A stretch of DNA of 64,000 nt. Source: Catalinimonas alkaloidigena. GTDB lineage: Bacteria > Bacteroidota > Bacteroidia > Cytophagales > Cyclobacteriaceae. Positions 1 to 64,000 of this stretch are shown here, piece by piece (position 1 is the first letter of the stretch; each line of letters opens with the position of its first letter). The stretch covers positions 687,001-751,000 of the forward strand of contig NZ_JAQFIL010000001.1 of assembly GCF_029504655.1 (NCBI RefSeq), read 5' to 3'. Position numbers and translations under genes: made by a program. The notes under the pieces are model-generated. The model saw nothing but the letters and a program-made list of their open reading frames with translations. It did not search any database and was not told the origin of the DNA.

Positions 1-81
1 TAAGCATAATTGCTAACTTCCCTTTGTAATTCAACTTTTACTACTCACCACAAGCGTTTACTAGCAACTCATAACTTACAG

Positions 82-1023
82 ATGAAGAAGCCTGGAATAA
101 AAAGAAGAAAATTCATTCAAAATACCTCCTTATTATTGGGTACAACCAGTTTAACTACCCTTACTACCATGATGCAGGAAAATGAGCCACGCGACCCGAA
201 TCCCCCTTATCTGGGTGAAGAAATCAATCTTTGGGAAGATGAATCGCCTAATAATGGAAGTCATAAAAATTACCGTCCTAAGCTCAGGTTGTATTATCCT
301 TCCCTGAAACGAAATTTGTACGAGAATAGAAAATTTCCAGTAGTGCTGATTTGTCCGGGAGGGGGATACCATGTGCAGGCGCATCATGAGGGGCAGCCTT
401 TCGCGCAGTTATTTGCTCTGCATGGTATAGTAGGAGCAGTACTTACTTATCGTGTACATCCTGACCCCTATCCGGGAGCTTATGCCGATGCTACCCGAGC
501 CATGCGTATCCTTCGTTCCAAAGCAGATCAATATCAATTGGATGCGAAGAAGGTGGGGATCATGGGCTTCAGCGCGGGAGGTCATCTGGCTTCCACTGTG
601 GCTACGCAACCGGAATTGTATAAAGAACCCGAAGATGATTTGGTAGATCAATTTTCTGCCCGTCCTGAGAAAGTGATTTTGGGATATCCGGTGATTTCCT
701 TTGAGGAGCATGCTCACCAAGGTTCGGTAAAAGCGCAGTTAGGGGAGAATCCTGATCCGCAGATGATGGAACAACTGTCCAATCAAAAACAGGTTACGGC
801 TGATACCCCTCCTGCTTTTCTCTTTCATGCGGCGGATGATGGGGGAGTACCAATACAGAACAGCCTGATGTTTGCCAATGCCTGTGTGGAACATGAAGTG
901 CCGCTGGAATTACATGTCTTTCCCAAAGGCGGACACGGTATGGGTATGGCTTTGGATAATCCCAGCCTAAGCATCTGGTCAGAAAACCTGATGAACTGGA
1001 TGGGAGATTGGAAGTTGGGGTAG
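82..1023 (+). CDS. Secreted alpha/beta hydrolase (acetyl-xylan esterase/BD-FAE-like)
   Basis: A 314-aa serine hydrolase, probably a carbohydrate esterase or related deacetylase acting outside the cytoplasm. The N-terminus (MKKPGIKRRKFI...) has a basic, twin-arginine-like stretch followed by a Ser/Thr/Leu-rich hydrophobic segment, consistent with export. The oxyanion-hole motif CPGGG is at residues 91-95, the nucleophile elbow GFSAGG gives Ser164, the acid is Asp252 or Asp253 and the base is His285 in GGHGMG. An upstream in-frame start at 10 would put 24 unlikely residues before the signal, so 82 is preferred. It lies in the chromosomal flank. The fold and catalytic class are secure; the substrate is not. 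Confidence 0.85.
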   Translation: MKKPGIKRRKFIQNTSLLLGTTSLTTLTTMMQENEPRDPNPPYLGEEINLWEDESPNNGSHKNYRPKLRLYYPSLKRNLYENRKFPVVLICPGGGYHVQAHHEGQPFAQLFALHGIVGAVLTYRVHPDPYPGAYADATRAMRILRSKADQYQLDAKKVGIMGFSAGGHLASTVATQPELYKEPEDDLVDQFSARPEKVILGYPVISFEEHAHQGSVKAQLGENPDPQMMEQLSNQKQVTADTPPAFLFHAADDGGVPIQNSLMFANACVEHEVPLELHVFPKGGHGMGMALDNPSLSIWSENLMNWMGDWKLG

Positions 1024-1062
1024 GTTTACTATGTCTTTTTGATTTAGGGGATGTTTTTATTT

Positions 1063-2055
1063 TTATGAAAAAACTAAAGAAGTGAGCCATTCATCTAACA
1101 TATTATTGTCTTGTAAAAAATACTCTGAATCAGTATTTATTATCTTTAGTAATAAAATGCGAGTTAACTGATCTATCTCTTTTGAAATATTAATCAATTT
1201 TTCTCTTGACTTAAATTTTGAACCTAAATGTTGACCGTGGACAAATTTTGATCTAATTGTATAAGCAGTCTTTATTAGCTTAAAAGTATCTATCTTAGTT
1301 TCAAATTCTGATGCTAAATAATAGCTTATTCGTTCTGAGACTTTGTGGGTAACTTCAGAATTATCAGTCGTAAATAGAGTTTCAAAAATTGCTACATAAA
1401 ATGAGATTTTTAGTGGTAAAAAAGAGTTAGATCGAGCTAGAGATAAAAACATTAATGCCCTATCAATTCTGTTGCGATCATTGTAAGGAATATAATGCAT
1501 GCTGCCTAGAGTGGTTTGAGCATTATTAACAGGTTTGCTTTCAATGAACTTTTTTGCATCAAGTCCTTTATTCATTAAAGAAGCAGCTTTATGAAATATG
1601 GAATATGCATTTGCTAGCTCTTCGTATGAAAATTTTGTGTTTGTATATTCACCGCTTGCATTGCTATTAAAAATATTTCTGTATCTCGGATATGCATTAT
1701 TTTCCTCTATGTTATAAGTATAAAGTGTATCAGCATTAGATGAACAGTCTTTTATAAACCATAAACACATAAAAAAGAATTGTACATGTTCATGCTTAAT
1801 TTCAGAAAGTTTAATGTCACTATCTACTTTTAATTGTTTAAAATAATAAGAGCTATCTGCTTTAGAAAGCAAAAAAGGGTTGTTATCCAGCGAATAACAG
1901 GATTTTAGTCCAATGTTTGTTACAAATGTTTTGTTTTGAATTTCTTTTCTAAGGAGAGTTTTGTCATTTGAAATGATAAAATCTTCAACTTTAAATCCAT
2001 TTGCTGATTTTTCAATTTCAAAAAAGACAGTACTACAAACTAATTTGATTTCCAT
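1063..2055 (-). CDS. HEPN-like hypothetical protein
   Basis: A 330-aa soluble protein that I cannot place in a named family. Its C-terminal third is helical and contains RSKFVHG, which fits the R-x4-H motif of HEPN ribonuclease or helper domains, preceded by a conserved-looking segment (ISFYVAIFETLF). This resembles the C-terminal domain of Apea-like HEPN proteins, some of which act in phage defence. It stands alone on the minus strand between a chromosomal esterase and an IS element, and is visibly more AT-rich than the esterase, so it may have been acquired. HEPN assignment is moderate; any defence role is a guess. Confidence 0.6.
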   Translation of the reverse strand: MEIKLVCSTVFFEIEKSANGFKVEDFIISNDKTLLRKEIQNKTFVTNIGLKSCYSLDNNPFLLSKADSSYYFKQLKVDSDIKLSEIKHEHVQFFFMCLWFIKDCSSNADTLYTYNIEENNAYPRYRNIFNSNASGEYTNTKFSYEELANAYSIFHKAASLMNKGLDAKKFIESKPVNNAQTTLGSMHYIPYNDRNRIDRALMFLSLARSNSFLPLKISFYVAIFETLFTTDNSEVTHKVSERISYYLASEFETKIDTFKLIKTAYTIRSKFVHGQHLGSKFKSREKLINISKEIDQLTRILLLKIINTDSEYFLQDNNMLDEWLTSLVFS

Positions 2056-2158
2056 AGTGAAAAGGGCTTTATGAGAAAGTAAAATAACTCTTTATCAATC
2101 TTTTCATTACAAACTCATGACTAGTCCTAAAATAGGTTGACACTTTTTAGTGTTAAAA

Positions 2159-2992
2159 TTAAGACCACTGGAGATATTCTTCAATGGCATTTTGATGTAC
2201 AAATTCAGGTGTTTGATACCCTAAACTTAAGTGTGGTCTTTCATGATTATACGTTTTTATGGATTCGTCTATGACTTGGGAGAGTTCATTGAAGGTGTTA
2301 CACTTATGAAGTAAGAACTCATCTTTTAAAATTCCATTCACTCTTTCAGCCAGTGCGTTCTGATAACAATCATATCCTTCTGTCATTGAGGGTATCATTT
2401 TGTTTTTTCGTAGTTCCTTCTGGTATACTTCTGAGCAATACTGTAGCCCCCTGTCTGAATGGTGGATAGTATTCTGATCACTCATTTTGTTACTGACAGC
2501 CTTTTGAAGAGCTTTTACTACATTTTCACTACTCATGTCCTTGCTGAGATGATACCCCATAATTTTTCTTGAATAGACGTCGGTGACCAGCGATAAGTAA
2601 TGTATCCCTTCCGATGACTTCACATAGGTTATATCACTGACAAAACAACGCTCCGGCTTGATAAACACCTTGTCCTGATACAAGTTAGGGTATTTTTTGA
2701 GCCAATGTTTGGAGTCAGTGGTTTTGGTATACTTCTTCCTGGGTTTTATCAACAAACGCTCTTGGCGCAAGTAAGAAAACAGCCCATCTCTACCAATCTT
2801 GACGCCCATAGTATCAAACGCACCGGAAAGCAAGGTACAGTTTCCTGGTACCTATGCGAGGCATACGTCTACGCGTATCAACTACTAATTCTTTTACCTT
2901 CAGCAGTACTGATGTACGCCGGGTATATCGTCTCTCTCCCTGATAGATAGCCTGACGGCTTACCCCGAACAAACTACAAGAGGATGCCAGGC
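2159..2992 (-). pseudogene. IS3-family transposase orfB, frameshifted
   Basis: DDE transposase subunit. The C-terminal 224 residues form an open frame with DITY, HSDRG and a downstream Glu (NALAERVNG) as the catalytic triad, then the YNxxRPHxxLGYxTP signature. The N-terminal part is readable in another frame from the end of orfA (QERQVSLASSCSLFGVSR, then MPRIGTRKLY). The two frames meet in the conserved RKLYxLL region near 2835-2845, so a small indel splits the gene. This is not the usual programmed slippage site, which lies between orfA and orfB. The element is therefore unlikely to transpose on its own. Confidence 0.8.
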
Positions 2993-3400
2993 TTACTTGG
3001 CGCTCTTGCTGGAGTTCTCTTGTTGCCCGGGGGAAAACTTTTTTCGGATCGCCGTCCCATATTCTTTATCAGAGATGTCGATCATCCTATTCAGAATCAG
3101 GTTTCTGGCCTTCTCATCGGCCAACTCCTTCTCTAAACGCTTAATCTGCTGGGCAGGAGTTTCTTTGGATTTAGGCATAGGATGCATGTTGTGTGAAGGT
3201 TTACTCCAATCTAGCTTCCCATGCTTTCTTAACCAAACTAAAACTGTGCTCCTTCCCTGAATACCATATCTCTGCTGGGCTTGTTTATAGCTCAGTTCGC
3301 CTTTTTCTACCTGATCTAATACCGATAATTTAAAGCCCAGTGTATAGTCCCGTTGCGTGCGCTTTTTTTGAGATTCTTCTGCATTTTGATGTCTTTTCAT
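2993..3400 (-). CDS. IS3-family transposase orfA (HTH subunit)
   Basis: A 135-aa DNA-binding subunit of an IS3-type transposase. An N-terminal helix-turn-helix (YTLGFKLSVLDQVEKGELSY, then RYGIQGRSTVLVWLRKHG) recognises the IS ends, and a C-terminal heptad region (QIKRLEKELADEKARNLIL) is the usual leucine zipper. Its end overlaps the expected -1 frame of orfB, where programmed frameshifting would produce OrfAB. The reading frame is intact, but the orfB partner is broken. Confidence 0.88.
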   Translation of the reverse strand: MKRHQNAEESQKKRTQRDYTLGFKLSVLDQVEKGELSYKQAQQRYGIQGRSTVLVWLRKHGKLDWSKPSHNMHPMPKSKETPAQQIKRLEKELADEKARNLILNRMIDISDKEYGTAIRKKFSPGQQENSSKSAK

Positions 3401-3449
3401 AAATAAGTCAAGCTTCTGTCAACTTATTTTAGGACGAGACATCAAAATA

Positions 3450-3490
3450 AAAAAAGCCTGAAACAAGGATCATCCTGCTTCAGGCTTTTA
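3450..3490 (-). terminator. Displaced terminator of tRNA-Leu
   Basis: The arms AAAAGCCTGAA (3452-3462) and TTCAGGCTTTT (3479-3489) pair perfectly. Read on the minus strand, the hairpin ends in a T-rich run and follows directly after the tRNA 3'-end copy at 3494-3513. It is best read as the original transcription terminator of tRNA-Leu(GAG), separated from its gene by insertion of the 55.8-kb element. Confidence 0.8.
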
Positions 3491-3493
3491 TGT

Positions 3494-3513
3494 GTGCGCA
3501 CGAGAAGATTCGA
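3494..3513. repeat. Attachment core, distal end (copy of tRNA-Leu 3' end)
   Basis: Twenty bases identical to 59270-59289, covering the T-arm and acceptor 3' strand of tRNA-Leu. Similarity falls off immediately inside the element. The rest of the tRNA is absent here, so this is the far attachment site. A GGTCACT motif at 3569-3575 matches the repeated arm-type motif near the other end. Confidence 0.92.
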
Positions 3514-3544
3514 GCATCCCATGCTAACTAGTTGATTTATAGCC

Positions 3545-4024
3545 TCATTGTAGAGCGTATCGTACAGGGGTCACTGAACCAGAGATTACTTTTGGTAAAC
3601 TCTCGGCCAAAATATCAATGACCTCATCCTTTCCCGAAGTTACATTATTCAGTAAATTCTGAAGGTATTCTTTATCCTTACGAAGCTCAGCAATAACGTT
3701 TCTCATCATTTGCTTTTCAATGTCATCTCCGAACGTGCCATTATCCATAGGCTTACTGGAAGAAGGATCTGAATCAAAGTTAGGTTCCTCACCTCCTTTT
3801 GTAAGCCAATCTACAGTGACATTACATAAATTGCTGATATTGACAAGAACTTCTATGCTAGGCTTACTTTTACCAGTTTCATAGTTTCCTACACCACTAG
3901 TTGTAATACCTAAAAGTTGAGCTAGCTTTTCCTGGCTCAAGCCGTTTTTTTTTCTGGAAAAACGTATTCGCTTTCCCAGATTATCTAATCCATCCATAAC
4001 TTTTATTGATATTTTATATACCAT
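3545..4024 (-). CDS. XRE-family (CI-like) repressor
   Basis: A 159-aa regulator with an N-terminal HTH_3 domain (LGKRIRFSRKKNGLSQEKLA, then GVGNYETGKSKPS) and a C-terminal helical segment that may mediate oligomerisation. No LexA-type peptidase domain is visible, so any induction would not be by self-cleavage. Translation could also start at Met10 (3997), directly before the HTH domain. It is divergent from the small gene at 4136 across a palindrome-rich intergenic region, the classic layout of a lysis/lysogeny switch, and is the first gene inside the element. The C-terminal codons overlap an arm-type GGTCACT motif. Confidence 0.82.
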   Translation of the reverse strand: MVYKISIKVMDGLDNLGKRIRFSRKKNGLSQEKLAQLLGITTSGVGNYETGKSKPSIEVLVNISNLCNVTVDWLTKGGEEPNFDSDPSSSKPMDNGTFGDDIEKQMMRNVIAELRKDKEYLQNLLNNVTSGKDEVIDILAESLPKVISGSVTPVRYALQ

Positions 4025-4027
4025 TGG

Positions 4028-4126
4028 TTGTAAAATACACTAACAGTTGTATATTTGCTCATATCTTGTTACAAGATAACTACTATTAGTTTATTCTACA
4101 AGATATTATCATTTACAGTTGTAAAT
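4028..4126. promoter_or_regulatory. Switch region: operators and a Bacteroidetes promoter
   Basis: A TTG at 4028-4030 and TATATTTG at 4050-4057, 19 bp apart, match the Bacteroidetes -33/-7 promoter pattern (TTG, TAnnTTTG) for the rightward gene. Two perfect palindromes follow: TATCTTGT-T-ACAAGATA at 4062-4078 and ATTTAC-AGTT-GTAAAT at 4111-4126. Related half-sites are TAACAGTTGTA near 4041 and ACAAGATA at 4098-4105. These are probable operators for the adjacent XRE repressor. Operator identity is inferred from symmetry and position. Confidence 0.65.
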
Positions 4127-4135
4127 AATTGGGAT

Positions 4136-4402
4136 ATGCCAACACCTTATGAGATAGAGATGTGTAAAAGGATTTTGAGGGATATTGAACCACATATACC
4201 ACTAAGGCACTACGTCAAACCAGTTCAAAGGATAATAGAGAGAAAAGGTTTGGAGGTCCCTAACAAGTTTAAAATCCAAAATGTAAGACACGGACGGGTA
4301 TACGACTTAGATATAGTCTTAGCATTATCTGAAATAAGTAAACCAAGAGATGAGAAGGGGGAACGGGTACCAAGAAAAAAGTATAAGATAGATGAAAAAT
4401 AG
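4136..4402 (+). CDS. Small early protein opposite the repressor
   Basis: An 88-aa basic protein (MPTPYEIEMCKRILRDIEPH...) with no family I recognise. The pattern IxPxHYVKPVQRIIERKGLEVPNK suggests a helical, possibly DNA-binding fold. It is divergent from the CI-like repressor and directly downstream of the palindromes, which is the position of a Cro or early activator gene. The ATG at 4136 is chosen because an earlier in-frame start at 4055 would lie inside the operators. A hairpin terminator follows. Confidence 0.6.
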   Translation: MPTPYEIEMCKRILRDIEPHIPLRHYVKPVQRIIERKGLEVPNKFKIQNVRHGRVYDLDIVLALSEISKPRDEKGERVPRKKYKIDEK

Positions 4403-4420
4403 GGTAGGGGGTGAAAATAA

Positions 4421-4450
4421 AAAGCACTCCCAATTGATGAAAGTGCTTTC
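4421..4450 (+). terminator. Hairpin after the early gene
   Basis: The arms AAAGCACT (4421-4428) and AGTGCTTT (4443-4450) form a stem 19 bp past the stop codon of the gene ending at 4402. The T-run is short, so this is a probable but weak intrinsic terminator. Confidence 0.5.
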
Positions 4451-4840
4451 TGGTACTTTAAAACTTTAATAAGTCTCAAACCACAAGATTTTAAGACATA
4501 ATCATCCACAATAAAACACCTTAAGAATGAAAATCATTAAGCCACCTTAATCATTCATGACCATATAGAACTCCCTAAAATCAGTGACTCGCAGCCGGTT
4601 TAAAATTGCTTGTAACTGGTTCTGAGGTAAGTCCGCAATGGCGGCATTAATACTGCGGAATTTGCTCCCAAGATAGCAAAAAATTCCGAGAAGAGAATCT
4701 TATTGTCCTAATAGCAGCATAGCTATTTTTTTCAGGATTGACTTAGTTTTCCATTAAGCCCAAACTATGTTTTCAACATAAGTTCTCTACCCTTTATACT
4801 TTCTTACTTTAAAACTTTAATAAGTTAACTAACGCAAACT
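4451..4840. other. Structured noncoding region with a 21-bp direct repeat
   Basis: About 390 bp without a convincing gene. A perfect 21-bp repeat beginning TACTTTAAAACTTTAATAAG occurs at 4455-4475 and 4805-4825; the second copy ends 15 bp before the ATG of the next gene. Between them are nested inverted repeats: TCCGCA/TGCGGA (4632-4637, 4654-4659), enclosing CCGC-AATG-GCGG (4633-4644). Possible roles are a replication origin, a small RNA, or an expression-control region for the operon beginning at 4841. The sequence alone does not decide. Confidence 0.45.
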
Positions 4841-5485
4841 ATGCCTAATAAAAAATTTGAACTAGCTCCCTACGATACCGATAATGCCACCTATATGCAA
4901 GTGATCAGATTTCTGAACGGAAAAGTGATACCAGGATACAGCAAAAAAGTAGGTTTTGACGAAAATGTAGATCCTACCAATACGCTGACCAACTTCATTT
5001 TGAGAATGTATGTGAAAGGCTATCTGAGACCCAGCAAAAGAATTACCCCGGTTAAGGAAATTGAATATAAACTGAATCAACCACCCTATACCACCATTGT
5101 CACCTGCACCTACAAAATGCCTTATTTGAACCCTGAATATTTACGAGATAAAAGACTTAGTAAATGGCTCAGTGGATTCTATGATGCCATAGAGAGAGGA
5201 CAACCCAAAGAGCATATTGAGCGAAACTTTCACCGACAAGGAAGAGCCTCAGAAGTGGACAAACTAGATTCTAATGTACATGCCTTTCTGAATCCCAGGC
5301 ATCTGTTACAGTACTGCATAGAATTAATAGAAAAGAATGAGTATCCTATAGGACACATTATCCATTTCTATCAGAACTGTAAAAACAAGTATTTCAGCAG
5401 GATAGATACCCGAAAGTTTGACAATGAGATGTTTAACCGGACTCAGAACCTGGCGGAAGAAGCAGCTCTGAAATTCAAATTCTGA
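4841..5485 (+). CDS. Hypothetical protein, first gene of the block A operon
   Basis: A 214-aa soluble, basic protein with mixed alpha/beta character and no family I recognise. It lacks a signal peptide or membrane segment. It starts 15 bp after the second copy of a 21-bp repeat and leads a tight series of genes (5490, 5777, 6140), so it is probably an early function of the element. I looked for HUH, primase and polymerase motifs and saw none. Function unknown. Confidence 0.65.
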   Translation: MPNKKFELAPYDTDNATYMQVIRFLNGKVIPGYSKKVGFDENVDPTNTLTNFILRMYVKGYLRPSKRITPVKEIEYKLNQPPYTTIVTCTYKMPYLNPEYLRDKRLSKWLSGFYDAIERGQPKEHIERNFHRQGRASEVDKLDSNVHAFLNPRHLLQYCIELIEKNEYPIGHIIHFYQNCKNKYFSRIDTRKFDNEMFNRTQNLAEEAALKFKF

Positions 5486-5489
5486 TACT

Positions 5490-5780
5490 ATGCACTACCT
5501 GGATGTTTACATACAATCGGTAAGGATCAAAAACAGAGTGCGGCTACAACCTCTAGCCGACCAGAATATTCCTCTACTTTTTGTATCAGCATCCAGGAAG
5601 TCTCGCTTACAGTGGCCGGTAGGTACCATTTTCAAGGCAGACCTGGTACTGGTCAAAAAGGAGAAGATCAAGAATTTCTATCGCTTGCGCAAAGGTCAAA
5701 AGCTGGAAAGAGCCATAGAATACTTTGATCATAACCTACAGCTGCAGCAAAATGATTCTTCCAAACTAGAGCAAACATGA
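5490..5780 (+). CDS. Small basic hypothetical protein
   Basis: A 96-aa protein starting 4 bp after the previous stop and overlapping the next start by 4 bp (ATGA-type coupling), so it is translated as part of the operon. The first half looks beta-rich (LDVYIQSVRIKNRVRLQPL) and the end is charged (KIKNFYRLRKGQKLERAIEY). No family recognised. Confidence 0.6.
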   Translation: MHYLDVYIQSVRIKNRVRLQPLADQNIPLLFVSASRKSRLQWPVGTIFKADLVLVKKEKIKNFYRLRKGQKLERAIEYFDHNLQLQQNDSSKLEQT

Positions 5781-6139
5781 ACAACCCTAGCATGAAATAT
5801 ATCTGGCTGGAAATATTTCCTGAAACTGATAGTGAAGGTAGATACAATCCCCGGTTAATGGCCTGCCATACCTGTAATGAAAATGACTTCTTATTGGCAT
5901 TGAACAAGCTGTTGGAAGCTCATGATATCAATATAGGCGAGTTAGTCAATGAATATGCCTGTGACAGTATAGAACATATGTTGAGCAATGACCTATTGAA
6001 AAGAGGTGCTTATATGCCTTTTATCAATGACAAACTTTCCCACCGCTACTACCTCACCAAGTTTATCACTTATGTTGCCTGGAAAGCCAAGGGCTTCTTA
6101 CAAATCAATGATCAACAGGTCCGTAAAATCTATTTTTGA
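5777..6139 (+). CDS. Small acidic hypothetical protein
   Basis: A 120-aa acidic, soluble protein that overlaps the previous gene by 4 bp and abuts the next start. It begins MNNPSMKYIWLEIFPETDSEGRYN and contains two cysteines in MACHTCNEN, a possible but isolated CxxC. No family recognised; its place in a coupled operon supports it being real. Confidence 0.6.
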   Translation: MNNPSMKYIWLEIFPETDSEGRYNPRLMACHTCNENDFLLALNKLLEAHDINIGELVNEYACDSIEHMLSNDLLKRGAYMPFINDKLSHRYYLTKFITYVAWKAKGFLQINDQQVRKIYF

Positions 6140-6964
6140 ATGACAAAACTCTACGAAAAAGCAGCCGATTCGCTTTTCTCTCTTCCTCCCATCCTGATTG
6201 GATTCTTTGCCATATTTGGTTATTTAATTTTTGAATCGCAAGCGCTGATTAGTGGCTTACTACCTGCTGAGATGGGTGATTTATCCAGAGAGGTAGCTGC
6301 TGGCTTTCTCGCCGTAGCCATCCACCTGATGATATTGCTCACTGCAACCAACAGCAAACTGGTAAGTCATGCATTTACTATTTTCTATGCTTTTTGCTCC
6401 TATGGAATTACGGCTCTCTTCTTTGATGCCTTTGAGTTTACGGGTAAGAGTAACAGAGCTATCTTTTCAGCGCATCTGTTTTCAATCCTTATTGCCAGCA
6501 TCAATTATCTGGTTGTATATCTTTTGGTGGGTAAATATTATGAAGTGAAAGACAATCGCTCAGCTGTAGAAAAACTACAAGAGGCTAACGAACTGCTATC
6601 GCAAAGGGAGGAAACCATCAGGCTTCTCAACGAAACGCTTACGAAAACGGAACGGCAGCTAACGAGCTTCCAACAAGAAGCAACCAAATCCAACGAAGCG
6701 GTTACCAAGCTTAACGAAGAATTACAAAAGGTGAATCAGGAGCTTACAAAATCCAAAGAAGCAGCTACCACTTACTATCAGGAATGCAGTGAAGCCAACG
6801 AACAGAAGCAAAGTCTTGAACAAAAGCTTCTTCAAGCCCAACGGATTTTAAAAGACCAGAAAGACAAAATCTTCAGAGCCTACGAGAAACTATACTGCCC
6901 CCACTGTGAATCCACCTTTACTAATGTCAATGCGCATAATGTACATAAAAGGATTTGCAAATGA
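6140..6964 (+). CDS. Membrane coiled-coil protein with C-terminal zinc-finger-like motif
   Basis: A 274-aa protein with about four hydrophobic segments in the first 125 residues (PPILIGFFAIFGYLIF; AAGFLAVAIHLMILLTA; TIFYAFCSYGITALFF; LFSILIASINYLVVYLL). A long Glu/Lys/Gln-rich coiled coil follows at about residues 140-245. The C-terminus reads CPHCESTF...NVHKRICK, a CxxC/HxxxxC arrangement like a C2H2/C2HC finger. The layout suggests a membrane-anchored scaffold that binds nucleic acid or protein through the finger. It starts directly after the previous stop. No close family is recognised. Confidence 0.65.
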   Translation: MTKLYEKAADSLFSLPPILIGFFAIFGYLIFESQALISGLLPAEMGDLSREVAAGFLAVAIHLMILLTATNSKLVSHAFTIFYAFCSYGITALFFDAFEFTGKSNRAIFSAHLFSILIASINYLVVYLLVGKYYEVKDNRSAVEKLQEANELLSQREETIRLLNETLTKTERQLTSFQQEATKSNEAVTKLNEELQKVNQELTKSKEAATTYYQECSEANEQKQSLEQKLLQAQRILKDQKDKIFRAYEKLYCPHCESTFTNVNAHNVHKRICK

Positions 6965-7007
6965 ATGAAGTATCTCTAGTTAGCTTATTATTTTGATTTT
7001 TTTCTAG

Positions 7008-7967
7008 TTAGTTGGGCATTTGCTCTTTGACACTTTCATAAGCCATTTCCAAATGATTCTCTGATATTTGCCCTCGAGTTCTTGTTGCAAATTGTTCAGT
7101 AATATAGAGAATACGCCCATCATGTGAGTCTATTAAGCAGTAAAGATATAATGGTGTACTACTTTGTCCCACTCCTGTAGGTATAACGATTGGGTATACA
7201 AACCCCTTCTTATGAGTAGTAATGATTTCAATCGCATTCTCGTCATTTGATGATTGGTATTGATATCCATACATTTCTTTCAGACTTCCATCATTGATTA
7301 CTGACTGTAGACTAGAAGTAACGACTTTTTCATAAAGTATTAGGTTTCTGTCTTGTAATTGCATGGAACGTTTAGAAATTTCTTTCTTAAACTTTGATTT
7401 TTTATCAATTCCATTATTGGTATAATCAAATAACTGATTTTTAAGATGTTGTATCATAAATGTCATTGATACCTCGGGTAAGTCAACTAAAGGTATTGCA
7501 GAACGAACTATGGCTTTTTTAGGTTTACCACCCCATACAATCATAGCATATGAGGTAATATCATTACCAAATGCGCCACTAAAGTAATTACCTGTTCCAG
7601 TGCTCATTCTGTAATTAGCAACAGAAATTTTGTCTAAGATACAGTACTCTGGATTTTTGCTTTTTTTTATTTGCTCTGCCCTTTCAGGGCTTACAAATTC
7701 AAAATTCTTAGAGACATCCCACTCTCTTTCTATAACTGTCTTTAACATTGAGTTATACTTCGTAATGCTCTCTTTGTAAGACTTTAACTCTTCTGGTTTA
7801 TCCTTGAGTTTTTTAAGTTCCTTGGTATCTTCCGTCATAAGAACGACAGCTAAAGTTGTTTCAGATACCTTGTCAACGTATTTACCATTCATTGGAACAT
7901 ACTGAGCAAACACTTCAAAATTGTTTACAACTATTGATAACAAAACGAATAAGAAGAACTTTTTCAT
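7008..7967 (-). CDS. Secreted hypothetical protein (cargo)
   Basis: A 319-aa protein with a clear signal peptide (MKKFFLFVLLSIVVNNFEVFAQ), so periplasmic or exported. It has no motif I recognise. It is on the strand opposite the surrounding operon, is more AT-rich than its neighbours and has about 150 bp of noncoding DNA upstream. These features suggest an independently expressed cargo gene rather than a virion gene. The TGTGNYFSGAFGNDI stretch is compatible with a beta structure. Function unknown. Confidence 0.65.
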   Translation of the reverse strand: MKKFFLFVLLSIVVNNFEVFAQYVPMNGKYVDKVSETTLAVVLMTEDTKELKKLKDKPEELKSYKESITKYNSMLKTVIEREWDVSKNFEFVSPERAEQIKKSKNPEYCILDKISVANYRMSTGTGNYFSGAFGNDITSYAMIVWGGKPKKAIVRSAIPLVDLPEVSMTFMIQHLKNQLFDYTNNGIDKKSKFKKEISKRSMQLQDRNLILYEKVVTSSLQSVINDGSLKEMYGYQYQSSNDENAIEIITTHKKGFVYPIVIPTGVGQSSTPLYLYCLIDSHDGRILYITEQFATRTRGQISENHLEMAYESVKEQMPN

Positions 7968-8121
7968 TAATTATGAATTTAGTATTGCATTGAAAAATGC
8001 AAATAAGTATGTAATTATTTTTATTTTTCAATAATCAATTCACAATAACTTACCGTGTAATTTTTGATAGATATAACCAGTGAGAATTAAGAGTAAATAC
8101 CTATCCTTTAAATATCAATTT

Positions 8122-8481
8122 CTATTTCAATCTTTTTACATTTTCCTTTTTCAAAACTAAGCTCCTAATTAACACCACCCCGCCCAATAGTGCACCTCCA
8201 ATGATCAGAGGTTTAGGTATATCTCCGAAGCCTGCAGTCATAGAAGAGGCATCTGCAATGTTGGGAGTATTGTGTGCTCTGTTAGCAATGCGAGCTTCTC
8301 TTGCTTGCTGAACTGAGTATGTGTTTCCTGAATTACTTCTTACTGAGTCCCGAATGATCACTCCTTGCTCATTGGTCACATAGCTTTTTGGGGCATAAGG
8401 ATCGTAATTACGCACACGAGGATCATAATCACTGGATCTGTTAAGTGATCCTAATTGCTGAAAATCATATTGATCTATCAT
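8122..8481 (-). CDS. Small tail-anchored protein with N-terminal IDQ motif
   Basis: A 119-aa protein starting MIDQYDFQQLGSLNR. A flexible, polar middle precedes a C-terminal transmembrane segment (PLIIGGALLGGVVLIRSLVL) and a basic tail. The same plan (ID(Q/S)x(E/D)F at the N-terminus, Gly-rich anchor at the C-terminus) recurs at 8508, 11099 and 11630. It is co-directional with the gene at 8508. The inferred role is a virion membrane protein or membrane-bound assembly factor. Confidence 0.7.
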   Translation of the reverse strand: MIDQYDFQQLGSLNRSSDYDPRVRNYDPYAPKSYVTNEQGVIIRDSVRSNSGNTYSVQQAREARIANRAHNTPNIADASSMTAGFGDIPKPLIIGGALLGGVVLIRSLVLKKENVKRLK

Positions 8482-8507
8482 TATTGTATTCTTTATAGTT
8501 GAGTATA

Positions 8508-9290
8508 TTATTTGTCGTTACGCTTAGCCATTTTCTTGATAAGTACCAATCCCAGCAGTCCAGCCCCTATGTAGATAGCTTTTTTGGAATCTATATCTCC
8601 AAACGCAGCCATCATAGGGTTTGAAGTAGGTCTACCTCCTTCCACTTCCAATTGGCTGTACTGCATCATCAGACTTAGGGTAGCCGAATCACCATTGCTT
8701 TGCTGGTATTGGGCAATGATATTTTGCAGCTCTGAATATTGAGATTGGGTAAGTACAAAGCCCTGTTCCTCAACTTGTTTAGCCAAATCTTTAAACTCAT
8801 TTAGATAATAGGTGGCCTGCATCCTTTGGCTATTTTCTTCCGGAGTTTCTGCTCGGGTTGCCCTTTGTCCTGACTGCCCGGTAGTGACTTGTCGGGGAGC
8901 ATTGGGATCATGTTCTACCCCACTTCTACCCGTAGTCTTGGTCACAGTACTCGTACTACTCCTGCTACCTCCGCTTGAAGAGGTGCTACCACTAGCAGCA
9001 TTTCTGCTGGAAGATGAACTACTGTTTGAACTTGTAGCAGGCGCAGAAGCAGTCCTATCCTGAGCCTGATTGACTACCTGTACCGCTCTGGAAGTAGCGT
9101 CTCTCAAACGGTCCAGAAAGGAAGTACTGGTAGCACTTGACCTGCTGGTAGAAGAACTTCCGGAACGAGAACTAGTACTGGAAGAAGTTCTGCTTGTGGA
9201 ACTACCAGCGGATCGGGCATTGGAATAGGAAGTGGACCGGGTGGCTCCCAGCTTATCCGGATTTTGATTGAACTCTAGCTGATCTATCAT
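8508..9290 (-). CDS. Ser/Thr-rich tail-anchored protein with IDQ motif
   Basis: A 260-aa protein starting MIDQLEFNQNPDKLGATRS. Residues about 20-130 are low-complexity Ser/Thr/Ala with scattered Arg, probably extended and disordered or glycosylated. A helical segment (YYLNEFKDLAKQVEEQGFVL) follows, then a C-terminal anchor (KKAIYIGAGLLGLVLIKKMA) with a Lys/Arg end. This resembles a stalk that displays or tethers something from a membrane. It shares the IDQ start with three other short proteins of this block. Confidence 0.7.
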   Translation of the reverse strand: MIDQLEFNQNPDKLGATRSTSYSNARSAGSSTSRTSSSTSSRSGSSSTSRSSATSTSFLDRLRDATSRAVQVVNQAQDRTASAPATSSNSSSSSSRNAASGSTSSSGGSRSSTSTVTKTTGRSGVEHDPNAPRQVTTGQSGQRATRAETPEENSQRMQATYYLNEFKDLAKQVEEQGFVLTQSQYSELQNIIAQYQQSNGDSATLSLMMQYSQLEVEGGRPTSNPMMAAFGDIDSKKAIYIGAGLLGLVLIKKMAKRNDK

Positions 9291-9361
9291 ATGTACAATA
9301 TTTACCTGGTTGTTGGTGGTTGCTCATGGTTGTAATGGGCCCATGGGCTAATCTTACATTA

Positions 9362-9658
9362 CTAACAAGCTAACTTTGTGTTATTCCAAGAGCTATTCAA
9401 TTCATAGTCTGCGATATCTTCCAGGCTTCGGGGAGAAAGGGAGTAGGTATTAAAAAAGGCGGAAACTATTTCAGAATCAAGCAGTTCGTATCTTTTTTGC
9501 TCAATACCTTGCACCCGGTTCATTTTTCTTTTCAGCGTGGCCTCACTAATTCCCAAACGGTCAGCTAACTCCTTTCTGCTTACAAATCTTCGCAAATATA
9601 TCCTCATCATGCTTTTATGGTTTTTGCTTTTTTTAAGAAATATAGAGAGCCCAAACAT
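9362..9658 (-). CDS. Small HTH DNA-binding protein
   Basis: A 98-aa protein with a compact helix-turn-helix (SRKELADRLGISEATLKRKM) of the excisionase/AraC-like plug type. It may start at Met17 or Met18 rather than at the first Met. It is divergent from the long structural operon beginning at 9785, with about 125 bp between them, so it is a plausible late-gene regulator. The specific family is not certain. Confidence 0.65.
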   Translation of the reverse strand: MFGLSIFLKKSKNHKSMMRIYLRRFVSRKELADRLGISEATLKRKMNRVQGIEQKRYELLDSEIVSAFFNTYSLSPRSLEDIADYELNSSWNNTKLAC

Positions 9659-9784
9659 TAAAAATTTGTCAAAATCCCCAAAAAGTCGACATGGTACAGC
9701 TTAGTGCTTCATAGTCGGTCAGGCAGTTGGATGAAAGCCGGAAAGCCCCCAGTTTTGGGACATAACAAGCCCAATACAGGTGCT

Positions 9785-10270
9785 ATGAACAAGTCAAATT
9801 TTGCATTATTATCGGCAGGTTTGGTTGCTGCCGGAGGTTACTACCTCTACCAACTCAAAGCAACCGGGGAGGCGCTGGAAACCGTCACTGATATCAAGCT
9901 CCATAGCCTTAGCATGGACCGTGCAGTGCTCAAAGCCCATGTGAAGCTGATCAATAAAGGCACAACTACGCTTAGAATAGAAAATCCCGATGTGGAAGTG
10001 TTTTATGTCCTTCCTAAAGGAAGCCAAAAATCAATATTAGTCACCAAACCAAAGGATCAAACCATAGTGGTAAAGCCTGGCGGAAGCAATGAGTTTGACT
10101 TGTATTTAGAGACCTTATCCAAAGCTGAGCTACTCTCTATTGTCGGGCAAAGCAAAGCTTTACAGCTGATCACCTCAGGCTTAACTTTCTTAATGAAGAC
10201 CAAAGCCAAAGTGAACTACTTCATTCCCATTGAGGAAGAAGAACCCATAGTGCTCAAATTATTCAAATAG
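9785..10270 (+). CDS. Membrane-anchored LEA14-like beta protein
   Basis: A 161-aa protein with an N-terminal membrane anchor (ALLSAGLVAAGGYYLYQL) and a beta-sandwich-like domain with the pattern LKAHVKLINKGTTTLRIENPDVEVFYV, typical of LEA type 2/water-stress domains. The start at 9785 is chosen because the anchor follows directly; a start at 9704 adds unrelated residues. It is the first gene of the rightward structural operon. Such domains are common in Bacteroidota membrane proteins; its role in a particle is inferred. Confidence 0.65.
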   Translation: MNKSNFALLSAGLVAAGGYYLYQLKATGEALETVTDIKLHSLSMDRAVLKAHVKLINKGTTTLRIENPDVEVFYVLPKGSQKSILVTKPKDQTIVVKPGGSNEFDLYLETLSKAELLSIVGQSKALQLITSGLTFLMKTKAKVNYFIPIEEEEPIVLKLFK

Positions 10271-10273
10271 GTT

Positions 10274-11089
10274 ATGCAATCAGCCAAAAGACAAATACTT
10301 CCAGGGGCCCAGTATGATATGTACTTTGCTAAGCCCAAAGGACTAAGGCAGATCATTGTCAAATCCGGAGGAAGTGTTGAGGAAACCGTAGCCCTTTGCA
10401 AAAAAGTAGTGGCAGAAACTTTATCTGAGACCAAAAAGATTGCCCCTCTCTTGAAAGGAGAAACTCGGGAGCAAACGGCTAAAAACATATGGGAGTTCAT
10501 TGTGACCTATATCCAGTATCAGTTGGATAACCGGGCAGAAGATGTAGGCTCAGTAGAAAGAGTGAGAACCCCAGCCCGTACCTGGCATGACCGAAAAATG
10601 GGAGCAGATTGTGAGGACTATTCTATCTTCATAAGTTCAGTATTAACCAATCTGGGGATTCCTCACTCTTTTAGGATTACCAAGTACAATGGTAAATCTC
10701 ACTGGCAGCATATTTATGTGGTGATTCCTTATGAATCTGAAAGAGGAAGTCGTGGATACATCACCTGTGATCCGGTGGTAGACTACCGCTTCAATTATGA
10801 AGTGCCTTACAGTCAGAAGCGGGATTATGAGATGCCTGTATCCGTGAGTAAGGCAGGTTTATCAGGAACATCCAGTAATGCTCTCTGCTGTGCTGGAGGT
10901 ATTGATGCCGCTGAATTTAGTGAGGAAAATCATCTGTCGGGCTTGCCAGCAGTGAGACTGCCTTTGTATCCTAAAAGAACACTTAGTGGGTTCAATGCAG
11001 GTATACTAAAAGCATACGCTACGCCTAAAAACATGGCGATTGCTGCAGGGGCAGGTATGCTGCTTTATATCTTTTTCAAAAGAAAATAA
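10274..11089 (+). CDS. Transglutaminase-like protein with C-terminal anchor and internal ID motif
   Basis: A 271-aa papain-like-fold protein with the transglutaminase-core triad Cys113 (GADCEDY), His146 (HWQHIYV) and Asp166 or Asp170 (TCDPVVDY). The core is followed by a linker containing GGIDAAEFSEENHLSGL (about 216-232), which repeats the ID-x-x-E-F motif seen elsewhere in the block. The C-terminus is a transmembrane anchor with a basic tail (NMAIAAGAGMLLYIFFKRK). It could be a peptidase for peptidoglycan or a maturation protease or crosslinker of a particle. It is 3 bp downstream of its neighbour, in the same operon. Confidence 0.75.
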   Translation: MQSAKRQILPGAQYDMYFAKPKGLRQIIVKSGGSVEETVALCKKVVAETLSETKKIAPLLKGETREQTAKNIWEFIVTYIQYQLDNRAEDVGSVERVRTPARTWHDRKMGADCEDYSIFISSVLTNLGIPHSFRITKYNGKSHWQHIYVVIPYESERGSRGYITCDPVVDYRFNYEVPYSQKRDYEMPVSVSKAGLSGTSSNALCCAGGIDAAEFSEENHLSGLPAVRLPLYPKRTLSGFNAGILKAYATPKNMAIAAGAGMLLYIFFKRK

Positions 11090-11098
11090 TCATTTAAT

Positions 11099-11623
11099 AT
11101 GAGCAATATAGATCAATTAGAGTTTGCTACCAGCTTTTCAGGTTTGTCAGGTTCATCCAAAGCTTCCCATGTGGCTGAATGGTGGAAAATCATTTACCCT
11201 CAGGGGAATTATGCTACTCCTGAATCCCTGGCAGATCGCACCAAGTCAAGTTTGGAATATGTAAGCAGACAAAAGCAGGCTGATCATCCCCTGTATAAAT
11301 ATGCCGGATTATTGGCTAAAGGGTGGAATACTGCAAGAGCAGCCATTGTCTCTGATATCAAAGCCAACTGGACTTATATCACCGGAAAATCAGGCAGTGC
11401 TCCTTTACCCAATGGAGGCAATGTACAAGCTACATCTGCCCCCAACATGAATAGTGCTCCCGTGAGTTCTACCAGTTCTACTACATCAGTGCCGGCAGTA
11501 CCTACCAGCACAGGAGTTTCCACTACTTCTGAAGTGGAAGGATTTAAGAAGTATCTCACGACTAAGAACATGATCATTGGTGGCGTGGCTACAGCAGCCA
11601 TTCTCTATTTCGTGCTTAAATAA
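11099..11623 (+). CDS. Tail-anchored protein with N-terminal IDQ motif
   Basis: A 174-aa protein beginning MSNIDQLEFATSFSGLSG. A helical region contains WWKIIYPQG, and a Ser/Thr/Pro-rich linker leads to a C-terminal anchor (NMIIGGVATAAILYFVLK). It is the third protein in the block with ID-Q-x-E-F near the start and a Gly/Ala-rich C-terminal membrane segment. No enzymatic motif is visible. It is probably a structural membrane protein of the particle (inference). Confidence 0.65.
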   Translation: MSNIDQLEFATSFSGLSGSSKASHVAEWWKIIYPQGNYATPESLADRTKSSLEYVSRQKQADHPLYKYAGLLAKGWNTARAAIVSDIKANWTYITGKSGSAPLPNGGNVQATSAPNMNSAPVSSTSSTTSVPAVPTSTGVSTTSEVEGFKKYLTTKNMIIGGVATAAILYFVLK

Positions 11624-11629
11624 TTATTC

Positions 11630-11962
11630 ATGAATATTGATAGTAAAGAATTTCAATCCTTAGGGAGAGTAGCCAGATCTTCAGCGGACATTATCTCTGA
11701 CATTGATGCTGATATTGATGCCTGGGCGAATAGCGAGTCAGCTGCTTCTAGCAATACCAAAAGTGGTGGGAATTGGTTGGATACCGTTACCAAAGCCACC
11801 ACCACTGCAGCTGATCTGTTTAGCAAGTACACCCAATCCAAAACGCCTACGGTAACCCAAAATCAGGTATCAAGTTCTGCTACCCCCTCATGGTTGCTGC
11901 CGGTGGGGCTGGGAGCAGCAGGCCTGATTCTATTGATCGCTTTTGACAGCAAGAAAAACTAA
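11630..11962 (+). CDS. Small tail-anchored protein with IDS motif
   Basis: A 110-aa protein beginning MNIDSKEFQSLGRVARSS, a variant of the shared ID-x-x-E-F-x(2)-LG start. A polar middle leads to a C-terminal hydrophobic segment (SWLLPVGLGAAGLILLIAF) and a DSKKN tail. It is 6 bp after the previous gene and 2 bp before the next. No known family. Confidence 0.65.
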   Translation: MNIDSKEFQSLGRVARSSADIISDIDADIDAWANSESAASSNTKSGGNWLDTVTKATTTAADLFSKYTQSKTPTVTQNQVSSSATPSWLLPVGLGAAGLILLIAFDSKKN

Positions 11963-11964
11963 TC

Positions 11965-12828
11965 ATGCAAATACAACTATTATCAGGAGTAGCTGAGTCT
12001 AAAGGATTACGAGAATACAGCACCACTGCTGTAAACGCTGATCCTAATCAGCTCAAAAGATTAGGAGTGCTTATCGGGCTCAAAATAGATTGGAATAAAA
12101 CTGCCGATATGTTGCGGTGGGGTTATCTCAAAACGGAGAGCTTAAGAGGTAGAGGGCTTAATGATAGACAAATCATGAGTCTTAAAAGCAAGCTTAACCG
12201 TGCGGAAGCAGAATATACCAAGCTGGGAGGCAACCGTAAAGACTTTGCCAAAGCCATTGTAGAAGGTTTTGGTAATCGAGACTATGCCGTAAGGGTTGAT
12301 TATGATGCCCTCGGAGAAATCTCTATTAGAGCTGAAGAAAGAATACTGCTTACTTCCCCTGCGCAACTGATTGCTGATCTTAAAGCAGGTGTTTCAACTA
12401 CTGGGTTAGGCAATCCTGAAAGTAATGCTAATGCGGATGCTTTTGCCAAAGCTGGTAGTACACTTTCCAAGATTTCAGAGATTGCCTCAGGGGTTTCAAG
12501 TATTACGGGGTCTCTTGCTACCATCACGCAGAAAGAGGATAAGGTCAATGCCAGCATTGATGAACCAGCTACTACACAACAAGCAGGCATGGGGTCATGG
12601 ATAGATACCCACCGAAAGAAACTGCTGGCAGGAGGAGCATTACTATTTGCCGGTCTTTTCATTACTCAAATGAAGCATGCCGATGGTGATCCGGGAAGCA
12701 ACTCTCGTTCAAGAAGCAGAAAGTCTGGTGCTAAGAAAACTACAAAGCCTAAAAAAAGGCCTGTGAGCAGGAAACGACCAGCTAAGAAAAAGTCTACTTC
12801 ATCTTTAGGCATAATACCACTTCAATAA
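11965..12828 (+). CDS. Membrane protein with basic C-terminal tail
   Basis: A 287-aa protein with a soluble N-terminal half, then a Ser/Ala-rich stretch and one transmembrane segment at about 219-236 (KLLAGGALLFAGLFITQM). A strongly basic Ser/Lys/Arg tail of about 45 residues ends it (SRSRSRKSGAKKTTKPKKRP...). A basic tail behind a membrane segment could contact packaged DNA inside a membrane vesicle. It lacks the N-terminal ID motif of its neighbours. No family recognised. Confidence 0.65.
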   Translation: MQIQLLSGVAESKGLREYSTTAVNADPNQLKRLGVLIGLKIDWNKTADMLRWGYLKTESLRGRGLNDRQIMSLKSKLNRAEAEYTKLGGNRKDFAKAIVEGFGNRDYAVRVDYDALGEISIRAEERILLTSPAQLIADLKAGVSTTGLGNPESNANADAFAKAGSTLSKISEIASGVSSITGSLATITQKEDKVNASIDEPATTQQAGMGSWIDTHRKKLLAGGALLFAGLFITQMKHADGDPGSNSRSRSRKSGAKKTTKPKKRPVSRKRPAKKKSTSSLGIIPLQ

Positions 12829-12864
12829 TTCACTCAATCAAATATCTAAATCAATTCATTTCCA

Positions 12865-13524
12865 ATGAGAAAAAAGAGAAATACTGCTGCTGTAGCTACC
12901 AGAGGTGCTAAGAAAATAGGCAGCCGTTTGGGCAATACCGCTCTTCTGTTGCTGCCGGCAATTGCGGGTGGTGCTGTAGGTGCAGGTATCGGACGTAACA
13001 GCTTTTTAGCTGGATTCGCTTTGCTGGCTTCAGCCAATCATTTTAAATGGCCGGAGTGGACCAAAACCATGGCCGTAGGTATGGCAGTCAATGGTGTGGC
13101 AACCACCAAACCGGTTACAGAGTCACAAAAAGTAGCCGAAGTCACTACTGATAGCGCTACTGTGTCAGGTTTCCTTCCCTCAGGTCTGATAGAGGACAAC
13201 TTCAAAGAACGGGGAGAGCAGTACTTGAAAAACATCATGCTCAATGCCTACATAGACAAAATCCCTATGGTCAATAAAATGGTTGGCCTTGCCGGTATTG
13301 AGTCAGAAAGCATGTTTGCTCCTAACAAATCGGCAAAGATCAATCTGAAACCTCATCAGCGACAGGAACTCAATCGCCTGATTGCAGAAATGAGCAGTGT
13401 ATCAGGAATTGATCAGACTGAATTTGCCGATCGTACTACTGAGCTCAGCAGTATGGGAAGCATTGATCAGTATGCTTTTGAAGAATCATCGGTAAGAGCC
13501 TTTGATCGCAGAAGAGCCTCATAA
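12865..13524 (+). CDS. Membrane protein with two C-terminal IDQ motifs
   Basis: A 219-aa protein with a basic N-terminus and one or two hydrophobic segments (NTALLLLPAIAGGAVGAGIG; FLAGFALLASANHF). A soluble helical region follows. Near the C-terminus are two copies of the shared motif, GIDQTEF and SIDQYAF (about 186-208). Here the motif is at the opposite end from the tail-anchored proteins, and so is the membrane segment. This suggests the motif acts as an interaction or processing site rather than as a start-region signal. The gene precedes the candidate capsid gene. Confidence 0.65.
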   Translation: MRKKRNTAAVATRGAKKIGSRLGNTALLLLPAIAGGAVGAGIGRNSFLAGFALLASANHFKWPEWTKTMAVGMAVNGVATTKPVTESQKVAEVTTDSATVSGFLPSGLIEDNFKERGEQYLKNIMLNAYIDKIPMVNKMVGLAGIESESMFAPNKSAKINLKPHQRQELNRLIAEMSSVSGIDQTEFADRTTELSSMGSIDQYAFEESSVRAFDRRRAS

Positions 13525-13581
13525 GGAATACCACAATAACTCAATCAATAATCAATTAACATCTAAATCAGAATCAAAAAA

Positions 13582-14175
13582 ATGGGATTGCTAACTCAAA
13601 TTAAAACCTCTCGTGAGCACTTCATTGAGCAAGCGAAAGCTTCACAAAACCCCGACATTAGAAAAATTGCTGAGGCGGTGGCTGCTGGCCGTTCCCGACT
13701 GGCTGACTTTGCTGCATACGCTATTGTAGATGGCAGTACTAAAACCATGATCCGCTTCTTTGAATCTCAGGACAAAGAAGAGATCGGTATCAAAAACATT
13801 GCTACCGCACGCCTGGAAAAAGGCGAAGTCTTTATGGCTACTTCTATTGCCATTCTTGCCAAGACAAGTGTAGAGGCTACTTATGATGAGGAAGCCATGT
13901 CCAAACTCAAATTCGGTATGGTAGATGATATTCCCGGACTTGCCAATGGAGAATGGGAGTTTGAAGTGAACAACTCCATCATTGTTCCCAAATCTTCCAT
14001 GCAGATGTTTGTGACTACTGGCTTTAATGTTCCGCTGGGAATTTGTCCTCTGACCAATCCTAAGATCCTGGAGGATAACGTTCCATTGTCATTGACCATT
14101 GAAACCAAAATTGCGCTTCCGGCAAAAACTGCTTTGAAAGCGATTCTTTACGGAACAGTCGCAGTACCTGCTTAA
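13582..14175 (+). CDS. Candidate major capsid protein (beta-rich)
   Basis: A 197-aa protein with a helical N-terminal third followed by a predicted beta-sandwich with alternating hydrophobics (GEWEFEVNNSIIVPKSSMQM, VPLSLTIETKIALPAKTALK). It has no signal peptide, membrane segment or enzyme motif. It is followed by a strong terminator, and its codons look well balanced, both consistent with high expression. The length would suit a single-jelly-roll capsid protein like those of sphaerolipo- or matshushitavirus particles. That assignment rests only on size, beta pattern and position, and could be wrong. Confidence 0.5.
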   Translation: MGLLTQIKTSREHFIEQAKASQNPDIRKIAEAVAAGRSRLADFAAYAIVDGSTKTMIRFFESQDKEEIGIKNIATARLEKGEVFMATSIAILAKTSVEATYDEEAMSKLKFGMVDDIPGLANGEWEFEVNNSIIVPKSSMQMFVTTGFNVPLGICPLTNPKILEDNVPLSLTIETKIALPAKTALKAILYGTVAVPA

Positions 14176-14181
14176 TACTCT

Positions 14182-14216
14182 GGTAAAAAGACGGATACAT
14201 ACCCCGTCTTTTTACC
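14182..14216 (+). terminator. Terminator after the candidate capsid gene
   Basis: GGTAAAAAGACGG (14182-14194) pairs perfectly with CCGTCTTTTTACC (14204-14216) around a 9-base loop. It lies 7 bp past the stop codon at 14175. A strong hairpin inside an otherwise continuous operon suggests partial termination that raises the relative dose of the upstream gene. Confidence 0.72.
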
Positions 14217-14233
14217 CTATTATTTATTCAATC

Positions 14234-14644
14234 ATGCAACAAGAGCAATTAGAAAACTATAAAGTAGCCTATAAGACCTTCAAGTTTGAAGCTGTAGAAG
14301 ATGGCCTTGCCAGAGGAACCAATTTTGAACTGGATAAAAACACGGTCTTTGTTACAGGCTTTCAGTTGGGTTCAGACAACAAAAGTAAGCTGAACTTCAG
14401 AGGATCATTGGGCCTGCGCATTGGAGGAGATACGCTACTAGAAAATGGTACACCCTGTCAGCTGTTTGTCTCTTCAGTAGGCGTACCGGTAGAAAAGCGT
14501 TTCTTCCCGCTAGGTGAAGTAAAGCCAGGCAACTACAAGGTGGAGCTCAACTTCCAGGATGAAGACAATGCCATTGCTCCCTTTGAAGCTGGGTATACCG
14601 TCTATATTACTTTTGCTTATTTACTTCCTAAAGAAAATCTCTAA
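14234..14644 (+). CDS. Small beta-rich structural candidate
   Basis: A 136-aa acidic protein made almost entirely of predicted strands (LRIGGDTLL, CQLFVSS, KVELNFQDED, YTVYITFAYLL). No membrane segment or catalytic motif. The order of strands would fit a compact jelly-roll or similar sandwich, so a second capsid, penton or spike-base protein is possible. It follows the terminator after the 197-aa candidate capsid gene. Function inferred only. Confidence 0.55.
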   Translation: MQQEQLENYKVAYKTFKFEAVEDGLARGTNFELDKNTVFVTGFQLGSDNKSKLNFRGSLGLRIGGDTLLENGTPCQLFVSSVGVPVEKRFFPLGEVKPGNYKVELNFQDEDNAIAPFEAGYTVYITFAYLLPKENL

Positions 14645-14656
14645 AGAAAAGCTGTA

Positions 14657-15160
14657 ATGCTGAGACACAAAGTGCTGCATAGAACCTTAGCAGGAGGTAA
14701 AGAAAAAGAAACCAAAAGAAGGTTGCTTGCCAAACGTATCCGGATAGAAAGCAAAGGGGCTTACAAAGTAGCTACTATGGATATTGATGGCTGCAAAGTA
14801 GTGGGAGCCTACATTGTACCCATGGTGTATGTAGATCAGCCGATCAAGACTTTCAGAAGATTCTACGGCATAGGTGCAGCAGGACAAAACTCAGCATCAT
14901 TTATAAACTCGCTCAACCGTGAACTGATCCAGAGCAAGATAGGTCAGGTATCCGTAAGTGCAGGATTGAATGAGCATATCTATATCGCTCAACCGGTAGA
15001 GGCTGGTTTACCGCTGCTTTCCTATGGGGGTCTATCCGGTGGGTTTAAATCACCCATCATCGTAACAGTGACTGATCCTCAAACAGGATCTGCTATGGAT
15101 TACTATCTCTTTGAAAGTGTAAATGATAATCTGGGACAAACGACTATTGAAATAGAATAA
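14657..15160 (+). CDS. Beta-rich structural candidate
   Basis: A 167-aa protein with a basic N-terminal 30 residues (RHKVLHRTLAGGKEKETKRR) and a beta-rich remainder (YKVATMDIDGCKVVGAYIVP, SPIIVTVTDP). It is followed by two more small beta proteins. The basic arm plus beta domain is an arrangement often seen in capsid proteins, but no homology is recognised. Confidence 0.52.
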   Translation: MLRHKVLHRTLAGGKEKETKRRLLAKRIRIESKGAYKVATMDIDGCKVVGAYIVPMVYVDQPIKTFRRFYGIGAAGQNSASFINSLNRELIQSKIGQVSVSAGLNEHIYIAQPVEAGLPLLSYGGLSGGFKSPIIVTVTDPQTGSAMDYYLFESVNDNLGQTTIEIE

Positions 15161-15189
15161 GGAAATAGAATAAGTTGAAATAGCATAAC

Positions 15190-15501
15190 ATGATACCCTT
15201 CTTAGGAGAACTATCGCTTCAGTCCAGAGACACATCAGACCTCTTTTACCAACACCAGGTGGAAGCAGCTTTCATTACTTATGAAGTAGAAGGTGATCAG
15301 TTGATAGATACCCCACATATCAACGGTTTTGATGCGGATACCGAATTGGACTATCCACTTGTTGAAAGCCTTCCCGATCTGGAAATGATACCGGTGGAAC
15401 TGGAAGCAGGGAACCAGGAAGTAAAAATCATGTACCGGGATGCTGAACAATTTGGATCTCAATATGAAGTCATTGTCTACCTACTGATTGAAGAAGAATA
15501 A
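15190..15501 (+). CDS. Small acidic beta protein
   Basis: A 103-aa very acidic protein (MIPFLGELSLQSRDTSDLF...), strand-rich to its end (YEVIVYLLIEEE). It overlaps nothing, and the next gene begins 2 bp after its stop. Its closing strand motif resembles the end of the 136-aa protein at 14234 (VYITFAYLLPKE), hinting at related folds. No family recognised. Confidence 0.52.
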   Translation: MIPFLGELSLQSRDTSDLFYQHQVEAAFITYEVEGDQLIDTPHINGFDADTELDYPLVESLPDLEMIPVELEAGNQEVKIMYRDAEQFGSQYEVIVYLLIEEE

Positions 15502-15503
15502 GA

Positions 15504-15821
15504 ATGGATGCTACACTACTCAAAGAACTTATTGCGCAGCGGATTGCTGAAAAGGGCTACTCTGTCCAAAAGAGCCAGATTGTATACCGGGATATTGCTC
15601 TACCTGCTAAAGCAAGCAAAGAATTTAGAGCTTACAACCAATTATGGATACTCATTGATGATGTAGCAGGAATCAAAATAGAAAGCAGCTACGGCATGTA
15701 TAACCTTTCCAACATTGTAGCTGATGAACAGCAGCACGAACACAGCGACCAGATCACGATTGAAAACCTAACAAGCCAAGCGGTACAGATCAAGATGTAT
15801 CAGATAATTCTAAAAAAATAA
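15504..15821 (+). CDS. Small beta protein
   Basis: A 105-aa protein with a short N-terminal helix and then strands (QLWILIDDVAGIKIES, ITIENLTSQAVQIKMYQIIL). It ends in the same kind of terminal hydrophobic strand plus charged tail as the protein at 15190. Fourth of four consecutive small beta-rich genes after the candidate capsid gene. Role unknown. Confidence 0.52.
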   Translation: MDATLLKELIAQRIAEKGYSVQKSQIVYRDIALPAKASKEFRAYNQLWILIDDVAGIKIESSYGMYNLSNIVADEQQHEHSDQITIENLTSQAVQIKMYQIILKK

Positions 15822-15838
15822 CTCAACACTATTAACCC

Positions 15839-16816
15839 ATGACTACCCAGGAAAACCATACCCTTCAAAAATATTCGCATGTGGTAGAGGACATCATGAA
15901 CAACCGCTCTACCTCCCAGATGCTGAGAAAAAACTACCTCATAGACAATGGGGTGGAAAAAGTAGCCGAAGATACCATTTATGGATTGCGCCAGATGGTA
16001 GCGAAAAAGAAGGCTGAATTAAGACGTAAAGGTCTAAATGGGATTGATGCCCAAGATATCACTGCTCCTAATTCAGAGGTAGTAGGAAGCCTATCAATGA
16101 CTAATGCTGGTGGCTACAAGCCTCAGCAACCGATGACCACCTCTTCTACTGGACCAGCATATGCTGATGAAAGACCTGCTCCCAATTACATGCAGGCACC
16201 TGTCTCGGATATGCAGGCCCACGTACAAAATGCTGAGCTAAGAGCTGAAATCCGTTTTTTAAAGCATCAACTTTCAAGTACTGAAAAAGAGCTTGGCAAA
16301 CTCCAAAATGAAGGTCTGGGCAATACCAACCTCAATACCGAGCATATCTTTTTAAAAAGGGACTTCTCAGACCTGCAAAAGCAATATGATGAGGCCAAAA
16401 AGAAGCTGGAAAGCTTAGAACCAGAGTATGAAGATCTCAAAGAAGATGCTAAAACATGGGCCAAGCTGGAAAAAGCAGCTACGCTTATTACTTCTCAGCC
16501 ACAGATGTTCATCTCGGTCTTATCGGCTATCAATCCGGTAGCAGGTAGAAATGCAGCCAGTGCTTTGGCAGGCATGTCGGGAGAGCAGCAGCAGTTGCCG
16601 GCAGGATCACAGACTGCCATGCAGATCGCCCAGGCCATAGACCAGGCTTTCAACCAGGATGAGCAACGACAGCTGGCCCAAATCATCAATCATTGCGCAA
16701 GCCGCAAAGAACTTGTCACTGAGCTTGCCTATATGTTGCAACGCCGATTAGAAGAGATTGCCGCCAAAGCAGAAAAGCTTACTGCTGAAGGCTCCGAAAA
16801 CGCTGAAATGATATAG
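15839..16816 (+). CDS. Coiled-coil protein, possible scaffold or core protein
   Basis: A 325-aa soluble, acidic protein. A helical N-terminus (TLQKYSHVVEDIMNNRSTSQ) leads to a Pro/Ser/Thr linker at about 85-120. A long coiled coil (about 125-205: RAEIRFLKHQLSSTEKELGK...) precedes an Ala/Gln-rich helical C-terminus. The early segment GIDAQDI weakly echoes the shared ID motif. No signal peptide, membrane segment or enzyme motif. A scaffolding or internal virion role fits its place but is inferred. Confidence 0.6.
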   Translation: MTTQENHTLQKYSHVVEDIMNNRSTSQMLRKNYLIDNGVEKVAEDTIYGLRQMVAKKKAELRRKGLNGIDAQDITAPNSEVVGSLSMTNAGGYKPQQPMTTSSTGPAYADERPAPNYMQAPVSDMQAHVQNAELRAEIRFLKHQLSSTEKELGKLQNEGLGNTNLNTEHIFLKRDFSDLQKQYDEAKKKLESLEPEYEDLKEDAKTWAKLEKAATLITSQPQMFISVLSAINPVAGRNAASALAGMSGEQQQLPAGSQTAMQIAQAIDQAFNQDEQRQLAQIINHCASRKELVTELAYMLQRRLEEIAAKAEKLTAEGSENAEMI

Positions 16817-16818
16817 AT

Positions 16819-16863
16819 CCCGGCTGCTCCACAGCGGAACAAGCCACTGTGGAGCAGCCCGGG
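16819..16863 (+). terminator. Strong hairpin between operon genes
   Basis: The arms at 16819-16834 (CCCGGCTGCTCCACAG) and 16847-16863 pair over 16 bp with one bulged base. The stem ends exactly before the ATG at 16864 and lacks a T-run. It may be an attenuator, an RNA processing site or a block on translation of the next gene rather than a classic terminator. Confidence 0.5.
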
Positions 16864-17070
16864 ATGACAAAAAAGAAAAAACCAATGGCAGATTTTAAAA
16901 TGGAAATCCTTGTAGATGCGAAAAGCAAGGAGGAAGCACTCAAACTCAAAGGTATCATTCTGGAAATGTACCAGGATTATGGTACCGAAGGCTTAGTGGG
17001 CTTGTACCAGCTAGGCAAAAGCCCGGCTGGAAAGATGTTCACGAGCAAGTTCAAAAAGAAGAAAAAGTAA
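16864..17070 (+). CDS. Small basic hypothetical protein
   Basis: A 68-aa protein. The ATG at 16864 follows a strong hairpin; a start at 16885 (MADFKMEILVDAKSKEEALK) is equally plausible and leaves a compact domain. The middle suggests a ferredoxin-like alpha/beta unit (EILVDAKSKEEALKLKGII), and the end is KFKKKKK. No family recognised. Confidence 0.5.
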   Translation: MTKKKKPMADFKMEILVDAKSKEEALKLKGIILEMYQDYGTEGLVGLYQLGKSPAGKMFTSKFKKKKK

Positions 17071-17076
17071 GCTGCT

Positions 17077-17511
17077 ATGCTCCCGCTCATCGCATCACAA
17101 TTAGCAACCAAAGACAATATGAATAGTCTGGGAGAGGCTCTGTCTACTGTAGGCAAAGTTGGCTTAGGAGTGCTGGTAGCAGGGGGAACTTTCATGCTTT
17201 TACGCTCTGGTTACCGTAAGCTGACAGCAGACTTACAGGACGATAAAGCTACTGAAATAGGTACTCCTGCATATTATGCCGCCCAAATTGGCAAAGCCAT
17301 TCATACCGGAGATGTATGGTGGGGATGGCTGCAGGATGACGATGAAGAGTACCTCTACAACATCCTGCGGGAAATCCCTTCCGGGACATGGGAAAGAGTT
17401 GAGATTGCCTTTAGACAGCTCTTCAATAATAAAAGCCTGACGAGCGAGCTTTTGCGTGCCCTTTCTACTTATGAGTACACCAAAGCACTTTCCATCATCA
17501 ACAGCAAATAG
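17077..17511 (+). CDS. Single-pass membrane protein
   Basis: A 144-aa protein with one transmembrane segment at about 25-43 (VGKVGLGVLVAGGTFMLLRS) followed by a soluble domain containing GDVWWGWLQDDDEEYLYNIL. This tail is helical and acidic. It starts 6 bp after the previous stop, and the next gene starts 4 bp after its own. No family recognised; probably part of the membrane-associated particle machinery. Confidence 0.58.
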   Translation: MLPLIASQLATKDNMNSLGEALSTVGKVGLGVLVAGGTFMLLRSGYRKLTADLQDDKATEIGTPAYYAAQIGKAIHTGDVWWGWLQDDDEEYLYNILREIPSGTWERVEIAFRQLFNNKSLTSELLRALSTYEYTKALSIINSK

Positions 17512-17515
17512 GAAA

Positions 17516-18223
17516 ATGAAGAGAAATAGAAAAGGACAAAAATTAACAACGGGAAAAATCATCATGTATGCCGCCGGGGCAGGAGCTATTCTGGGTACTG
17601 GCTATGTGAGTTACAACTTCTTGCGAGACCTGAATTTTGGCTCAGTGAAGACTAGTGAAGATTTTCCCAATGGCAGTGGCTCTACAGCACCTAACGGTAA
17701 CACCGGAGTAGTTGGCCCGAATGCTACTTCTTCTTTGCCCAAGCCCACCTACCACGATGCTTTTCCTTTGGAAGTAGGAGACAGGAACTGGTATGTGCAG
17801 CAAATGCAGTTGGCCCTCATCAACCACGGAGGCAAAACCAAAGACTTGATTGAACAAAGTGGAGGAGCGGATGGCGCTTTCGGTCAAGGTACTTTGAATG
17901 CTTTGGTGGCTGCCCGATACATTGGAGTCCTGGATCAATATTTAGGCGCCAGAGTCACTGATGTTACTTATGAGCGAATCCTCAATAAAGGATCACTATC
18001 AGGACTTTCCGGTCTGGGCTACGCTCCTAAAGTGGCGATTACCACCCAACAGACTTTCATGATTAATGCTGACTCCATTAACCAGGCTGATCCCCAGGCC
18101 TATCCGGTACAGCAAGGAATTCTGCTGGGCTATCTGATGGATGAAAGTAAAGGCTTATCCAGGATACAAACCGAGCAAGGAGATATTTTCTATACCGTTT
18201 CTTCAGGCATTAAAGTAATCTAA
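17516..18223 (+). CDS. Membrane-anchored peptidoglycan-binding protein
   Basis: A 235-aa protein with an N-terminal anchor (IIMYAAGAGAILGTGYVSYN) and a periplasmic part. Residues about 82-130 match a PG_binding_1 repeat: LEVGDRNWYVQQMQLALINH, then GADGAFGQGTLNALV. It probably tethers the particle or a lysis complex to peptidoglycan and neighbours a muramidase gene 2 bp downstream. The start at 17516 is chosen over 17456, which would overlap the previous gene and precede the anchor with unrelated residues. Confidence 0.7.
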   Translation: MKRNRKGQKLTTGKIIMYAAGAGAILGTGYVSYNFLRDLNFGSVKTSEDFPNGSGSTAPNGNTGVVGPNATSSLPKPTYHDAFPLEVGDRNWYVQQMQLALINHGGKTKDLIEQSGGADGAFGQGTLNALVAARYIGVLDQYLGARVTDVTYERILNKGSLSGLSGLGYAPKVAITTQQTFMINADSINQADPQAYPVQQGILLGYLMDESKGLSRIQTEQGDIFYTVSSGIKVI

Positions 18224-18225
18224 TC

Positions 18226-18807
18226 ATGAGTTTTGAAACAGCATTTACCCACCTGATGCAATTTGAAGGCAATTATGCCCATGTAAAAGGAGATATGGGA
18301 GGTGAAACCTATAAAGGCATTGCCCGCCGCTTTCACCCGCATTGGAGCGGGTGGGCAAGCATTGATAAATACAAAACCCAGCACGGACCACTAAAAAGGA
18401 ATCACTACATCCCTGATCCGGAGCTGGACCAGAAGGTAAAAGCATTTTATCTGGCAAATTACTGGCATGAGATCTACTGCAGCAAAATTGCAGATGAACG
18501 AGTGGCTCACTTCATGTTTGACTTTTATGTGCATAGCGGTCATGTAGGCATGAAAATAGTCCAGCGTTGTGTGAATCAACTCCTAGACCGGGATGTACTC
18601 AAAATAGATGGCGTTATTGGCAAAATAACGCTCAACTGGATCAATAAAATACCGGGAGAGTTACTCCATGATCTCATTAAAGAACGGAGACGGGACTTTT
18701 TAGAAGGACTGGCTTTGCGACCAGGACAGTCTAAATTCTTAAAAGGCTGGATGAGACGTGTTGATTCATTTCCAACCTTAACAGAAGATGCTGGATCATG
18801 GGTATAA
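18226..18807 (+). CDS. GH108 N-acetylmuramidase (endolysin)
   Basis: A 193-aa cell-wall hydrolase. The N-terminal glycosyl hydrolase 108 domain has the family motif with catalytic Glu14 (FEGNY) and GDMGGETYKGIARR. The C-terminal half matches the companion peptidoglycan-binding domain (VDGVIGKIT-like: KIDGVIGKITLNWIN). No signal peptide is present, so export would depend on the holin whose gene overlaps its end by 10 bp. This is the clearest lysis gene of the element. Confidence 0.88.
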   Translation: MSFETAFTHLMQFEGNYAHVKGDMGGETYKGIARRFHPHWSGWASIDKYKTQHGPLKRNHYIPDPELDQKVKAFYLANYWHEIYCSKIADERVAHFMFDFYVHSGHVGMKIVQRCVNQLLDRDVLKIDGVIGKITLNWINKIPGELLHDLIKERRRDFLEGLALRPGQSKFLKGWMRRVDSFPTLTEDAGSWV

Positions 18808-19229
18808 AAAACATTCTAACCGGCCTCTTTTCAGGAGGACTTGCTGAAATCCGTCAACTGGTGGATGAGGTCACTACCAGCAAGGAAGAAAAGCTCAGGC
18901 TGCAAAATGAGATTGATAAGGTCTTTTATGGTCTGCAGTCTCAGTTATTTGAAGCAGATCTGAAGCGCTTCCAGGAATCACATGAGACTTTCAGAAAAGA
19001 CGGGCAAATGCAGAAGGTCTATGCGCTGACCTTTCTAATTGCTTATGTAGGTTTATCAATCGTGATGCTTTTGATCATCACTCGCATGACTGATCTACAG
19101 GATTATGCGATATCATTGATATCTACTATTTGGGGAGGGATGTCGGTCAAAGTCAATACCATTACTGATTTCTTCTTTGGCTCTTCTTCGGGAAGTCAGC
19201 ACAAAGATGATAGAATCTTAAAGAAATAA
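18798..19229 (+). CDS. Holin, 3TM family
   Basis: A 143-aa protein like the Holin_3TMs family found in prophages and gene transfer agents. A helical N-terminus (GGLAEIRQLVDEVTTSKEEK) is followed by two or three hydrophobic helices (ALTFLIAYVGLSIVMLLII, YAISLISTIWGGMSVKVN) and a short polar tail. It would form inner-membrane lesions that release the GH108 enzyme encoded immediately upstream with a 10-bp overlap. Confidence 0.82.
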   Translation: MGIKNILTGLFSGGLAEIRQLVDEVTTSKEEKLRLQNEIDKVFYGLQSQLFEADLKRFQESHETFRKDGQMQKVYALTFLIAYVGLSIVMLLIITRMTDLQDYAISLISTIWGGMSVKVNTITDFFFGSSSGSQHKDDRILKK

Positions 19230-19238
19230 GTTTACCGA

Positions 19239-19907
19239 ATGAGTTTTACTGCCCAGCTATCAACTTATTCCAAAGTGAATTCCTTATTGCGAAAGCTAAG
19301 AAGCAAGGGCTATAGGATATTTGATCGCCCCCTGGAGTTGAACCTCATCGCTGAGCGTAGCAATACGGTTCGCTCAGAAGTCATGGATGATAAACTGCAC
19401 ATGCTTTATAAAGACCTGGAAGGTAAGTGGGTACTCAAAAGCTATCAAGTGACCACTGATCCAAGTGCCTATTATATTGACAACCCGATTGTACCGCAAG
19501 GCTATGGGTTCATCAAAAAAGGACAGTGGCTAGATGTGTATTCTCTCGGCTATCATAAAGGCAGACCGGCACTCGTGCAGGTAAAACCTATGACCGTCAT
19601 TAGAAATTATGCCTTGAAAGGTATTTTTAAAACCTATACCGGTACAGAAGAAACTGGAATCTTTGGCAATAACATCCATGATAGGAAGGGTAGCATGATC
19701 AATGCCTCAGCAGGTTGTGTGGTCTTTGCAAGAGACAATGACTATCAACAGTTTTTAAATCAATGCCAGGTTCATCGTAATCGCTATGGTAATGCATTTA
19801 CTTTAAGCCTGTTGGATTTTAGAGACAATCATAAGACTCGCAATACCATGATTGCTGCAAGTCTGTTAGGTCTGGGAGGACTGGCAACCATACTATTCAA
19901 AAAATGA
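19239..19907 (+). CDS. L,D-transpeptidase-like protein with C-terminal anchor
   Basis: A 222-aa protein with a YkuD-like active-site signature, IHDRKGSMINASAGCVVF, giving His147 and Cys160. The 'NIH...SAGC.VF' form recurs in phage proteins from Bacteroidota. The C-terminus is a membrane anchor (MIAASLLGLGGLATILFKK). It may cleave or crosslink peptidoglycan locally during entry or exit. It follows the holin by 9 bp and overlaps the next gene by 4 bp. Confidence 0.72.
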   Translation: MSFTAQLSTYSKVNSLLRKLRSKGYRIFDRPLELNLIAERSNTVRSEVMDDKLHMLYKDLEGKWVLKSYQVTTDPSAYYIDNPIVPQGYGFIKKGQWLDVYSLGYHKGRPALVQVKPMTVIRNYALKGIFKTYTGTEETGIFGNNIHDRKGSMINASAGCVVFARDNDYQQFLNQCQVHRNRYGNAFTLSLLDFRDNHKTRNTMIAASLLGLGGLATILFKK

Positions 19908-20137
19908 AGAAAAGCGATAAAGTAAGTCTAATCAGTGGCCTTGCCGCCATTGCAGGGGTATCTGTCCATGAATATCTAAAAAAGAAAAAGCTTATCAGTA
20001 AGCAGGTGAAGACGATCTATACCGTTACGCCAATATCATTGCTTTCTGCACTAGTTGCCAATAGCGTGATTCCAGAAGATGCTCCCCGGACCTATGATGA
20101 TTACTTGCAAGAGGTAGCTCAAAAAAATATCAGATAA
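19904..20137 (+). CDS. Small membrane protein
   Basis: A 77-aa protein with a modest hydrophobic N-terminal helix (VSLISGLAAIAGVSVHEYL) and a second hydrophobic stretch (PISLLSALVANSVIPED), separated by KKKKLISKQVK. It is coupled by a 4-bp overlap to the gene before and 1 bp to the gene after. No family recognised. Confidence 0.55.
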   Translation: MKKSDKVSLISGLAAIAGVSVHEYLKKKKLISKQVKTIYTVTPISLLSALVANSVIPEDAPRTYDDYLQEVAQKNIR

Positions 20138-20514
20138 TGGAAAGATATGTCCAGCTCAACTATGGAGAAAGTGGCACTTACTTCATAGGTGATAGTAAGA
20201 CCGGAATCATTTATGCTGCCACTGGCCCCCTTGCTGAACTTAAGAAAAGATATCCTATTCAATTTGGTTTAGGGGCACTGGGAATCATTCCAGTGATAGT
20301 GGGAGCGGTAGCTGCAGTAACACCTGCAGTGATTGGTGCGGTGAATGCTTCCAAGAACCGTAAAGCAGCTGAAAAGGAAGCGGCCCGTCAGCAGGAAATG
20401 TTGCAGCAACAAGCCTACATGCAAACTTCAGCGCAGGCCAACCAACAGCAAATGCTAATGACAGTGGGTGGTTTAGGGCTAGCAAGTCTCTTAATGTTTA
20501 TGCTTCTTAAATAA
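20137..20514 (+). CDS. Two-TM membrane protein
   Basis: A 125-aa protein with a beta-like N-terminal 45 residues (YVQLNYGESGTYFIGDSKTG), a membrane segment (GALGIIPVIVGAVAAVTPAV), a charged Glu/Ala/Gln-rich helix, and a C-terminal anchor (TVGGLGLASLLMFMLLK). It closes the series of anchored small proteins in block A and is followed by a regulator gene. Confidence 0.58.
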   Translation: MERYVQLNYGESGTYFIGDSKTGIIYAATGPLAELKKRYPIQFGLGALGIIPVIVGAVAAVTPAVIGAVNASKNRKAAEKEAARQQEMLQQQAYMQTSAQANQQQMLMTVGGLGLASLLMFMLLK

Positions 20515-20521
20515 CACTCTT

Positions 20522-20812
20522 ATGACAAATCAAGCTTATCACTACTCTTCTCAGCACAACAGCAACTACCAGCAACATATAGAAAGGCAACAGAGACTTA
20601 AAGCGATTGAGTTTTCAGGGGAAGATGACTTCAAAATTAAGGCCTACACCAAATCAGAGTTAGCCGATATGTATGGAGTGCACGTCAATACCCTATCCAA
20701 ATGGATAGACAGACATTTGCCAGCATTTGAAGAATTAGGCTACACCAAAACCCTGAAGATGCTTGATCCTGCTATGGTTAGGCTCTTCATAAGTATTTTT
20801 TCTACTCCCTAG
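20522..20812 (+). CDS. Small HTH regulator
   Basis: A 96-aa protein with a Gln/Asn/His-rich N-terminus and a MerR/excisionase-like helix-turn-helix (YTKSELADMYGVHVNTLSKW). Last gene of block A, 8 bp after the previous stop. It could regulate late genes or assist excision. The HTH is clear; the role is not. Confidence 0.65.
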   Translation: MTNQAYHYSSQHNSNYQQHIERQQRLKAIEFSGEDDFKIKAYTKSELADMYGVHVNTLSKWIDRHLPAFEELGYTKTLKMLDPAMVRLFISIFSTP

Positions 20813-20896
20813 GAAATAATGTCTTAAGAAATGAAAATTAAACTATTATGAATTTCAAGGAGTATATAGGTAGTCGGCCTTAATTGTGATGCTCTC

Positions 20897-21274
20897 CTAC
20901 ATTATATTATCCAAATAGTTTTGTACATAGGGCTGCAATTTTACAATCAGCATCTTGTCTTTTCCTAAAACACAATACCCATAATCATAGCAGTAATAAT
21001 AAAGATGTCCTTGCTGTGTTTCATAACGACCGGTATAATAACCAAACTTAAATCCATCTTTATGCAGAATAGCTTTAGTTACTTTCCCTTTTCCATGTAA
21101 GCAATACTTTGCCAGAAGTTCCCTATTCATTTTCAGAGTTGTATTCACTTTTTTGATATAGGCTCTCTGATTTTTTTGATCCCTATTGTGATGAATAGAT
21201 CTGCACTTGTCAGAACAATATATTTTATCTGCTCTGCCTTGAATGACTTTGTTACATGTAACACACTTTTTCAT
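20897..21274 (-). CDS. Zinc-ribbon protein
   Basis: A 125-aa basic protein. The N-terminus CVTCNKVIQGRADKIYCSDK carries a CxxC...CxxxC ribbon (CSDKCR) of the kind seen in DUF2116/YacG-like small proteins. A Lys-rich helix follows, then a beta-rich end. Similar stand-alone proteins are common in Bacteroidota. It is divergent from the cassette recombinase gene, sharing a 117-bp intergenic region with repeated motifs. Confidence 0.6.
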   Translation of the reverse strand: MKKCVTCNKVIQGRADKIYCSDKCRSIHHNRDQKNQRAYIKKVNTTLKMNRELLAKYCLHGKGKVTKAILHKDGFKFGYYTGRYETQQGHLYYYCYDYGYCVLGKDKMLIVKLQPYVQNYLDNIM

Positions 21275-21292
21275 AACCGTTTTCAGAAAAAC

Positions 21293-21346
21293 TAAACGTT
21301 TGTAAACGTATCATTTTTCTTCATCGCTTATAAACGTTTATAAACG
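21293..21346. promoter_or_regulatory. Paired TAAACGTTT repeats upstream of the cassette recombinase
   Basis: Two near-identical copies of TAAACGTTT(G/A)TAAACG lie at 21293-21308 and 21331-21346, 38 bp apart start to start, each containing the palindrome AAACGTTT. They sit between divergent genes, about 45 bp before the recombinase ATG. They are probably operator sites controlling the recombinase; the regulator is unknown, and they do not resemble a LexA box. Confidence 0.55.
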
Positions 21347-21390
21347 CTTAGCTTACGACTACTATAAACTACTTTTTTTATCATAGTCCC

Positions 21391-22233
21391 ATGAAGGACG
21401 TGAATGTGTTTTTATCGGTAGTAAGGCAAAAATTGGTCTTAAGAGGCTATAGTGTTAGTACCATTCAGGGTTACAGCCAAATGTTGCAACTCTTTGCCAA
21501 TAGCTTTCCTGAAAGAGAATTAAGTACTGTTTCAGAAGAAGAAATAAAAAACTTCCTGCTTCATCAGGTTTCAAGTAGAAACCTTTCTCGTTCTTATCAG
21601 AACCAAATGATTAATGCCATTAAATTCTACTATGAACATGTTTTAGGCAGGCCCAGAACCTATTATAATCTGGATAGACCTAGAAAAGTATTCCGTCTTC
21701 CTATCGTGCTTTCACCAACAGAAGTTAAAAACATTTTATCTCAGGTAGATAATCTCAAGCACCAAGCAATACTTCAGACAATTTATGGATGTGGCCTTCG
21801 CTTATCAGAACTTATTCATTTAAGAATTAAGGACATTGATTCCCAGAGGATGATTGTAATTATAAAACATGGTAAAGGTGCCAAGGATAGGATAGTACCT
21901 TTATCAGAAAAACTACTTAAACTTCTTAGAAGATACTATTTAGCTTATCGACCTAAGGAATATTTGTTTGAGGGACAATTTGGGGGAAAGTATGGTAAAA
22001 GTAGTGTCCAACAGATATTGAGAAGGGCAAGGAAAGCAGCTGGAATCCAGAAAAATGCTACAGTCCATACCTTAAGGCATAGTTATGCAACACACTTGCT
22101 GGAAGCTGGTACCGATTTACGGTATATACAGGTACTCTTGGGGCATAATAGCAGCAAAACTACTGAGATTTACACACACGTAAGTAGTACACATATCAAA
22201 AGAATAAGTTCTCCTCTGGATGCTATTACTTAG
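21391..22233 (+). CDS. Tyrosine recombinase of the cassette array (integron-integrase-like)
   Basis: A 280-aa tyrosine recombinase with Arg137 (GCGLRLSE), His226-Arg229 (HTLRHSYATH), His252 (LLGHNS) and nucleophile Tyr261 (EIYTHV). The ending SSPLDAIT resembles the RSPLDxL end of IntI enzymes. However, the stretch between the Lys-containing beta hairpin (HGKGAKDR) and HTLRH is only about 60 residues and lacks the extra IntI-specific helix that canonical integron integrases use to grip folded attC. It is transcribed in the same direction as the cassettes, 604 bp before the first junction. It is inferred to be the array's own recombinase because of position and lack of other candidates. Confidence 0.8.
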   Translation: MKDVNVFLSVVRQKLVLRGYSVSTIQGYSQMLQLFANSFPERELSTVSEEEIKNFLLHQVSSRNLSRSYQNQMINAIKFYYEHVLGRPRTYYNLDRPRKVFRLPIVLSPTEVKNILSQVDNLKHQAILQTIYGCGLRLSELIHLRIKDIDSQRMIVIIKHGKGAKDRIVPLSEKLLKLLRRYYLAYRPKEYLFEGQFGGKYGKSSVQQILRRARKAAGIQKNATVHTLRHSYATHLLEAGTDLRYIQVLLGHNSSKTTEIYTHVSSTHIKRISSPLDAIT

Positions 22234-22720
22234 TAAATGATTATCTTAGAGATTATCTATAAGTGAAACATGCACAATATGCATGTTCGGATGTTGATAG
22301 GCAATTCAATCATTTTCGGGGATCATTTTTCCTAATTTTGCCAGTAAGAAGATGGAGATTTCCTTCTGTAGGAGCGGGATGTATGTAGGGAGAAAATCTT
22401 TGATTTTGGCCCAAGTCTTCTGTCGGCTTTGCCGTTCAAACCGTGTTTGATGACGCTAAGACGTCAATGAAGACTTGAAGATAAAGAATTTAGATCAAAA
22501 TTGCTGGATAGACTTTATCGGAAACATACATTGGAGGGGGTCAGAAGGAAATAATGATACAAGATAAAGCTCTTTAGGCTTCTTACTGGCCCAATTTAGA
22601 CCACGAACGTCTATGCAGACATAAACATCATAGTCTAAATTTAAAATCAGGAAAAGGGAAGGAGCGGAGAAAATGATAGAACACCGTGCCCTACATGATA
22701 AAGATAAAAGGGGAGGCACT
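22234..22720 (+). other. Noncoding leader between recombinase and cassette array
   Basis: About 490 bp without a convincing gene. It contains an inverted repeat CAAGTCTTC (22412-22420) and GAAGACTTG (22469-22477) around a 48-base loop, and a small repeat TGCACAATATGCA near 22270. It may hold the promoter that drives the cassettes, which lack their own. It may also be the remnant of an older cassette whose ORF has decayed. Confidence 0.5.
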
Positions 22721-22843
22721 GCCTACAACATCCCGCTACCGGTCATACAACTATCAGGACGTAATAAAGCCAGCAAGATGAAGCAGAATATCTCATCAAA
22801 AAGTCACATCTTGCCTCTACGACCGGTAGCTATAACGTTATGT
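22721..22843 (+). other. Array entry site (attI or oldest attC, 'attC0')
   Basis: The sequence ends in G|TTATGTGC with the inferred crossover between 22837 and 22838, and cassette 1 begins at T22838. Unlike classical attI sites it is palindromic: arms GCTACCGGTC (22735-22744) and GACCGGTAGC (22821-22830) pair perfectly, and an R''-like GCCTACAAC lies at 22721-22729. It therefore looks like an attC used as the entry point, or a leftover cassette end. Confidence 0.7.
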
Positions 22844-22853
22844 GCAATTAGAA

Positions 22854-23240
22854 ATGAAAAAAACGGATTTTTTAACCAAGTTGATCTTTTCCAGACAATT
22901 AGTTTCTGTAATGAACAGAACTAAGTGGAAAGAATTAGCTGATGAGATGACCTCAAATCAAGATTTCAACCCTAAAGTCCGAATTAAATATCTAGAAGAT
23001 GAATTGCCATTAGGATTCAGCCATTTAGATTGGGAATGGGTAAAATTTGGCGACTCAAGAGTAATTGAATGGATGGAAATTGATTCAGTTAAAAGAGAAT
23101 ACGTTGGCCGACTCATTGATGACAAAGAAAAAGATTACAGTGAATGGATTAGAAAAAGACTAAAAGCTAATTCAATTCCATTTGATGAGAGCGATGGTAT
23201 TTTTCGGATTCTCGGTTATTTAAGCCCAACAAAAGAATAG
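22854..23240 (+). CDS. Cassette 1: DUF6678-like protein
   Basis: A 128-aa soluble protein resembling the DUF6678 family (MKKTDFLTK...MNRTKWKELADEM, FSHLDWEWVKFGDSRVIEWM). The function is unknown, though relatives turn up in cassette and accessory contexts. The ATG at 22854 is 16 bp after the crossover and is preferred over an upstream in-frame start at 22842. It has no visible promoter of its own; expression probably comes from the leader. Confidence 0.72.
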   Translation: MKKTDFLTKLIFSRQLVSVMNRTKWKELADEMTSNQDFNPKVRIKYLEDELPLGFSHLDWEWVKFGDSRVIEWMEIDSVKREYVGRLIDDKEKDYSEWIRKRLKANSIPFDESDGIFRILGYLSPTKE

Positions 23241-23247
23241 TGAAAAA

Positions 23248-23378
23248 GCACATAACAAAACGCAGCCATCAGCCTAGCCAAAATGAGCTTGAACATTCAT
23301 TGCTCCAAGCACGAAAAATGATAATTTGAAAGACAAACGCCAACTAGTCCGGCCGTTGGCTTGCGTTGGTCGTTGTAA
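23248..23378 (+). repeat. attC1
   Basis: R'' GCACATAAC (23248-23256) is the reverse complement of the cassette-1 start GTTATGTGC. The inner arms ACGCAGCCATCAGCC and GGCCGTTGGCTTGCGT pair imperfectly. R' is GTTGTAA with the crossover at G23372|T23373. The loop holds the shared TTGCTCCAAGCAC segment. Confidence 0.9.
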
Positions 23379-23383
23379 AACAT

Positions 23384-23779
23384 ATGAAAAAAGAATACTT
23401 CATATTTGTTTTTCTGATTTTTGGATTTACATGTGCTGACCAATCTTGTAATCTGAAAGACGGAAAATATAAAGTAGTTTACGATAAGCAATTTTCAGGT
23501 TATGCGGAATCAGAATTTGTAATTATAGATCAAACTTTGATTGAATTAAAGAATAACCAAAAATCTGAATACAAGATTAATTGGATTGCGGAAGACCAAT
23601 TTCGACTAGACCCGATTAATAAGGAAACAGATTCTTTGACAAGCATTCAAGAGGAATTGAACTCTTTGGGAGAGCCATATTATCAAATTACCGGATGCAA
23701 AGCTGGCGATATTATGTTTGAGTTTTACCGTAATCCACATATACTTATAAATTCTGGGAAACTAATTAGAAAAGATTAA
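23384..23779 (+). CDS. Cassette 2: secreted lipoprotein-like protein
   Basis: A 131-aa protein with a signal sequence ending in a possible lipobox (FIFVFLIFGFTCADQSC), so likely periplasmic or membrane-tethered. The remainder is beta-rich (KYKVVYDKQFSGYAESEFVI), similar in style to small Bacteroidota lipoproteins. The ATG at 23384 is 11 bp after the crossover. No specific function recognised. Confidence 0.68.
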   Translation: MKKEYFIFVFLIFGFTCADQSCNLKDGKYKVVYDKQFSGYAESEFVIIDQTLIELKNNQKSEYKINWIAEDQFRLDPINKETDSLTSIQEELNSLGEPYYQITGCKAGDIMFEFYRNPHILINSGKLIRKD

Positions 23780-23783
23780 ATAC

Positions 23784-23914
23784 GTTTTACAACATTATGC
23801 ATCGGTCAGCCCTATTTGAAACGCACCTGGGAGTTTATTGCTCCAAGCACCATTTTGATATTCGAACAGAAAACGCAAACAACGCCAGGCCGTCCGCTGC
23901 ATCGATCGTTAGCA
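23784..23914 (+). repeat. attC2
   Basis: R'' GTTTTACAAC (23784-23793) is the perfect reverse complement of the cassette-2 start GTTGTAAAAC. The arms ATGCATCGGTCAGCC and GGCCGTCCGCTGCAT pair imperfectly. The crossover is at G23908|T23909. Confidence 0.92.
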
Positions 23915-23926
23915 GGCACTTAAAAA

Positions 23927-24436
23927 ATGAGAGAATTAGATGATCCAATTTGGAAAGATTTGACTGGTGGATATCAAGTTCCTTATGATGCATCGGATGC
24001 TTTAAAGAGACTTGAAGCTTCTGCTGATGAAAAGGATGAGGAATTGATCTGGGAGGAACTCTGGAATGAATTGTATCATCAGGGAGACGTGGGAACAGCT
24101 TCTTTCTTAGCCATCCCCCAACTCGTTAGGATTTACAAGATAAAAAATAGAGCTTCTTATCATGTATTTGCTTTTATCACAACGATTGAATTAGTCAGGA
24201 TCAATGATTCAATTCATCTTCCGGATGAATTTAACAATGAATATGAAGAAGCTCTCGATCGGATTCCGGAATTGATTGATCTGATAAAAGATCAGATTTG
24301 GGATTCGGTATTGGCAGCCAGTGTATTATCAGCCACCGCGATTTGGAAGAAAAAGTATAAGATGGCGGAGCTGATAGCTGAATTAGAAGATGATAATTTG
24401 ACGGATTACTTATTGGATCAGATAAATGAATATTGA
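23927..24436 (+). CDS. Cassette 3: helical hypothetical protein
   Basis: A 169-aa very acidic, all-helical soluble protein (LWNELYHQGDVGTASFLAIP, LIDLIKDQIWDSVLAASVL). The repeated helix pattern recalls HEAT-like proteins, including some immunity proteins of polymorphic toxins. I cannot assign a family firmly. The stop codon is 4 bp before the R'' box of attC3. Confidence 0.65.
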   Translation: MRELDDPIWKDLTGGYQVPYDASDALKRLEASADEKDEELIWEELWNELYHQGDVGTASFLAIPQLVRIYKIKNRASYHVFAFITTIELVRINDSIHLPDEFNNEYEEALDRIPELIDLIKDQIWDSVLAASVLSATAIWKKKYKMAELIAELEDDNLTDYLLDQINEY

Positions 24437-24440
24437 AAGC

Positions 24441-24572
24441 GCCTGCTAACAGTATGCAGCGCCCAGCCCTGTTAAATAGCGATTGAAAGTCGATCGCCCT
24501 AAGCACTATTTTTGCAACTTGAAAGAAAAACGCAAACAAGACCAGGGCCGTGCTCTGCATCGGTCGTTGTAG
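24441..24572 (+). repeat. attC3
   Basis: R'' GCCTGCTAAC (24441-24450) is the perfect reverse complement of the cassette-3 start GTTAGCAGGC. The arms TATGCAGCGCCCAGCCC and GGGCCGTGCTCTGCAT pair imperfectly. The crossover is at G24566|T24567. Confidence 0.93.
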
Positions 24573-24584
24573 CCAATTTGAAAA

Positions 24585-24938
24585 ATGACAAAGCGACTTC
24601 TTTTAATGTTCCTAGTTTTAATTGGATTTTTAGTATTCTGGAATAATTTCTATCCGAGATTTTCAGTTGAGGGAGTTTATGTCAGTAACAATACCAGACC
24701 GATAATCGAAGGGCCGAAATCCATAGACACTTTGACAATTTACAGTAACGGGACTTTTGAAAACGGATCTTGGGGGAAAGGAGAATATTCAATTGACGGT
24801 GACCAAATTCACTTTGACATAACATACGACTATGGAAAATTTGGATTCAATACATATTTATCAAGAACATATTTTATAGGTTCACCGAAAATCCAATTGG
24901 ATTCAGATCTAGGGTTTTATTATGAAAAAATTAAATAA
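24585..24938 (+). CDS. Cassette 4: small membrane-anchored or secreted protein
   Basis: A 117-aa protein with an N-terminal hydrophobic helix (RLLLMFLVLIGFLVFWNNFY) acting as an anchor or signal. A beta-rich domain follows (IDTLTIYSNGTFENGSWGKG, YSIDGDQIHFDITYDYGKFG) of the kind found in small lipocalin-like Bacteroidota proteins. Start 18 bp after the crossover. Function unknown. Confidence 0.65.
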   Translation: MTKRLLLMFLVLIGFLVFWNNFYPRFSVEGVYVSNNTRPIIEGPKSIDTLTIYSNGTFENGSWGKGEYSIDGDQIHFDITYDYGKFGFNTYLSRTYFIGSPKIQLDSDLGFYYEKIK

Positions 24939-24945
24939 AAAAACT

Positions 24946-25074
24946 GGCTACAACAACACCTAAAGCTAATGCGGCCATTTCGTCTTCGGTAGACACTGAC
25001 ACGGTTGACGATGACGATCTCGGTTCTTTAGGAATTTACGGAAAGCCGCACTAGCTTTAGCCAAACCGTTCTAT
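24946..25074 (+). repeat. attC4
   Basis: R'' TGGCTACAAC (24946-24955) is the perfect reverse complement of the cassette-4 start GTTGTAGCCA. The arms AAAGCTAATGCGGC and GCCGCACTAGCTTT pair with one wobble. The loop differs from the common type. The crossover is at G25068|T25069. Confidence 0.92.
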
Positions 25075-25087
25075 GCCATTGAAATGA

Positions 25088-25669
25088 ATGAAAGGATTGA
25101 GAATAGAGATAAATGAAATTCCACTTCCCCAGAAGAGTTCAAAAATAGGAAGCCTATTCGGAGGAGGACTCTTGATTTTGATAGGTATCCTGTCACTTCC
25201 TTTGATTTTAATTTTTTGGATCGGTGGAATGATTATCAATCTCATCCCATCAAGAAAAGCAGTCACTGTTGCCAATGATTGGCAAACTATCGTTTCTGAT
25301 AACCATTGGATATTAAAATTTAGATGGATTAACGTGGATGATTTAGCAGATTATTTATACGGTTACTTTGATACTCAACCCTTAATTGAATATTGGTCCG
25401 ATCCTGAAATAGATTTCTTTCAAGGCTACTTTACGGATTTCAGATTAGAAAGAACGGATGGTATTTTTGTTCAGAAAGTAATCCACGATCCAGCAAACAA
25501 GGAAGTGCTGTCATTACCGGTATGTTTTTTCAGTTATCTAACGAAGGAGGTGGAAGAAATCAGAGACTTGAAGGATTATGAATTTGATACCAAAGGAAAT
25601 CCGGATGACTTCATGATTTCGGCCATTGGAGACGGACACGAACTACAGATTCGATTGAAAAGAGAGTGA
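25088..25669 (+). CDS. Cassette 5: membrane-associated hypothetical protein
   Basis: A 193-aa protein with a strongly hydrophobic N-terminal region at about 19-54 (FGGGLLILIGILSLPLILIF, WIGGMIINLIP) and a soluble, acidic C-terminal domain. No catalytic motif seen. The ATG at 25088 is 19 bp after the crossover; another ATG at 25084 is out of frame. Confidence 0.62.
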   Translation: MKGLRIEINEIPLPQKSSKIGSLFGGGLLILIGILSLPLILIFWIGGMIINLIPSRKAVTVANDWQTIVSDNHWILKFRWINVDDLADYLYGYFDTQPLIEYWSDPEIDFFQGYFTDFRLERTDGIFVQKVIHDPANKEVLSLPVCFFSYLTKEVEEIRDLKDYEFDTKGNPDDFMISAIGDGHELQIRLKRE

Positions 25670-25673
25670 AAGC

Positions 25674-25804
25674 GGCATAGAACATCGTGCAGCCCTCAGC
25701 CTAGCGATGATTAGCTAGATTGTCTGTTGCGCCAAGCAGGGAAATTGATACTCGTAAATTAAACTGCAAACAAGTCGGCCGAGGGCTCGCACTTGTCGTT
25801 ATAC
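25674..25804 (+). repeat. attC5
   Basis: R'' GGCATAGAAC (25674-25683) is the perfect reverse complement of the cassette-5 start GTTCTATGCC. The arms GTGCAGCCCTCAGCC and GGCCGAGGGCTCGCAC pair well. The crossover is at G25798|T25799. The loop contains TTGCGCCAAGCA. Confidence 0.93.
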
Positions 25805-25813
25805 CCAATTTAA

Positions 25814-26275
25814 ATGAGAAATGCGATCATACTTGATCTGGATGGAGTCTTGATCACGACACCGAAATGGAAAGCGGATGCAATACATGCTGATGGATAT
25901 TCAGATTTTAATCGGCATGCAGTAGATAACCTCAATTTGTTATTAAAAGATATCTCGGCTGAATTATGGTTAAGTTCAAGCCGAAGAATAGGAAAAACGA
26001 TGGATGAATTTAGGACCATATTTCATAATCGGGGAATAGAGAGTAACTTGATTGGATTTCTGCCAGGCGATGAACTAGGAATACAAAGGAAGATTGAGGT
26101 AACTAATTTCTTGGAAAATGAATCGTTCATAAACTTCTTGATCATTGATGATGATGCTTCCCTGCATGGATTGGAATTAGAAAAAAAGAAGTACTGGATA
26201 AGAACAGATCCCCATCTGGGATTTGATTCCAACAAATTAGATGAGGCGAAGGAAAAGATAAAAAACTGGGTATAA
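25814..26275 (+). CDS. Cassette 6: HAD-like protein
   Basis: A 153-aa small HAD-domain protein. Motif I is MRNAIILDLDGVLITTP (DxDGV), with a following serine-containing strand (AELWLSSSRR) and a possible motif IV (FLIIDDDASLHG). It is probably a phosphatase or phosphatase-like regulator. There is no cap domain of note. The stop codon lies inside the R'' box of attC6, a tight packing typical of integron cassettes. Confidence 0.75.
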   Translation: MRNAIILDLDGVLITTPKWKADAIHADGYSDFNRHAVDNLNLLLKDISAELWLSSSRRIGKTMDEFRTIFHNRGIESNLIGFLPGDELGIQRKIEVTNFLENESFINFLIIDDDASLHGLELEKKKYWIRTDPHLGFDSNKLDEAKEKIKNWV

Positions 26276-26397
26276 CACTGCTCAGCCCTCACCCTAGCAA
26301 TATAAATGCTAGAACATTAGTCGCTCTAAGTAGCGAAAATGATAAATGAAAGTAAAACAGCCAACAAGCCGGGCGACGGCTGCGCTTATCGTTGGCA
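26267..26397 (+). repeat. attC6
   Basis: R'' TGGGTATAAC (26267-26276) is the perfect reverse complement of the cassette-6 start GTTATACCCA and includes the stop codon of the cassette gene. The arms CTGCTCAGCCCTCACCC and GGGCGACGGCTGCGC pair imperfectly. The crossover is at G26391|T26392. Confidence 0.92.
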
Positions 26398-26410
26398 GTA
26401 ATTAGAAAAA

Positions 26411-28189
26411 ATGAAAATAACACTTAAAGCAGACCACAAGTCGATTAAAGAACGAATAGATTTTGAATTACCAAATTTTTCTGTTTTAACCGGTAAAAAT
26501 GGGAGCGGTAAAACTCATTTACTCGAAGCTCTTGCCAATAAAGATTTGACAGATGTAATTGTTAATGGGGCAAAAATTAAAAATGCAAGATATATTCCTT
26601 TCAACGGCCTAAACCCCAATATTCAGGAAAATTGCGATCCAGACACAATTACAAAGCATATAAAAAATGTTTGGAAAGAATATGAAAGAGCAAAAAATCA
26701 ATCAACCAGAAGAGGGCAGCAAAATGTAAACAATGAAACAGTTCTCAATCAAATTAATAACCAACATATACGGAAGCATTGTGCTAAAGCATTAGAAGAA
26801 ACTGGCAAAAATTATGATGTCCTCACAGAAGACGATTTACAAGACTCTTTTGACATTGCCTTTATGGGCCAAAATGATTTTTTTACGGCACAATTTGCAT
26901 TAATCTTTAAAAATTACCACAAACTTTGGCTCGAAAATCAAGAGAATAAATTTTACGAATCACAAGGTATCGCAACAACATCATCGGTTTTAACTGATGA
27001 GGAGTTTTTAAATAAGAATGGAGAACCACCATGGGAATTCGTGAATAAGATTTTAGAGGAAACAAGTATTCCCTATGAAGTAAATAGCCCAATGGGCAGT
27101 AGGAAAGACACTTCGTTCTCCTTTAAACTAAAGGATAAAGTGGAGGGTTTTGAAATTAGCTCTGCTAATCTTTCAACTGGTGAAAAGGTTTTAATGTCAT
27201 TAGCTTTGGCAATTTATAACACAGGTGGTGAACAAGGAAAACCTGAACTGTTGTTGATTGATGAGCCAGATGCTGCATTACACCCTTCAATGACAAAAAA
27301 GATGGTTGGTGTTTTAAAAAAGAATATTGTTGAAGAAAATAATATTCCAACAATAATAACCACTCATTCACCAACTACTGCTGTTGCGGCAGAAGGAATT
27401 TCTATTTATCAGCTTGAAAGAGGCAATAATAATCCTAAAAAAATACCCACACAGAAAGCTGTAGAGTTGTTATCAGGAGATATTCCGTTTTTAAAAATAT
27501 CAACAGAAAGAAGACGTCAAGTTTTTGTAGAAAGTAAATATGACGTAATCTACTATGAACTCTTGACTAACATTTATGGTCGTATAGAAACTTTCCCATC
27601 AGAACCAATTTATATTCCAGCAAGAACTTCTAATGGTTCTAATTGCACTGATGTTATAGAGGTTGTTAATAGTTTATTTTCTAATGGAAATGACCAGATT
27701 TATGGAATAATCGATTGGGATCTAAACAATCCTTCTACGAATAGAATTATTGTCCTTGGCGATGGTGAAAGGTATTCCATTGAAAATTATTTGCTAGATC
27801 CTTTATTAATGGGGATTCTGATGTTAAGAGAAAACAAAATCCCTGTAACTGATTTTGGAGCAATCAGTGTATCAAATTACCCCCAATTTGGACAATTGAC
27901 ACAAGGAGATGCTCAAGTCATAATAACTAAAGTATTAACTGATTTGGGATTACAATCCGCAAATACAGTGACCTATAAATCTTTTAATGGTTGGGAGTTA
28001 GAAGTTTCAGAAGAGTTTAATAAGCATCAAGGTCATGATCTAGAGCAGCTATATAAGTCAAAATATCCTTTTTTGAACTCTTACCAAAGAGAAGATGCTT
28101 TGAAGAAAGATGTGATTGAAAAAGTAATAAATGATTACCCTGACTTTGCACCAATTGCACTTAGTAAGGTAATAATGAAAATAATATAA
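26411..28189 (+). CDS. Cassette 7: AAA ATPase fused to a TOPRIM/DUF4435-like domain (putative defence)
   Basis: A 592-aa protein. The ATPase half has Walker A GKNGSGKT (28-35), an ABC-type signature LSTGEK (about 254) and Walker B LLLIDEPDA (about 280), with THSPTTAV following. The C-terminal half has FVESKYDVIYYELL (about 371), YGIIDWD (about 432) and RYSIENYLLDP (about 454), the pattern of TOPRIM-like DUF4435 domains. The combination resembles OLD nucleases and fused PARIS (AriA-AriB) proteins that protect against phage. It is the largest cassette gene. Defence is inferred from family resemblance. Confidence 0.75.
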   Translation: MKITLKADHKSIKERIDFELPNFSVLTGKNGSGKTHLLEALANKDLTDVIVNGAKIKNARYIPFNGLNPNIQENCDPDTITKHIKNVWKEYERAKNQSTRRGQQNVNNETVLNQINNQHIRKHCAKALEETGKNYDVLTEDDLQDSFDIAFMGQNDFFTAQFALIFKNYHKLWLENQENKFYESQGIATTSSVLTDEEFLNKNGEPPWEFVNKILEETSIPYEVNSPMGSRKDTSFSFKLKDKVEGFEISSANLSTGEKVLMSLALAIYNTGGEQGKPELLLIDEPDAALHPSMTKKMVGVLKKNIVEENNIPTIITTHSPTTAVAAEGISIYQLERGNNNPKKIPTQKAVELLSGDIPFLKISTERRRQVFVESKYDVIYYELLTNIYGRIETFPSEPIYIPARTSNGSNCTDVIEVVNSLFSNGNDQIYGIIDWDLNNPSTNRIIVLGDGERYSIENYLLDPLLMGILMLRENKIPVTDFGAISVSNYPQFGQLTQGDAQVIITKVLTDLGLQSANTVTYKSFNGWELEVSEEFNKHQGHDLEQLYKSKYPFLNSYQREDALKKDVIEKVINDYPDFAPIALSKVIMKII

Positions 28190-28191
28190 CA

Positions 28192-28254
28192 TACCGCCAA
28201 CAAAGTGTATAGTGCATACCCTGCGGGATACGCACCATACACAGAACGTTGTGG
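28192..28254 (+). repeat. attC7 (short, 63 bp)
   Basis: R'' TACCGCCAAC (28192-28201) matches the complement of the cassette-7 start GTTGGCAGTA with one mismatch. The arms GTGTATAGTGCATACCC and GGGATACGCACCATACAC form a near-perfect stem with a 3-base loop, the compact attC form. The crossover is at G28248|T28249. Confidence 0.92.
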
Positions 28255-28271
28255 TGCATTAAAATGAAACA

Positions 28272-28919
28272 GTGAAAACAAAGAAAATCCGCGGACATAA
28301 AAGAAGATGGAATGATATTGACCATTGGGTTGAAACTCATAAGAATCTCGACTTGGACTATTTGAAAGAATACCAAAGAGATTATGCGAAAATTCGAGTT
28401 CACCCTTGGAGCGGAATTTCTTTGACTAATAGCCAAACACCCGAACCAAAAGGACAAACAAAGACCAAAATTATAAGTGGACTTATTGAAATTTATGATT
28501 CTTGGAAAAGGGAATTGGACAAACTTGGCGAAAATTATTATTTGAGAATATGGCTCTTTGAACCAAGGTTTGCTAATTCTCAAGTTGTTTGCGCGATTGG
28601 AGACTATTTAGACTTTTATGAAAACACATTTTTCAAACCAGAAGATTCGAAGAAAATGAATCCCGAGAATTATGGAGCATTGAAAAATGAAATTGAAAAG
28701 TTTAATTGGGAATATAGGCTTGACGAAGATCACTTTGATAATAGTGAGCCAGGTGCTCCGGACTTATACGCAACGATGGCGGACTATGAAGAAAGCAAAA
28801 TGTATTTTAAAAAAATGCTAAAGAAACCGCACAGGACAACGAAATTTAAAGAACCGATTGGAGAAGCCACAGAATCATATTCATTTAAGAAAGGAGTTGT
28901 TTGGCTTGGAGAAAAATAA
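28272..28919 (+). CDS. Cassette 8: hypothetical protein, GTG start
   Basis: A 215-aa soluble protein (VKTKKIRGHKRRWNDIDHWV..., YYLRIWLFEPRFANSQVVCA) with no family I can name. The most upstream usable start is GTG at 28272. An ATG at 28264 is followed by only two codons and a stop overlapping the GTG, which may couple translation. It is rich in Lys, Trp and Tyr. No membrane segments. Confidence 0.65.
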   Translation: MKTKKIRGHKRRWNDIDHWVETHKNLDLDYLKEYQRDYAKIRVHPWSGISLTNSQTPEPKGQTKTKIISGLIEIYDSWKRELDKLGENYYLRIWLFEPRFANSQVVCAIGDYLDFYENTFFKPEDSKKMNPENYGALKNEIEKFNWEYRLDEDHFDNSEPGAPDLYATMADYEESKMYFKKMLKKPHRTTKFKEPIGEATESYSFKKGVVWLGEK

Positions 28920-28925
28920 AAAACG

Positions 28926-29126
28926 ACACCACAACAAGGTGTATAGCCAATAGTGCATTTAGAGATAAATTGAAAGTCCCGTTCTTTGAGCAGGCAGCGC
29001 CAAAACAAAGTTTTGACGTTTAACAAAAAAGAAAATTAAAAGTAAAAACGTTTGTTTTGGCTTTGTGGTAAACCGAAAGTGATTTGCTTTGAACCTGCCC
29101 TACTGTCCATACACAGAACGTTACAG
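28926..29126 (+). repeat. attC8 (long, about 200 bp)
   Basis: R'' ACACCACAAC (28926-28935) matches the complement of the cassette-8 start GTTGTGGTGC with one mismatch. The outer arms GGTGTATAGCC and GTCCATACACAGAACG pair imperfectly. The long loop holds a further inverted repeat (GCCAAAACAAA with TTTGTTTTGGC). The crossover is at G29120|T29121. Confidence 0.85.
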
Positions 29127-29138
29127 CCCATTATAAAA

Positions 29139-29630
29139 ATGATAATCACAGGACTGATAAAATTTACAATTGGATTAATAGGTTTACTATTGACGTTCGT
29201 TTATTTTATAGTTGCGGTAGCCAATAAGAACAAAAGAGAAAAATTCAAAACTGCAGCCAAGGTGTTCTTTTCAACAGCCGCTTTTGTGATAATAATCAGC
29301 GTGATTGAATTTTTAGTTTATCCTTCTAATAGTAAATCGAGTGAAATAATTTTGGAAGCATATCGTGAAGCTCCAATTGGTGGTATTTGGCTAGCCCTGT
29401 ATGAAGATAAAACATGGGAATTAGGCAATTCGTCGAGAGAAGTAAGGATAAAAGGTCAATATCAAATTTCTGGAGACACATTGATAATTATTGCTGATCA
29501 AGAAAATGAAATAAATGCTGATGTTAAAAGAACATTTGTTATTGATCGAGAAAGATTAATAGAAACTACTAAAACTGGCATTCATTCCTTGGAAATACTA
29601 ACTAACAAAATAAATGAAAACGGGCTGTAA
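29139..29630 (+). CDS. Cassette 9: small membrane protein
   Basis: A 163-aa protein with two N-terminal membrane helices (LIKFTIGLIGLLLTFVYFIV, VFFSTAAFVIIISVIEFLVY) and a beta-rich exposed domain (GGIWLALYEDKTWELGNSSR, IKGQYQISGDTLIIIADQEN). The ATG at 29139 is chosen because it is 18 bp after the crossover; an upstream in-frame start would lie in the attC. The stop codon is inside R'' of attC9. Confidence 0.65.
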   Translation: MIITGLIKFTIGLIGLLLTFVYFIVAVANKNKREKFKTAAKVFFSTAAFVIIISVIEFLVYPSNSKSSEIILEAYREAPIGGIWLALYEDKTWELGNSSREVRIKGQYQISGDTLIIIADQENEINADVKRTFVIDRERLIETTKTGIHSLEILTNKINENGL

Positions 29631-29690
29631 CATCGCTCAGCCACCATACTTCGGCTAAAGCCTTCGTCGTCGGCTGCGCAAACGTTATCT
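29622..29690 (+). repeat. attC9 (short)
   Basis: R'' GGGCTGTAAC (29622-29631) is the perfect reverse complement of the cassette-9 start GTTACAGCCC and overlaps the stop codon. An inner arm GCTCAGCC pairs with GGCTGCGC. The crossover is at G29684|T29685. Confidence 0.9.
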
Positions 29691-29721
29691 ACAAGGTAAA
29701 TATAATACAGAGAGAATTTTC

Positions 29722-30180
29722 ATGAAAAACCTGAATCTCGTTCTAATGCTCTTTCTGACAATATGCTGCCTAACAGTTAACGCACAAAATAAAGAAATCA
29801 CAGGTAAAGTGATTTGTTCAGACTTTCCTAGTAAGGATGATTCAACTGAACACGAATTTTGGAACGGGTCTGGAGCCGTGATATTTGGGAATGATTCAAT
29901 TCGATTGGGAACGGCAAACAATAACGGAGAATTTAAACTCTCAGTGACTGATAACATTCACTCAATCAGCGTTGGTTGGGTTGGCATGTACCCTGAAAAA
30001 ATTGAATTGACCGGCAATTGCAAATTTCTTGAAGTTATATTGCTACCTGACGTGATCTACGATTTTGTAACGTATAAAAAAGAACAAAGACTAAGAAAGA
30101 AGGATCGGAAGGTGCTTCCTGATTTGTACAGAAAAGCTTATGAACAAGGAATATTTAAAAATGAAGAACCCTGTAGATAA
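29722..30180 (+). CDS. Cassette 10: secreted carboxypeptidase-regulatory-like protein
   Basis: A 152-aa protein with a signal peptide (NLVLMLFLTICCLTVNAQ) and one CarboxypepD_reg-like beta-sandwich (EITGKVICSDFPSKDDSTEH, NNGEFKLSVTDNIHSISVGW). Such domains occur in Bacteroidota surface proteins. It ends in a basic region. The start is 37 bp from the crossover, the longest leader in the array. The stop overlaps R'' of attC10. Confidence 0.7.
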   Translation: MKNLNLVLMLFLTICCLTVNAQNKEITGKVICSDFPSKDDSTEHEFWNGSGAVIFGNDSIRLGTANNNGEFKLSVTDNIHSISVGWVGMYPEKIELTGNCKFLEVILLPDVIYDFVTYKKEQRLRKKDRKVLPDLYRKAYEQGIFKNEEPCR

Positions 30181-30305
30181 CATTGGCTAGCCACAACCGG
30201 GCGGAAATAAGTGCCTGAAAGCTAGTCGCTCCAACGGTAGAAAATTGTAAATTGAAAGAAAAATACCAACAAGGCCCGGTATGATGGCTAGCCTGGTCGT
30301 TATGT
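30172..30305 (+). repeat. attC10
   Basis: R'' TGTAGATAAC (30172-30181) is the perfect reverse complement of the cassette-10 start GTTATCTACA. The arms TGGCTAGCCACAACCGGGC and GCCCGGTATGATGGCTAGCC pair strongly. The crossover is at G30299|T30300. The loop contains GTCGCTCCAACGG. Confidence 0.93.
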
Positions 30306-30320
30306 GGCATTTAAAAAAAC

Positions 30321-31124
30321 ATGAGACAACTATTCATAATATTCACTTTGATTTCATTTAATGCTTGTTCACAGGACAAGCAGAAGAATGATATAGATGT
30401 AAATGAATTACCTGAAAGAATTCAATACATAAACAATCCTAACTCAAATGACACTCTCTGTATATCTGAAATTGAAAGAGCAAAAAAAGATATTGATAAT
30501 GGAAAGATTGTATTTACACAAAGTGCAGGGTTTCTTTTCGGAGACATTCGATATGAAAGAGAACTGAGAGAACTCTGCAAGGAAAATGGACTTGTATTTG
30601 ACTTTGATTTAATTGGTTGTGTTGTATTTGAAGGTCAAACTCAAGGTTGTTATGGAGATTACATGGATAAAATAATCATCGACAAATATGGAATTGACTT
30701 CAAAGAAAATCTTCATAAAGAAGCAGATAGTCTTTTTCTATCTCGGACACAATCAGAAAATAAACTTGTAGAATATTGGGATTGTGACGAAAGACCAAGA
30801 CTGCCGAATGAAACTAAAAGAACAAGTGATTACATTCCAAGTATAACTGTTGACAGTCTTGATATAATAGAGAAAAAAGGAAATTATGGTGGTTGGCCAT
30901 TCTTTGACCTAGGGTTTACTGTAGAAAAGGATAGTACAATTTCAGGGTTTTATTCTCGCAACTTTGTAGCTCAACTTGAAGAAAATGAAAAATATAAAAA
31001 CGAACTTTTTGAAATTGCTGTAACACACATAAAGAAGAAATACCCGACTTGGGTTCCTGGAAAAGTCAATGGTGTGCCAGTAAGGACAAAAAATAATGTT
31101 CGAATATTTATAAAAAAAGAATAA
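30321..31124 (+). CDS. Cassette 11: lipoprotein with TonB-C-like end
   Basis: A 267-aa protein with a lipoprotein signal (MRQLFIIFTLISFNACSQ, lipobox before Cys16). The C-terminus fits the TonB_C-like pattern seen in Bacteroidota (KKYPTWVPGKVNGVPVRTKN, then VRIFI). It probably acts in the periplasm. The stop codon is 5 bp before the R'' of attC11, which is split by a group II intron. Confidence 0.7.
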   Translation: MRQLFIIFTLISFNACSQDKQKNDIDVNELPERIQYINNPNSNDTLCISEIERAKKDIDNGKIVFTQSAGFLFGDIRYERELRELCKENGLVFDFDLIGCVVFEGQTQGCYGDYMDKIIIDKYGIDFKENLHKEADSLFLSRTQSENKLVEYWDCDERPRLPNETKRTSDYIPSITVDSLDIIEKKGNYGGWPFFDLGFTVEKDSTISGFYSRNFVAQLEENEKYKNELFEIAVTHIKKKYPTWVPGKVNGVPVRTKNNVRIFIKKE

Positions 31125-31137
31125 AAAACGCCACATA

Positions 31138-33064
31138 ATCGAGTAGACGGCTGACAGTCTCTGACTGCCAGTGCGCCTCTCACACCACCCGGCATACGGT
31201 CCTCGTACCGGGCGGTTCATTGAATTTCAGGACTGAGTTTCTGGTAATAGCTTGCCATCTGTTCATAACCTCTTTTTCTTAGGCGTGCAACAGTAATTGT
31301 AGTTCCAAGTATAGGGCTTTGGGCCACTGCCCATCCTCCCATATTGGTTCTGCTCCAGGCATAAGCCTGCCCTTGTTTTACGCCTAATCTAATGAGGTTT
31401 TTACGCTTTCTTTCCGGCTTTTTCCAATCATGCCATATGCAATACCTGAGGCGGTTTCTTAGCCATTCATCCAGTGATTTGAGCTTGGTATAAATACTTG
31501 CCAGTCGGTAGTTGTTTACCCAACCCCTGTACACTTCATTTATTTTGGCTATTCTTTCCTCAAAACTATAAGGCAGTGTTTTCTTGGTCATTGCCTTTAG
31601 TTTGCGCTTTAGACTTGCCCAACTGCTCTTCTTGGCAACCAGTTGATATCTACCTTTTTCTCCTTTACGGTAAGTTGGTACAAACCCATGACCTAGTAAT
31701 TCAAAGTCCGAAGGTCTACGTATACCGCTTTTTTCTGGGTTAATAGGTAAATCCAGCTTATCTCTTAGAAAGAGATATGTTTCGTTTCCTATCTTCCTTG
31801 CCTCCTCTTTTGTCTTAGCGTAAATACTAAAATCATCGGCATACCTGATGAACCGGTATCCTTTAGATTTCAGATGTTTATCCAGTTGGTCTAACAGTAT
31901 GTTAGATAAAAGGGGGCTTAGGGGACTTCCTTGTGGCATTCCTTTTCTGCGCTTATGAAGCTTCCCATTGATTAAAATAGGAGCCCGTAGCCACTTGCGG
32001 ATTAGCCATAAGGTAGTAGGGCATTTAACTTTGTTGTAGATGAGTTGCAGTAGCTTATAATGCTGGACTTCATCGAAGAAACTCTTCAGGTCTATATCCA
32101 CAATATCCTGATATCCATCATTGATGTGTATCAAGGATTTCTGGACTGTCTGATGAAGGTTCTTGTTAGGGCGGAAGCCATAGCTTTCTTCTTCAAAATC
32201 TAGTTCGAATTTGATTGCTAATTGTTGACTTACCGCCTGCTGAAGCCATCTGTCAACTACTGTGGGCACTCCCAGCAATCTGGTTTTGCCATTCCCTTTG
32301 GGTATCTCTACCCCTCTGATAGCTTGCGGTACATACGTCCTGTTCAGGATAGATGTCACCGTGGATACACGGTGGTAATCCAGGTATGAGCGTAGCTGAT
32401 CTACCTTCATGTCATCTACTCCTGGTGCCCCTTTATTACCTACCACTTTGCGGTAGGCTCTGTACAGGTTTTTCGGTTGTAGTACTTTTTCTATCATCTT
32501 TTGTTCTGTCCTTGTCCGCTTAAGGGAAAGCTATCTCGTCTTAAGACGACATTCTGACCCGAATTTGGACGCAATTCAATGTTCGGTCCTTCGCTGTTCT
32601 GTGAGACCTCAGGGGTATGGTATTCGCAATCCCTGCTCGTTCATCCAGCTACTATGACCTCTGTCGGCAGCCGACGCTGTGACTTCTCAGATATCTGTTA
32701 ATATCTGAGACCTCCCTCGGTAAGGTAAATACCCCGCGCCGCGTCGGCTTGTGCCTATTCCTGCTACATCTACTATTTCGGTGCTGGCCTCTTTCGAGGA
32801 GTTGGACTTCGGTATCATGTGCTACCTCATCCGACCTCATAGCCTCGGTATGTAGTTTCTGTTCGTCAGTACAGACACCGCAGTCTGGCCGCTCGGCGGT
32901 CCGATTACTTCAGTTCCAGAGTCACCTCTGACAACCTTGCCGCTTGCTTAGCTTGGGGTAACGACTCCCCCGCCTACGGGACTATTTCCTGGTGAACATT
33001 ACACCAGAACTTTCACCCTTTGGGACGTCCTTTTAAAGAACTATATTTACCATTCAAGGCACAC
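31138..33064 (-). mobile_element. Group II intron 1 with reverse transcriptase, inserted in attC11 R''
   Basis: On the minus strand the intron begins GTGTGCC (33064 down to 33058) and ends ...CTCGAT (31138), i.e. a terminal AY. Domain V is visible at about 31170-31215 (GAACCGCCCGG...CCGGGTGG on the minus strand). Removing 31138-33064 joins GCCACATA to ACAAAGC, restoring R'' GCCACATAAC, the exact complement of the cassette-11 start GTTATGTGGC. The intron-encoded protein lacks a C-terminal HNH domain, and the target is an attC, as known for group IIC-attC introns. Confidence 0.9.
31217..32497 (-). CDS. ltrA: Group II intron reverse transcriptase/maturase
   Basis: A 426-aa intron-encoded protein. 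RT motifs include GVEIPKGNGKTRLLG, DIDLKSFFDEV, GMPQGSPLSPLLSNI and the catalytic YADD (IRYADDFSIY). The C-terminal maturase domain X (GIIM) is present (RGWVNNYRLASIYTKL, IRLGVKQGQAYAWSRT). No HNH endonuclease domain follows, which fits class C introns that insert at hairpins. It lies in domain IV of intron 1, within 80 bp of domain V. Reading frame intact; the intron may be active. Confidence 0.93.
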   Translation of the reverse strand: MIEKVLQPKNLYRAYRKVVGNKGAPGVDDMKVDQLRSYLDYHRVSTVTSILNRTYVPQAIRGVEIPKGNGKTRLLGVPTVVDRWLQQAVSQQLAIKFELDFEEESYGFRPNKNLHQTVQKSLIHINDGYQDIVDIDLKSFFDEVQHYKLLQLIYNKVKCPTTLWLIRKWLRAPILINGKLHKRRKGMPQGSPLSPLLSNILLDQLDKHLKSKGYRFIRYADDFSIYAKTKEEARKIGNETYLFLRDKLDLPINPEKSGIRRPSDFELLGHGFVPTYRKGEKGRYQLVAKKSSWASLKRKLKAMTKKTLPYSFEERIAKINEVYRGWVNNYRLASIYTKLKSLDEWLRNRLRYCIWHDWKKPERKRKNLIRLGVKQGQAYAWSRTNMGGWAVAQSPILGTTITVARLRKRGYEQMASYYQKLSPEIQ

Positions 33065-33189
33065 ACAAAGCATATAGCTTATGGCGGGTGAACGGCTGCC
33101 AGCATGGTTTTCGCTCCGTAGCCAGCTTTGGTTTCGCGGGACAGGAAAGTGCTTCGAAACCGCCACAAGCCATATGCAAACCGTTAGTG
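33065..33189 (+). repeat. attC11, interrupted by two group II introns
   Basis: The site runs from R'' (GCCACATA at 31130-31137 plus AC at 33065-33066) to R' (GTTA at 33183-33186 plus TGC at 34024-34026). The arms GCATATAGCTTATGGCGG (33070-33087) and CCGCCACAAGCCATATGC pair over 18 positions with two G-T wobbles. The crossover is at G33183|T33184. Introns occupy both core boxes, one on each strand. Confidence 0.9.
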
Positions 33190-34023
33190 CGCCACGAAGT
33201 GGTGCCATTCCAGTGGGTGAAAATCCCCCCAAGGTAATTGACTGTTCACCTTGAAGAAAAACAAACAGTCATGCCCGTGAGGGTATTGCTGAAGCTTTGT
33301 TCTTTCAAATAATCAAGCTGTAATGCGCAAGCGTGGGGGCGGCCCCCCGCAACCCATAGTAGCTTCGAGAGGTGTACCCGTAGTTTGGGGAGAGTGTTAA
33401 CGGTGTCTGCGAGACCCGCTTGAACCCTGCCATACTAAGAGGATTAACAGTCACAAGAATCTTAGTAAACTGCCGGAGTCCTAGGGATAGCGTGATTATA
33501 GATGGAATGGGATTAAACGTGGGAGATCTGATTTTCTGTAAGATAGCCACTTACAACTCTCTGCTATAAGTATAACGAAGTGCAGAAGGGGGAAGGTCAG
33601 AAGTCGGAGGGGCACATAGTACTGTAGATGACAGAGACAACAAAACTCTGTTGGAGGGAAGGTGCCCTACTTTGAAAGCGCTCATATAATTCATTGATAG
33701 TTGATACTGGCTTAGTCCTATACGGTTAACCTTCTTGCTTGTCAAGTCGAATGTGTCAGATGAGATTAAAAGGAGCTATAGTTTGAGCCAAATATGGGGA
33801 TACAAGTTGAGGGGTGTTATAGCTAAATACCAAAACCGAAACTTGTAGACATGTATGCACGCTTAAACCTGAATTTCATCGGTAAGCCGGGGCGGCCCCG
33901 CCGGATGAGGGAAAACTTCAAGTCCGGTTTGATGAAGGTCGCCATGAAATGGGGTCACTGATAGTCTACAGAATTTGCTATCTTTTAGTAAGTTTAACGG
34001 TGGGCTATCAGGGCCTACTCTAC
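33187..34023 (+). mobile_element. Group II intron 2, ORF-less, inserted in attC11 R'
   Basis: It starts GTGCGCCACGAAGTGG at 33187, with the conserved TTCCAGTGGGTGAAAATCCC nearby, and ends ...CCTACTCTAC at 34023. Domain V is at about 33898-33935 (GCCGGATGAGGGAAAAC, then AAGTCCGGT). Excision joins CCGTTA to TGCAGC, restoring GTTATGCAGC, the exact complement of the cassette-12 R'' GCTGCATAAC. It encodes no protein, so splicing or mobility would need a maturase in trans. Domain V differs from that of intron 1, so it is not a deleted copy of it. Confidence 0.88.
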
Positions 34024-34044
34024 TGCAGCAGTAAAAAAAAGAAT

Positions 34045-34638
34045 TTGAAAACTATTCCGACCATATTACTTATTTTGATGTTCTGTGCTTCATTTGCAGT
34101 TGCTCAGACCGATTCAAAAAAATTATGGATTTCTGGTAAGGTAAAAGTATTAGCAGGTTTGGAAGTTGTAGATCCTTTGGATGCATTCGCAGAAATAGAA
34201 CAACTTCATAAACTTGAACTGATTGATCCTCTTGGAAGATTCAGATTTGATTATTTAATGCCTGGAGATTATAAGATCAAAATACATGGTCTGGGTTACT
34301 CAACTTTGGATACCTTAATTAGCATTCGAAAGGAATCTGTCAAAGATTTACAATTATTGATTGTAGCCGATTGCGAGGTAAGCCGAAAAATGGCTGAATT
34401 AGACATTAAAAACGGTAAACCGAATTTACTACTCATCGGTGGTATTGCACCTGTAGTCTATATGGATCAATACAAATTTGAGGAGAAATATGATATAGAA
34501 TATAAGGATTATGGTTGTACCCCACCGGCTCAGGAATGTGTAGAACAATACAATAAAAGAATCTTCGAGCATTTGGACTCACGATACGGTAAATCATGGA
34601 GAAAGAAAGTGAGAAAGGATGTTATTGGATTGAAATAA
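34045..34638 (+). CDS. Cassette 12: secreted protein, TTG start
   Basis: A 197-aa protein with a signal peptide (KTIPTILLILMFCASFAVAQ) followed by a CarboxypepD_reg-like beta domain (LWISGKVKVLAGLEVVDPLD, RFRFDYLMPGDYKIKIHGLG) and a basic C-terminus. An ATG at 33949 is in frame but lies inside intron 2. After intron removal the first start that gives a proper signal peptide is TTG at 34045, 24 bases after the restored crossover, as in other cassettes. Function unknown. Confidence 0.68.
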   Translation: MKTIPTILLILMFCASFAVAQTDSKKLWISGKVKVLAGLEVVDPLDAFAEIEQLHKLELIDPLGRFRFDYLMPGDYKIKIHGLGYSTLDTLISIRKESVKDLQLLIVADCEVSRKMAELDIKNGKPNLLLIGGIAPVVYMDQYKFEEKYDIEYKDYGCTPPAQECVEQYNKRIFEHLDSRYGKSWRKKVRKDVIGLK

Positions 34639-34646
34639 AGGAAACC

Positions 34647-34777
34647 GCTGCATAACATCGGGCAGCCTTCAGCCTGGCATCAGTGAGCCTGAACATTTAT
34701 CGCTCCAAGCACGGAAATTGATAACTGAAAGATACATGCAAACAATCTCGGCCGTCGGCTCGCCCTGGTCGTAGAAT
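34647..34777 (+). repeat. attC12, last site, degenerate R'
   Basis: R'' GCTGCATAAC (34647-34656) complements the intron-free cassette-12 start. The arms GGGCAGCCTTCAGCC and GGCCGTCGGCTCGCCC pair well, and the loop has ATCGCTCCAAGCACGG. The terminal box reads GTAGAAT instead of GTTxxxx, so the array probably ends here. Just beyond, AATGCTTCA and TTGAAGCATT (34775-34817) form another inverted repeat. Confidence 0.85.
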
Positions 34778-34900
34778 GCTTCATCGTGACCTTGATACTT
34801 TATCAATTGAAGCATTAAGAAGTAAAATAAATAGGTAGATTAAATCTACATGTTTCGCATTTTAATGCGCCATATTCTAATCGTTTTCAGCATCTAACAA

Positions 34901-35314
34901 ATGAAATTGACGGATGAACATATTGCAGAAATTGCAGAACTCCTTGAAAGTGGAATGATTTGTTTCTTTCATCGAGAAAATGGAACGATTGAATTTCATC
35001 CTGATCAAAGTGATCTCTACTATGATCCGGAACCTTGGCAAGACATTATTGATAAAATTGAAAATGATTGGGACAATTACAACCAATTTGTAAAAATGGA
35101 CTCGAACCAGGGGTTTAGAGTAATGGAGGAATTTGCTTATTCAATATCTGATTCAAATTTTAGGAGCAGCTTACTCAACCGTCTCTCCGGAAGAAAACCT
35201 TTTCAGAACTTTAAAATTTTAATAGATGCCTCTGCCTATCGGCAAGATTGGTTTGACTTTAAAAAGAGAGCCTATATCAAATGGGTTGAACAACAAATTG
35301 AAATAGATACTTAA
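34901..35314 (+). CDS. UPF0158-family protein
   Basis: A 137-aa acidic soluble protein matching UPF0158 (LTDEHIAEIAELLESGMICF, GFRVMEEFAYSISDSNFRSS, GRKPFQNFKILIDAS). Function unknown. It lies just beyond the last attC and lacks a matching R''/start pair, so it is not a clear cassette, though it may be a former one. About 440 bp without an intact gene follow it. Confidence 0.75.
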   Translation: MKLTDEHIAEIAELLESGMICFFHRENGTIEFHPDQSDLYYDPEPWQDIIDKIENDWDNYNQFVKMDSNQGFRVMEEFAYSISDSNFRSSLLNRLSGRKPFQNFKILIDASAYRQDWFDFKKRAYIKWVEQQIEIDT

Positions 35315-35440
35315 TAGCTGTGCGTAACAAAAACACAGACTGATATGCAAAATCTCAAAAATAAAGATGATACAGCGAAGAAAGGTTGCCTGAAATCGCT
35401 TCAAACAACAGCGGAAACCTTAATTACTACTGTATAGCTC

Positions 35441-35615
35441 TTAATGTACTTTTGAAGTCTTCACATATTTATAAAGTGTGGGCTTGGAGATATTCATCAT
35501 CTGGCAGATCTCTTTTACTGATATGCTGTCATCTTTGTATAACTGCATCAGAAGTTTTTGCTTGTCTTTGGTGAGTGCTTTAGGTCTGTCCCTTGTTTTG
35601 CCTCTTTGAAAAGCA
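35441..35615 (-). pseudogene. Remnant of a serine resolvase (C-terminal part)
   Basis: The minus strand encodes RPKALTKDKQKLLMQLYKDD, SISVKEICQMM and KPTLYKYVK, almost the same as the C-terminus of the resolvase at 36998-37549. The DNA is roughly 90% alike over about 95 bp (35493-35587 versus 37041-37135, by eye). The catalytic domain is missing. This is the only content of the 35315-35758 gap besides AT-rich sequence. Two resolvase copies flanking the gene at 35759 suggest a past duplication or resolution event. Confidence 0.75.
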
Positions 35616-35758
35616 CATCAATCATTGAATAAAATATACATCAATCAGTGAATTTTTTATGCCAAAAATACCATGTTAAAATAATTTATTTAATAATTAT
35701 ATTGATATATTTACAATTTATTATACTAAAAGTAAATTTAATTTATCAATAAAGCAGT

Positions 35759-36943
35759 ATGTGGCGAATTTCCTTCCTAATATTTTCAATTTTTTTATTT
35801 CAAGAAGCAAACTGTCAACTTATTAATGCTACAATTCATTTCAAGACAGACAGTACAAAAAACCTGAAGCTTGATAAGCAAAGTTTTTTTTCTGATCATC
35901 TTTTAATAACAAAGGAAGGAAAGAGAATTCCAGTTGAGAGTGTAAATCAAATAAGCATAGCTGACATTACATATTTTCCAGAGGTTGTTTCTTATCAGAC
36001 TCATGACTCACTTCTTTTCCTAGAAAAAATAGTGGATGGAAAATTAAGCTTATATATTACCCCAAGACAGTCTCAGGATGTCTCTTTCATTTTGCAGAAG
36101 AAAGACAGAGCTATAGTCCTCAAAAACGCACGAACACAATATAAAGCAGTATTACGAACAGTGAGTAATGACTGTTCAAACATAAATGATGAAGATATAA
36201 GTAGAGTAAAGCTAAATTATGAGTCAATTTACGAGTTTGTAAACTTTTATAATCAATCTTGTGGCTGGACTAATTTTAAAGAAGAATTATCATCCAACTC
36301 AAGGTTTCAGATAAACACTAATGTACTTATAGGATATTCTAGTTCGAAGTTTGAGTTAAAGGATAGTTTTATGAGTCCCTACTTTTTTTTCGAACCAGAT
36401 GAAAAATTAATGGTAGGAAATAGGCTTTTTTACGGTGTCGGACTAGACCTGAAATTTAAAAGATTAACAATTTCCAATAATTTAATAATTGAGAATTTTC
36501 GTTCAGATATAGCATACCAAAATGTAAAGGAAAAGTATGCTGGAACTCTGAATATTTATGATATAAAGTCACAGTTTCATTACAGTTTCACAGACCTTCG
36601 CAATCAACTTTCATTTCAATTACATTTTCTTAAAAAAGGTGGTTTTAGTGCTTTTGCGGGCTTAGGAGCAAGTATAAATTATATTTTGATTGATCAATCA
36701 TCCTACACATACAATGGTACTTATACTAATTACTTAGATGGTACTGTCACTTACGATGAACATAAAGCGATTCCTATCCAGAAAAGATTAAGAGGAACTA
36801 TATTTCCGTATATAGGCATTGATTTCAACCGAGTAAGTTTGAAGTATCAAGTAATACTCAATGGAGGGTTTGTAGAAGAAATAGAAATGCCACATCTAGA
36901 AAACAGATTTCTCCTTTCATATGCTTTTTTTAAAATGAACTAG
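35759..36943 (+). CDS. Secreted protein with beta-barrel-like C-terminus
   Basis: A 394-aa protein with a signal peptide (WRISFLIFSIFLFQEANCQ). The N-terminal half has a small beta domain and a Cys pair (NDCSNINDED, QSCGWTNF). The C-terminal half has alternating strands typical of an outer-membrane barrel (FYGVGLDLKFKRLTISNNLI, FSAFAGLGASINYILIDQSS) and ends with an aromatic residue pattern. It is very AT-rich and lies between a resolvase and a resolvase remnant, so it was probably acquired. Function unknown. Confidence 0.62.
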   Translation: MWRISFLIFSIFLFQEANCQLINATIHFKTDSTKNLKLDKQSFFSDHLLITKEGKRIPVESVNQISIADITYFPEVVSYQTHDSLLFLEKIVDGKLSLYITPRQSQDVSFILQKKDRAIVLKNARTQYKAVLRTVSNDCSNINDEDISRVKLNYESIYEFVNFYNQSCGWTNFKEELSSNSRFQINTNVLIGYSSSKFELKDSFMSPYFFFEPDEKLMVGNRLFYGVGLDLKFKRLTISNNLIIENFRSDIAYQNVKEKYAGTLNIYDIKSQFHYSFTDLRNQLSFQLHFLKKGGFSAFAGLGASINYILIDQSSYTYNGTYTNYLDGTVTYDEHKAIPIQKRLRGTIFPYIGIDFNRVSLKYQVILNGGFVEEIEMPHLENRFLLSYAFFKMN

Positions 36944-36997
36944 TATGTTAATGTGGTTATAATAAAAATCCTCGGATTAAGTATTATAAACTTTTGC

Positions 36998-37549
36998 TTA
37001 GCCAACTTTCAAATACTTGTAGAGGGTAGGTTTGCTAATCCCCATCATCTGGCAAATCTCTTTTACTGATATGCTATCATCTTTGTAAAGCTGCATCAGG
37101 AGCTTTTGCTTGTCTTTGGTGAGTGCTTTAGGTCTGCCTCCCATTTTTCCCCTCGATCGTGCTGCCTGAAGACCAGCCATAGTTCTTTCACGAATCAGGT
37201 TTCGCTCAAACTCGGCCAGGGCACCGAACATATGAAACACCAGCTTACCGGTGGAAGAACTTGTATCAATGGATTCCTGAAGGCTTACTAACCCTATGCC
37301 TCTTTCTTCCAGGTAACCTGACCAGTTGATGAGGTCTTTGAGCGAACGGCCCAGGCGGTCCAATCTCCATACCACTAATGAATCTCCTTCTCGGAGTTGT
37401 TCTTTCACCTTTTCCAAACCAGGACGTAGCACAACAGATCCGCTGATGGTATCAACTATGATTTTCTCACAGCCTGCATTCGCAAGTGCATCTTTTTGAA
37501 GGTGTAAATTCTGATCTATGGTAGAAACTCTGGCGTAACCTATTTTCAT
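36998..37549 (-). CDS. Serine resolvase/invertase
   Basis: A 183-aa Tn3-type resolvase. The nucleophile is Ser9 in GYARVS, with the conserved R residues in VVWRLDRLGRSLKDL, the E-helix FGALAEFERNLIRERT, and a C-terminal HTH (SVKEICQMMGISKPTLYKYL). No transposase is nearby, so it is a stranded or independent site-specific recombinase. A degraded C-terminal copy lies 1.4 kb upstream. Confidence 0.92.
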   Translation of the reverse strand: MKIGYARVSTIDQNLHLQKDALANAGCEKIIVDTISGSVVLRPGLEKVKEQLREGDSLVVWRLDRLGRSLKDLINWSGYLEERGIGLVSLQESIDTSSSTGKLVFHMFGALAEFERNLIRERTMAGLQAARSRGKMGGRPKALTKDKQKLLMQLYKDDSISVKEICQMMGISKPTLYKYLKVG

Positions 37550-37768
37550 ATCTCAAGGGTTAAAATACCCTAATTTATAGAAAATAACTTTACTTAGATT
37601 TTTTAACACATTTTCTTTACTATATTAAGAGGCAATACGAGGGAATTTGGAGGGTGTGCACTGAATACGCTCACCAGTAAGTTAAACCTTCGTTTATTTT
37701 ACGGTATTGCCAGATAGTCAACATTCAAGTTTCTAAATAAGTGTTTTAAGAAAAATTAGGTAAAAAGA

Positions 37769-38572
37769 ATGACTCTGCTTGTTTCATGGATTGGAGTTGA
37801 TGATAAGAAAAATGGTAAAAGTGTAGCTTCACTATATATTGCTTCAGATAGCAGATATAGTTGGGGGAAATATGGAAAGTATGATTATGGAATAAAAGTT
37901 TTTGGATCCACTCGTTATCCTGATATTTTTGGCTTTTGTGGTGATGTTTTATTTCCTTCAATTGTATTCGGACAACTTATTCCTCAAATAGATTCTGGGT
38001 TAATTTTTAATGATTCTGACATTGGTGAAATCAAAAACAAAAAGTTTTGTGATTTTTTAAGAACTTCATTAGAAAGTTACCCTAAAGAGCAATTAGCTGG
38101 TTCATTTACTATACTGCATGGAACAAGAATAAGTAAAGAATTTAAGTGTTATAAGACTACTTACAGCACTCTATATGGATTGAAAAATATAGAAATAAGA
38201 CTCCCTAGCTTTTCTACAAAGGTTTGTAGTGAAGGTTCAGGTAAAAATGAATTTGATAAAAATTTTGCGATTTGGGAAAGTGAAAAACATAATAATCATA
38301 GGACAAGCAGAGGTGTTTATCATTGTCTTATTACAACTCTCAATAACATAAAAGATCTTCAAACTGGTGGAAAACCGCAAATCGTTGGATTATATAGGGT
38401 GAGTAATATGAGGTTATTTGGTATCGTTGACAATGGACAAAAGTACATCTATGGTAAAGAAAGCTCAGAAAACATATTCTCCTCTACAGTTGAGTGGAGA
38501 AACGAAAACTTTGAAAGAGTTAACCCTGAAACAATGAAGTTATTCACTGGTGCACAGCGCCAGCCAATATAA
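37769..38572 (+). CDS. Ntn-hydrolase (proteasome-beta-like) protein, putative defence
   Basis: A 267-aa protein that starts MTLLVSW, so removal of Met would expose a catalytic Thr. It has IASDSRYSWG with Asp27 and then Lys43 in YGIKVFG, a spacing of 16 that equals Asp17-Lys33 of proteasome beta subunits. FGFCGDVLFPSIVFG follows like the glycine-rich turn after the second strand. This supports a self-compartmentalised or stand-alone Ntn peptidase or amidase. It is followed by a helicase-nuclease gene 230 bp downstream in the same direction, both more AT-rich than the viral genes. Function is inferred. Confidence 0.65.
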   Translation: MTLLVSWIGVDDKKNGKSVASLYIASDSRYSWGKYGKYDYGIKVFGSTRYPDIFGFCGDVLFPSIVFGQLIPQIDSGLIFNDSDIGEIKNKKFCDFLRTSLESYPKEQLAGSFTILHGTRISKEFKCYKTTYSTLYGLKNIEIRLPSFSTKVCSEGSGKNEFDKNFAIWESEKHNNHRTSRGVYHCLITTLNNIKDLQTGGKPQIVGLYRVSNMRLFGIVDNGQKYIYGKESSENIFSSTVEWRNENFERVNPETMKLFTGAQRQPI

Positions 38573-38802
38573 AGACGCAACTCCCTGGCTCTCCACTAGC
38601 ATATTTTATAAGTTTCATGGGGAGGTCGAGGTGTCTAGTAACTTGGTTATTTTACCAAGTTACTATCAGGGTAGTTTTATTGTCTAACTGTGGTGTAATT
38701 AGATAGCACATCCATATCTAAATGGAAGGTCCTGGGGCAGAGCCAGGCAGCATTATTTCTCATAGATATTACAAGGTTTACACTTCACAAAACTTTGATA
38801 AA

Positions 38803-41370
38803 ATGGCCTTCAAAACTGTTAAAAAGAAAAGTGACAATTATGATGATATAGAATCATTGTTCAGAGACTTACCCACTCACGATATTCAATCTCTATATTC
38901 TCATCAAGCAGATATTATAAGGGACTATCAGGAAAAGGCTATATCTAAAACAGATGTAGCAATTGAGCTTCCTACTGGTAGTGGCAAAACTTTAGTAGGA
39001 TTGCTAATTGCTGAATTTAGAAGAAGGAAGGATAACTACAGAGTTTTGTATTTATGCCCAACGAAACAACTTGTAAATCAAGTAGTTGAAACTTCTAATT
39101 CTTCATATGGAATAAAATGTATTGCATTTACTGGCTCACACAGGTATTTTAAAGAGAAAGATAAATATGCTTATAATAATGGGGAGGCAATAGCAGTAAC
39201 AACTTACTCCTCTCTTTTTAACATAAATCCTTGGTTTGAAAAGCCTAATATTATTATACTCGATGATGCACATACATCAGAAAACTATATATCTTCATGT
39301 TGGTCATTATCTGTTTTTAGATCTAGGGATTCTAATATTTATAGAGCTCTCATTGATACAATTAAAGATAATATATCATATGCTAGCTATAATAAGCTTA
39401 TTAATGATGATTTAGACTACTTTGATAGAGATTTGGTCGAGAAATTTCCAAGCCCAAAGCTTTTTCAAGCGAAGGAACGTATATTTGATTGTCTATCTAC
39501 TTATTTAGATGATCATGCAGATTTAAAATATCAGTGGTCTATGATAAAAGACCACTTAGATGCCTGCCAGTTTTATTATTCTTGGAATGAAATATTAATT
39601 AGACCCTTAATACCACCTTCTTTATCAAATAAGCAATTTGAATCTGCAGCTCAGAGAATATTTATGTCTGCAACATTAGGAAAAGGAGGAGACTTAGAAA
39701 GAATTACAGGAATAAATAGCTTTTATAAAATCCCTATACCAGCAGGGTGGGAAAAACAAGGTTTGGGAAGAAGGTTTTTTATGTTTCCTTCTCTTAGTTT
39801 AGAGCAAAGTGAATTAGTGAGATTACTAGAAGAATTTTTAAAGCTTAATAATAGAACCGTTTTTTTGGTTTCAAGTGAAGATCAAGTTAAGAGTTTACGT
39901 TCACAAATTAAATCTATTGATTCAAATATAGAATTTTTTACAGCATATGATATTGAAGAGTCTAAATCAAACTTTGTAAATTCTAAGAAAGCCGCTATCG
40001 TATTGGCAAATAGATTTGATGGAATCGATTTTGCAGGAGATCAGTCAAGGCTTTTGTTTTTAATAGGACTTCCTTATGCTTCCAACTTGCAAGAAAAATT
40101 CTTGCAATCAAGAATGAATGCTTCAATCATCTTCAATGACAGAAATAGGACAAGGTTAATCCAAGCTATAGGAAGATGTACAAGAAGCCCAAAAGATTAC
40201 TCAGCAATTTGTGTTTTCGGTGAAAAGGATTTATCGGAATGGCTTTTATTGAAAAATAAAAGAAAATATCTTCATCCTGAACTCCAGGCAGAAATTGAGT
40301 TTGGGATTGACAATAGCAGTGATATAGATTTTAATTCATTTTTCGACAATTTTAGAGAGTTTATCAATCAAACAGACGATTGGAAAAATGCAGATAGAAA
40401 TATTATTGAGTTAAGAAATGATGCAATTCAAACTAATTTAGAAGGCGCTGACCAACTTGAAAAAGCAGCAAAACATGAAGTAGACTTTCAATATGCATAT
40501 TGGTACAAAGATTATTTAAAGTGTTTCTCAATTGTAGATAATGTTATTTCTAGTTTGGATGGTGGTCCCGAATTAAGAGGATATAGGGCTTTTTGGAATT
40601 ATCAAGCTGGTTCCATAGCTCACTTACTCTTTATAGACACTCAAAAACCGATTTATAAAGAGACTAGCGAGAAATATTTGGAAAAACTGGTTAAAATATG
40701 CCCATCTGCTACATGGTCCAGATTTATTACTAAAATTGATTCTGAAAGCAGTATTGATACTAATTTAATTTCAAATATTGAATATTTACAACAGTTTCTA
40801 AACTGGAAAAAAATTAGCCAAACACAGTCATATTTTAAGTATTTAAAAAATATTGAAGAGTTCATCAATAATAATGATTTGGAAAATATGAACCTTCATG
40901 TTGGGGAATTATTAGGGTTTAAATGTGAAAACCCTGGTAGCAATGCTGCACCTGACCCTTACTGGATATCTAGTGACGACTTAATCATTGTATTCGAAGA
41001 CAAGTTATATGAAAATTCAGATGGAGAAATATCTGTTGAGCATATCAGGCAGGCAACTCATCATGAAGATTGGATTAAAGAAAATGTTAAGGAAGTAAGC
41101 GCGCAGTGTAAAATCATTACGGTTTTCGTTAGCAACCGAACAAAGGTAACCGAAGAAGGCAGGCTTTTTGGTAAAAAATTAAAATATTGGAATTATTCTG
41201 ACTTCAAAAACTTTTGTATTGAAATAATTTCATTAGGCAGAGAGTATTCAAGGTATTACAATGGGGTAAATGACAGTAATTGGAAAGACTACTTTATTGA
41301 TGAGTTTCTTAAAAGAAAGTTAAGCCCTGCTGAGATAATAAAATCTTTAAGAGATTTTGATTCATTGTAG
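38803..41370 (+). CDS. SF2 helicase with C-terminal PD-(D/E)xK-like motif, putative defence
   Basis: An 855-aa protein. Superfamily 2 motifs are PTGSGKT (about 57), ILDDAHTSE (about 152), MSATLG (about 288) and LIQAIGRCTR (about 452). The C-terminal part has APDPYWI...LIIVFEDK (about 717-733), fitting a PD-(D/E)xK nuclease core, so it may unwind and cut DNA. The ATG at 38803 is preferred because the upstream extension from 38722 is unlike a domain. With the Ntn-hydrolase gene before it, it forms a plausible two-gene antiviral unit. Not recognised as any named system. Confidence 0.72.
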   Translation: MAFKTVKKKSDNYDDIESLFRDLPTHDIQSLYSHQADIIRDYQEKAISKTDVAIELPTGSGKTLVGLLIAEFRRRKDNYRVLYLCPTKQLVNQVVETSNSSYGIKCIAFTGSHRYFKEKDKYAYNNGEAIAVTTYSSLFNINPWFEKPNIIILDDAHTSENYISSCWSLSVFRSRDSNIYRALIDTIKDNISYASYNKLINDDLDYFDRDLVEKFPSPKLFQAKERIFDCLSTYLDDHADLKYQWSMIKDHLDACQFYYSWNEILIRPLIPPSLSNKQFESAAQRIFMSATLGKGGDLERITGINSFYKIPIPAGWEKQGLGRRFFMFPSLSLEQSELVRLLEEFLKLNNRTVFLVSSEDQVKSLRSQIKSIDSNIEFFTAYDIEESKSNFVNSKKAAIVLANRFDGIDFAGDQSRLLFLIGLPYASNLQEKFLQSRMNASIIFNDRNRTRLIQAIGRCTRSPKDYSAICVFGEKDLSEWLLLKNKRKYLHPELQAEIEFGIDNSSDIDFNSFFDNFREFINQTDDWKNADRNIIELRNDAIQTNLEGADQLEKAAKHEVDFQYAYWYKDYLKCFSIVDNVISSLDGGPELRGYRAFWNYQAGSIAHLLFIDTQKPIYKETSEKYLEKLVKICPSATWSRFITKIDSESSIDTNLISNIEYLQQFLNWKKISQTQSYFKYLKNIEEFINNNDLENMNLHVGELLGFKCENPGSNAAPDPYWISSDDLIIVFEDKLYENSDGEISVEHIRQATHHEDWIKENVKEVSAQCKIITVFVSNRTKVTEEGRLFGKKLKYWNYSDFKNFCIEIISLGREYSRYYNGVNDSNWKDYFIDEFLKRKLSPAEIIKSLRDFDSL

Positions 41371-41527
41371 AATTCAAGAAGTGCAATAGACATTATTTTG
41401 AATGACTAAGAGATCAAACCAGTAACAATTCCTTTTCTTTTTAGCATCGTTACATCAAACGAGCACAAACTATCCTAAATCACATCCAGCTAACCCGGTA
41501 CACCTACCTTGCTCTCAAAAATAGGCA

Positions 41528-42301
41528 ATGCTGGAATCGATAGGTTTTTCAGGGGCACAGGCAGAAAGCAAAGCAGAAATAGAAGCGATGATCCGCAGAA
41601 AAAATGCTGCGGGGGAATTGTATTCTGAAGAAGAAAAAGCTTTACTCCGTGAATATGAAGGTGCTGGTGGTATCTCCGATGCTGAGGATGAATATGCAGG
41701 GGCAGCAGATGAGTTCTATACTCCGGATTTCCTTATTGAAATCATGTGGGATTTGGCTAAGCATTATGGCTTTCCTCAGGATGGCAAAGCACTGGAACCT
41801 TCATGTGGTACCGGAAGATTCTTTGACCATGCACCTGATCAGGTAAAACTATATGGAATGGAGATTAATCCTATCAGTTTTCGGATTGCCCAAATACTGC
41901 ACCCCCAAGCAACCCTTTACAACCAATATTTTGAAACGCTCTTTTTAGAACCCCCACGCTACACCACCAAAGCCAGCAAACCCTGGTTAAGAGAATTTGA
42001 ATTGATTATTGGCAATCCTCCCTATGGCACCCACTTAGGACCTTACGCCAGTTACTTTAACACCAAGCCAAGGCATCATACCATTGAGAATTTCTTCCTG
42101 TACTATGGGTTGAAACTCCTTAAAAAGAATGGCCTAATCGTGTTCCTGACTTCTTCTAATTTCCTGCGCAATGGAGATAAGTATAAGGAGATCAAACAAG
42201 CTATGGGTAAGGTAGCAAATCTGGTGGATGCTTACCGACTACCGGCAGTATTTAGAAATTCCAGCGTACCTACCGACATTCTGGTGCTTAAAAAACTATA
42301 A
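41528..42301 (+). CDS. N6-adenine DNA methyltransferase (DarB-like N-terminal part)
   Basis: A 257-aa class I methyltransferase. Motif I is LEPSCGTGRFFD (about 90) and the catalytic motif IV is IIGNPPYG (about 160), specific for adenine-N6 methylation. An upstream LREYEGAGG resembles the LxxYTGxGGL motif of phage DarB/ICE-type methylase-helicase proteins. No target-recognition domain is evident. It is 2 bp before a 71-aa gene and in an operon with a giant helicase, so the pair likely modifies the element's DNA or protects it from host restriction. Confidence 0.85.
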   Translation: MLESIGFSGAQAESKAEIEAMIRRKNAAGELYSEEEKALLREYEGAGGISDAEDEYAGAADEFYTPDFLIEIMWDLAKHYGFPQDGKALEPSCGTGRFFDHAPDQVKLYGMEINPISFRIAQILHPQATLYNQYFETLFLEPPRYTTKASKPWLREFELIIGNPPYGTHLGPYASYFNTKPRHHTIENFFLYYGLKLLKKNGLIVFLTSSNFLRNGDKYKEIKQAMGKVANLVDAYRLPAVFRNSSVPTDILVLKKL

Positions 42302-42303
42302 CC

Positions 42304-42519
42304 ATGAGAAAAAAAAGAGAAAACACCATCATCCAGCTACGCCAAAAAGTGCGCGATCTGCTGTTGAGTCTTGATCCGAAAAGCTATCCTGGTATTTCTG
42401 CTATCCTTAATGATGCAGACGGATACCGGCAGATGGAGAACATGCTGCTTAATTATGCAGCCACCAACCAAATCAGCTTGTCTGCAGCAGTCAACCAACT
42501 GGAAATGGAGCTCTCATGA
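42304..42519 (+). CDS. Small helical protein between methylase and helicase
   Basis: A 71-aa basic-to-neutral helical protein (TIIQLRQKVRDLLLSLDPKS...). It is coupled: it starts 2 bp after the methylase stop and its own stop overlaps the helicase ATG by 4 bp. Possibly a linker subunit joining the two larger proteins. No family recognised. Confidence 0.6.
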   Translation: MRKKRENTIIQLRQKVRDLLLSLDPKSYPGISAILNDADGYRQMENMLLNYAATNQISLSAAVNQLEMELS

Positions 42520-45500
42520 AACATCCAGCCAGCCATTACCGGGCAAGGATTCAAATCATAGAAGACTACATCAATGAGTTACCCATAGACCGAAAGGCAA
42601 AAAATGATGTGCGTTCACTGCTCAAGCAAGGCTATATCTCTCCGGAGCTTTATGCGAAAGACAATCTTTTTGTATTACCCGCTGCCGAAAGTGAAGAAGC
42701 ACTTATCAAAGACTATCTCTTTGCTAATATGGTATCTGAAGAGCCTTTGAGCTTTGAAGAGAAAGCCAGTTACTCTACTTGGTTTGCTATGCATCCGGAA
42801 AAGCAGCTAGGAGAAGAAAAAGTGACTTCTTCCTTTCACTTTCCTCTGCAGATCAGGGGCAAAAAAGCGGATATCCCCAGGCTGATTAGAGCACAGCTCA
42901 ATAAGCAAACCCCAGAACAACCAACCCAAAGCAACCCAAAATTACTGGCTGCAGCGAAAGCTAGGGCCATCATCATCAAAATGAACATGCTCAAAATGAA
43001 GAATACAAATAGAACTACTCAAATTACGCTTTCCGGACTTGCTGGTTTAGCAGGGCTTTCCGGGCATCAACTCCATGCCACTTTAGGAGCATTGCCTACC
43101 GGTACTTTAAGAAAGCTGGATGATTACACATTAGGAAGGCTTGTGAAGCCTGAGCGGAAAGAAGAGGGGAAACGCAGCTTTGAGGAAGTGATTCAAATGT
43201 ATAACCAGGGTATTAGTGAAGATGAAATCAAAGTATGGGTGTGGTATCGCAGGTCATTAGGCTCTCCCATGACAAGCTGGAAGAAATACTTCCTGGACAA
43301 CAATACCGGTGCGGATAGAGACAATGTAGCATACGCAAACGCTGCTACTTCCATCTTAGACAACAAGTGGCACAAAATAGCAACCGTTCCCACCGGTTCT
43401 ATTCTGGGTAAACCCACCAGATTTGAGCATGAATACAACAATAAAGTGTATCTGGTACTCACCAATCCTCAGGGCCAAAAGATCATTGTGCTTAAGGATC
43501 ACTGTACCATCAAAGCTACTACTCAGCAAGTCAGTGAAGAAAGCCTTAGCAGCTTTGTTCAAAAGGGGCTGCTTTTCTACTCCAACGGAGAATTATTGCC
43601 CTTGCCCATTTATGCCTATGGCAATATGTATGAAAGGGCGAAGCAGTTAGAAGATGACAAAGAGGAAATCATCTCAAGGTTTGGAGAGTCCGTATATGCC
43701 AAGCATCAAAACATCATCGCTGAGCGTACTCCCAAGCCAATTTCTATTCAGCATGTAGATCCTAACGAACGTCCTAAGATTCTGGCATTCTCTGAGTTTT
43801 CTAAATCCTTCAGGATTGAGAATCTTGCTGAAGAAACGGGTTATGAAATAGCCGATAGCTATAAAGATTCTCAAACTGCTAAAATCTCTTTAAGAGATGC
43901 TTTCTGGCATTATCTGCAGACTTTAGAAAGAACGGATTTTGGCAACCTATCCGCCCATCAAATCTACTATTATTATGTACTGGGCAGAAGCATGAACCGC
44001 ATGGATAAAGCCGAACAGCAGATGATCATGCAGTACGGTCCAGAAGAAGGCGAAAAGCTTTTCTCCCGATTCCTGCACGAAGGCTTACAACTGGAAGACA
44101 AGCAAAAGATAGATTTTGAATGGAACAGGCTTTATAATGGTACTGCTGATATCATGTATCATCGCATTCCGGTAGGTTTTGAGTGCAGCAAAACCTTTGG
44201 CAAAAACCATGGTACACTCCAATTTACCCCTCCCCAAAGAGAAGCCATTGCCTTTATGCAGGCCGCTGGTTCCGGTATTATAGCCTATGATGTAGGTGTC
44301 GGTAAAACCATGTCGGCCATCATCACTATGGCCAATAATCTTTACGAAGGCAGAGTGAAGCGTCCGGTGGTAGTGGTTCCCAACCCCACTTACGAAAAGT
44401 GGAAGCGAGAAATCATCGGATATACTGATAAAAAGAGCAAGCAGTTTGTACCTGGAGTGCTTTCTCATACCGGTATTACCATCAATGACTGGTATAATCT
44501 GGGCACTCAGATCCGTAAAGGCATAGACTTAGAGCAAGAAGTACCGGAGAACAGCATCACCCTGCTTACCTATGAAGGTTTTATCCAGTTGGGCTATTCA
44601 GAAAACCTGCAAAGAGAATTCTTTGATGAGCTCAATGACATCGTGATGATGAAAGATGTGGGCAAAACCAATAGGGACTGGTCCAAGATGAAAAAGAAGA
44701 ACCAGAAAACAGTGGGTCAGGCGCAGAAAGGAACCCGGGTAGATGTAGACAGCTTAGGCTTTGACTTTATCGTAGTAGATGAAGCCCATAACTTCAAGAA
44801 CGTATTTACCAATACTCCCACCGATGATGAAGGCAACAAGCGTTTCAAAATGGAGTCGCAAGCCTCAGACCGAGCCATCAAAATGTTCTTTATGACCAAC
44901 TACATTCAGCGTAAGTTTGGTCGTAATGTGATGCTCTTAACCGCTACTCCTTTTACCAATTCTCCGCTGGAAGTATTCTCTATGTTGTCCATGGTTGCTT
45001 ATGACAAAATGGTGCAGATGGGCTTAAAAAACATAGGCTCCTTTCTGGAAACCTTTGTACTACAGGAAATGGAATATGCCAACAGTTATGATGGCACTAT
45101 CCAGCAGAAATATGTAGTGAAGCGATTCAACAACCGATTGCTACTCCAAAAACTCATTCACAACCATATCAGCTACAAAACAGGAGAGGATGCAGGGGTA
45201 TTAAGACCTATTAAAGTTAATTTACCCAAGCTCTACCGTACTACGCCTTCCGGAGAAGTACAGCGATTAAAAGGAGATGAGCAGATCCTTACCTACCTTA
45301 CCATGACTGAAGACCAGTATGCGGTACAAAACCAGGTGATCAAACTGGCAATGGACAAAAGCAGAGGGGGAAGTATACTGGAAAGTATGGGGCAATCTTT
45401 AAGCAATGCCATAAGCCCCTACTTTACCAAGCTCTACAATGGCTTGCCGCCCAAAGATCATATAGAGTTTGTCAAAAACTCTCCCAAGATTGACTATACC

Positions 45501-47003
45501 TGTCAATGTATAGCCTCAGTGAAGCAGTACCATGAAGAAAAAGGAGAAGCCGTTTCCGGCCAGGTGATCTATATGAACCGGGGGAAAGACTATTTCCCCA
45601 TGCTCAAAAAATACCTCATTGAAGAAGTAGGCTACAAGCAGAACGTCAAACACAACAGAAAGTCTTTTGATGAGGTAGAGATCATTACTTCTGGTATTTC
45701 CGGAACACGCAAAGAAGCCATCAAAGATGCTTTCCAGGCTAATGTTGTTAAAGTCATTATCGGCACGAGCACCATCACTGAAGGAATTGATTTGCAGAAC
45801 CATGGTACCGTACTCTATATTTTGCTGCCCGACTGGAATCCTACCAGTATCAGGCAGGTAGAAGGAAGAATTCACCGGCAGAAAAACCGCTTTGGCTATG
45901 TGCGTATTGTTATGCCTTTGGTCAATGACTCCATGGATGTGTTTGTCTTCCAAAAGCTGGAAGAGAAGTCCAGCAGGATTAACGACATCTGGTACCGTAG
46001 TGATAGAGGCAATGTACTGGATCAGGAATCCCTCGATCCGGAAGAAGTAAAGTTCGCGCTGTACACCAATATCGGTGAATTGGTCAAAATGGAACTGGAC
46101 AAGCAGGAAAAAGAGAATACCCGCAAAAAAGAAGTATTGGAATCTGAGCACAAGACTTTGCTTACCCTGAAAGGTAGAATCAAGACCTACCAGAATTTCA
46201 GAGACAGCTTGCCTCGTAAAATGGAGGATTTGGTCAATCGGACTAATGACTATTTCTTTGGCCACCATGGAAATGGAGTATCCAAGAACTACGAACAGCA
46301 ATATTACTGGCGCAGTAAAGATGAAAAGCAGCGTAAAGCTTTATTAGAACGTATTCAGGATGTAGTCAAAGACGTACAGGAGTTTCTTGCCTCTTCAGAT
46401 AGGGATGATAAAGAGTTGATCAGGGCTGGAAAGCGACTGCTTAATCTATTGGGAGACATCAATTCTTCAAACTGGCAGTTCAATGCTGACTTTTCCGAAT
46501 TCAGAGCCATTGTTCCCCAGGTTCGGAAAGCGGAGACCACAACCCTTGCCAAACGAAGTATGAGCATCCATGATGATCTTTCTCCAATTTTAGAAGAGAT
46601 GGAAACTGAAATCCAGAAGGTGGAAGAAGAGCGGCAGTTTTTACGCTCAGAAGAAAATCTGAGCAAGCTGGAAGCCATAGTTAGGGAAAAGAAAGCCAAA
46701 CTACAGATCAGGCCGGGAACCATCACCGAACGAGCGCAAGAATTTGCTTCTCTCAACTATCTGCTGGACTACTCACAGGCTGATACCATGAATCAAGGGC
46801 ACTCTTTACTTCCTAATGAAGTGGATGCTTTCTCTGACGAAATCAATAAGATCCAGCAGTATAAGCAGATTAGTATGGTTAAGGAGGTAGCCGAAGAAGA
46901 GAGAGAAGTGCCTTCAGTAGCTTCTGACAAGCTCAAAGCCAAGGCAAAAGCCAAAGCTATTATCATTAAGATGAAGATGTTGAAAATGAAGAGGGCTGCA
47001 TAA
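42516..47003 (+). CDS. Giant SNF2-like helicase (DarB-like)
   Basis: A 1495-aa protein. The helicase core has a Q-like motif FTPPQREAIAFM, Walker A YDVGVGKTMS (about 591), DEAH-type VVDEAHNFKN (about 750), LLTATPFTNSP (about 807), GTSTITEGIDLQ and RQVEGRIHRQKNRFGYV (about 1110). A long coiled C-terminal region follows. A near-identical peptide, KARAIIIKMNMLKMK and KAKAIIIKMKMLKMK, occurs at about 148-162 and at the C-terminus (about 1478-1492). With the upstream methylase it forms a split version of DarB-type antirestriction proteins that P1 packages in its head. Role inferred. Confidence 0.82.
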   Translation: MKHPASHYRARIQIIEDYINELPIDRKAKNDVRSLLKQGYISPELYAKDNLFVLPAAESEEALIKDYLFANMVSEEPLSFEEKASYSTWFAMHPEKQLGEEKVTSSFHFPLQIRGKKADIPRLIRAQLNKQTPEQPTQSNPKLLAAAKARAIIIKMNMLKMKNTNRTTQITLSGLAGLAGLSGHQLHATLGALPTGTLRKLDDYTLGRLVKPERKEEGKRSFEEVIQMYNQGISEDEIKVWVWYRRSLGSPMTSWKKYFLDNNTGADRDNVAYANAATSILDNKWHKIATVPTGSILGKPTRFEHEYNNKVYLVLTNPQGQKIIVLKDHCTIKATTQQVSEESLSSFVQKGLLFYSNGELLPLPIYAYGNMYERAKQLEDDKEEIISRFGESVYAKHQNIIAERTPKPISIQHVDPNERPKILAFSEFSKSFRIENLAEETGYEIADSYKDSQTAKISLRDAFWHYLQTLERTDFGNLSAHQIYYYYVLGRSMNRMDKAEQQMIMQYGPEEGEKLFSRFLHEGLQLEDKQKIDFEWNRLYNGTADIMYHRIPVGFECSKTFGKNHGTLQFTPPQREAIAFMQAAGSGIIAYDVGVGKTMSAIITMANNLYEGRVKRPVVVVPNPTYEKWKREIIGYTDKKSKQFVPGVLSHTGITINDWYNLGTQIRKGIDLEQEVPENSITLLTYEGFIQLGYSENLQREFFDELNDIVMMKDVGKTNRDWSKMKKKNQKTVGQAQKGTRVDVDSLGFDFIVVDEAHNFKNVFTNTPTDDEGNKRFKMESQASDRAIKMFFMTNYIQRKFGRNVMLLTATPFTNSPLEVFSMLSMVAYDKMVQMGLKNIGSFLETFVLQEMEYANSYDGTIQQKYVVKRFNNRLLLQKLIHNHISYKTGEDAGVLRPIKVNLPKLYRTTPSGEVQRLKGDEQILTYLTMTEDQYAVQNQVIKLAMDKSRGGSILESMGQSLSNAISPYFTKLYNGLPPKDHIEFVKNSPKIDYTCQCIASVKQYHEEKGEAVSGQVIYMNRGKDYFPMLKKYLIEEVGYKQNVKHNRKSFDEVEIITSGISGTRKEAIKDAFQANVVKVIIGTSTITEGIDLQNHGTVLYILLPDWNPTSIRQVEGRIHRQKNRFGYVRIVMPLVNDSMDVFVFQKLEEKSSRINDIWYRSDRGNVLDQESLDPEEVKFALYTNIGELVKMELDKQEKENTRKKEVLESEHKTLLTLKGRIKTYQNFRDSLPRKMEDLVNRTNDYFFGHHGNGVSKNYEQQYYWRSKDEKQRKALLERIQDVVKDVQEFLASSDRDDKELIRAGKRLLNLLGDINSSNWQFNADFSEFRAIVPQVRKAETTTLAKRSMSIHDDLSPILEEMETEIQKVEEERQFLRSEENLSKLEAIVREKKAKLQIRPGTITERAQEFASLNYLLDYSQADTMNQGHSLLPNEVDAFSDEINKIQQYKQISMVKEVAEEEREVPSVASDKLKAKAKAKAIIIKMKMLKMKRAA

Positions 47004-47121
47004 GTCTTTTTTCATGAGAACTGAAGTAAGGAAACGATCGCAGCGGCGCACCGCACCTTGCCTTTTGGGTAGGTTTAAATGTCAATTCCTACTTTTCCCT
47101 ACACGATTGGTGGTTCGTTGT

Positions 47122-47655
47122 TTATTTTTTCCGTTTGTAATGTAACTGCGTTAACCCTGTGTCAAAAGTTTTTGCAGTTACAAATTCAAGCGTTTGTTCA
47201 GGTCTTCCATTTTTAAATAGCCTCGTTCCATTACCTACCAATATTGGAATGACCGAAATAATAAATTCATCAATCAAGTCATTTTTTAAAAGTTCATTTA
47301 TTACTTCTGCCCCTCCATCACAATAGATGTTTTTTCCGTTTTCGCTTTTTAGTTTATGCACTAATTCAGTTAGATTTCCGGTATAGAACTTTACTTTGCC
47401 TACACTTGGCCTTTCAGTTCTTGTGATCACATATACGTCCCTTTCCCCATTGTCATAATGAGATGAACCGATTTCTTTAAGCACATAATCGTAGGTTTTC
47501 CTACCAATAATAAGAGTGTCAATCGTTGAGGTAAATTTCTCATAACCATAATCTTCGCCTTCTTTTTCTACTATTTTTAAGAAGCTGAGGTCATCATTAG
47601 GTTTTGCAATGTACCCGTCCAGACTTGTCGCAATGAAAAGTGATAATTTTCGCAT
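47122..47655 (-). CDS. RibD-C/dihydrofolate-reductase-like protein (cargo)
   Basis: A 177-aa protein of the bacterial DHFR-like/RibD C-terminal family (MRKLSLFIATSLDGYIAKPN, DTLIIGRKTYDYVL, NIYCDGGAEVINELLKN, ILVGNGTRLF). It probably reduces a pteridine or related NADPH substrate. The start at 47655 is chosen because this is the family's normal N-terminus. It is on the strand opposite the viral operon and is AT-rich, so it is cargo. Its stop is 30 bp past an unrelated gap following the helicase. Confidence 0.85.
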   Translation of the reverse strand: MRKLSLFIATSLDGYIAKPNDDLSFLKIVEKEGEDYGYEKFTSTIDTLIIGRKTYDYVLKEIGSSHYDNGERDVYVITRTERPSVGKVKFYTGNLTELVHKLKSENGKNIYCDGGAEVINELLKNDLIDEFIISVIPILVGNGTRLFKNGRPEQTLEFVTAKTFDTGLTQLHYKRKK

Positions 47656-47726
47656 TCGTATTATATTTAAAGTTTCTGCAAAATTAATAGGGAGCACTTA
47701 TCACTACTTTGGAAAAAAACGACAGA

Positions 47727-48464
47727 CTAAAGTTCGGATGGTGAAAATCCTGTATTTCGCTTGACTTCGTTGGTAAGATGGGAATGGTCATAAAAGCCAC
47801 ATTCAAAAGCAATATCTAACAAACTTCGATTTTCGCTTGAGTTTTTAATTATGTTCAAAGCATTTTGAAAGCGAATAATGTTTGAGTATTCTTTTGGTGA
47901 AATTCCTATGTACGTTTTAAAATTTCGTTCTAGCTGGCGCACAGTTGTATAATTCCGTTTCGAGAGCTCGTAAATACTCAACTGTCCATTTGAAGAATGT
48001 ATATCATTGATTACTGATTGGAGTCGGTTCTTGTTGCTTTTAATTCTATCTATATAAAATTGATTGAAATGATTAAGAGGGTCTTTTAATATTTTGTCAA
48101 CATCAAATGAATTGTATTTTTCAAGCTCAACGGTGTTGTTGGTCAGTTCATTTTGTGCTACATAATTATAGAAATTTGAAAAAGTTGCAGGCTTGAGGCA
48201 AACTCCTAATAAATGTGTATTGCGGTCTATAAAACTATCTTTGAATGAACTCATTGCACCAACAGCATAAGTTTTCCCAAACTCCATAGAAACCAAGCCG
48301 TTGTCTGTCAAACAAGAATCTCCCAAATTCACCACTAATCCTGCACATCCATCAGGAAAATTCCGTTCCCATTGTCTATCTTTTTCGTCTCCTTTCAGTT
48401 CCCAATAGGAATGAATAAAGAGTTCTAATTTTTTGTGAGGCTTTATTTCTTTGTATTTCATCAA
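47727..48464 (-). CDS. AraC-family transcriptional regulator (cargo)
   Basis: A 245-aa regulator. The N-terminal sensing domain (PHKKLELFIHSYWELKGDEK) is of the DUF6597 type, and the C-terminal AraC domain has two helix-turn-helix units (IYELSKRNYTTVRQLERNFK, LLDIAFECGFYDHSHLTNEV). It is transcribed towards the RibD-like gene, which it may control. Together they look like an acquired two-gene cargo. Confidence 0.88.
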   Translation of the reverse strand: MMKYKEIKPHKKLELFIHSYWELKGDEKDRQWERNFPDGCAGLVVNLGDSCLTDNGLVSMEFGKTYAVGAMSSFKDSFIDRNTHLLGVCLKPATFSNFYNYVAQNELTNNTVELEKYNSFDVDKILKDPLNHFNQFYIDRIKSNKNRLQSVINDIHSSNGQLSIYELSKRNYTTVRQLERNFKTYIGISPKEYSNIIRFQNALNIIKNSSENRSLLDIAFECGFYDHSHLTNEVKRNTGFSPSEL

Positions 48465-48599
48465 TCTCGAGGTGTTGTTTTACAATGACTGCAAACATTA
48501 AAACAGCTGAAAGAAGGATATAAGTGCTCAATCCAACTCCACTAATCTTTACCTTCCTAGAATAGCATTCTCAAAGTTAATGAGAAGAATCCGCTATTC

Positions 48600-49610
48600 A
48601 TGAAAATAACAAAAAGCAATCATAACAGCATTATAACTGCCGGTTTGGTAAAGGAAATGCCCTCTGAGTTGAAGGAAGCTCACAGCTTCTATGAAGAATC
48701 AGTACAGTTTTATGAGGAAGTGCCAGAGGTTAAAGAGGCCATAGATTTATATCTGGAAAATGTTTCTGATTGGGTTGGAAAAGCTAAGGATAAGCCCAAT
48801 CAGAACAGCGGTAAAGAGAAAAAATCAACTGCCAGCAAAAGCAGCAGTACCGCTAAAAAAACTAGCTCTGCTGCAAATAAAAGAAGCAATACAGCCAAAA
48901 AGAAGTCAACTCCCAGGAAATCTACTCCAAAAAAGACTACTCAAAAGAGAAAAACCACAGCCACTAAAAGGCCAAAAACAACTCAGAAAAAGACTGTCAG
49001 ACAAGAAAATGCAAAGCCTGTCAATAAAATCAGTCCTGAGGTCCGCTTTGCCAAACGGGCCAAGTCATTGCATGAGAAAGTAGCTACCAAGACTCAGATT
49101 GCAGCATTTGTTAAAGCTTTGCAACGAGCCATTCTTAAAAAAGAAATTCGCAAGAACAGCCCTCATGCTAATTTTATTATGGATATGCAGCGAATGCTGG
49201 TCAATTTCCACAATGGCATGAGCAAATCTCAGGAAAAGTTTAACCTCCCTGCAAGTCTTCTCAAAAAAGCAGTAGATCTCTCTGATGATGAAAGGGTAAG
49301 GACTTCAGTAAGGCTGGTAAATCGCTACATTGGCCTCATCAATACCGATAAAATTGCTTCCATGAAGCGATTACTGGATGCTATTGAGAAAGCCATAAAG
49401 CAGGGCAAGATCAAAAAAGAAGATGATTACTATTCAGTCATCAACAGTATCACTAAAAAGCTGAAGAATCATACCAGCAACCATACCGTTCTGGATGCCA
49501 CGCAAACCGAACTGGCAGGTCTACAGGATGTGCTCAAAAAATACAACACCCTTCCTTCCAGACTTGCTCAGCCTAAAGCAAGAAAAGCCAGCGCTGTAAA
49601 AAAAAAGTAA
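48600..49610 (+). CDS. Lysine-rich, histone-like DNA-binding candidate
   Basis: A 336-aa protein with an acidic N-terminal 60 residues and a very basic, low-complexity middle at about 66-145 (KKSTPRKSTPKKTTQKRKTT), similar in style to histone H1-like Hc1/AlgP tails. A helical C-terminal domain follows (about 150-320). It probably condenses or coats DNA in the particle. It precedes the P-loop ATPase gene, so a packaging or nucleoid role is plausible. No specific family recognised. Confidence 0.65.
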   Translation: MKITKSNHNSIITAGLVKEMPSELKEAHSFYEESVQFYEEVPEVKEAIDLYLENVSDWVGKAKDKPNQNSGKEKKSTASKSSSTAKKTSSAANKRSNTAKKKSTPRKSTPKKTTQKRKTTATKRPKTTQKKTVRQENAKPVNKISPEVRFAKRAKSLHEKVATKTQIAAFVKALQRAILKKEIRKNSPHANFIMDMQRMLVNFHNGMSKSQEKFNLPASLLKKAVDLSDDERVRTSVRLVNRYIGLINTDKIASMKRLLDAIEKAIKQGKIKKEDDYYSVINSITKKLKNHTSNHTVLDATQTELAGLQDVLKKYNTLPSRLAQPKARKASAVKKK

Positions 49611-49645
49611 GTACCAGATCAGTAAAAGCTAAGCCTAGAAAAAAG

Positions 49646-50389
49646 ATGCTCACTCAAGCACCGGAAGTTGCCAAGAAGGTTGCTACAACCACCAAAAGCA
49701 AAGCTGTTGTTTTACCCGGCTTTCAAAGTGTAGATCAGCTTAAAAAAGCTGAGAACACCTTTAGGCTAAAAGGCCACCGTGGCAACGGAGACATCGGTAA
49801 ACTCTTGGGTGATCTTGAAAAGTATATGCTGGCGCTCACTATAGAAGGAGATCAGGGAGCAGGAAAGACCAGATTTACCTATCAATTAGCCAATGCCTTT
49901 GCAGGCTCAGGATTTAATGTAGGGGTGTTTTCTTTAGAAATGGGGGATAAGTCGGATGTAGTGCGCAAGATGATCAATAGCTACATTTCTAAACCCAACA
50001 GATCAAGAGTACAGCTGACAGGAAAAGCCAGTGAGGGTATACAAAGCATCCGCAAGCATGCCAAACACTTTGATGTGGTCATCATTGACTCCTGGAACAA
50101 GCTGGATACCGATTCCAGTGAATTTGATAAGCTCAGAAAAGACTTCCCTGATACCATCTGGGTAGTAATCTTCCAACGCACTACGCAAGGTATGATCCGG
50201 GGAGGGACAGCTCCTTTGTATGATGCGGGCATTAACCTGGAAGCGGTCAAATCCGATGCTGGCTTTGAGCACAACTATGTGCAGGCTACTAAAAACCGAT
50301 ATGGAGAGACCTTCATTCCTTATTCCATAGCTACTAAGAAAATCATCCAACCCAAGCAGGATAACAAACCCACTGAAGAACAAGCATGA
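49646..50389 (+). CDS. RecA-fold P-loop ATPase
   Basis: A 247-aa ATPase with Walker A EGDQGAGKT (67-75), a DnaB/RadA-like FSLEMG after the second strand, Walker B FDVVIIDSW (142-150) and a sensor-like Gln/Arg (VVIFQRTTQG). It belongs with the RecA/DnaB-like family rather than FtsK-HerA. It is the only stand-alone ATPase in the viral blocks, so it may act in genome packaging, recombination or replication. It overlaps the next gene by 4 bp. Confidence 0.75.
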   Translation: MLTQAPEVAKKVATTTKSKAVVLPGFQSVDQLKKAENTFRLKGHRGNGDIGKLLGDLEKYMLALTIEGDQGAGKTRFTYQLANAFAGSGFNVGVFSLEMGDKSDVVRKMINSYISKPNRSRVQLTGKASEGIQSIRKHAKHFDVVIIDSWNKLDTDSSEFDKLRKDFPDTIWVVIFQRTTQGMIRGGTAPLYDAGINLEAVKSDAGFEHNYVQATKNRYGETFIPYSIATKKIIQPKQDNKPTEEQA

Positions 50390-51081
50390 GCCTATTTACT
50401 GAAGTCTTAAGCAAACTCAAGCCCAAGAACTGGCAGAACGGCAATCACTTCTTTGTGCTGGATTCTCATTATGTAGAGTTTGCCTATCAAGCTACTGTGA
50501 AATACCCCAATGGAGCTATAGTCATCTTTCAGGGTAAGTTCTATCAGCGTAATCAGGTGACAGCAGGCTACAATCCGGGTATTGCTCCTACCAATAGCAA
50601 CTACTGGATTGCCGCTAATCCGGGAAGAGACTTAGGAGATCACCTTTCTTTACTAGCCTTACAAACTGCTCATCCCAATCCCGCTCCTGGAAGTATTGCC
50701 ACAGTGGAAGATGAGGATGCTTTTTATAAGTGGGACAAGGATAATGGGGAATGGGTACAAATTTCCGGAGGCGGGGGCTCTGATTTGCTGGTATTGTTTG
50801 ATTCAGACCTGGACACTGTAAGCCCTCCCTTAATGTTCAAAGGGCTGATTGAGAACATTCAAATCAATCTCCCAGTGAATCTGGCAAGCTATTCTTTTCA
50901 GGCCCGACTGAATGGAGGCAGTTCTACAGTATTAGCAGATATCAATGCCCTGCAGAGTTGGATCAATACCCATGTAGTAGCAGATGATACGCTTTGGCTA
51001 TTGGAGATCATTGTCAGCTATCAGTCTGGGGAAAGCGGAGAAGCGGTTGTATTGATGCAGTACGAAAAAACGAGTGTGTAA
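50386..51081 (+). CDS. Particle-associated protein with chitin-binding-like module
   Basis: A 231-aa acidic protein without a signal peptide. Residues about 40-85 (FQGKFYQRNQVTAGYNPGIA, TNSNYWIAA) look like the Trp/Tyr pattern of CBM5/12 modules often found in phage fibres. A Gly-rich hinge (ISGGGGS) leads to a beta-rich second half. It overlaps the ATPase gene by 4 bp and the LamG gene by 1 bp, so it is probably a fibre or spike base. Confidence 0.6.
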   Translation: MSLFTEVLSKLKPKNWQNGNHFFVLDSHYVEFAYQATVKYPNGAIVIFQGKFYQRNQVTAGYNPGIAPTNSNYWIAANPGRDLGDHLSLLALQTAHPNPAPGSIATVEDEDAFYKWDKDNGEWVQISGGGGSDLLVLFDSDLDTVSPPLMFKGLIENIQINLPVNLASYSFQARLNGGSSTVLADINALQSWINTHVVADDTLWLLEIIVSYQSGESGEAVVLMQYEKTSV

Positions 51082-53585
51082 TGATGTTAGTAGTCTCAAA
51101 AAGCAAGCAGTTACGACAGGATAGGGTAAATGTGGATTCAATGGTGTCCTTTGATGGGATAGATCAGTATGGAACGATTGAATCAAATCCTAATATCCGA
51201 AATGCAGTAGACTGGAATAAGAATTGGGGAGTTTCCTTTTTTTTCTATTTCAATGAGTTTACGCAGTCTGGAAATTACACACAAGTCATTTTTTCGCATA
51301 GGAAAAGGTTAACCTCAGCTACCAATACATTAGGTTATAATTTTGGGGTTAGTCATATAAATGGACAATACCATGTATCTATATTTGCTACAAACGGTAG
51401 CAATAGGAACGATGGCTTTAGGATGGGTAATGTAAAGCCAAACCAAATTTATCATTGCATTTTAAACTACGACAGCAATTCTCATCAACCTGGAATTTAT
51501 ATTAACAGTGTACCACAAGCTTATTATAGTATAACTTATGATGATGTAAACGGCAGTTGGCAGAATGATGATATTTATACCATTGGATGCTCTAAAGTTG
51601 ATGCTTTAGATAACTTTTTTGATGGAGGTATATCACATTTAGTTGTTTGTGATAGAAAGATATTGCAACCGGAAGCAAGGCAAATACATTCGTTAGGTGG
51701 CGTTATCCCAACTTCCCTTCATTCCGCAGTAGTGGCGCACTATCCATGCACACATTCAGAAGGTGATGTGCTGGTAGATGTGGTAGATCAGTACAGTTAT
51801 GCGAAGCCACTGAGCAACATATACATTGATTATGGTAGCAATAATGATGGTAGTGGAGAGTGGACAAAAAGCAATGGTGCAAATGTAAATGAATTAGCTA
51901 CCTACATTACAATCGGTAATAGTGCCACTACTAGCAAAAGAATTTATAATCCTTCCAATGCACTAAGCAAGTATAGATATTCTGCCAATATCAGAACAGC
52001 CAGAGCAACAGGTATTTTTGAGGTGTATCAGGATAATACTTTGATTGCTGCAAGTAATGGCTTTGGGGATATTGTTAATGGAAATTTAACCAACAATATC
52101 AGCTTTGACTTTGAAGTAGCAGGAAGCTTTGAAATACGTTACAGGCAGACAGATCAGGGAGCAGGCTCATCTAGCGACTTGTTTCACGATACGCTTCAAA
52201 ACACTGAAGGTTTAAGCCCTCACCACGCCTATCTGCAAAACTTCACTGAAAGTGAGCATACCGGAAGTGCGCAAACTGCCTGGAAGGATTTTTACAGCAA
52301 ATTGCCCGTAGCAAACTATGGCGTTCACTTTGCCAGCAGTACAAGTAAATGGTTTGGTACGCATATTAATAATACGCCCCTGGTAGGTAATTCATGGAGT
52401 ACAATGATTGAGTTTACTCCTACCAATCAAAACAGTTTTCCCAATGACAATTACTCTTTTAGGTTTGGCTTTGATCTTTTAATCCAATTCAGAATTAGAG
52501 GACAGCTAAATAGCCAACAGTTAGTATTTCAATGGCTGAACAATAATGTGAAAAGCGGTAATTTGACAGGTTATTTACCTTTAAATAATCCCACAAAGAT
52601 TATCATTACTTACGATGTAGAAACCTATACCCTTACTGCTTATCATGGTAATGGAGTCAGGGTATTTTCTAATGTTCCTCCTATATCAGCTACCAATGGG
52701 AGCTATGATATTAACAATACAAATTATAGTGTTTCAGCCTATGCCCTATTGCGCAACGTCTGGTATAACAAAGCTTTATCAGTAAAAGAAGTAGCTTATT
52801 TGCAATCAGGCAAAGAGCTGGATAGTGCTTTCATGGATTATGCCTTTACTGATTTTGAAGGTCTGCAAAACCGTATTAGCAGTTCGCCTGCTTGGCCATT
52901 GAGCTATACCGGAGGAACCGGACAAATCATTGATAGAGAGCTACAACCTCCCTTTACCAAAAAAGCCCTGCAAATACAGGCTACAAGCAAAGCACAAAGG
53001 ATATTGCTTGATTCGTTGACTGAATCCTGGAGTGGAGAAATGCACTTCTTCCTGTATCTGGATAGTAAGCCTTCGGGAGCAGAGCGATACCTGTTTACCT
53101 CACAACATAATAGCAGCCAGACACACTTTTTTATTGAATATGGAAACAGGCTTTACTTTGAAAATACTTATGGCCCTGGGGTTATCCGTATGCAGTCAGA
53201 TGTGATCAACATTCAAAAAGGATGGAATCATTTTGGAATCAGGTGCGGAAGTGTGAGCAATGCCAATAGCTTTAAATTTTATCATCAAGGTAGATACGTT
53301 GGTAATAACGTAGTGACCAACAACTACAACTCCATTTACAGCGATTTTTTTCCAAGATACATTAGTCGTCAGTACCTTTTCACCGCATGGGCAAGTAGCA
53401 ATAATACCTTTCCTGCTGGTACGCAATTGGATTGCCGTTTGGTGGCTTTCTATGCTAGTAGAGGAGTGTTTACAAGTAATGACAAGGAAATCCTGGAAGC
53501 CATACAACAATGGGCTATTTCAGGGATTGGGCAAAGTGCATACGGTTTTGTATGGGGATTACAAGAATGTACATTCTTTAAGTGA
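51081..53585 (+). CDS. Large LamG-domain receptor-binding protein
   Basis: An 834-aa protein with repeated concanavalin-like (LamG/Laminin_G_3) modules: VSFDGIDQYGTIESN near the start, later WSTMIEFTPTNQNSF and WSGEMHFFLYLDSKPSG. Carbohydrate-binding-like strands occur between modules. There is no signal peptide, which fits a virion surface protein that leaves the cell with the particle. The ATG at 51081 overlaps the upstream stop by 1 bp. Its end overlaps the next ORF in another frame; the two could be one gene split by a frameshift. Confidence 0.72.
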   Translation: MMLVVSKSKQLRQDRVNVDSMVSFDGIDQYGTIESNPNIRNAVDWNKNWGVSFFFYFNEFTQSGNYTQVIFSHRKRLTSATNTLGYNFGVSHINGQYHVSIFATNGSNRNDGFRMGNVKPNQIYHCILNYDSNSHQPGIYINSVPQAYYSITYDDVNGSWQNDDIYTIGCSKVDALDNFFDGGISHLVVCDRKILQPEARQIHSLGGVIPTSLHSAVVAHYPCTHSEGDVLVDVVDQYSYAKPLSNIYIDYGSNNDGSGEWTKSNGANVNELATYITIGNSATTSKRIYNPSNALSKYRYSANIRTARATGIFEVYQDNTLIAASNGFGDIVNGNLTNNISFDFEVAGSFEIRYRQTDQGAGSSSDLFHDTLQNTEGLSPHHAYLQNFTESEHTGSAQTAWKDFYSKLPVANYGVHFASSTSKWFGTHINNTPLVGNSWSTMIEFTPTNQNSFPNDNYSFRFGFDLLIQFRIRGQLNSQQLVFQWLNNNVKSGNLTGYLPLNNPTKIIITYDVETYTLTAYHGNGVRVFSNVPPISATNGSYDINNTNYSVSAYALLRNVWYNKALSVKEVAYLQSGKELDSAFMDYAFTDFEGLQNRISSSPAWPLSYTGGTGQIIDRELQPPFTKKALQIQATSKAQRILLDSLTESWSGEMHFFLYLDSKPSGAERYLFTSQHNSSQTHFFIEYGNRLYFENTYGPGVIRMQSDVINIQKGWNHFGIRCGSVSNANSFKFYHQGRYVGNNVVTNNYNSIYSDFFPRYISRQYLFTAWASSNNTFPAGTQLDCRLVAFYASRGVFTSNDKEILEAIQQWAISGIGQSAYGFVWGLQECTFFK

Positions 53586-54747
53586 TGCCAATAGCAATTT
53601 CACAAGCGGTCACAGTTGGGTAACTGGTGAAGGATGGACGGTAACTGCTAATACTTTGCAGTTTAGTGGAGCTGGGGGAGGCCGTAACAGTTCGGTAGCA
53701 GTGAATGGCATTGGCGATGGTGGAAGCAATATAGGCAAGAAGATCATGGTTACGGTCAATGTTTCTGCTATTAGCAAGCCTAGCGGTGGTAATGGGATCG
53801 GTTTAGCACTTGGTAGTACCTCTAACAAGAAATACATCAATAGTGTAGGTTCGCATACCTATCAGCTAACCTATGAAGGGGGAGGACAAGGAAGGTTATT
53901 CATTTCAAATGATAAAGGAGCAGACAGCTATACCATTACTTCTATTGTGGTCTGGTGGTATAACGTAAAAGATGTAGGCAATGCCCGTAGTTGTGAGTTG
54001 GAAAACTATACTCCCAACGATGAATCTCCAGTCATCAACATAGACCGTTTTCAAGCTGGTGAACTGGACACGAATTATAGCCCATACCCAACAGTTTTCA
54101 GTAGCCGTAGTGCTAGAATTAGCTGGAATACCGATGTAGACGAGACTAAATTCTCAGTATCGTTCTGGTATTATGCAACAGGCTATAATGGCAGTACAGG
54201 CTCTAATAACCTCTTTTTTGCTGGATTGGCAGGGGGAGGCTATATTTCGGTCAAATACCAAAACACAAGCGGGCCGCTTTATTTTGTCTGGGCACATACT
54301 GACAATGGTAATAATAATGGGGAAAGGACTACCTTAAACTTTGGTAGCCCCCCCATAGGTCAGTGGACGCATATTGCATTTAGTTTTGAGCAAAATGTGT
54401 TGGGTAAATGCAATAGGCATGGTTATCAATTATCAAGTGCAGACAATGTTTTTTTAGCTGGAAACATCAACTACATAGGCTTTTTTGGTAGTACCGATGG
54501 CAATGAAAATCCCGCACCCGCTTTTGTGCGCAATCTCCAAGTATACAATGGTCACGTACTGACAACCGCAGAGATCAACGAACTCAGAGCATTAGGCCAC
54601 AATGCGATTAATCCTCCTATAAACTTAGTCAACAAGCTTAGTCTGCATGCCCCATGCATGCAAAAGGCAGGTGTGCCAATGGATTTGATCAGTGGCAAAC
54701 GTGCTTATATGGAAGAAAGCAGATTGCAATGGGCTAAGAGTCCTTGA
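53452..54747 (+). CDS. LamG-domain protein, possible continuation of the upstream gene
   Basis: A frame of 431 codons. From about residue 40 it is a carbohydrate-binding-like module (NFTSGHSWVTGEGWTVTANT) and then a LamG module (ISWNTDVDETKFSVSFWYYA). The first 40 residues lie inside the upstream gene's coding sequence and do not look like a natural N-terminus. A later start is not obvious. Either translation begins internally, or a frameshift around 53520-53580 separates this from the 834-aa protein. It ends 36 bp before the next gene. Confidence 0.6.
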   Translation: MLVEECLQVMTRKSWKPYNNGLFQGLGKVHTVLYGDYKNVHSLSDANSNFTSGHSWVTGEGWTVTANTLQFSGAGGGRNSSVAVNGIGDGGSNIGKKIMVTVNVSAISKPSGGNGIGLALGSTSNKKYINSVGSHTYQLTYEGGGQGRLFISNDKGADSYTITSIVVWWYNVKDVGNARSCELENYTPNDESPVINIDRFQAGELDTNYSPYPTVFSSRSARISWNTDVDETKFSVSFWYYATGYNGSTGSNNLFFAGLAGGGYISVKYQNTSGPLYFVWAHTDNGNNNGERTTLNFGSPPIGQWTHIAFSFEQNVLGKCNRHGYQLSSADNVFLAGNINYIGFFGSTDGNENPAPAFVRNLQVYNGHVLTTAEINELRALGHNAINPPINLVNKLSLHAPCMQKAGVPMDLISGKRAYMEESRLQWAKSP

Positions 54748-54782
54748 TAGAAAAATTCACTTTAAAATTAAGATAATGACCT

Positions 54783-55478
54783 ATGATTACTTATAAGATT
54801 AATGAGCTAGATGTCCATGTATATGCAGATTTCGTGGATGATGAAACGGATTGGCGCATTGAGTATCTGGATGCTGATGGATTGCTTAACCGCTACAAGA
54901 TTAAAGGTTATCCCATACCTTTTAATAAGAAAATCAAGGTGAGCTATTCTTATGCTCTCATCAGGCCCAGTAATGGAGAGGTATTAAAAAGCTTTGCTGA
55001 TGCTTACGATGAGCCTAATGTCTCTACTTTTTACCATACGGTTCTCCCTCAGAGTGTTAGTTATGGCTATTTTGCTGCTTTTCAAAGCCTGAATGGATTG
55101 TGTGCAAGGCTACCTGAACTAGCGGGTAACAATCAATGTCCACATAAAGGTTATAGGCCTTTCAATACGGTGGGTGAATTTGTGCAGCCGGTACAATTTC
55201 GCACTGAAATTACCGATGAAACACAATCTAACCTAGAAGTTGAAGGACAACAGCAACTGGTTGCTAACAGTGACGGAAATATCACAGTAACTGTTATCAA
55301 TGGAGTAGGTCCTTATGAATACAAGCTGAACGATAACATCTATCAGTCCACCAATGTATTTGATAACCTTGCTGCCGGTGATTATACCATCTATGTACGA
55401 GATAGTGTAGGTACTGAGCGATATGCCCAGCTCACAGTAAAACTTCAGGATTTTGAAAGAGAAGCTATCCAAATATGA
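54783..55478 (+). CDS. Protein with SprB-like repeat
   Basis: A 231-aa protein without a signal peptide. The N-terminal 150 residues contain several Tyr/Pro-rich strands. The C-terminal part (about 160-220: ITVTVINGVGPYEYKLNDN, FDNLAAGDYTIYVRDSVG) is one SprB repeat, the module that builds gliding adhesins of Bacteroidota. In this context it is likely a surface or adaptor protein of the particle. It overlaps the next gene by 4 bp. Confidence 0.7.
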   Translation: MITYKINELDVHVYADFVDDETDWRIEYLDADGLLNRYKIKGYPIPFNKKIKVSYSYALIRPSNGEVLKSFADAYDEPNVSTFYHTVLPQSVSYGYFAAFQSLNGLCARLPELAGNNQCPHKGYRPFNTVGEFVQPVQFRTEITDETQSNLEVEGQQQLVANSDGNITVTVINGVGPYEYKLNDNIYQSTNVFDNLAAGDYTIYVRDSVGTERYAQLTVKLQDFEREAIQI

Positions 55479-55810
55479 TCATACTTCAGGTAATAGAAGC
55501 CACTAACGCCCTGATGGAAACCAGCAAAGAGCAGGGATTTCTCGTTTTTTTCCTTTGCTTTTTGTTGGTGGTGCTTGGTGGCTTGATTTGGTGGTACATG
55601 CAAAAGCTGGAAACCAAAAACCAGGCAATACAGGATTGTTACAAAGATCAGGTAAAGGTAGAAGTCTCTGTCCAACAATATGCAAAACAAGTGGATGAAA
55701 GACTAAAAGATATCAACAATGCCATGAGAAATAATGATACTCATCTATTAAGGCAGTTGATTGCAGATTTAGGGTTTTCGGTCAGGAACAATCAATACAG
55801 GGATGAATAA
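55475..55810 (+). CDS. Single-TM protein, possible lysis or fibre-anchor protein
   Basis: A 111-aa protein with one strong transmembrane helix (FLVFFLCFLLVVLGGLIWWY, about 23-42) and a cytoplasmic or periplasmic helical tail. It is coupled by overlap on both sides and precedes two membrane coiled-coil proteins. It could be a holin- or antiholin-like component. Family not recognised. Confidence 0.6.
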   Translation: MIILQVIEATNALMETSKEQGFLVFFLCFLLVVLGGLIWWYMQKLETKNQAIQDCYKDQVKVEVSVQQYAKQVDERLKDINNAMRNNDTHLLRQLIADLGFSVRNNQYRDE

Positions 55811-56117
55811 GGGGTTGATTCTAGGAATAATTGTGATCGCAATCGTTTGGGTTACGGTCACACTAGCGCTAAAAAAGCAGGAAGAGCAGCAGATACAGAT
55901 CAGGCGTATTGAAATGCATGTCCAGGAGCAGGATTCACTTATCACATCTTTAGTAACTGTCAATGGAAAACTTCAAACTACGATTATCCAGCGGGATTCT
56001 CTCTTACATCATCAAAAGCATCTTATTCACAGCTATGAAAGGGCTATGGATAGTTTGTCTGTTATCATGCAGTATCTTGAGCGTAGCGACTTATCAAAAC
56101 GTTATCGCTCAAGGTAG
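55803..56117 (+). CDS. N-terminally anchored coiled-coil protein (i-spanin-like)
   Basis: A 104-aa protein with an N-terminal membrane helix (GLILGIIVIAIVWVTVTLAL) and a coiled coil (KQEEQQIQIRRIEMHVQEQD...). It overlaps the previous gene by 8 bp, and its 3' third overlaps the start of the next gene in another frame. This nested arrangement is characteristic of Rz/Rz1-type spanin pairs. No sequence family is recognised. Confidence 0.58.
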   Translation: MNKGLILGIIVIAIVWVTVTLALKKQEEQQIQIRRIEMHVQEQDSLITSLVTVNGKLQTTIIQRDSLLHHQKHLIHSYERAMDSLSVIMQYLERSDLSKRYRSR

Positions 56118-56580
56118 CGATAGCCTGATCATTGAGAGAGTTACTATTCCTCAATCCCTATCCGGACAGATCGAGAAAAGTGATATCCTGATTGACAGAA
56201 GAACTTATCAACTGCTATTAAGAGACCTGGATAAGTATGATAAGTTCAAAAGTAAATTCGCAGTCCTTCAGCAGCAGAATGACAGCCTGTTTGCTGAATT
56301 AAGATTTCAGATAGCTCAGTTGAACCAGCTTTACCAAAAAGCAGATCTACTACAAAACAAGCTATTGAATAATCAAATAGAATTGATTCGTACTGAAGAG
56401 TCTCTCAATGACTACAAGGTGAAGTATGACGAATATTTGGATGAAACTGGAACTCAGGAAGAGAAGATCAGGTACCGGACTCGCTATATTTTCAGAAATA
56501 AACAGGAAAGAAGGTGGTTCTGGATCACCTGGGGAGTCTTTACATTGGTGCCTGCCGGTATAGTGGTTCTTACACGATAG
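56035..56580 (+). CDS. Coiled-coil protein with N-terminal signal and C-terminal TM (u-spanin-like)
   Basis: A 181-aa protein. The ATG at 56035 gives a signal sequence (MKGLWIVCLLSC) with a possible lipobox Cys12, or signal peptidase I cleavage after VIAQ. A periplasmic coiled coil follows (FKSKFAVLQQQNDSLFAELR), and a C-terminal membrane helix ends it (WFWITWGVFTLVPAGIVVL). Tethering at both outer and inner membrane is the architecture of unimolecular spanins such as phage T1 gp11. It overlaps the previous gene by 83 bp in a different frame. An earlier start at 55963 is possible but would hide the signal. Confidence 0.58.
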   Translation: MKGLWIVCLLSCSILSVATYQNVIAQGSDSLIIERVTIPQSLSGQIEKSDILIDRRTYQLLLRDLDKYDKFKSKFAVLQQQNDSLFAELRFQIAQLNQLYQKADLLQNKLLNNQIELIRTEESLNDYKVKYDEYLDETGTQEEKIRYRTRYIFRNKQERRWFWITWGVFTLVPAGIVVLTR

Positions 56581-56649
56581 ATAAGGTTATCGTTTAGTAT
56601 ATGGCGAGTAGGGGAGTTGAAAGCGATGGACTTTCAAGTTTGCATTAAA

Positions 56650-57147
56650 CTAAATCGTTGTATTTTGTTTTAATATCGATTTTCGTTTTAGAAATATGAC
56701 TGTGAAAATTACTAGGTCTAATAGCATCAAGATAATTAGTACATTTTTCTCCAATGCAGTTGCTTCTTTAATATTGAGAATTTCATGGTCATCAATTTGA
56801 ATATTGAAAATATGAGCGGTCCTGTTATTGCTGAACCCATTAAATCCATTTGGGTCATACATTATCGATATACTCTTGCCTAAAACTCTGTTTGTCTTTA
56901 GAAACGAAAATGCCCTTTCATATTTTTCATGTACTGAAAAACGTAATGGTTCATTCACGATACTAAGAACAATGGATTTATTATTTCCCTTTCCTGGAAC
57001 TCTTTCAAGTTGTTGAGAGTAAACAGTTCCAGAAACTTCCTTAAGGTCTGATTCAGTAATAAAAACTTGATTCAGAACAAATGAATGGACAAAAACATAA
57101 ATTATTATTAAGAATAATATGAGTGCTATCTTTCCTTTATAATTCAT
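56650..57147 (-). CDS. Two-TM hypothetical membrane protein (cargo)
   Basis: A 165-aa protein with an N-terminal membrane helix (IALILFLIIIYVFVHSFVLN), an exposed domain of about 90 residues and a second membrane helix (VLIILMLLDLVIFTVIFLK). It is like small DUF3592-type membrane proteins in layout. AT-rich and opposite in strand to the viral operon, so it is probably cargo. Confidence 0.62.
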   Translation of the reverse strand: MNYKGKIALILFLIIIYVFVHSFVLNQVFITESDLKEVSGTVYSQQLERVPGKGNNKSIVLSIVNEPLRFSVHEKYERAFSFLKTNRVLGKSISIMYDPNGFNGFSNNRTAHIFNIQIDDHEILNIKEATALEKNVLIILMLLDLVIFTVIFLKRKSILKQNTTI

Positions 57148-57243
57148 TATTCTTTTTCTAGATGCTTGGCTAAATGAATGCCAACATTAAAAATAAACAT
57201 ACCCTTTGAAGAAGTTCGGAAAGCACCTCTTCTACTTCAATTT

Positions 57244-57639
57244 CTATCTTAGAATGAGATTCATTTCAGCCAATTCCTGCCCAATTTGGTGAATGCCATC
57301 TAATATCTTCCTTTGTTGCTTGGGAGAAGGTGTCTTTTTGCCTTTTGCATACTGAGAAAGCAATGAGGCATTTACCCCAATGCGTTGGGCAAGCAGGTTA
57401 GCATTGATGATTTTGTACTCCTGAAAAAAGTGCTGCCAGTCTATCTCAAATTGTATGTTTGAAGCATCAGCTACATACCCTTCTTCTTCAAAGTAAAAGT
57501 TTACTGCCTCAACTGTGTTCCCTAACAAATCAGCTACCGACTTTCCAGTAGTATAAATAGGATAGTCTTTAGCATAAGCAGAAAAACCTGTATTGGTTTT
57601 TTCTACTACTATCGGTATTTTTTTTCTTAGCTTTTTCAT
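57244..57639 (-). CDS. hicB: HicB-family antitoxin
   Basis: A 131-aa protein. The N-terminal HicB fold (IPIVVEKTNTGFSAYAKDYP, VADLLGNTVEAVNFYFEEEG) is followed by an XRE-type HTH (NANLLAQRIGVNASLLSQYA). It would neutralise HicA and repress the operon. It overlaps the decayed hicA by 3-4 bp (ATGA), so the two were co-transcribed. With hicA broken, it may now be an orphan regulator or decoy antitoxin. Confidence 0.88.
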   Translation of the reverse strand: MKKLRKKIPIVVEKTNTGFSAYAKDYPIYTTGKSVADLLGNTVEAVNFYFEEEGYVADASNIQFEIDWQHFFQEYKIINANLLAQRIGVNASLLSQYAKGKKTPSPKQQRKILDGIHQIGQELAEMNLILR

Positions 57640-57849
57640 TTTAATCCAGCGTCTTTTAAGATTTTCTTTTCCGTGCGACGTCCGCTAACCCTTTACCCAT
57701 CTCCTGGCTTCCATGATTAGGAAAAATGATAATACCCTCTTTTGTAGGGTGCTTCATTTTTACATGAGAGCCTTTCTGAGATATTGGATACCAGCCATTC
57801 CATGGGGGCCATCCTTCTTAAGAATTCTAAATAATTCTGAACACTTCAT
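57636..57849 (-). pseudogene. hicA: hicA toxin, frameshifted twice
   Basis: The minus strand encodes MKCSELFRILKKDG, then in another frame GWYPISQKGSHVKMKHPTKE and IIIFPNHGSQEMGKGL, then in a third KKILKDAGLK: a HicA dsRBD-like toxin in pieces. The first break is a 14-nt insertion flanked by a 5-bp repeat (ATGGC-CCCCATGGA-ATGGC), near 57805. The second is an 11-14-nt insertion with a 4-bp repeat (CGGA-CGTCGCA-CGGA), near 57675. The catalytic His (GSHVKM) remains readable, but no full-length protein can be made. Confidence 0.78.
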
Positions 57850-57870
57850 TCACGTAAATTTAACAAAAAA

Positions 57871-57888
57871 AGGTAAATAATAATTTAC
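57871..57888 (-). promoter_or_regulatory. Probable hicAB operator
   Basis: A perfect palindrome GGTAAAT-AATA-ATTTACC lies 22 bp upstream of the hicA start codon. HicB here has an HTH domain, and such antitoxins bind palindromes in their own promoter. Confidence 0.6.
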
Positions 57889-57903
57889 CTTTTGATAAAA
57901 AAG

Positions 57904-57931
57904 AAGGGAGTAGATTACTTGCTACTCCCTT
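57904..57931 (-). terminator. Terminator of the integrase gene
   Basis: The arms AAGGGAGTA and TACTCCCTT (57904-57912, 57923-57931) are perfect complements. On the minus strand the stem is followed by CTTTTTT. It lies 19 bp past the integrase stop codon. Confidence 0.8.
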
Positions 57932-57949
57932 ATATGATTAAAACTGTTT

Positions 57950-59119
57950 TTATAAATTTCTAATAGCTTCTGTTTCCTTTGCCACTTTTACTGCTGACAC
58001 ATCTACATAATAACTTCTTGTCATACGAGTATCAGCATGGCCATACATGCCAGAGATACTTTCTATACTGACTCCATTTTCCTGTAAGACATTTCCGAAA
58101 GTTTTACGACCAACATGCGTAGTTAGATGTTTATCAATACCTACAATGAATGCTACCTCTTTGAGATAACGATTATATTGTTGGTTGTCTAAAGTTGGAA
58201 CAGTGTATTTCCATTTTTCCAGGATTTTTTTTGCTGTTGTGAACAAAGGAATCTCACACTGAGCACCATGTACTTTTTTTCTGTCGGTGAATATCCATTC
58301 TTTGCCATCTACACCAATTTTAATCCATGAAGGGTCAAATCGTATGAGTTCGGCATAACTTAAGCCAGTATAGCATTGAAAGGTAAATAATTCAGCTACT
58401 TGCGCCAGCCTCCAGCTGGCAAACTTATGATTTACCAGCTTTTGAAGCTCATTTTGGGTTAAGTAGACCTTTTTTTTACGTTCAACTCTTCTATACTTAA
58501 AGCTGTTTAAGGGATTATATTCAATCCATTCTTGAAGTACTGCGAAATCCAAAACGGTTTTGACAAAACCAATAATCCTATTGCAGTATACCTGTTTAAA
58601 CCTTCTCTCGCCTCTGAGATAATTATCTAAATTTGCCAGAGTACGGACATTGACATCAGAACATAAAAGATTAAGGTCCTTTTGGAAGACTAAGAAATGA
58701 TGAACGTTTTTCATCTGTCTTCTGAAATTACTTACCGTACTTTTGGAAAGTTCAGGTTCATAAGAGCGATTCTGGATGTACTTTTGCATTGCATGCACGA
58801 GAGTAGCTCTTTCTTTTAGCTCGCCTGTAAAGATTCCCTTTACAATGGCTGGAGTTGATCGTTTACCACGTCGTTCTAAGTCACTGTGGATACTAATTAT
58901 CTCCGCCCTAATGTCAATGAGCTTATTGTTGTACACATTAGCCAAACGATCTTCGCCTAGCACTTTACCATTTCCTCGGGAATCCCACTGTTCAGGTAAA
59001 ATAAATATACCCGTAGAAAACTCTACTGTCTTTTGGCTTTTCATTTGAAGCCTGGCATATAACGGCGCCAATCCCGTCCTCTTCGCCTTCGCCTTGCGAA
59101 CGACATAGAGGAGCTTCAT
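57950..59119 (-). CDS. Tyrosine integrase of the element
   Basis: A 389-aa phage/ICE-type integrase of Bacteroidota: arm-binding domain (KRTGLAPLYARLQMKSQKTV), SAM-like core-binding domain and catalytic domain. Catalytic residues lie in CYTGLSYAELIRF, HVGRKTF (HxxR), YGHAD and the Tyr of RSYYVD. The first motif has an atypical residue where the first Arg normally sits, as in related enzymes. The start at 59119 (MKLLYVVRKAKAKRTGLAPL) fits the family; a start at 59191 would run through the arm sites. It lies beside tRNA-Leu and should catalyse integration at its 3' end. Confidence 0.9.
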   Translation of the reverse strand: MKLLYVVRKAKAKRTGLAPLYARLQMKSQKTVEFSTGIFILPEQWDSRGNGKVLGEDRLANVYNNKLIDIRAEIISIHSDLERRGKRSTPAIVKGIFTGELKERATLVHAMQKYIQNRSYEPELSKSTVSNFRRQMKNVHHFLVFQKDLNLLCSDVNVRTLANLDNYLRGERRFKQVYCNRIIGFVKTVLDFAVLQEWIEYNPLNSFKYRRVERKKKVYLTQNELQKLVNHKFASWRLAQVAELFTFQCYTGLSYAELIRFDPSWIKIGVDGKEWIFTDRKKVHGAQCEIPLFTTAKKILEKWKYTVPTLDNQQYNRYLKEVAFIVGIDKHLTTHVGRKTFGNVLQENGVSIESISGMYGHADTRMTRSYYVDVSAVKVAKETEAIRNL

Positions 59120-59153
59120 AATAGATTTATTTCTCTCATATTGCCCCGAAAAT

Positions 59154-59198
59154 TGGTCACTAATAGATAGTGAGGTCACTGAAAGGGTCACTGGTCAC
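59154..59198. promoter_or_regulatory. Arm-type integrase binding sites
   Basis: GGTCACT occurs four times in direct orientation (59154, 59173, 59185 and 59192), between the attachment core and the integrase start. A single further copy at 3569-3575 lies just inside the other end. Direct repeats on both sides of a core are the usual arm-site pattern of tyrosine integrases. Confidence 0.7.
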
Positions 59199-59222
59199 TG
59201 ATTCGGGCTAAGGTTTGGGGAA

Positions 59223-59253
59223 AGAAAAAGCCCGAAAAAGAGCTCTTCGGGCT
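59223..59253 (-). terminator. Replacement terminator of tRNA-Leu brought by the element
   Basis: AGCCCGAA (59229-59236) pairs with TTCGGGCT (59246-59253); on the minus strand the stem ends in TTTTTC. It is inside the element, 17 bp past the tRNA 3' end, and takes the place of the displaced chromosomal terminator at 3450-3490. Confidence 0.75.
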
Positions 59254-59269
59254 ATAAATTAACAAGTTA

Positions 59270-59289
59270 GTGCGCACGAGAAGATTCGA
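59270..59289. repeat. Attachment core at the tRNA end
   Basis: Twenty bases identical to 3494-3513, spanning the tRNA-Leu 3' acceptor strand and half of the T-arm. Since the tRNA gene is intact here, the element supplies or retains the correct 3' end. Confidence 0.92.
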
Positions 59290-59354
59290 ACTTCCACGCC
59301 AGTTAAGGCACTGCCCCCTCAAGACAGCGTGTCTACCAATTCCACCACGTGCGC
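59271..59354 (-). tRNA. tRNA-Leu (anticodon GAG)
   Basis: An 84-nt class II tRNA. The acceptor strands GCGCACG and CGTGCGC pair perfectly with discriminator A. D-arm: GGTGGAATTGGTAGACAC. The anticodon stem CTGTC/GGCAG holds loop TTGAGGG with anticodon GAG. The variable arm (GTGCCTTAACTGGCGT) and T-arm (GGAAGTTCGAATCTTCT) are intact. CCA is not encoded. The gene is the integration target of the 55.8-kb element, whose core is identical to its 3' end. Confidence 0.95.
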
Positions 59355-59457
59355 GTAGGGGAGCACAAAATTAGAAAAATTGTGATAGTACACAATGGTT
59401 TTTTCCGCATTTTAGTGTATACTCTCCAACATTCAAGCATATAAAAAAAGAAAAAGC

Positions 59458-60240
59458 ATGTATCAATACATTCAATATGAAGAGCAAGGGGGCAGAGCTA
59501 CCATCACCATGAACCGTCCGGAGGTGTATAATGCTTTAAATCAGGGGATTAAAGAAGAGTTATTACAAGCTTTTAAGGCTGCTGAAAACAATCCTGAGAT
59601 CAGGGTAGTAGTATTAGCAGGGGCAGGTAATGCTTTTTGTTCCGGTCAGGACCTTAAGTCCGCCCAGGAAGAAATGAAGGGAAAGTCCTATGCTGACGCT
59701 ATTCGGACCTATTATAACCCTCTTATACTTCAGATGCGGCACATGCCTAAACCTATTATCGCCCGTATTCAGGGCATTGCAGCCGGTGCAGGTTGTTCAT
59801 TAGCACTGGCCTGCGATGTAGTGGTTGCGTCAGAAGATGCGATCCTCAGCGAACTTTTTGTAGGCATTGGCCTGGTCATGGATTCTGGTTCTACCTATTT
59901 TTTACCCCGGATGATCGGTAGACTGAAAGCTTTTGAGCTGGCTAGTCTGGGTACGCAGGTACAGTCGGCAGTGGCGCTCGAACTAGGCTTGGTAAATAAA
60001 GTAGTATCTGAAGAGTCATTGGATAAGGCTGTTCAAACTTATGTAGAAGGATATCTGAATGCACCCTCGACCACAGTAGGGCTGATCAAGCAGATGCTGC
60101 ATCAGTCAGCCAATATGAGCCTGGAAGAAGTGCTGGAACTGGAAGCGGAATATCAGGATAAAGCCGCTGTTACCCAGGATCATCAGGAAGGAATGAAAGC
60201 TTTTCTCGAGAAAAGAGATCCGAAATTTACAGGAAAATAA
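59458..60240 (+). CDS. paaG: Enoyl-CoA hydratase/isomerase, PaaG-like
   Basis: A 260-aa crotonase-family enzyme. Oxyanion-hole motifs are AFCSGQDLK and IQGIAAGAGCSLALACD, with acidic residues in ELFVGIGLVMDSGSTYFLPR as in PaaG-type ring 1,2-epoxyphenylacetyl-CoA isomerases and related hydratases. It probably works in fatty-acid or phenylacetate CoA metabolism in the cytoplasm. It is the first chromosomal gene after tRNA-Leu. The family is secure; the exact substrate is a reasonable guess. Confidence 0.85.
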   Translation: MYQYIQYEEQGGRATITMNRPEVYNALNQGIKEELLQAFKAAENNPEIRVVVLAGAGNAFCSGQDLKSAQEEMKGKSYADAIRTYYNPLILQMRHMPKPIIARIQGIAAGAGCSLALACDVVVASEDAILSELFVGIGLVMDSGSTYFLPRMIGRLKAFELASLGTQVQSAVALELGLVNKVVSEESLDKAVQTYVEGYLNAPSTTVGLIKQMLHQSANMSLEEVLELEAEYQDKAAVTQDHQEGMKAFLEKRDPKFTGK

Positions 60241-60249
60241 TACTGAATC

Positions 60250-60972
60250 ATGAAATTTTTTAAAGTTAACGTATCACTCATTTTTTTATCTCTAATTCCC
60301 CTCACAGCTTACGCACAGGAAGAAAATGCGCCTGTACATCAGCAAGAAATTGAAAAGCTAGGTAGCGATATGGCACAGAGCTATGCTTCCCGCTATGAGG
60401 GGGTAAAAGGGAGCCCTTATTTTACAGAAAAATGGATTTCAGGGGAAATAGAATTTGACGACAGAAGTAAGTACGATGACGTAGAATTGCTTTACAATGT
60501 TTATGAAGATGAGCTGCTGGCTCGCGATAAGGGAGGAAATCCAGTAATCGTTAACAAAGAGATAGTGCGTTCATTCACCATGGGGAAAAATGACAATACC
60601 AATATGGGTAACTTTCTCAAAGCAGATTACTTGGAATATGAATTGGATGATGTTGATGATAGTCAGTATGTACAGGAACTCTATAAAGGTGAAGGGGCAC
60701 TATATGCCGTAAATAAGAAAAGCCTTGGTCAAAATAGTAGTGCTGAAAATAGAGGAGATACCTATGATGCGTTTACAGAACTGAAGGCTGACTATTATTT
60801 TATTTCTCCTAGTGGTAAGATTCACCAGTTAGAACCCGAACAGAATTCAATATTGAAAGCTATGAGTGCGCGTAGGGAAGCGGTAGGAAACTATATTGAG
60901 GAACAAAACCTAGATCTGAATGAAAGAAACGACCTGGTAGAACTGGTCATGTTCTATGAAATAAAAGATTGA
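60250..60972 (+). CDS. Secreted hypothetical protein
   Basis: A 240-aa protein with a signal peptide (VNVSLIFLSLIPLTAYAQ). The mature part is acidic with a predicted alpha/beta fold (FDDRSKYDDVELLYNVYEDE) and no cysteines or catalytic motifs that I recognise. It lies 9 bp after the PaaG-like gene, possibly in the same transcript. Typical of Bacteroidota periplasmic proteins of unknown role. Confidence 0.7.
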   Translation: MKFFKVNVSLIFLSLIPLTAYAQEENAPVHQQEIEKLGSDMAQSYASRYEGVKGSPYFTEKWISGEIEFDDRSKYDDVELLYNVYEDELLARDKGGNPVIVNKEIVRSFTMGKNDNTNMGNFLKADYLEYELDDVDDSQYVQELYKGEGALYAVNKKSLGQNSSAENRGDTYDAFTELKADYYFISPSGKIHQLEPEQNSILKAMSARREAVGNYIEEQNLDLNERNDLVELVMFYEIKD

Positions 60973-60983
60973 CTGTCAGGGGG

Positions 60984-61691
60984 CTAAAACTGTAGAATTT
61001 GCAGGCTATGGCAGGCAGCCAGCCCCGCGGTCTCAGTTCTTAGCCGGCTGTTTCCCAAGCTTACCGGGCTAAAGCCCGCTTCTAGGGCATTTTCTACTTC
61101 TTGGGGACTAAAGTCTCCTTCCGGACCGATAAGTACCACGTAGTTCTGATGTGCCTTGGCGGTATGGATAAGCTGAGGGCATGCTTCTTCTCCCAGGTAA
61201 GCGATGAACTTATGCGTATTGGTTTCTCTTTTTTGCCCCTGGACAAAATCTTTGAATTTGGTCAAAGTGCTGAACACAGGTAAGTAAGCATGTTGTGACT
61301 GCTTCATGGCACTAATAGCTTTACGTTCCAGGCGATCCATTTTCAGTACTTTCCTTTCCGAATGATCACAGAGGATAAAGCTGATCTGATGTATGCCGAC
61401 CTCAACGGCTTTCTCCACAAACCACTCGGTACGATCTATATTTTTGGTAGGAGAGAGCGCAATGTGGATGTTAAAGTTATCCCGGGGAATTGTAGTTTGT
61501 TTGATAATGTCAAACTCACATTTCTTGTCATTGGCTTTAGAAATGCTGGCCTCATAAAAATGCCCTTTTCCGTCTACCACCTGAATCTGATCGCCTTCCT
61601 GTTTTCTTAACACCTTAATACAGTGCTTAGATTCGTCTCTATCTAAATAATGCGCTCCTTCACTTACAGATGGCTGGTAAAATATAAACAT
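60984..61691 (-). CDS. rsmE: 16S rRNA (uracil-1498-N3)-methyltransferase
   Basis: A 235-aa SPOUT methyltransferase. The N-terminal PUA-like domain binds RNA; the C-terminal trefoil knot has IGPEGDFSPQEVENALEAGF and LGNSRLRTETAGLAA, diagnostic for RsmE. It methylates U1498 of 16S rRNA using S-adenosylmethionine. The start overlaps nothing, and pyrD ends 3 bp upstream, so the two are probably co-transcribed with xerD. Confidence 0.95.
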   Translation of the reverse strand: MFIFYQPSVSEGAHYLDRDESKHCIKVLRKQEGDQIQVVDGKGHFYEASISKANDKKCEFDIIKQTTIPRDNFNIHIALSPTKNIDRTEWFVEKAVEVGIHQISFILCDHSERKVLKMDRLERKAISAMKQSQHAYLPVFSTLTKFKDFVQGQKRETNTHKFIAYLGEEACPQLIHTAKAHQNYVVLIGPEGDFSPQEVENALEAGFSPVSLGNSRLRTETAGLAACHSLQILQF

Positions 61692-61694
61692 AGA

Positions 61695-62759
61695 CTACTG
61701 TTGATCTGCCGTTTCTAAGCTAGCATGTTGAACGAGTGCCTTTTTAATTTCCTTCAGGACAGAGGGGCCCTCATATACAAATCCGGTATAGAGTTGTATC
61801 AAACTGGCACCGGCCTCTATCTTTTCCAATGCATCCCGGGCTGAAGCGATGCCACCTACCCCTATTATGGGAATTTGATTTCCCAACTGTCGGTGGAGAT
61901 AACGAATTACTTCGGTAGAACGCTTACGAATCGCCTGACCGCTGAGTCCTCCGGCTCCTATTGCTTTCACTTTGGCGTCAGAGGTTTTTAATCCTTCGCG
62001 GCTAATGGTGGTATTGTTAGCGATAATACCATCCATTTTCAGCTCCACGCAAATCTCCACAATATCATCTAACTGATGTGGACTGAGGTCGGGAGCGATC
62101 TTGAGCAGGATAGGTTTTGCCTTGGGTTTTTGCCGGTTCAGCGAGCTTATATGGTGAAGTAACCGTTTAAGCGGTTCTTTTTCCTGTAGCTCTCTGAGAT
62201 CTGGGGTATTAGGTGAGCTTACATTTACCGTAAAATAATCAACCACATCATACAGGGCTTCATAACATTTTTCATAATCATCCTGTGCCTGGGCATTGGG
62301 AGTGACTTTGTTCTTCCCAATGTTTCCCCCTACAATAATATCAGACTTTCTCTTCCTCAGTCGTTTAACCGCATCTTTCACGCCTTTGTTATTGAAGCCC
62401 ATCCGGTTGACCAGGCTTTCGTCATCAGATAAGCGAAATAAACGTGGCTTAGGATTACCCTCCTGAGGCAAGGGTGTGAGCGTCCCTATTTCCACAAAGC
62501 TAAAACCCAGTGCTGCCATGGCATCAATCATTTCCGCATTCTTGTCAAAGCCGGCAGCCAACCCTATCGGGTTCTTGAATTTGAGTCCAAACAATTCTTT
62601 TTCCAGCTTGTGGTCTTCCATGCCATACATGCTATGTAAGAGAGAAGCCCCTCCCGGGCTGTGATACAACATTCGCAGCATTCGGGTAGTAAAATGATGC
62701 GCACTTTCCGGTGCCATCTGAAAAAGTAAAGGTCTTATGAGTTCTTTATACACGCTCAA
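61695..62759 (-). CDS. pyrD: Dihydroorotate dehydrogenase (quinone), class 2
   Basis: A 354-aa FMN enzyme of pyrimidine synthesis that oxidises dihydroorotate to orotate with a membrane quinone. The class 2 N-terminal helices (ELIRPLLFQMAPESAHHFTT) mediate membrane and quinone contact. Core motifs are GLAAGFDKNAEMIDAM, NVSSPNTPDLRELQ and IANNTTISREGL, and the phosphate-binding loop is IIGVGGIASARDALE. Length is normal. It is 2 bp from xerD and 3 bp from rsmE on the same strand. Confidence 0.96.
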   Translation of the reverse strand: MSVYKELIRPLLFQMAPESAHHFTTRMLRMLYHSPGGASLLHSMYGMEDHKLEKELFGLKFKNPIGLAAGFDKNAEMIDAMAALGFSFVEIGTLTPLPQEGNPKPRLFRLSDDESLVNRMGFNNKGVKDAVKRLRKRKSDIIVGGNIGKNKVTPNAQAQDDYEKCYEALYDVVDYFTVNVSSPNTPDLRELQEKEPLKRLLHHISSLNRQKPKAKPILLKIAPDLSPHQLDDIVEICVELKMDGIIANNTTISREGLKTSDAKVKAIGAGGLSGQAIRKRSTEVIRYLHRQLGNQIPIIGVGGIASARDALEKIEAGASLIQLYTGFVYEGPSVLKEIKKALVQHASLETADQQ

Positions 62760-62761
62760 TA

Positions 62762-63712
62762 TCAGTTTGGTGAGTTAAGTCTATCGTCAGCAATAGGTCT
62801 GCGGGAACGAGGGTGACAATCAGTAATCACCTGCTTCAGGTAGTCACGATCCAGGTGTGTGTAAATTTCAGTTGTAGTAATAGACACATGGCCCAGCATA
62901 TCCTGCACTGCTCTCAAATTTGCCCCTCCCTCAATCAGGTGGGTAGCAAAAGAATGGCGAAAAGTATGGGGACTTACCTTTTTGTTGATGCCGGAGGCTA
63001 ATGCAGCGTCCCTGATGATATAAAAGATCATGACCCGGCTCAGTTTTTTTCCCCTACGGTTAAGAAAAACAAAATTCTCGTGACCCGGCTCAATCTCCAG
63101 GTATTGCCTGATCTCCTGTATATATTGCTTGGTGAATTTTAATGCGTCTTTTCCAATGGGAACAATCCTTTCTTTACTGCCCTTTCCCAAAATTCTTAAG
63201 AAGCCGATATCCTCAAAAATATTATTCATTTTAAGTTCGGTCAACTCGGTCACCCTGAGCCCGGAACTGTAGAGCGTTTCCAGTATCGCCCGGTTTCTAA
63301 GCCCCTCAGCGGTAGAGACATCTATCGCCTCCAAAATACTTTCTATCTCAAAGTAGCTTAAGGTATCAGGCAGCTTACGGTCGAGCCGCGGGCCTTCCAG
63401 TAGTAATGCCGGGTCTTCAGGGATCAAGTCCTGTAGCAGTAGAAATTTGTAGAAGGCTTTGATCCCCGCAAGTATGCGAGCCTGCGTAGCCGCACTTAAG
63501 CCCAGGTCACAGATATGTTGTAGCATCTTCTCCAGATGATCCTGCTGTATGTCCAGAGGAGAAAGATCCAAGTCAGACATTTCTACAAACTGCTGTAGCT
63601 TCTCTATATCGCTGATGTAGGCTTTCAGGGAATTCTCAGAAAGAGAGCGTTCAAGCTTAAGGTAGTCCTCAAACTCGCTCATATATGTTTCCCATGCTTT
63701 ATACTGTGTCAT
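62762..63712 (-). CDS. xerD: Tyrosine recombinase XerD
   Basis: A 316-aa chromosome-dimer-resolution recombinase. The N-terminal SAM-like domain begins WETYMSEFEDYLKLERSLSE. Catalytic residues: Arg in SSGLRVTEL, Lys in LGKGSKERIVP, HTFRHSFATH, GHVSITTTEIYTH with the nucleophilic Tyr. It acts at dif with XerC. The divergent neighbour is aroQ, an arrangement common in Bacteroidota. It belongs to the chromosomal flank, not to the mobile element. Confidence 0.93.
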   Translation of the reverse strand: MTQYKAWETYMSEFEDYLKLERSLSENSLKAYISDIEKLQQFVEMSDLDLSPLDIQQDHLEKMLQHICDLGLSAATQARILAGIKAFYKFLLLQDLIPEDPALLLEGPRLDRKLPDTLSYFEIESILEAIDVSTAEGLRNRAILETLYSSGLRVTELTELKMNNIFEDIGFLRILGKGSKERIVPIGKDALKFTKQYIQEIRQYLEIEPGHENFVFLNRRGKKLSRVMIFYIIRDAALASGINKKVSPHTFRHSFATHLIEGGANLRAVQDMLGHVSITTTEIYTHLDRDYLKQVITDCHPRSRRPIADDRLNSPN

Positions 63713-63973
63713 ACCTCAATTTACTCCTTTTGGGTAAGGATAAAAATGCCGGGCTTATGGCAATATAAACGACGAATAATATTCTGCTAAAGCTGCCTCC
63801 AAAAATATTGACTAAAAACGAAAGCTTTCTATTAAAGCCAAAGATATATTTACAACAATAAATTTAAGGAGTTAAATAAATCCATCTGGCTCCGGCAAAT
63901 TAAAGACATTTTCTAACTTTACAGTACTAAACGATTATGCAGTATATTTTTTTACTTACTGGACACCCAACAT

Positions 63974-64000
63974 ATGAAAGTTCTGATTATTAATGGCCCA
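63974..64000 (+). CDS. aroQ: 3-dehydroquinate dehydratase type II, N-terminus only
   Basis: Only nine codons are in the window (MKVLIINGP), matching the universally conserved start of type II dehydroquinases (MKxLIINGPNLNLLG). Position divergent from xerD supports the call. The 63713-63973 intergenic region holds the divergent promoters; I see no other gene in it. Confidence 0.8.

Follow-up and report, generated by a model that had tools for sequence, protein, structure and literature searches.

The cassette array described here probably belongs to an integron whose tyrosine recombinase has no I2 helix and in which G·T wobbles would set the orientation of the attC sites. The array comprises 13 cassettes at 22293-34770 of the window, the 64,000-nucleotide stretch of Catalinimonas alkaloidigena DNA that was analysed (Table 1). 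It resembles canonical integrons in its cassette array, the R''/L''/L'/R' layout of its attC sites, the G|TT crossover, an attI next to the integrase and the sharing of cassettes between arrays. Canonical integrons have I2, however, and the integrase here does not; this integrase is the real novelty. According to passages of a 2020 eLife paper (PMC7790495), tyrosine recombinases are considered to have become able to use single-stranded attC sites through the gain of the I2 helix, and part of PMC9668308 describes both the definition of integrons and IntegronFinder searches as relying on the IntI-specific additional domain. We found no report of Bacteroidota integrons without I2 in the literature searched, subscription papers and preprints lying outside its scope.

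Table 1. Features of the array and of the element around it (positions in the window)
Feature	Position	Strand	Remarks
Proposed integrase: a tyrosine recombinase of 280 aa	21391..22233	+	co-oriented with the array, 60 bp upstream of it; without the IntI-specific I2 insertion
Proposed attI	22234..22295	+	short palindrome ACATGCA...TGCATGT, then G|TT junction at 22293; from comparison with other arrays
Cassette 0, no convincing gene	22293..22836	+	attC0 22723-22843, from attC arms; 98.9% copy in another array (L012:5424-4857)
Cassette 1, DUF6678 protein	22837..23371	+	attC1 23250-23378
Cassette 2, small lipoprotein-like protein (by eye)	23372..23907	+	attC2 23787-23914; further copies on contig C3
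Cassette 3, 169-aa protein	23908..24565	+	attC3 24444-24572; cassettes 2 and 3 jointly match contig C3 at 100% identity
Cassette 4, 117-aa protein	24566..25067	+	attC4 24948-25074
Cassette 5, 193-aa membrane protein (by eye)	25068..25797	+	attC5 25677-25804
Cassette 6, HAD_SAK_2 (RNA-repair HAD domain)	25798..26390	+	attC6 26270-26397; 99.8% copy on contig C3
Cassette 7, AAA ATPase (592 aa)	26391..28247	+	resembles ATPases of several defence systems; short attC7 28195-28254
Cassette 8, 215-aa protein	28248..29119	+	attC8 28929-29126; another array (L012) holds a 100% copy
Cassette 9, membrane protein (by eye)	29120..29683	+	short attC9 29625-29690
Cassette 10, secreted 152-aa protein (by eye)	29684..30298	+	attC10 30175-30305
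Cassette 11, 267-aa lipoprotein-like protein (by eye)	30299..33182	+	R'' box of attC split by group II intron
Cassette 12	33183..34770	+	start interrupted by intron; gene 33949-34638; attC12 34650-34777
Group II intron with reverse transcriptase (31217-32497)	31139..33066 (ends approximate)	-	antisense in attC11; TIGR04416, 353 bits; Rfam RF02001
Group II intron without reverse transcriptase gene	about 33187-33947		in start of cassette 12; Rfam RF02003
Integrase adjoining tRNA-Leu (59270-59354)	57950..59191	-	probably belongs to a larger element, 3494-59289

The first-pass annotation had read this region as an integron-like array of twelve cassettes. The array holds up, with one cassette more: cassette 0 precedes the first one counted there. 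We confirm the co-oriented genes, which are short, the G|TT junctions and the palindromic sites, as well as the complementarity between the start of each cassette and the R'' box at its end, which varies from cassette to cassette. Over ten bases this complementarity is perfect in 7 of 11 scorable pairs and has one mismatch in the other four (cassettes 1, 7, 8 and 11, the last scored by eye), replacing the earlier figure of nine perfect pairs in twelve. The pair of cassette 0 fits only at a one-base offset (5/10 without it), and that of cassette 12 is unscorable because a group II intron interrupts the start of the cassette. The final junction of the array, at 34771, is degenerate (GTAGAAT). 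A program that follows a cassette start to its R'' box and on to the next junction found a longest chain of nine in the window; the first step of this chain is a chance match, with a start within the recombinase gene, and its site is attC0. When the same 18 kb was shuffled 60 times with dinucleotides preserved, the longest chain was one in 45 cases, two in 14 and three in one. As in an integron, the cassettes stand in tandem, and the attC sites between them show R''/R' complementarity. A simple palindrome scan was dropped as unspecific, having given 13 plus-strand matches, some far outside the array, while missing several true sites.

The integron-like reading is strengthened by identical or near-identical cassettes in the other arrays of the genome. 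An attC model gave 35 matches in the genome, 31 of them at E<=1e-8 and all of these within four clusters (seven of the 31 are the model's own training sites, and 150 of 1909 candidates were scored). Each cluster lies directly behind, and is co-oriented with, one of the genome's four best matches to TIGR02249; no IntI in this genome reaches the cut-off of that profile. Cassettes common to arrays on two contigs are 99.8-100% identical (98.9% for cassette 0) and are cut at G|TT, and comparison of the arrays indicates that cassettes have been exchanged between them, which is indirect evidence for recombination by the integrase. Behind the integrase stop, the stretches in two other arrays of the genome are equal but for one base, and from the G|TT onwards they have different first cassettes. 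By this comparison, cassettes enter beside the integrase, at a junction 60 bp past the recombinase stop. Unlike in canonical integrons, the proposed attI follows the 3' end of an integrase gene that points the same way as the array, although co-orientation is not unique to this array: in canonical loci L199 and L205 the attC matches also point the same way as IntI.

The recombinase scores 233 bits against TIGR02249 (cut-off 265), in a match split into model positions 1-176 and 240-314 of 315. Its best match among solved structures is IntI4 (2a3v, 145 bits), split around I2, followed by the archaeal XerA (4a8e, 142 bits). XerA, XerC and XerD belong to the same fold family and have no I2; the recombinase passes NF040815, 'site-specific tyrosine recombinase/integron integrase' (224 vs 220 bits). 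It differs from these Xer proteins in its array context, in an IntI-like SPLD end (by eye) and in its separate clade, here called A, in a Xer-rooted tree. The I2 domain of canonical integron integrases is absent from it, and the spacing between patch II and HxLRH is 64-69 aa in 85 of 85 clade-A rows. In canonical rows it is 102-111 aa (35 rows, after exclusion of six that were truncated or frameshifted; one second-type row was also excluded). The residues that we take to be catalytic are invariant across 47 aligned rows. The tree (67 rows, with every third of most group-A loci used) recovers clade A (96/85) and IntI (100/100) each as one clade; clade A therefore sits beside, and not inside, the sampled IntI family. 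The branch uniting the two is weak (84/78) and also contains one second-type recombinase beside A. The gene of this recombinase had been overlooked in the first-pass annotation.

The attC sites of clade-A arrays differ from canonical ones in mostly lacking extra bases on the left arm and in carrying polarised wobbles. Extra-helical bases on the L'' arm, a hallmark of canonical integrons, occur in 1 of 12 aligned sites of the window; a left-arm extra base is present in 34 of 147 clade-A sites vs 52 of 59 canonical sites (loci L082 and L083, with a premature stop, are left out of the extra-base and mismatch counts and of the 39-locus counts below). It occurs in over half of the sites in 7 of 34 clade-A arrays, a number that falls to 3 when gaps are penalised more heavily. 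An extra base on the L' arm, giving a reversed polarity, was rejected; it is found in 38 of 147 clade-A sites, and in shared blocks the G|TT cut comes after the hairpin. The G·T mismatches fall on the bottom vs the top strand in a ratio of 200:21 in clade-A sites and 10:9 in canonical sites. Canonical arrays were taken to be divergent from IntI in one comparison; in the G·T count, about half were oriented by the strand on which R2, our own covariance model of canonical attC sites, matched. Counted by array, the excess is on the bottom strand in 29 cases and on the top strand in none, with five ties. The better-folding strand is the bottom one in 112 of 152 natural clade-A sites (38 opposite, two ties) vs 33 of 70 canonical sites.

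We propose that the recombinase, whose gene points the same way as the array with the palindromic attI about 60 bp past its stop, would insert cassettes at attI, at G|TT, and would also recombine attC with attC, moving cassettes between the genome's four arrays. The attC sites may fold as bottom-strand hairpins, the strand being marked by G·T wobbles at fixed places and not mainly by extra-helical bases read by I2. On the other strand these wobbles read as A·C mismatches, so that the bottom strand would fold better and orientation could be fixed without I2. Host Xer proteins could in principle assist recombination.

It is unlikely, by comparison, that the recombinase uses double-stranded dif-like sites, with the asymmetry of the arms reflecting base-specific recognition that sets orientation and requires no single-strand folding. 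Xer relatives act on double strands, the recombinase has no I2, and the attI palindrome is reminiscent of a two-arm core site. However, arm transitions almost exclusively spare bottom-strand pairing (A/G 161 and C/T 4, vs T/C 14 and G/A 1), and the sites have retained long, imperfect hairpins whose loops vary. L'' and L' also covary: among seven aligned sites, 7 of 11 predicted pairs show a sequence in which both sides have changed with the pair kept. A distinctly doubtful reading treats the mismatch polarity as a trace of mutation, such as deamination of exposed single strands, and not as a functional code. Transitions do make up 180 of 255 mismatches, but the mismatches sit at fixed places (left-arm position 15 accounts for 88 and position 10 for 35, in 117 sites), and the polarity is missing from canonical sites of the same phylum. 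Our preferred reading remains that of a wobble-oriented integron.

An attC model built from seven window sites, R1, had no matches in 80 homologous loci (one pair of its structure was off by a column, 7-126 instead of 7-127); we therefore regard it as lineage-specific and used the chain program in its place. R2 found none of the window's sites and made four weak matches in 16 clade-A sources. In 12 canonical-IntI loci it made 31 matches, in eight of them, and its sensitivity is limited, since it missed the canonical arrays L197 and L214. A covariance model, the check proposed in the first-pass annotation, thus leaves the window's sites unrecognised, while the chain and shared-cassette tests pass, and because these support the sites we consider them real.

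The pairing of recombinase and array recurs in many related bacteria. Among homologous loci with at least 1.5 kb of sequence downstream of the recombinase, 19 of 39 have chains of at least three on that side and none has one upstream; for chains of at least two the numbers are 28 and 0 (the upstream control is shorter than the downstream part in L048, L052 and L091, where the contig starts). A cassette start is found within 260 bp of the recombinase stop in 33 of the 39. In 89 shuffled loci, chance gave a chain of two in 21 and of three in 2, and in 80 loci, upstream stretches of as much as 10 kb held chains of two in 10 cases and of three in none. In a second sample, 20 loci chosen for long contigs (42-52% identity), 6 had chains of at least three (shuffles: 8 of 100) and 10 had a cassette start no more than 260 bp from the stop; many homologues therefore have no nearby array. 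One array of a relative (G001) lacks an intact clade-A neighbour: the recombinases beside it are of the second type, and a broken recombinase fragment lies some 3.7 kb upstream. In G026 the longest array reaches a contig end without a clade-A recombinase. A recombinase homologue (E<=1e-55) is present in 146 of 295 sampled genomes of class Bacteroidia, and a canonical IntI above the cut-off in one. We make no claim for tet(X3): its 5' side would suit a cassette, but no matching R'' box was found behind the gene.

An I2-requiring search would be expected to label such a locus, if it saw the sites, a CALIN (a cluster of attC sites without an integron integrase); here, however, an integrase-like gene adjoins the array. 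That the array is a CALIN-like relic of a canonical IntI, lost or acting from elsewhere, next to an unrelated Xer-type enzyme is highly improbable: the integron integrases described in the literature, as far as the cited passages go, all bear I2, and the homologues without arrays and the G001 array would fit, but IntI is absent above the cut-off from this genome and from all but one of those sampled, the pairing holds for four of four arrays at home and downstream only elsewhere, and the attI junctions lie directly behind the recombinase gene.

Both group II introns recall, in sitting in attC sites of this array, what we take to be the IIC-attC class, a likeness that implies no subclass assignment. 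The segment 31179-33067 of the first has a 98.4% copy and more distant copies in other arrays, and 33182-34023 has a 99.6% copy in L010. A 2.4 kb repeat in the arrays contains a second-type recombinase and an ORF resembling an IS91-type transposase (by eye). The array lies within an element that the first-pass annotation had called tRNA-integrated and prophage-like. In support of integration, the 3' end of tRNA-Leu recurs as a 20-bp repeat (3494 and 59270) and an integrase adjoins the tRNA gene, an arrangement typical of prophages. As to the viral label, a PHROGs scan of 30 ORFs, covering part of the element, returned an endolysin, weak lysis/spanin matches, helicase families and a single weak virion-protein match, with no terminase, portal or major capsid protein among the 30.

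The chances seem to us about even that these loci represent a second great integron lineage, common in Bacteroidia, whose integrases never had I2, which is sister to all sampled IntI and which uses a bottom-strand G·T code. If so, cassette capture by folded attC hairpins would predate I2, contrary to the view that I2 made integrons possible. Integrons without I2 would reveal a reservoir of cassettes in Bacteroidota, and with a natural integrase that has no I2, and attC sites modified correspondingly, the origin of integrons becomes open to testing.

The array, 60 bp downstream of the tyrosine recombinase that is its proposed integrase, comprises 13 cassettes (c0 to c12) rather than the twelve of the first-pass annotation, as judged from the sequence itself and from match scores between cassette starts and R'' boxes. 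The complementarity between start and R'' box also held, but the claimed nine perfect pairs of twelve became seven of 11 scorable pairs identical over ten bases, with one mismatch in the other four (c1, c7, c8 and c11, the last read by eye). For cassette 0 a one-base offset is needed to make the pair fit; cassette 12, interrupted by an intron, lies outside the eleven scorable pairs. A chain finder, which links cassette start, R'' box and next G|TT junction, connected 9 steps in the window, the first of them starting at a chance match within the recombinase gene; when the 18 kb in question were shuffled 60 times, no chain exceeded 3. The attC sites fall into two kinds, long ones of ~120-131 bp (with one of 198) and short ones of 60 and 66 bp, and their L''/L' arms covary: 7 of 11 predicted pairs have a sequence changed on both sides in seven aligned sites. 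Few of the cassette genes could be named: one encodes a DUF6678 protein, one a HAD domain of the RNA-repair type and one an ATPase like those of defence systems.

The surrounding DNA had been described as a tRNA-integrated, virus-like element. The flanking 20-bp copies of a tRNA-Leu 3' end and the element's own integrase agree with tRNA integration; a prophage is not established, because a search of 30 ORFs found neither terminase nor portal nor major capsid.

Features of the arrays, their surroundings and compared loci
Feature	Source	Position	Remark
Tyrosine recombinase	window	21391-22233 (+)	proposed integrase
Cassette array	window	22293-34770	13 cassettes
Two cassettes	window	23370-24569	copy on contig C3, 100%
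Shared block	window	25792-26393	copy on contig C3, 99.8%
Shared block	window	28245-29122	copy in 5.31 Mb array, 100%
Cassette 0	window		copy in 5.31 Mb array, 98.9%
Group II introns	window		two, within the array
Group II intron without RT gene	window	33187-33947 (+)	one of these two; in cassette 12 start; 99.6% copy in locus L010
tRNA-Leu 3'-end copies	window	3494, 59270	20 bp
Possible defence or antirestriction island	window	38722-47003	helicase (PADLOC PDC-S28, 358 bits), N6-methyltransferase, 1495-aa SNF2-like helicase
Recombinase L009	own genome, C1	1791950-1792750	one of the four own; within 519-aa open frame, long N-terminal extension
2.4 kb repeat	L011	15331-17724	within array, opposite to cassettes
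2.4 kb repeat	L014	13699-16108	within array, opposite to cassettes
attC array	G001, C1	4574152-4583388	no intact clade-A recombinase adjoining
Recombinase remnant and tet(X3)	L195 (pHH1107, FJ012881.1)	3543-5564	clade-A-like, tpnF, 56% identity

The genome (7.9 Mb, three contigs, the window being part of C1) holds four such arrays. An attC model built from seven window sites was run on the whole genome, with 150 of 1909 candidates scored, and gave 35 matches at E<=0.1. All 31 matches at E<=1e-8, 7 of them the training sites themselves, lie within four clusters, and three weaker ones lie elsewhere (E 8e-6, 0.004 and 0.016). No protein of this genome exceeds the cut-off of the integron-integrase model TIGR02249; its best four places are directly upstream of the four clusters and point into them. 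The window's recombinase, whose nearest named relatives are Catalinimonas proteins (82% and 74% identity), shares 56-61% identity with the other three.

The own arrays have blocks in common at 98.9-100% identity, cut at cassette borders. Each block is bounded by G|TT on both sides, with the hairpin 3' of the gene, which is the canonical polarity, and the block sequences argue that cassettes move between arrays. The integrase genes of the 5.31 Mb and C3 arrays are similar (92.8% over 1.5 kb); 3' of the integrase stop the two differ by one base up to TTCGGAT, after which different cassettes start GTT. We take this near-identical stretch as the putative attI. The 2.4 kb repeat found within the arrays carries a second-type tyrosine recombinase and an ORF resembling an IS91-type transposase (by eye), and is adjoined by an IS110-like ORF (by eye); related copies occur in sampled genomes G001 and G002.

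Among solved structures, the Vibrio integrase IntI4 (2a3v) matched the window's recombinase best, at 145 bits and in two parts on either side of the I2 region, with archaeal XerA close behind at 142 bits. Aligning 128 recombinases and counting the residues between patch II and HxLRH gave 64-69 for every one of the 85 rows of clade A, the group of the window's recombinase, versus 102-111 for 35 canonical IntI rows; three XerD-like rows had 72, and five second-type rows had 66-68. By this measure the window's recombinase lacks I2. Catalytic residues are invariant in 47 aligned rows. A tree of 67 rows rooted on Xer placed clade A in one group (96/85) and IntI in another (100/100), with the second-type recombinase B_L135 beside clade A (89/87); the three were joined with weak support (84/78). 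One of the four own recombinases (L009) lies in the 519-aa open frame with the N-terminal extension, and homologues in the range of 360-480 aa are numerous, some carrying PF07443. Passages of published work describe I2 as necessary for cassette capture, its deletion abolishing IntI1 function (eLife 2020, PMC7790495), and IntegronFinder as requiring the IntI-specific domain (Science Advances 2022, PMC9668308), on which a 2008 survey likewise selected (PMC2426708). Bacteroidota are listed among integron carriers in a passage of a review (PMC8618304); passages of the IntegronFinder 2.0 paper (PMC9024848) mention, alongside the complete integrons of Chlorobi and Ignavibacteriae, one from Salinibacter ruber, and name In0 as the only one from Bacteroidetes before.

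Among the best 80 homologues in public genomes, 73 have titles that we read as naming a Bacteroidota taxon. Where 1.5 kb or more of downstream sequence was available (39 loci), chains of at least three cassettes occurred downstream in 19 and upstream in none, and chains of two or more in 28 versus none; the upstream control was equal in length except at three loci where the contig began. A cassette start lay within 260 bp of the recombinase stop in 33 of the 39. Longer upstream stretches (up to 10 kb, 80 loci) gave chains of two in 10 and never of three, and shuffles of 89 whole loci gave chains of two in 21 and of three in 2; chains of two alone therefore prove little, while those of at least three do. 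A palindrome scoring >=9 preceded the first junction in 22 of 76 loci, compared with 2 of 228 control places; in 19 of 32 loci that junction was also where the best palindrome lay.

A further set of 20 loci, taken from the class hits for the length of their contigs (42-52% identity), had chains of at least three in 6, versus 8 of 100 shuffles, and a start within 260 bp in 10. This sample was poorer in arrays, so sequence similarity alone is no guarantee of an array. Homologues at E<=1e-55 were present in 146 of 295 genomes of the class, and canonical IntI exceeded the cut-off in one; in the phylum it did so in 105 of 395, the only class member among the genomes listed with a match being G095. 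On pHH1107 the recombinase remnant precedes tet(X3), with a palindrome and G|TT start (GTTATGTGCC) before the gene resembling an attI with first cassette; we found no matching R'' box downstream of tet(X3).

The window attC model had matches in 6 of 59 genomes of relatives, the own genome included; attC sites follow immediately on a clade-A recombinase in both G002 and G026. Against a pairing of recombinase and array count three cases: the G001 array, which has second-type recombinases against its direction and a broken recombinase fragment with internal stop ~3.7 kb upstream; the longest G026 array, which reaches the contig end without a clade-A recombinase; and single attC sites far apart along the chromosome, outside arrays, in G002 (same genus).

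Clade-A attC sites differ in kind from canonical ones, as a comparison of 147 unique sites from 34 clade-A arrays with 59 sites from 13 canonical arrays of the same phylum shows. The extra L''-arm base, the mark read by I2, is present in 52 of 59 canonical sites (46 at stiffer gap cost) versus 34 (stiffer cost: 15) of 147 clade-A sites, and in over half of the sites of 7 of the 34 clade-A arrays (3 at stiffer cost). Mismatches that read G.T on the bottom and A.C on the top strand stand to the reverse as 10 to 9 in canonical sites, whereas clade-A sites give 200 to 21; by clade-A array this polarity is 29 to 0 with 5 ties (stiffer cost: 30 to 1, 3 ties), and the mismatches are concentrated at two places behind AAC, 15 bases (88 mismatches) and 10 bases (35) away, in 117 sites. 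The bottom strand folds better in 112 of 152 natural clade-A sites (38 opposite, 2 ties; by array 27 to 7) and in 33 of 70 canonical sites (by array 5 to 8). Of the 31 matches that a model of 14 canonical sites produced in canonical-IntI loci, spread over 8 of the 12, 10 fell in L200, the source of one of the 14. This model matched nothing in L197, L210, L212 and L214, of which L197 and L214 contain arrays according to the chain finder; in 16 clade-A sources its matches were four, all weak, and none lay in the window.

We propose that the clade-A recombinase would insert cassettes at its own attI and shuffle attC by attC. In place of extra-helical bases docked by I2, which clade A lacks, wobbles, paired on the bottom strand and unpairable on the top, would mark the strand of the site. 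We infer this strand marking, and its main rival is a double-strand route with base-specific arms.
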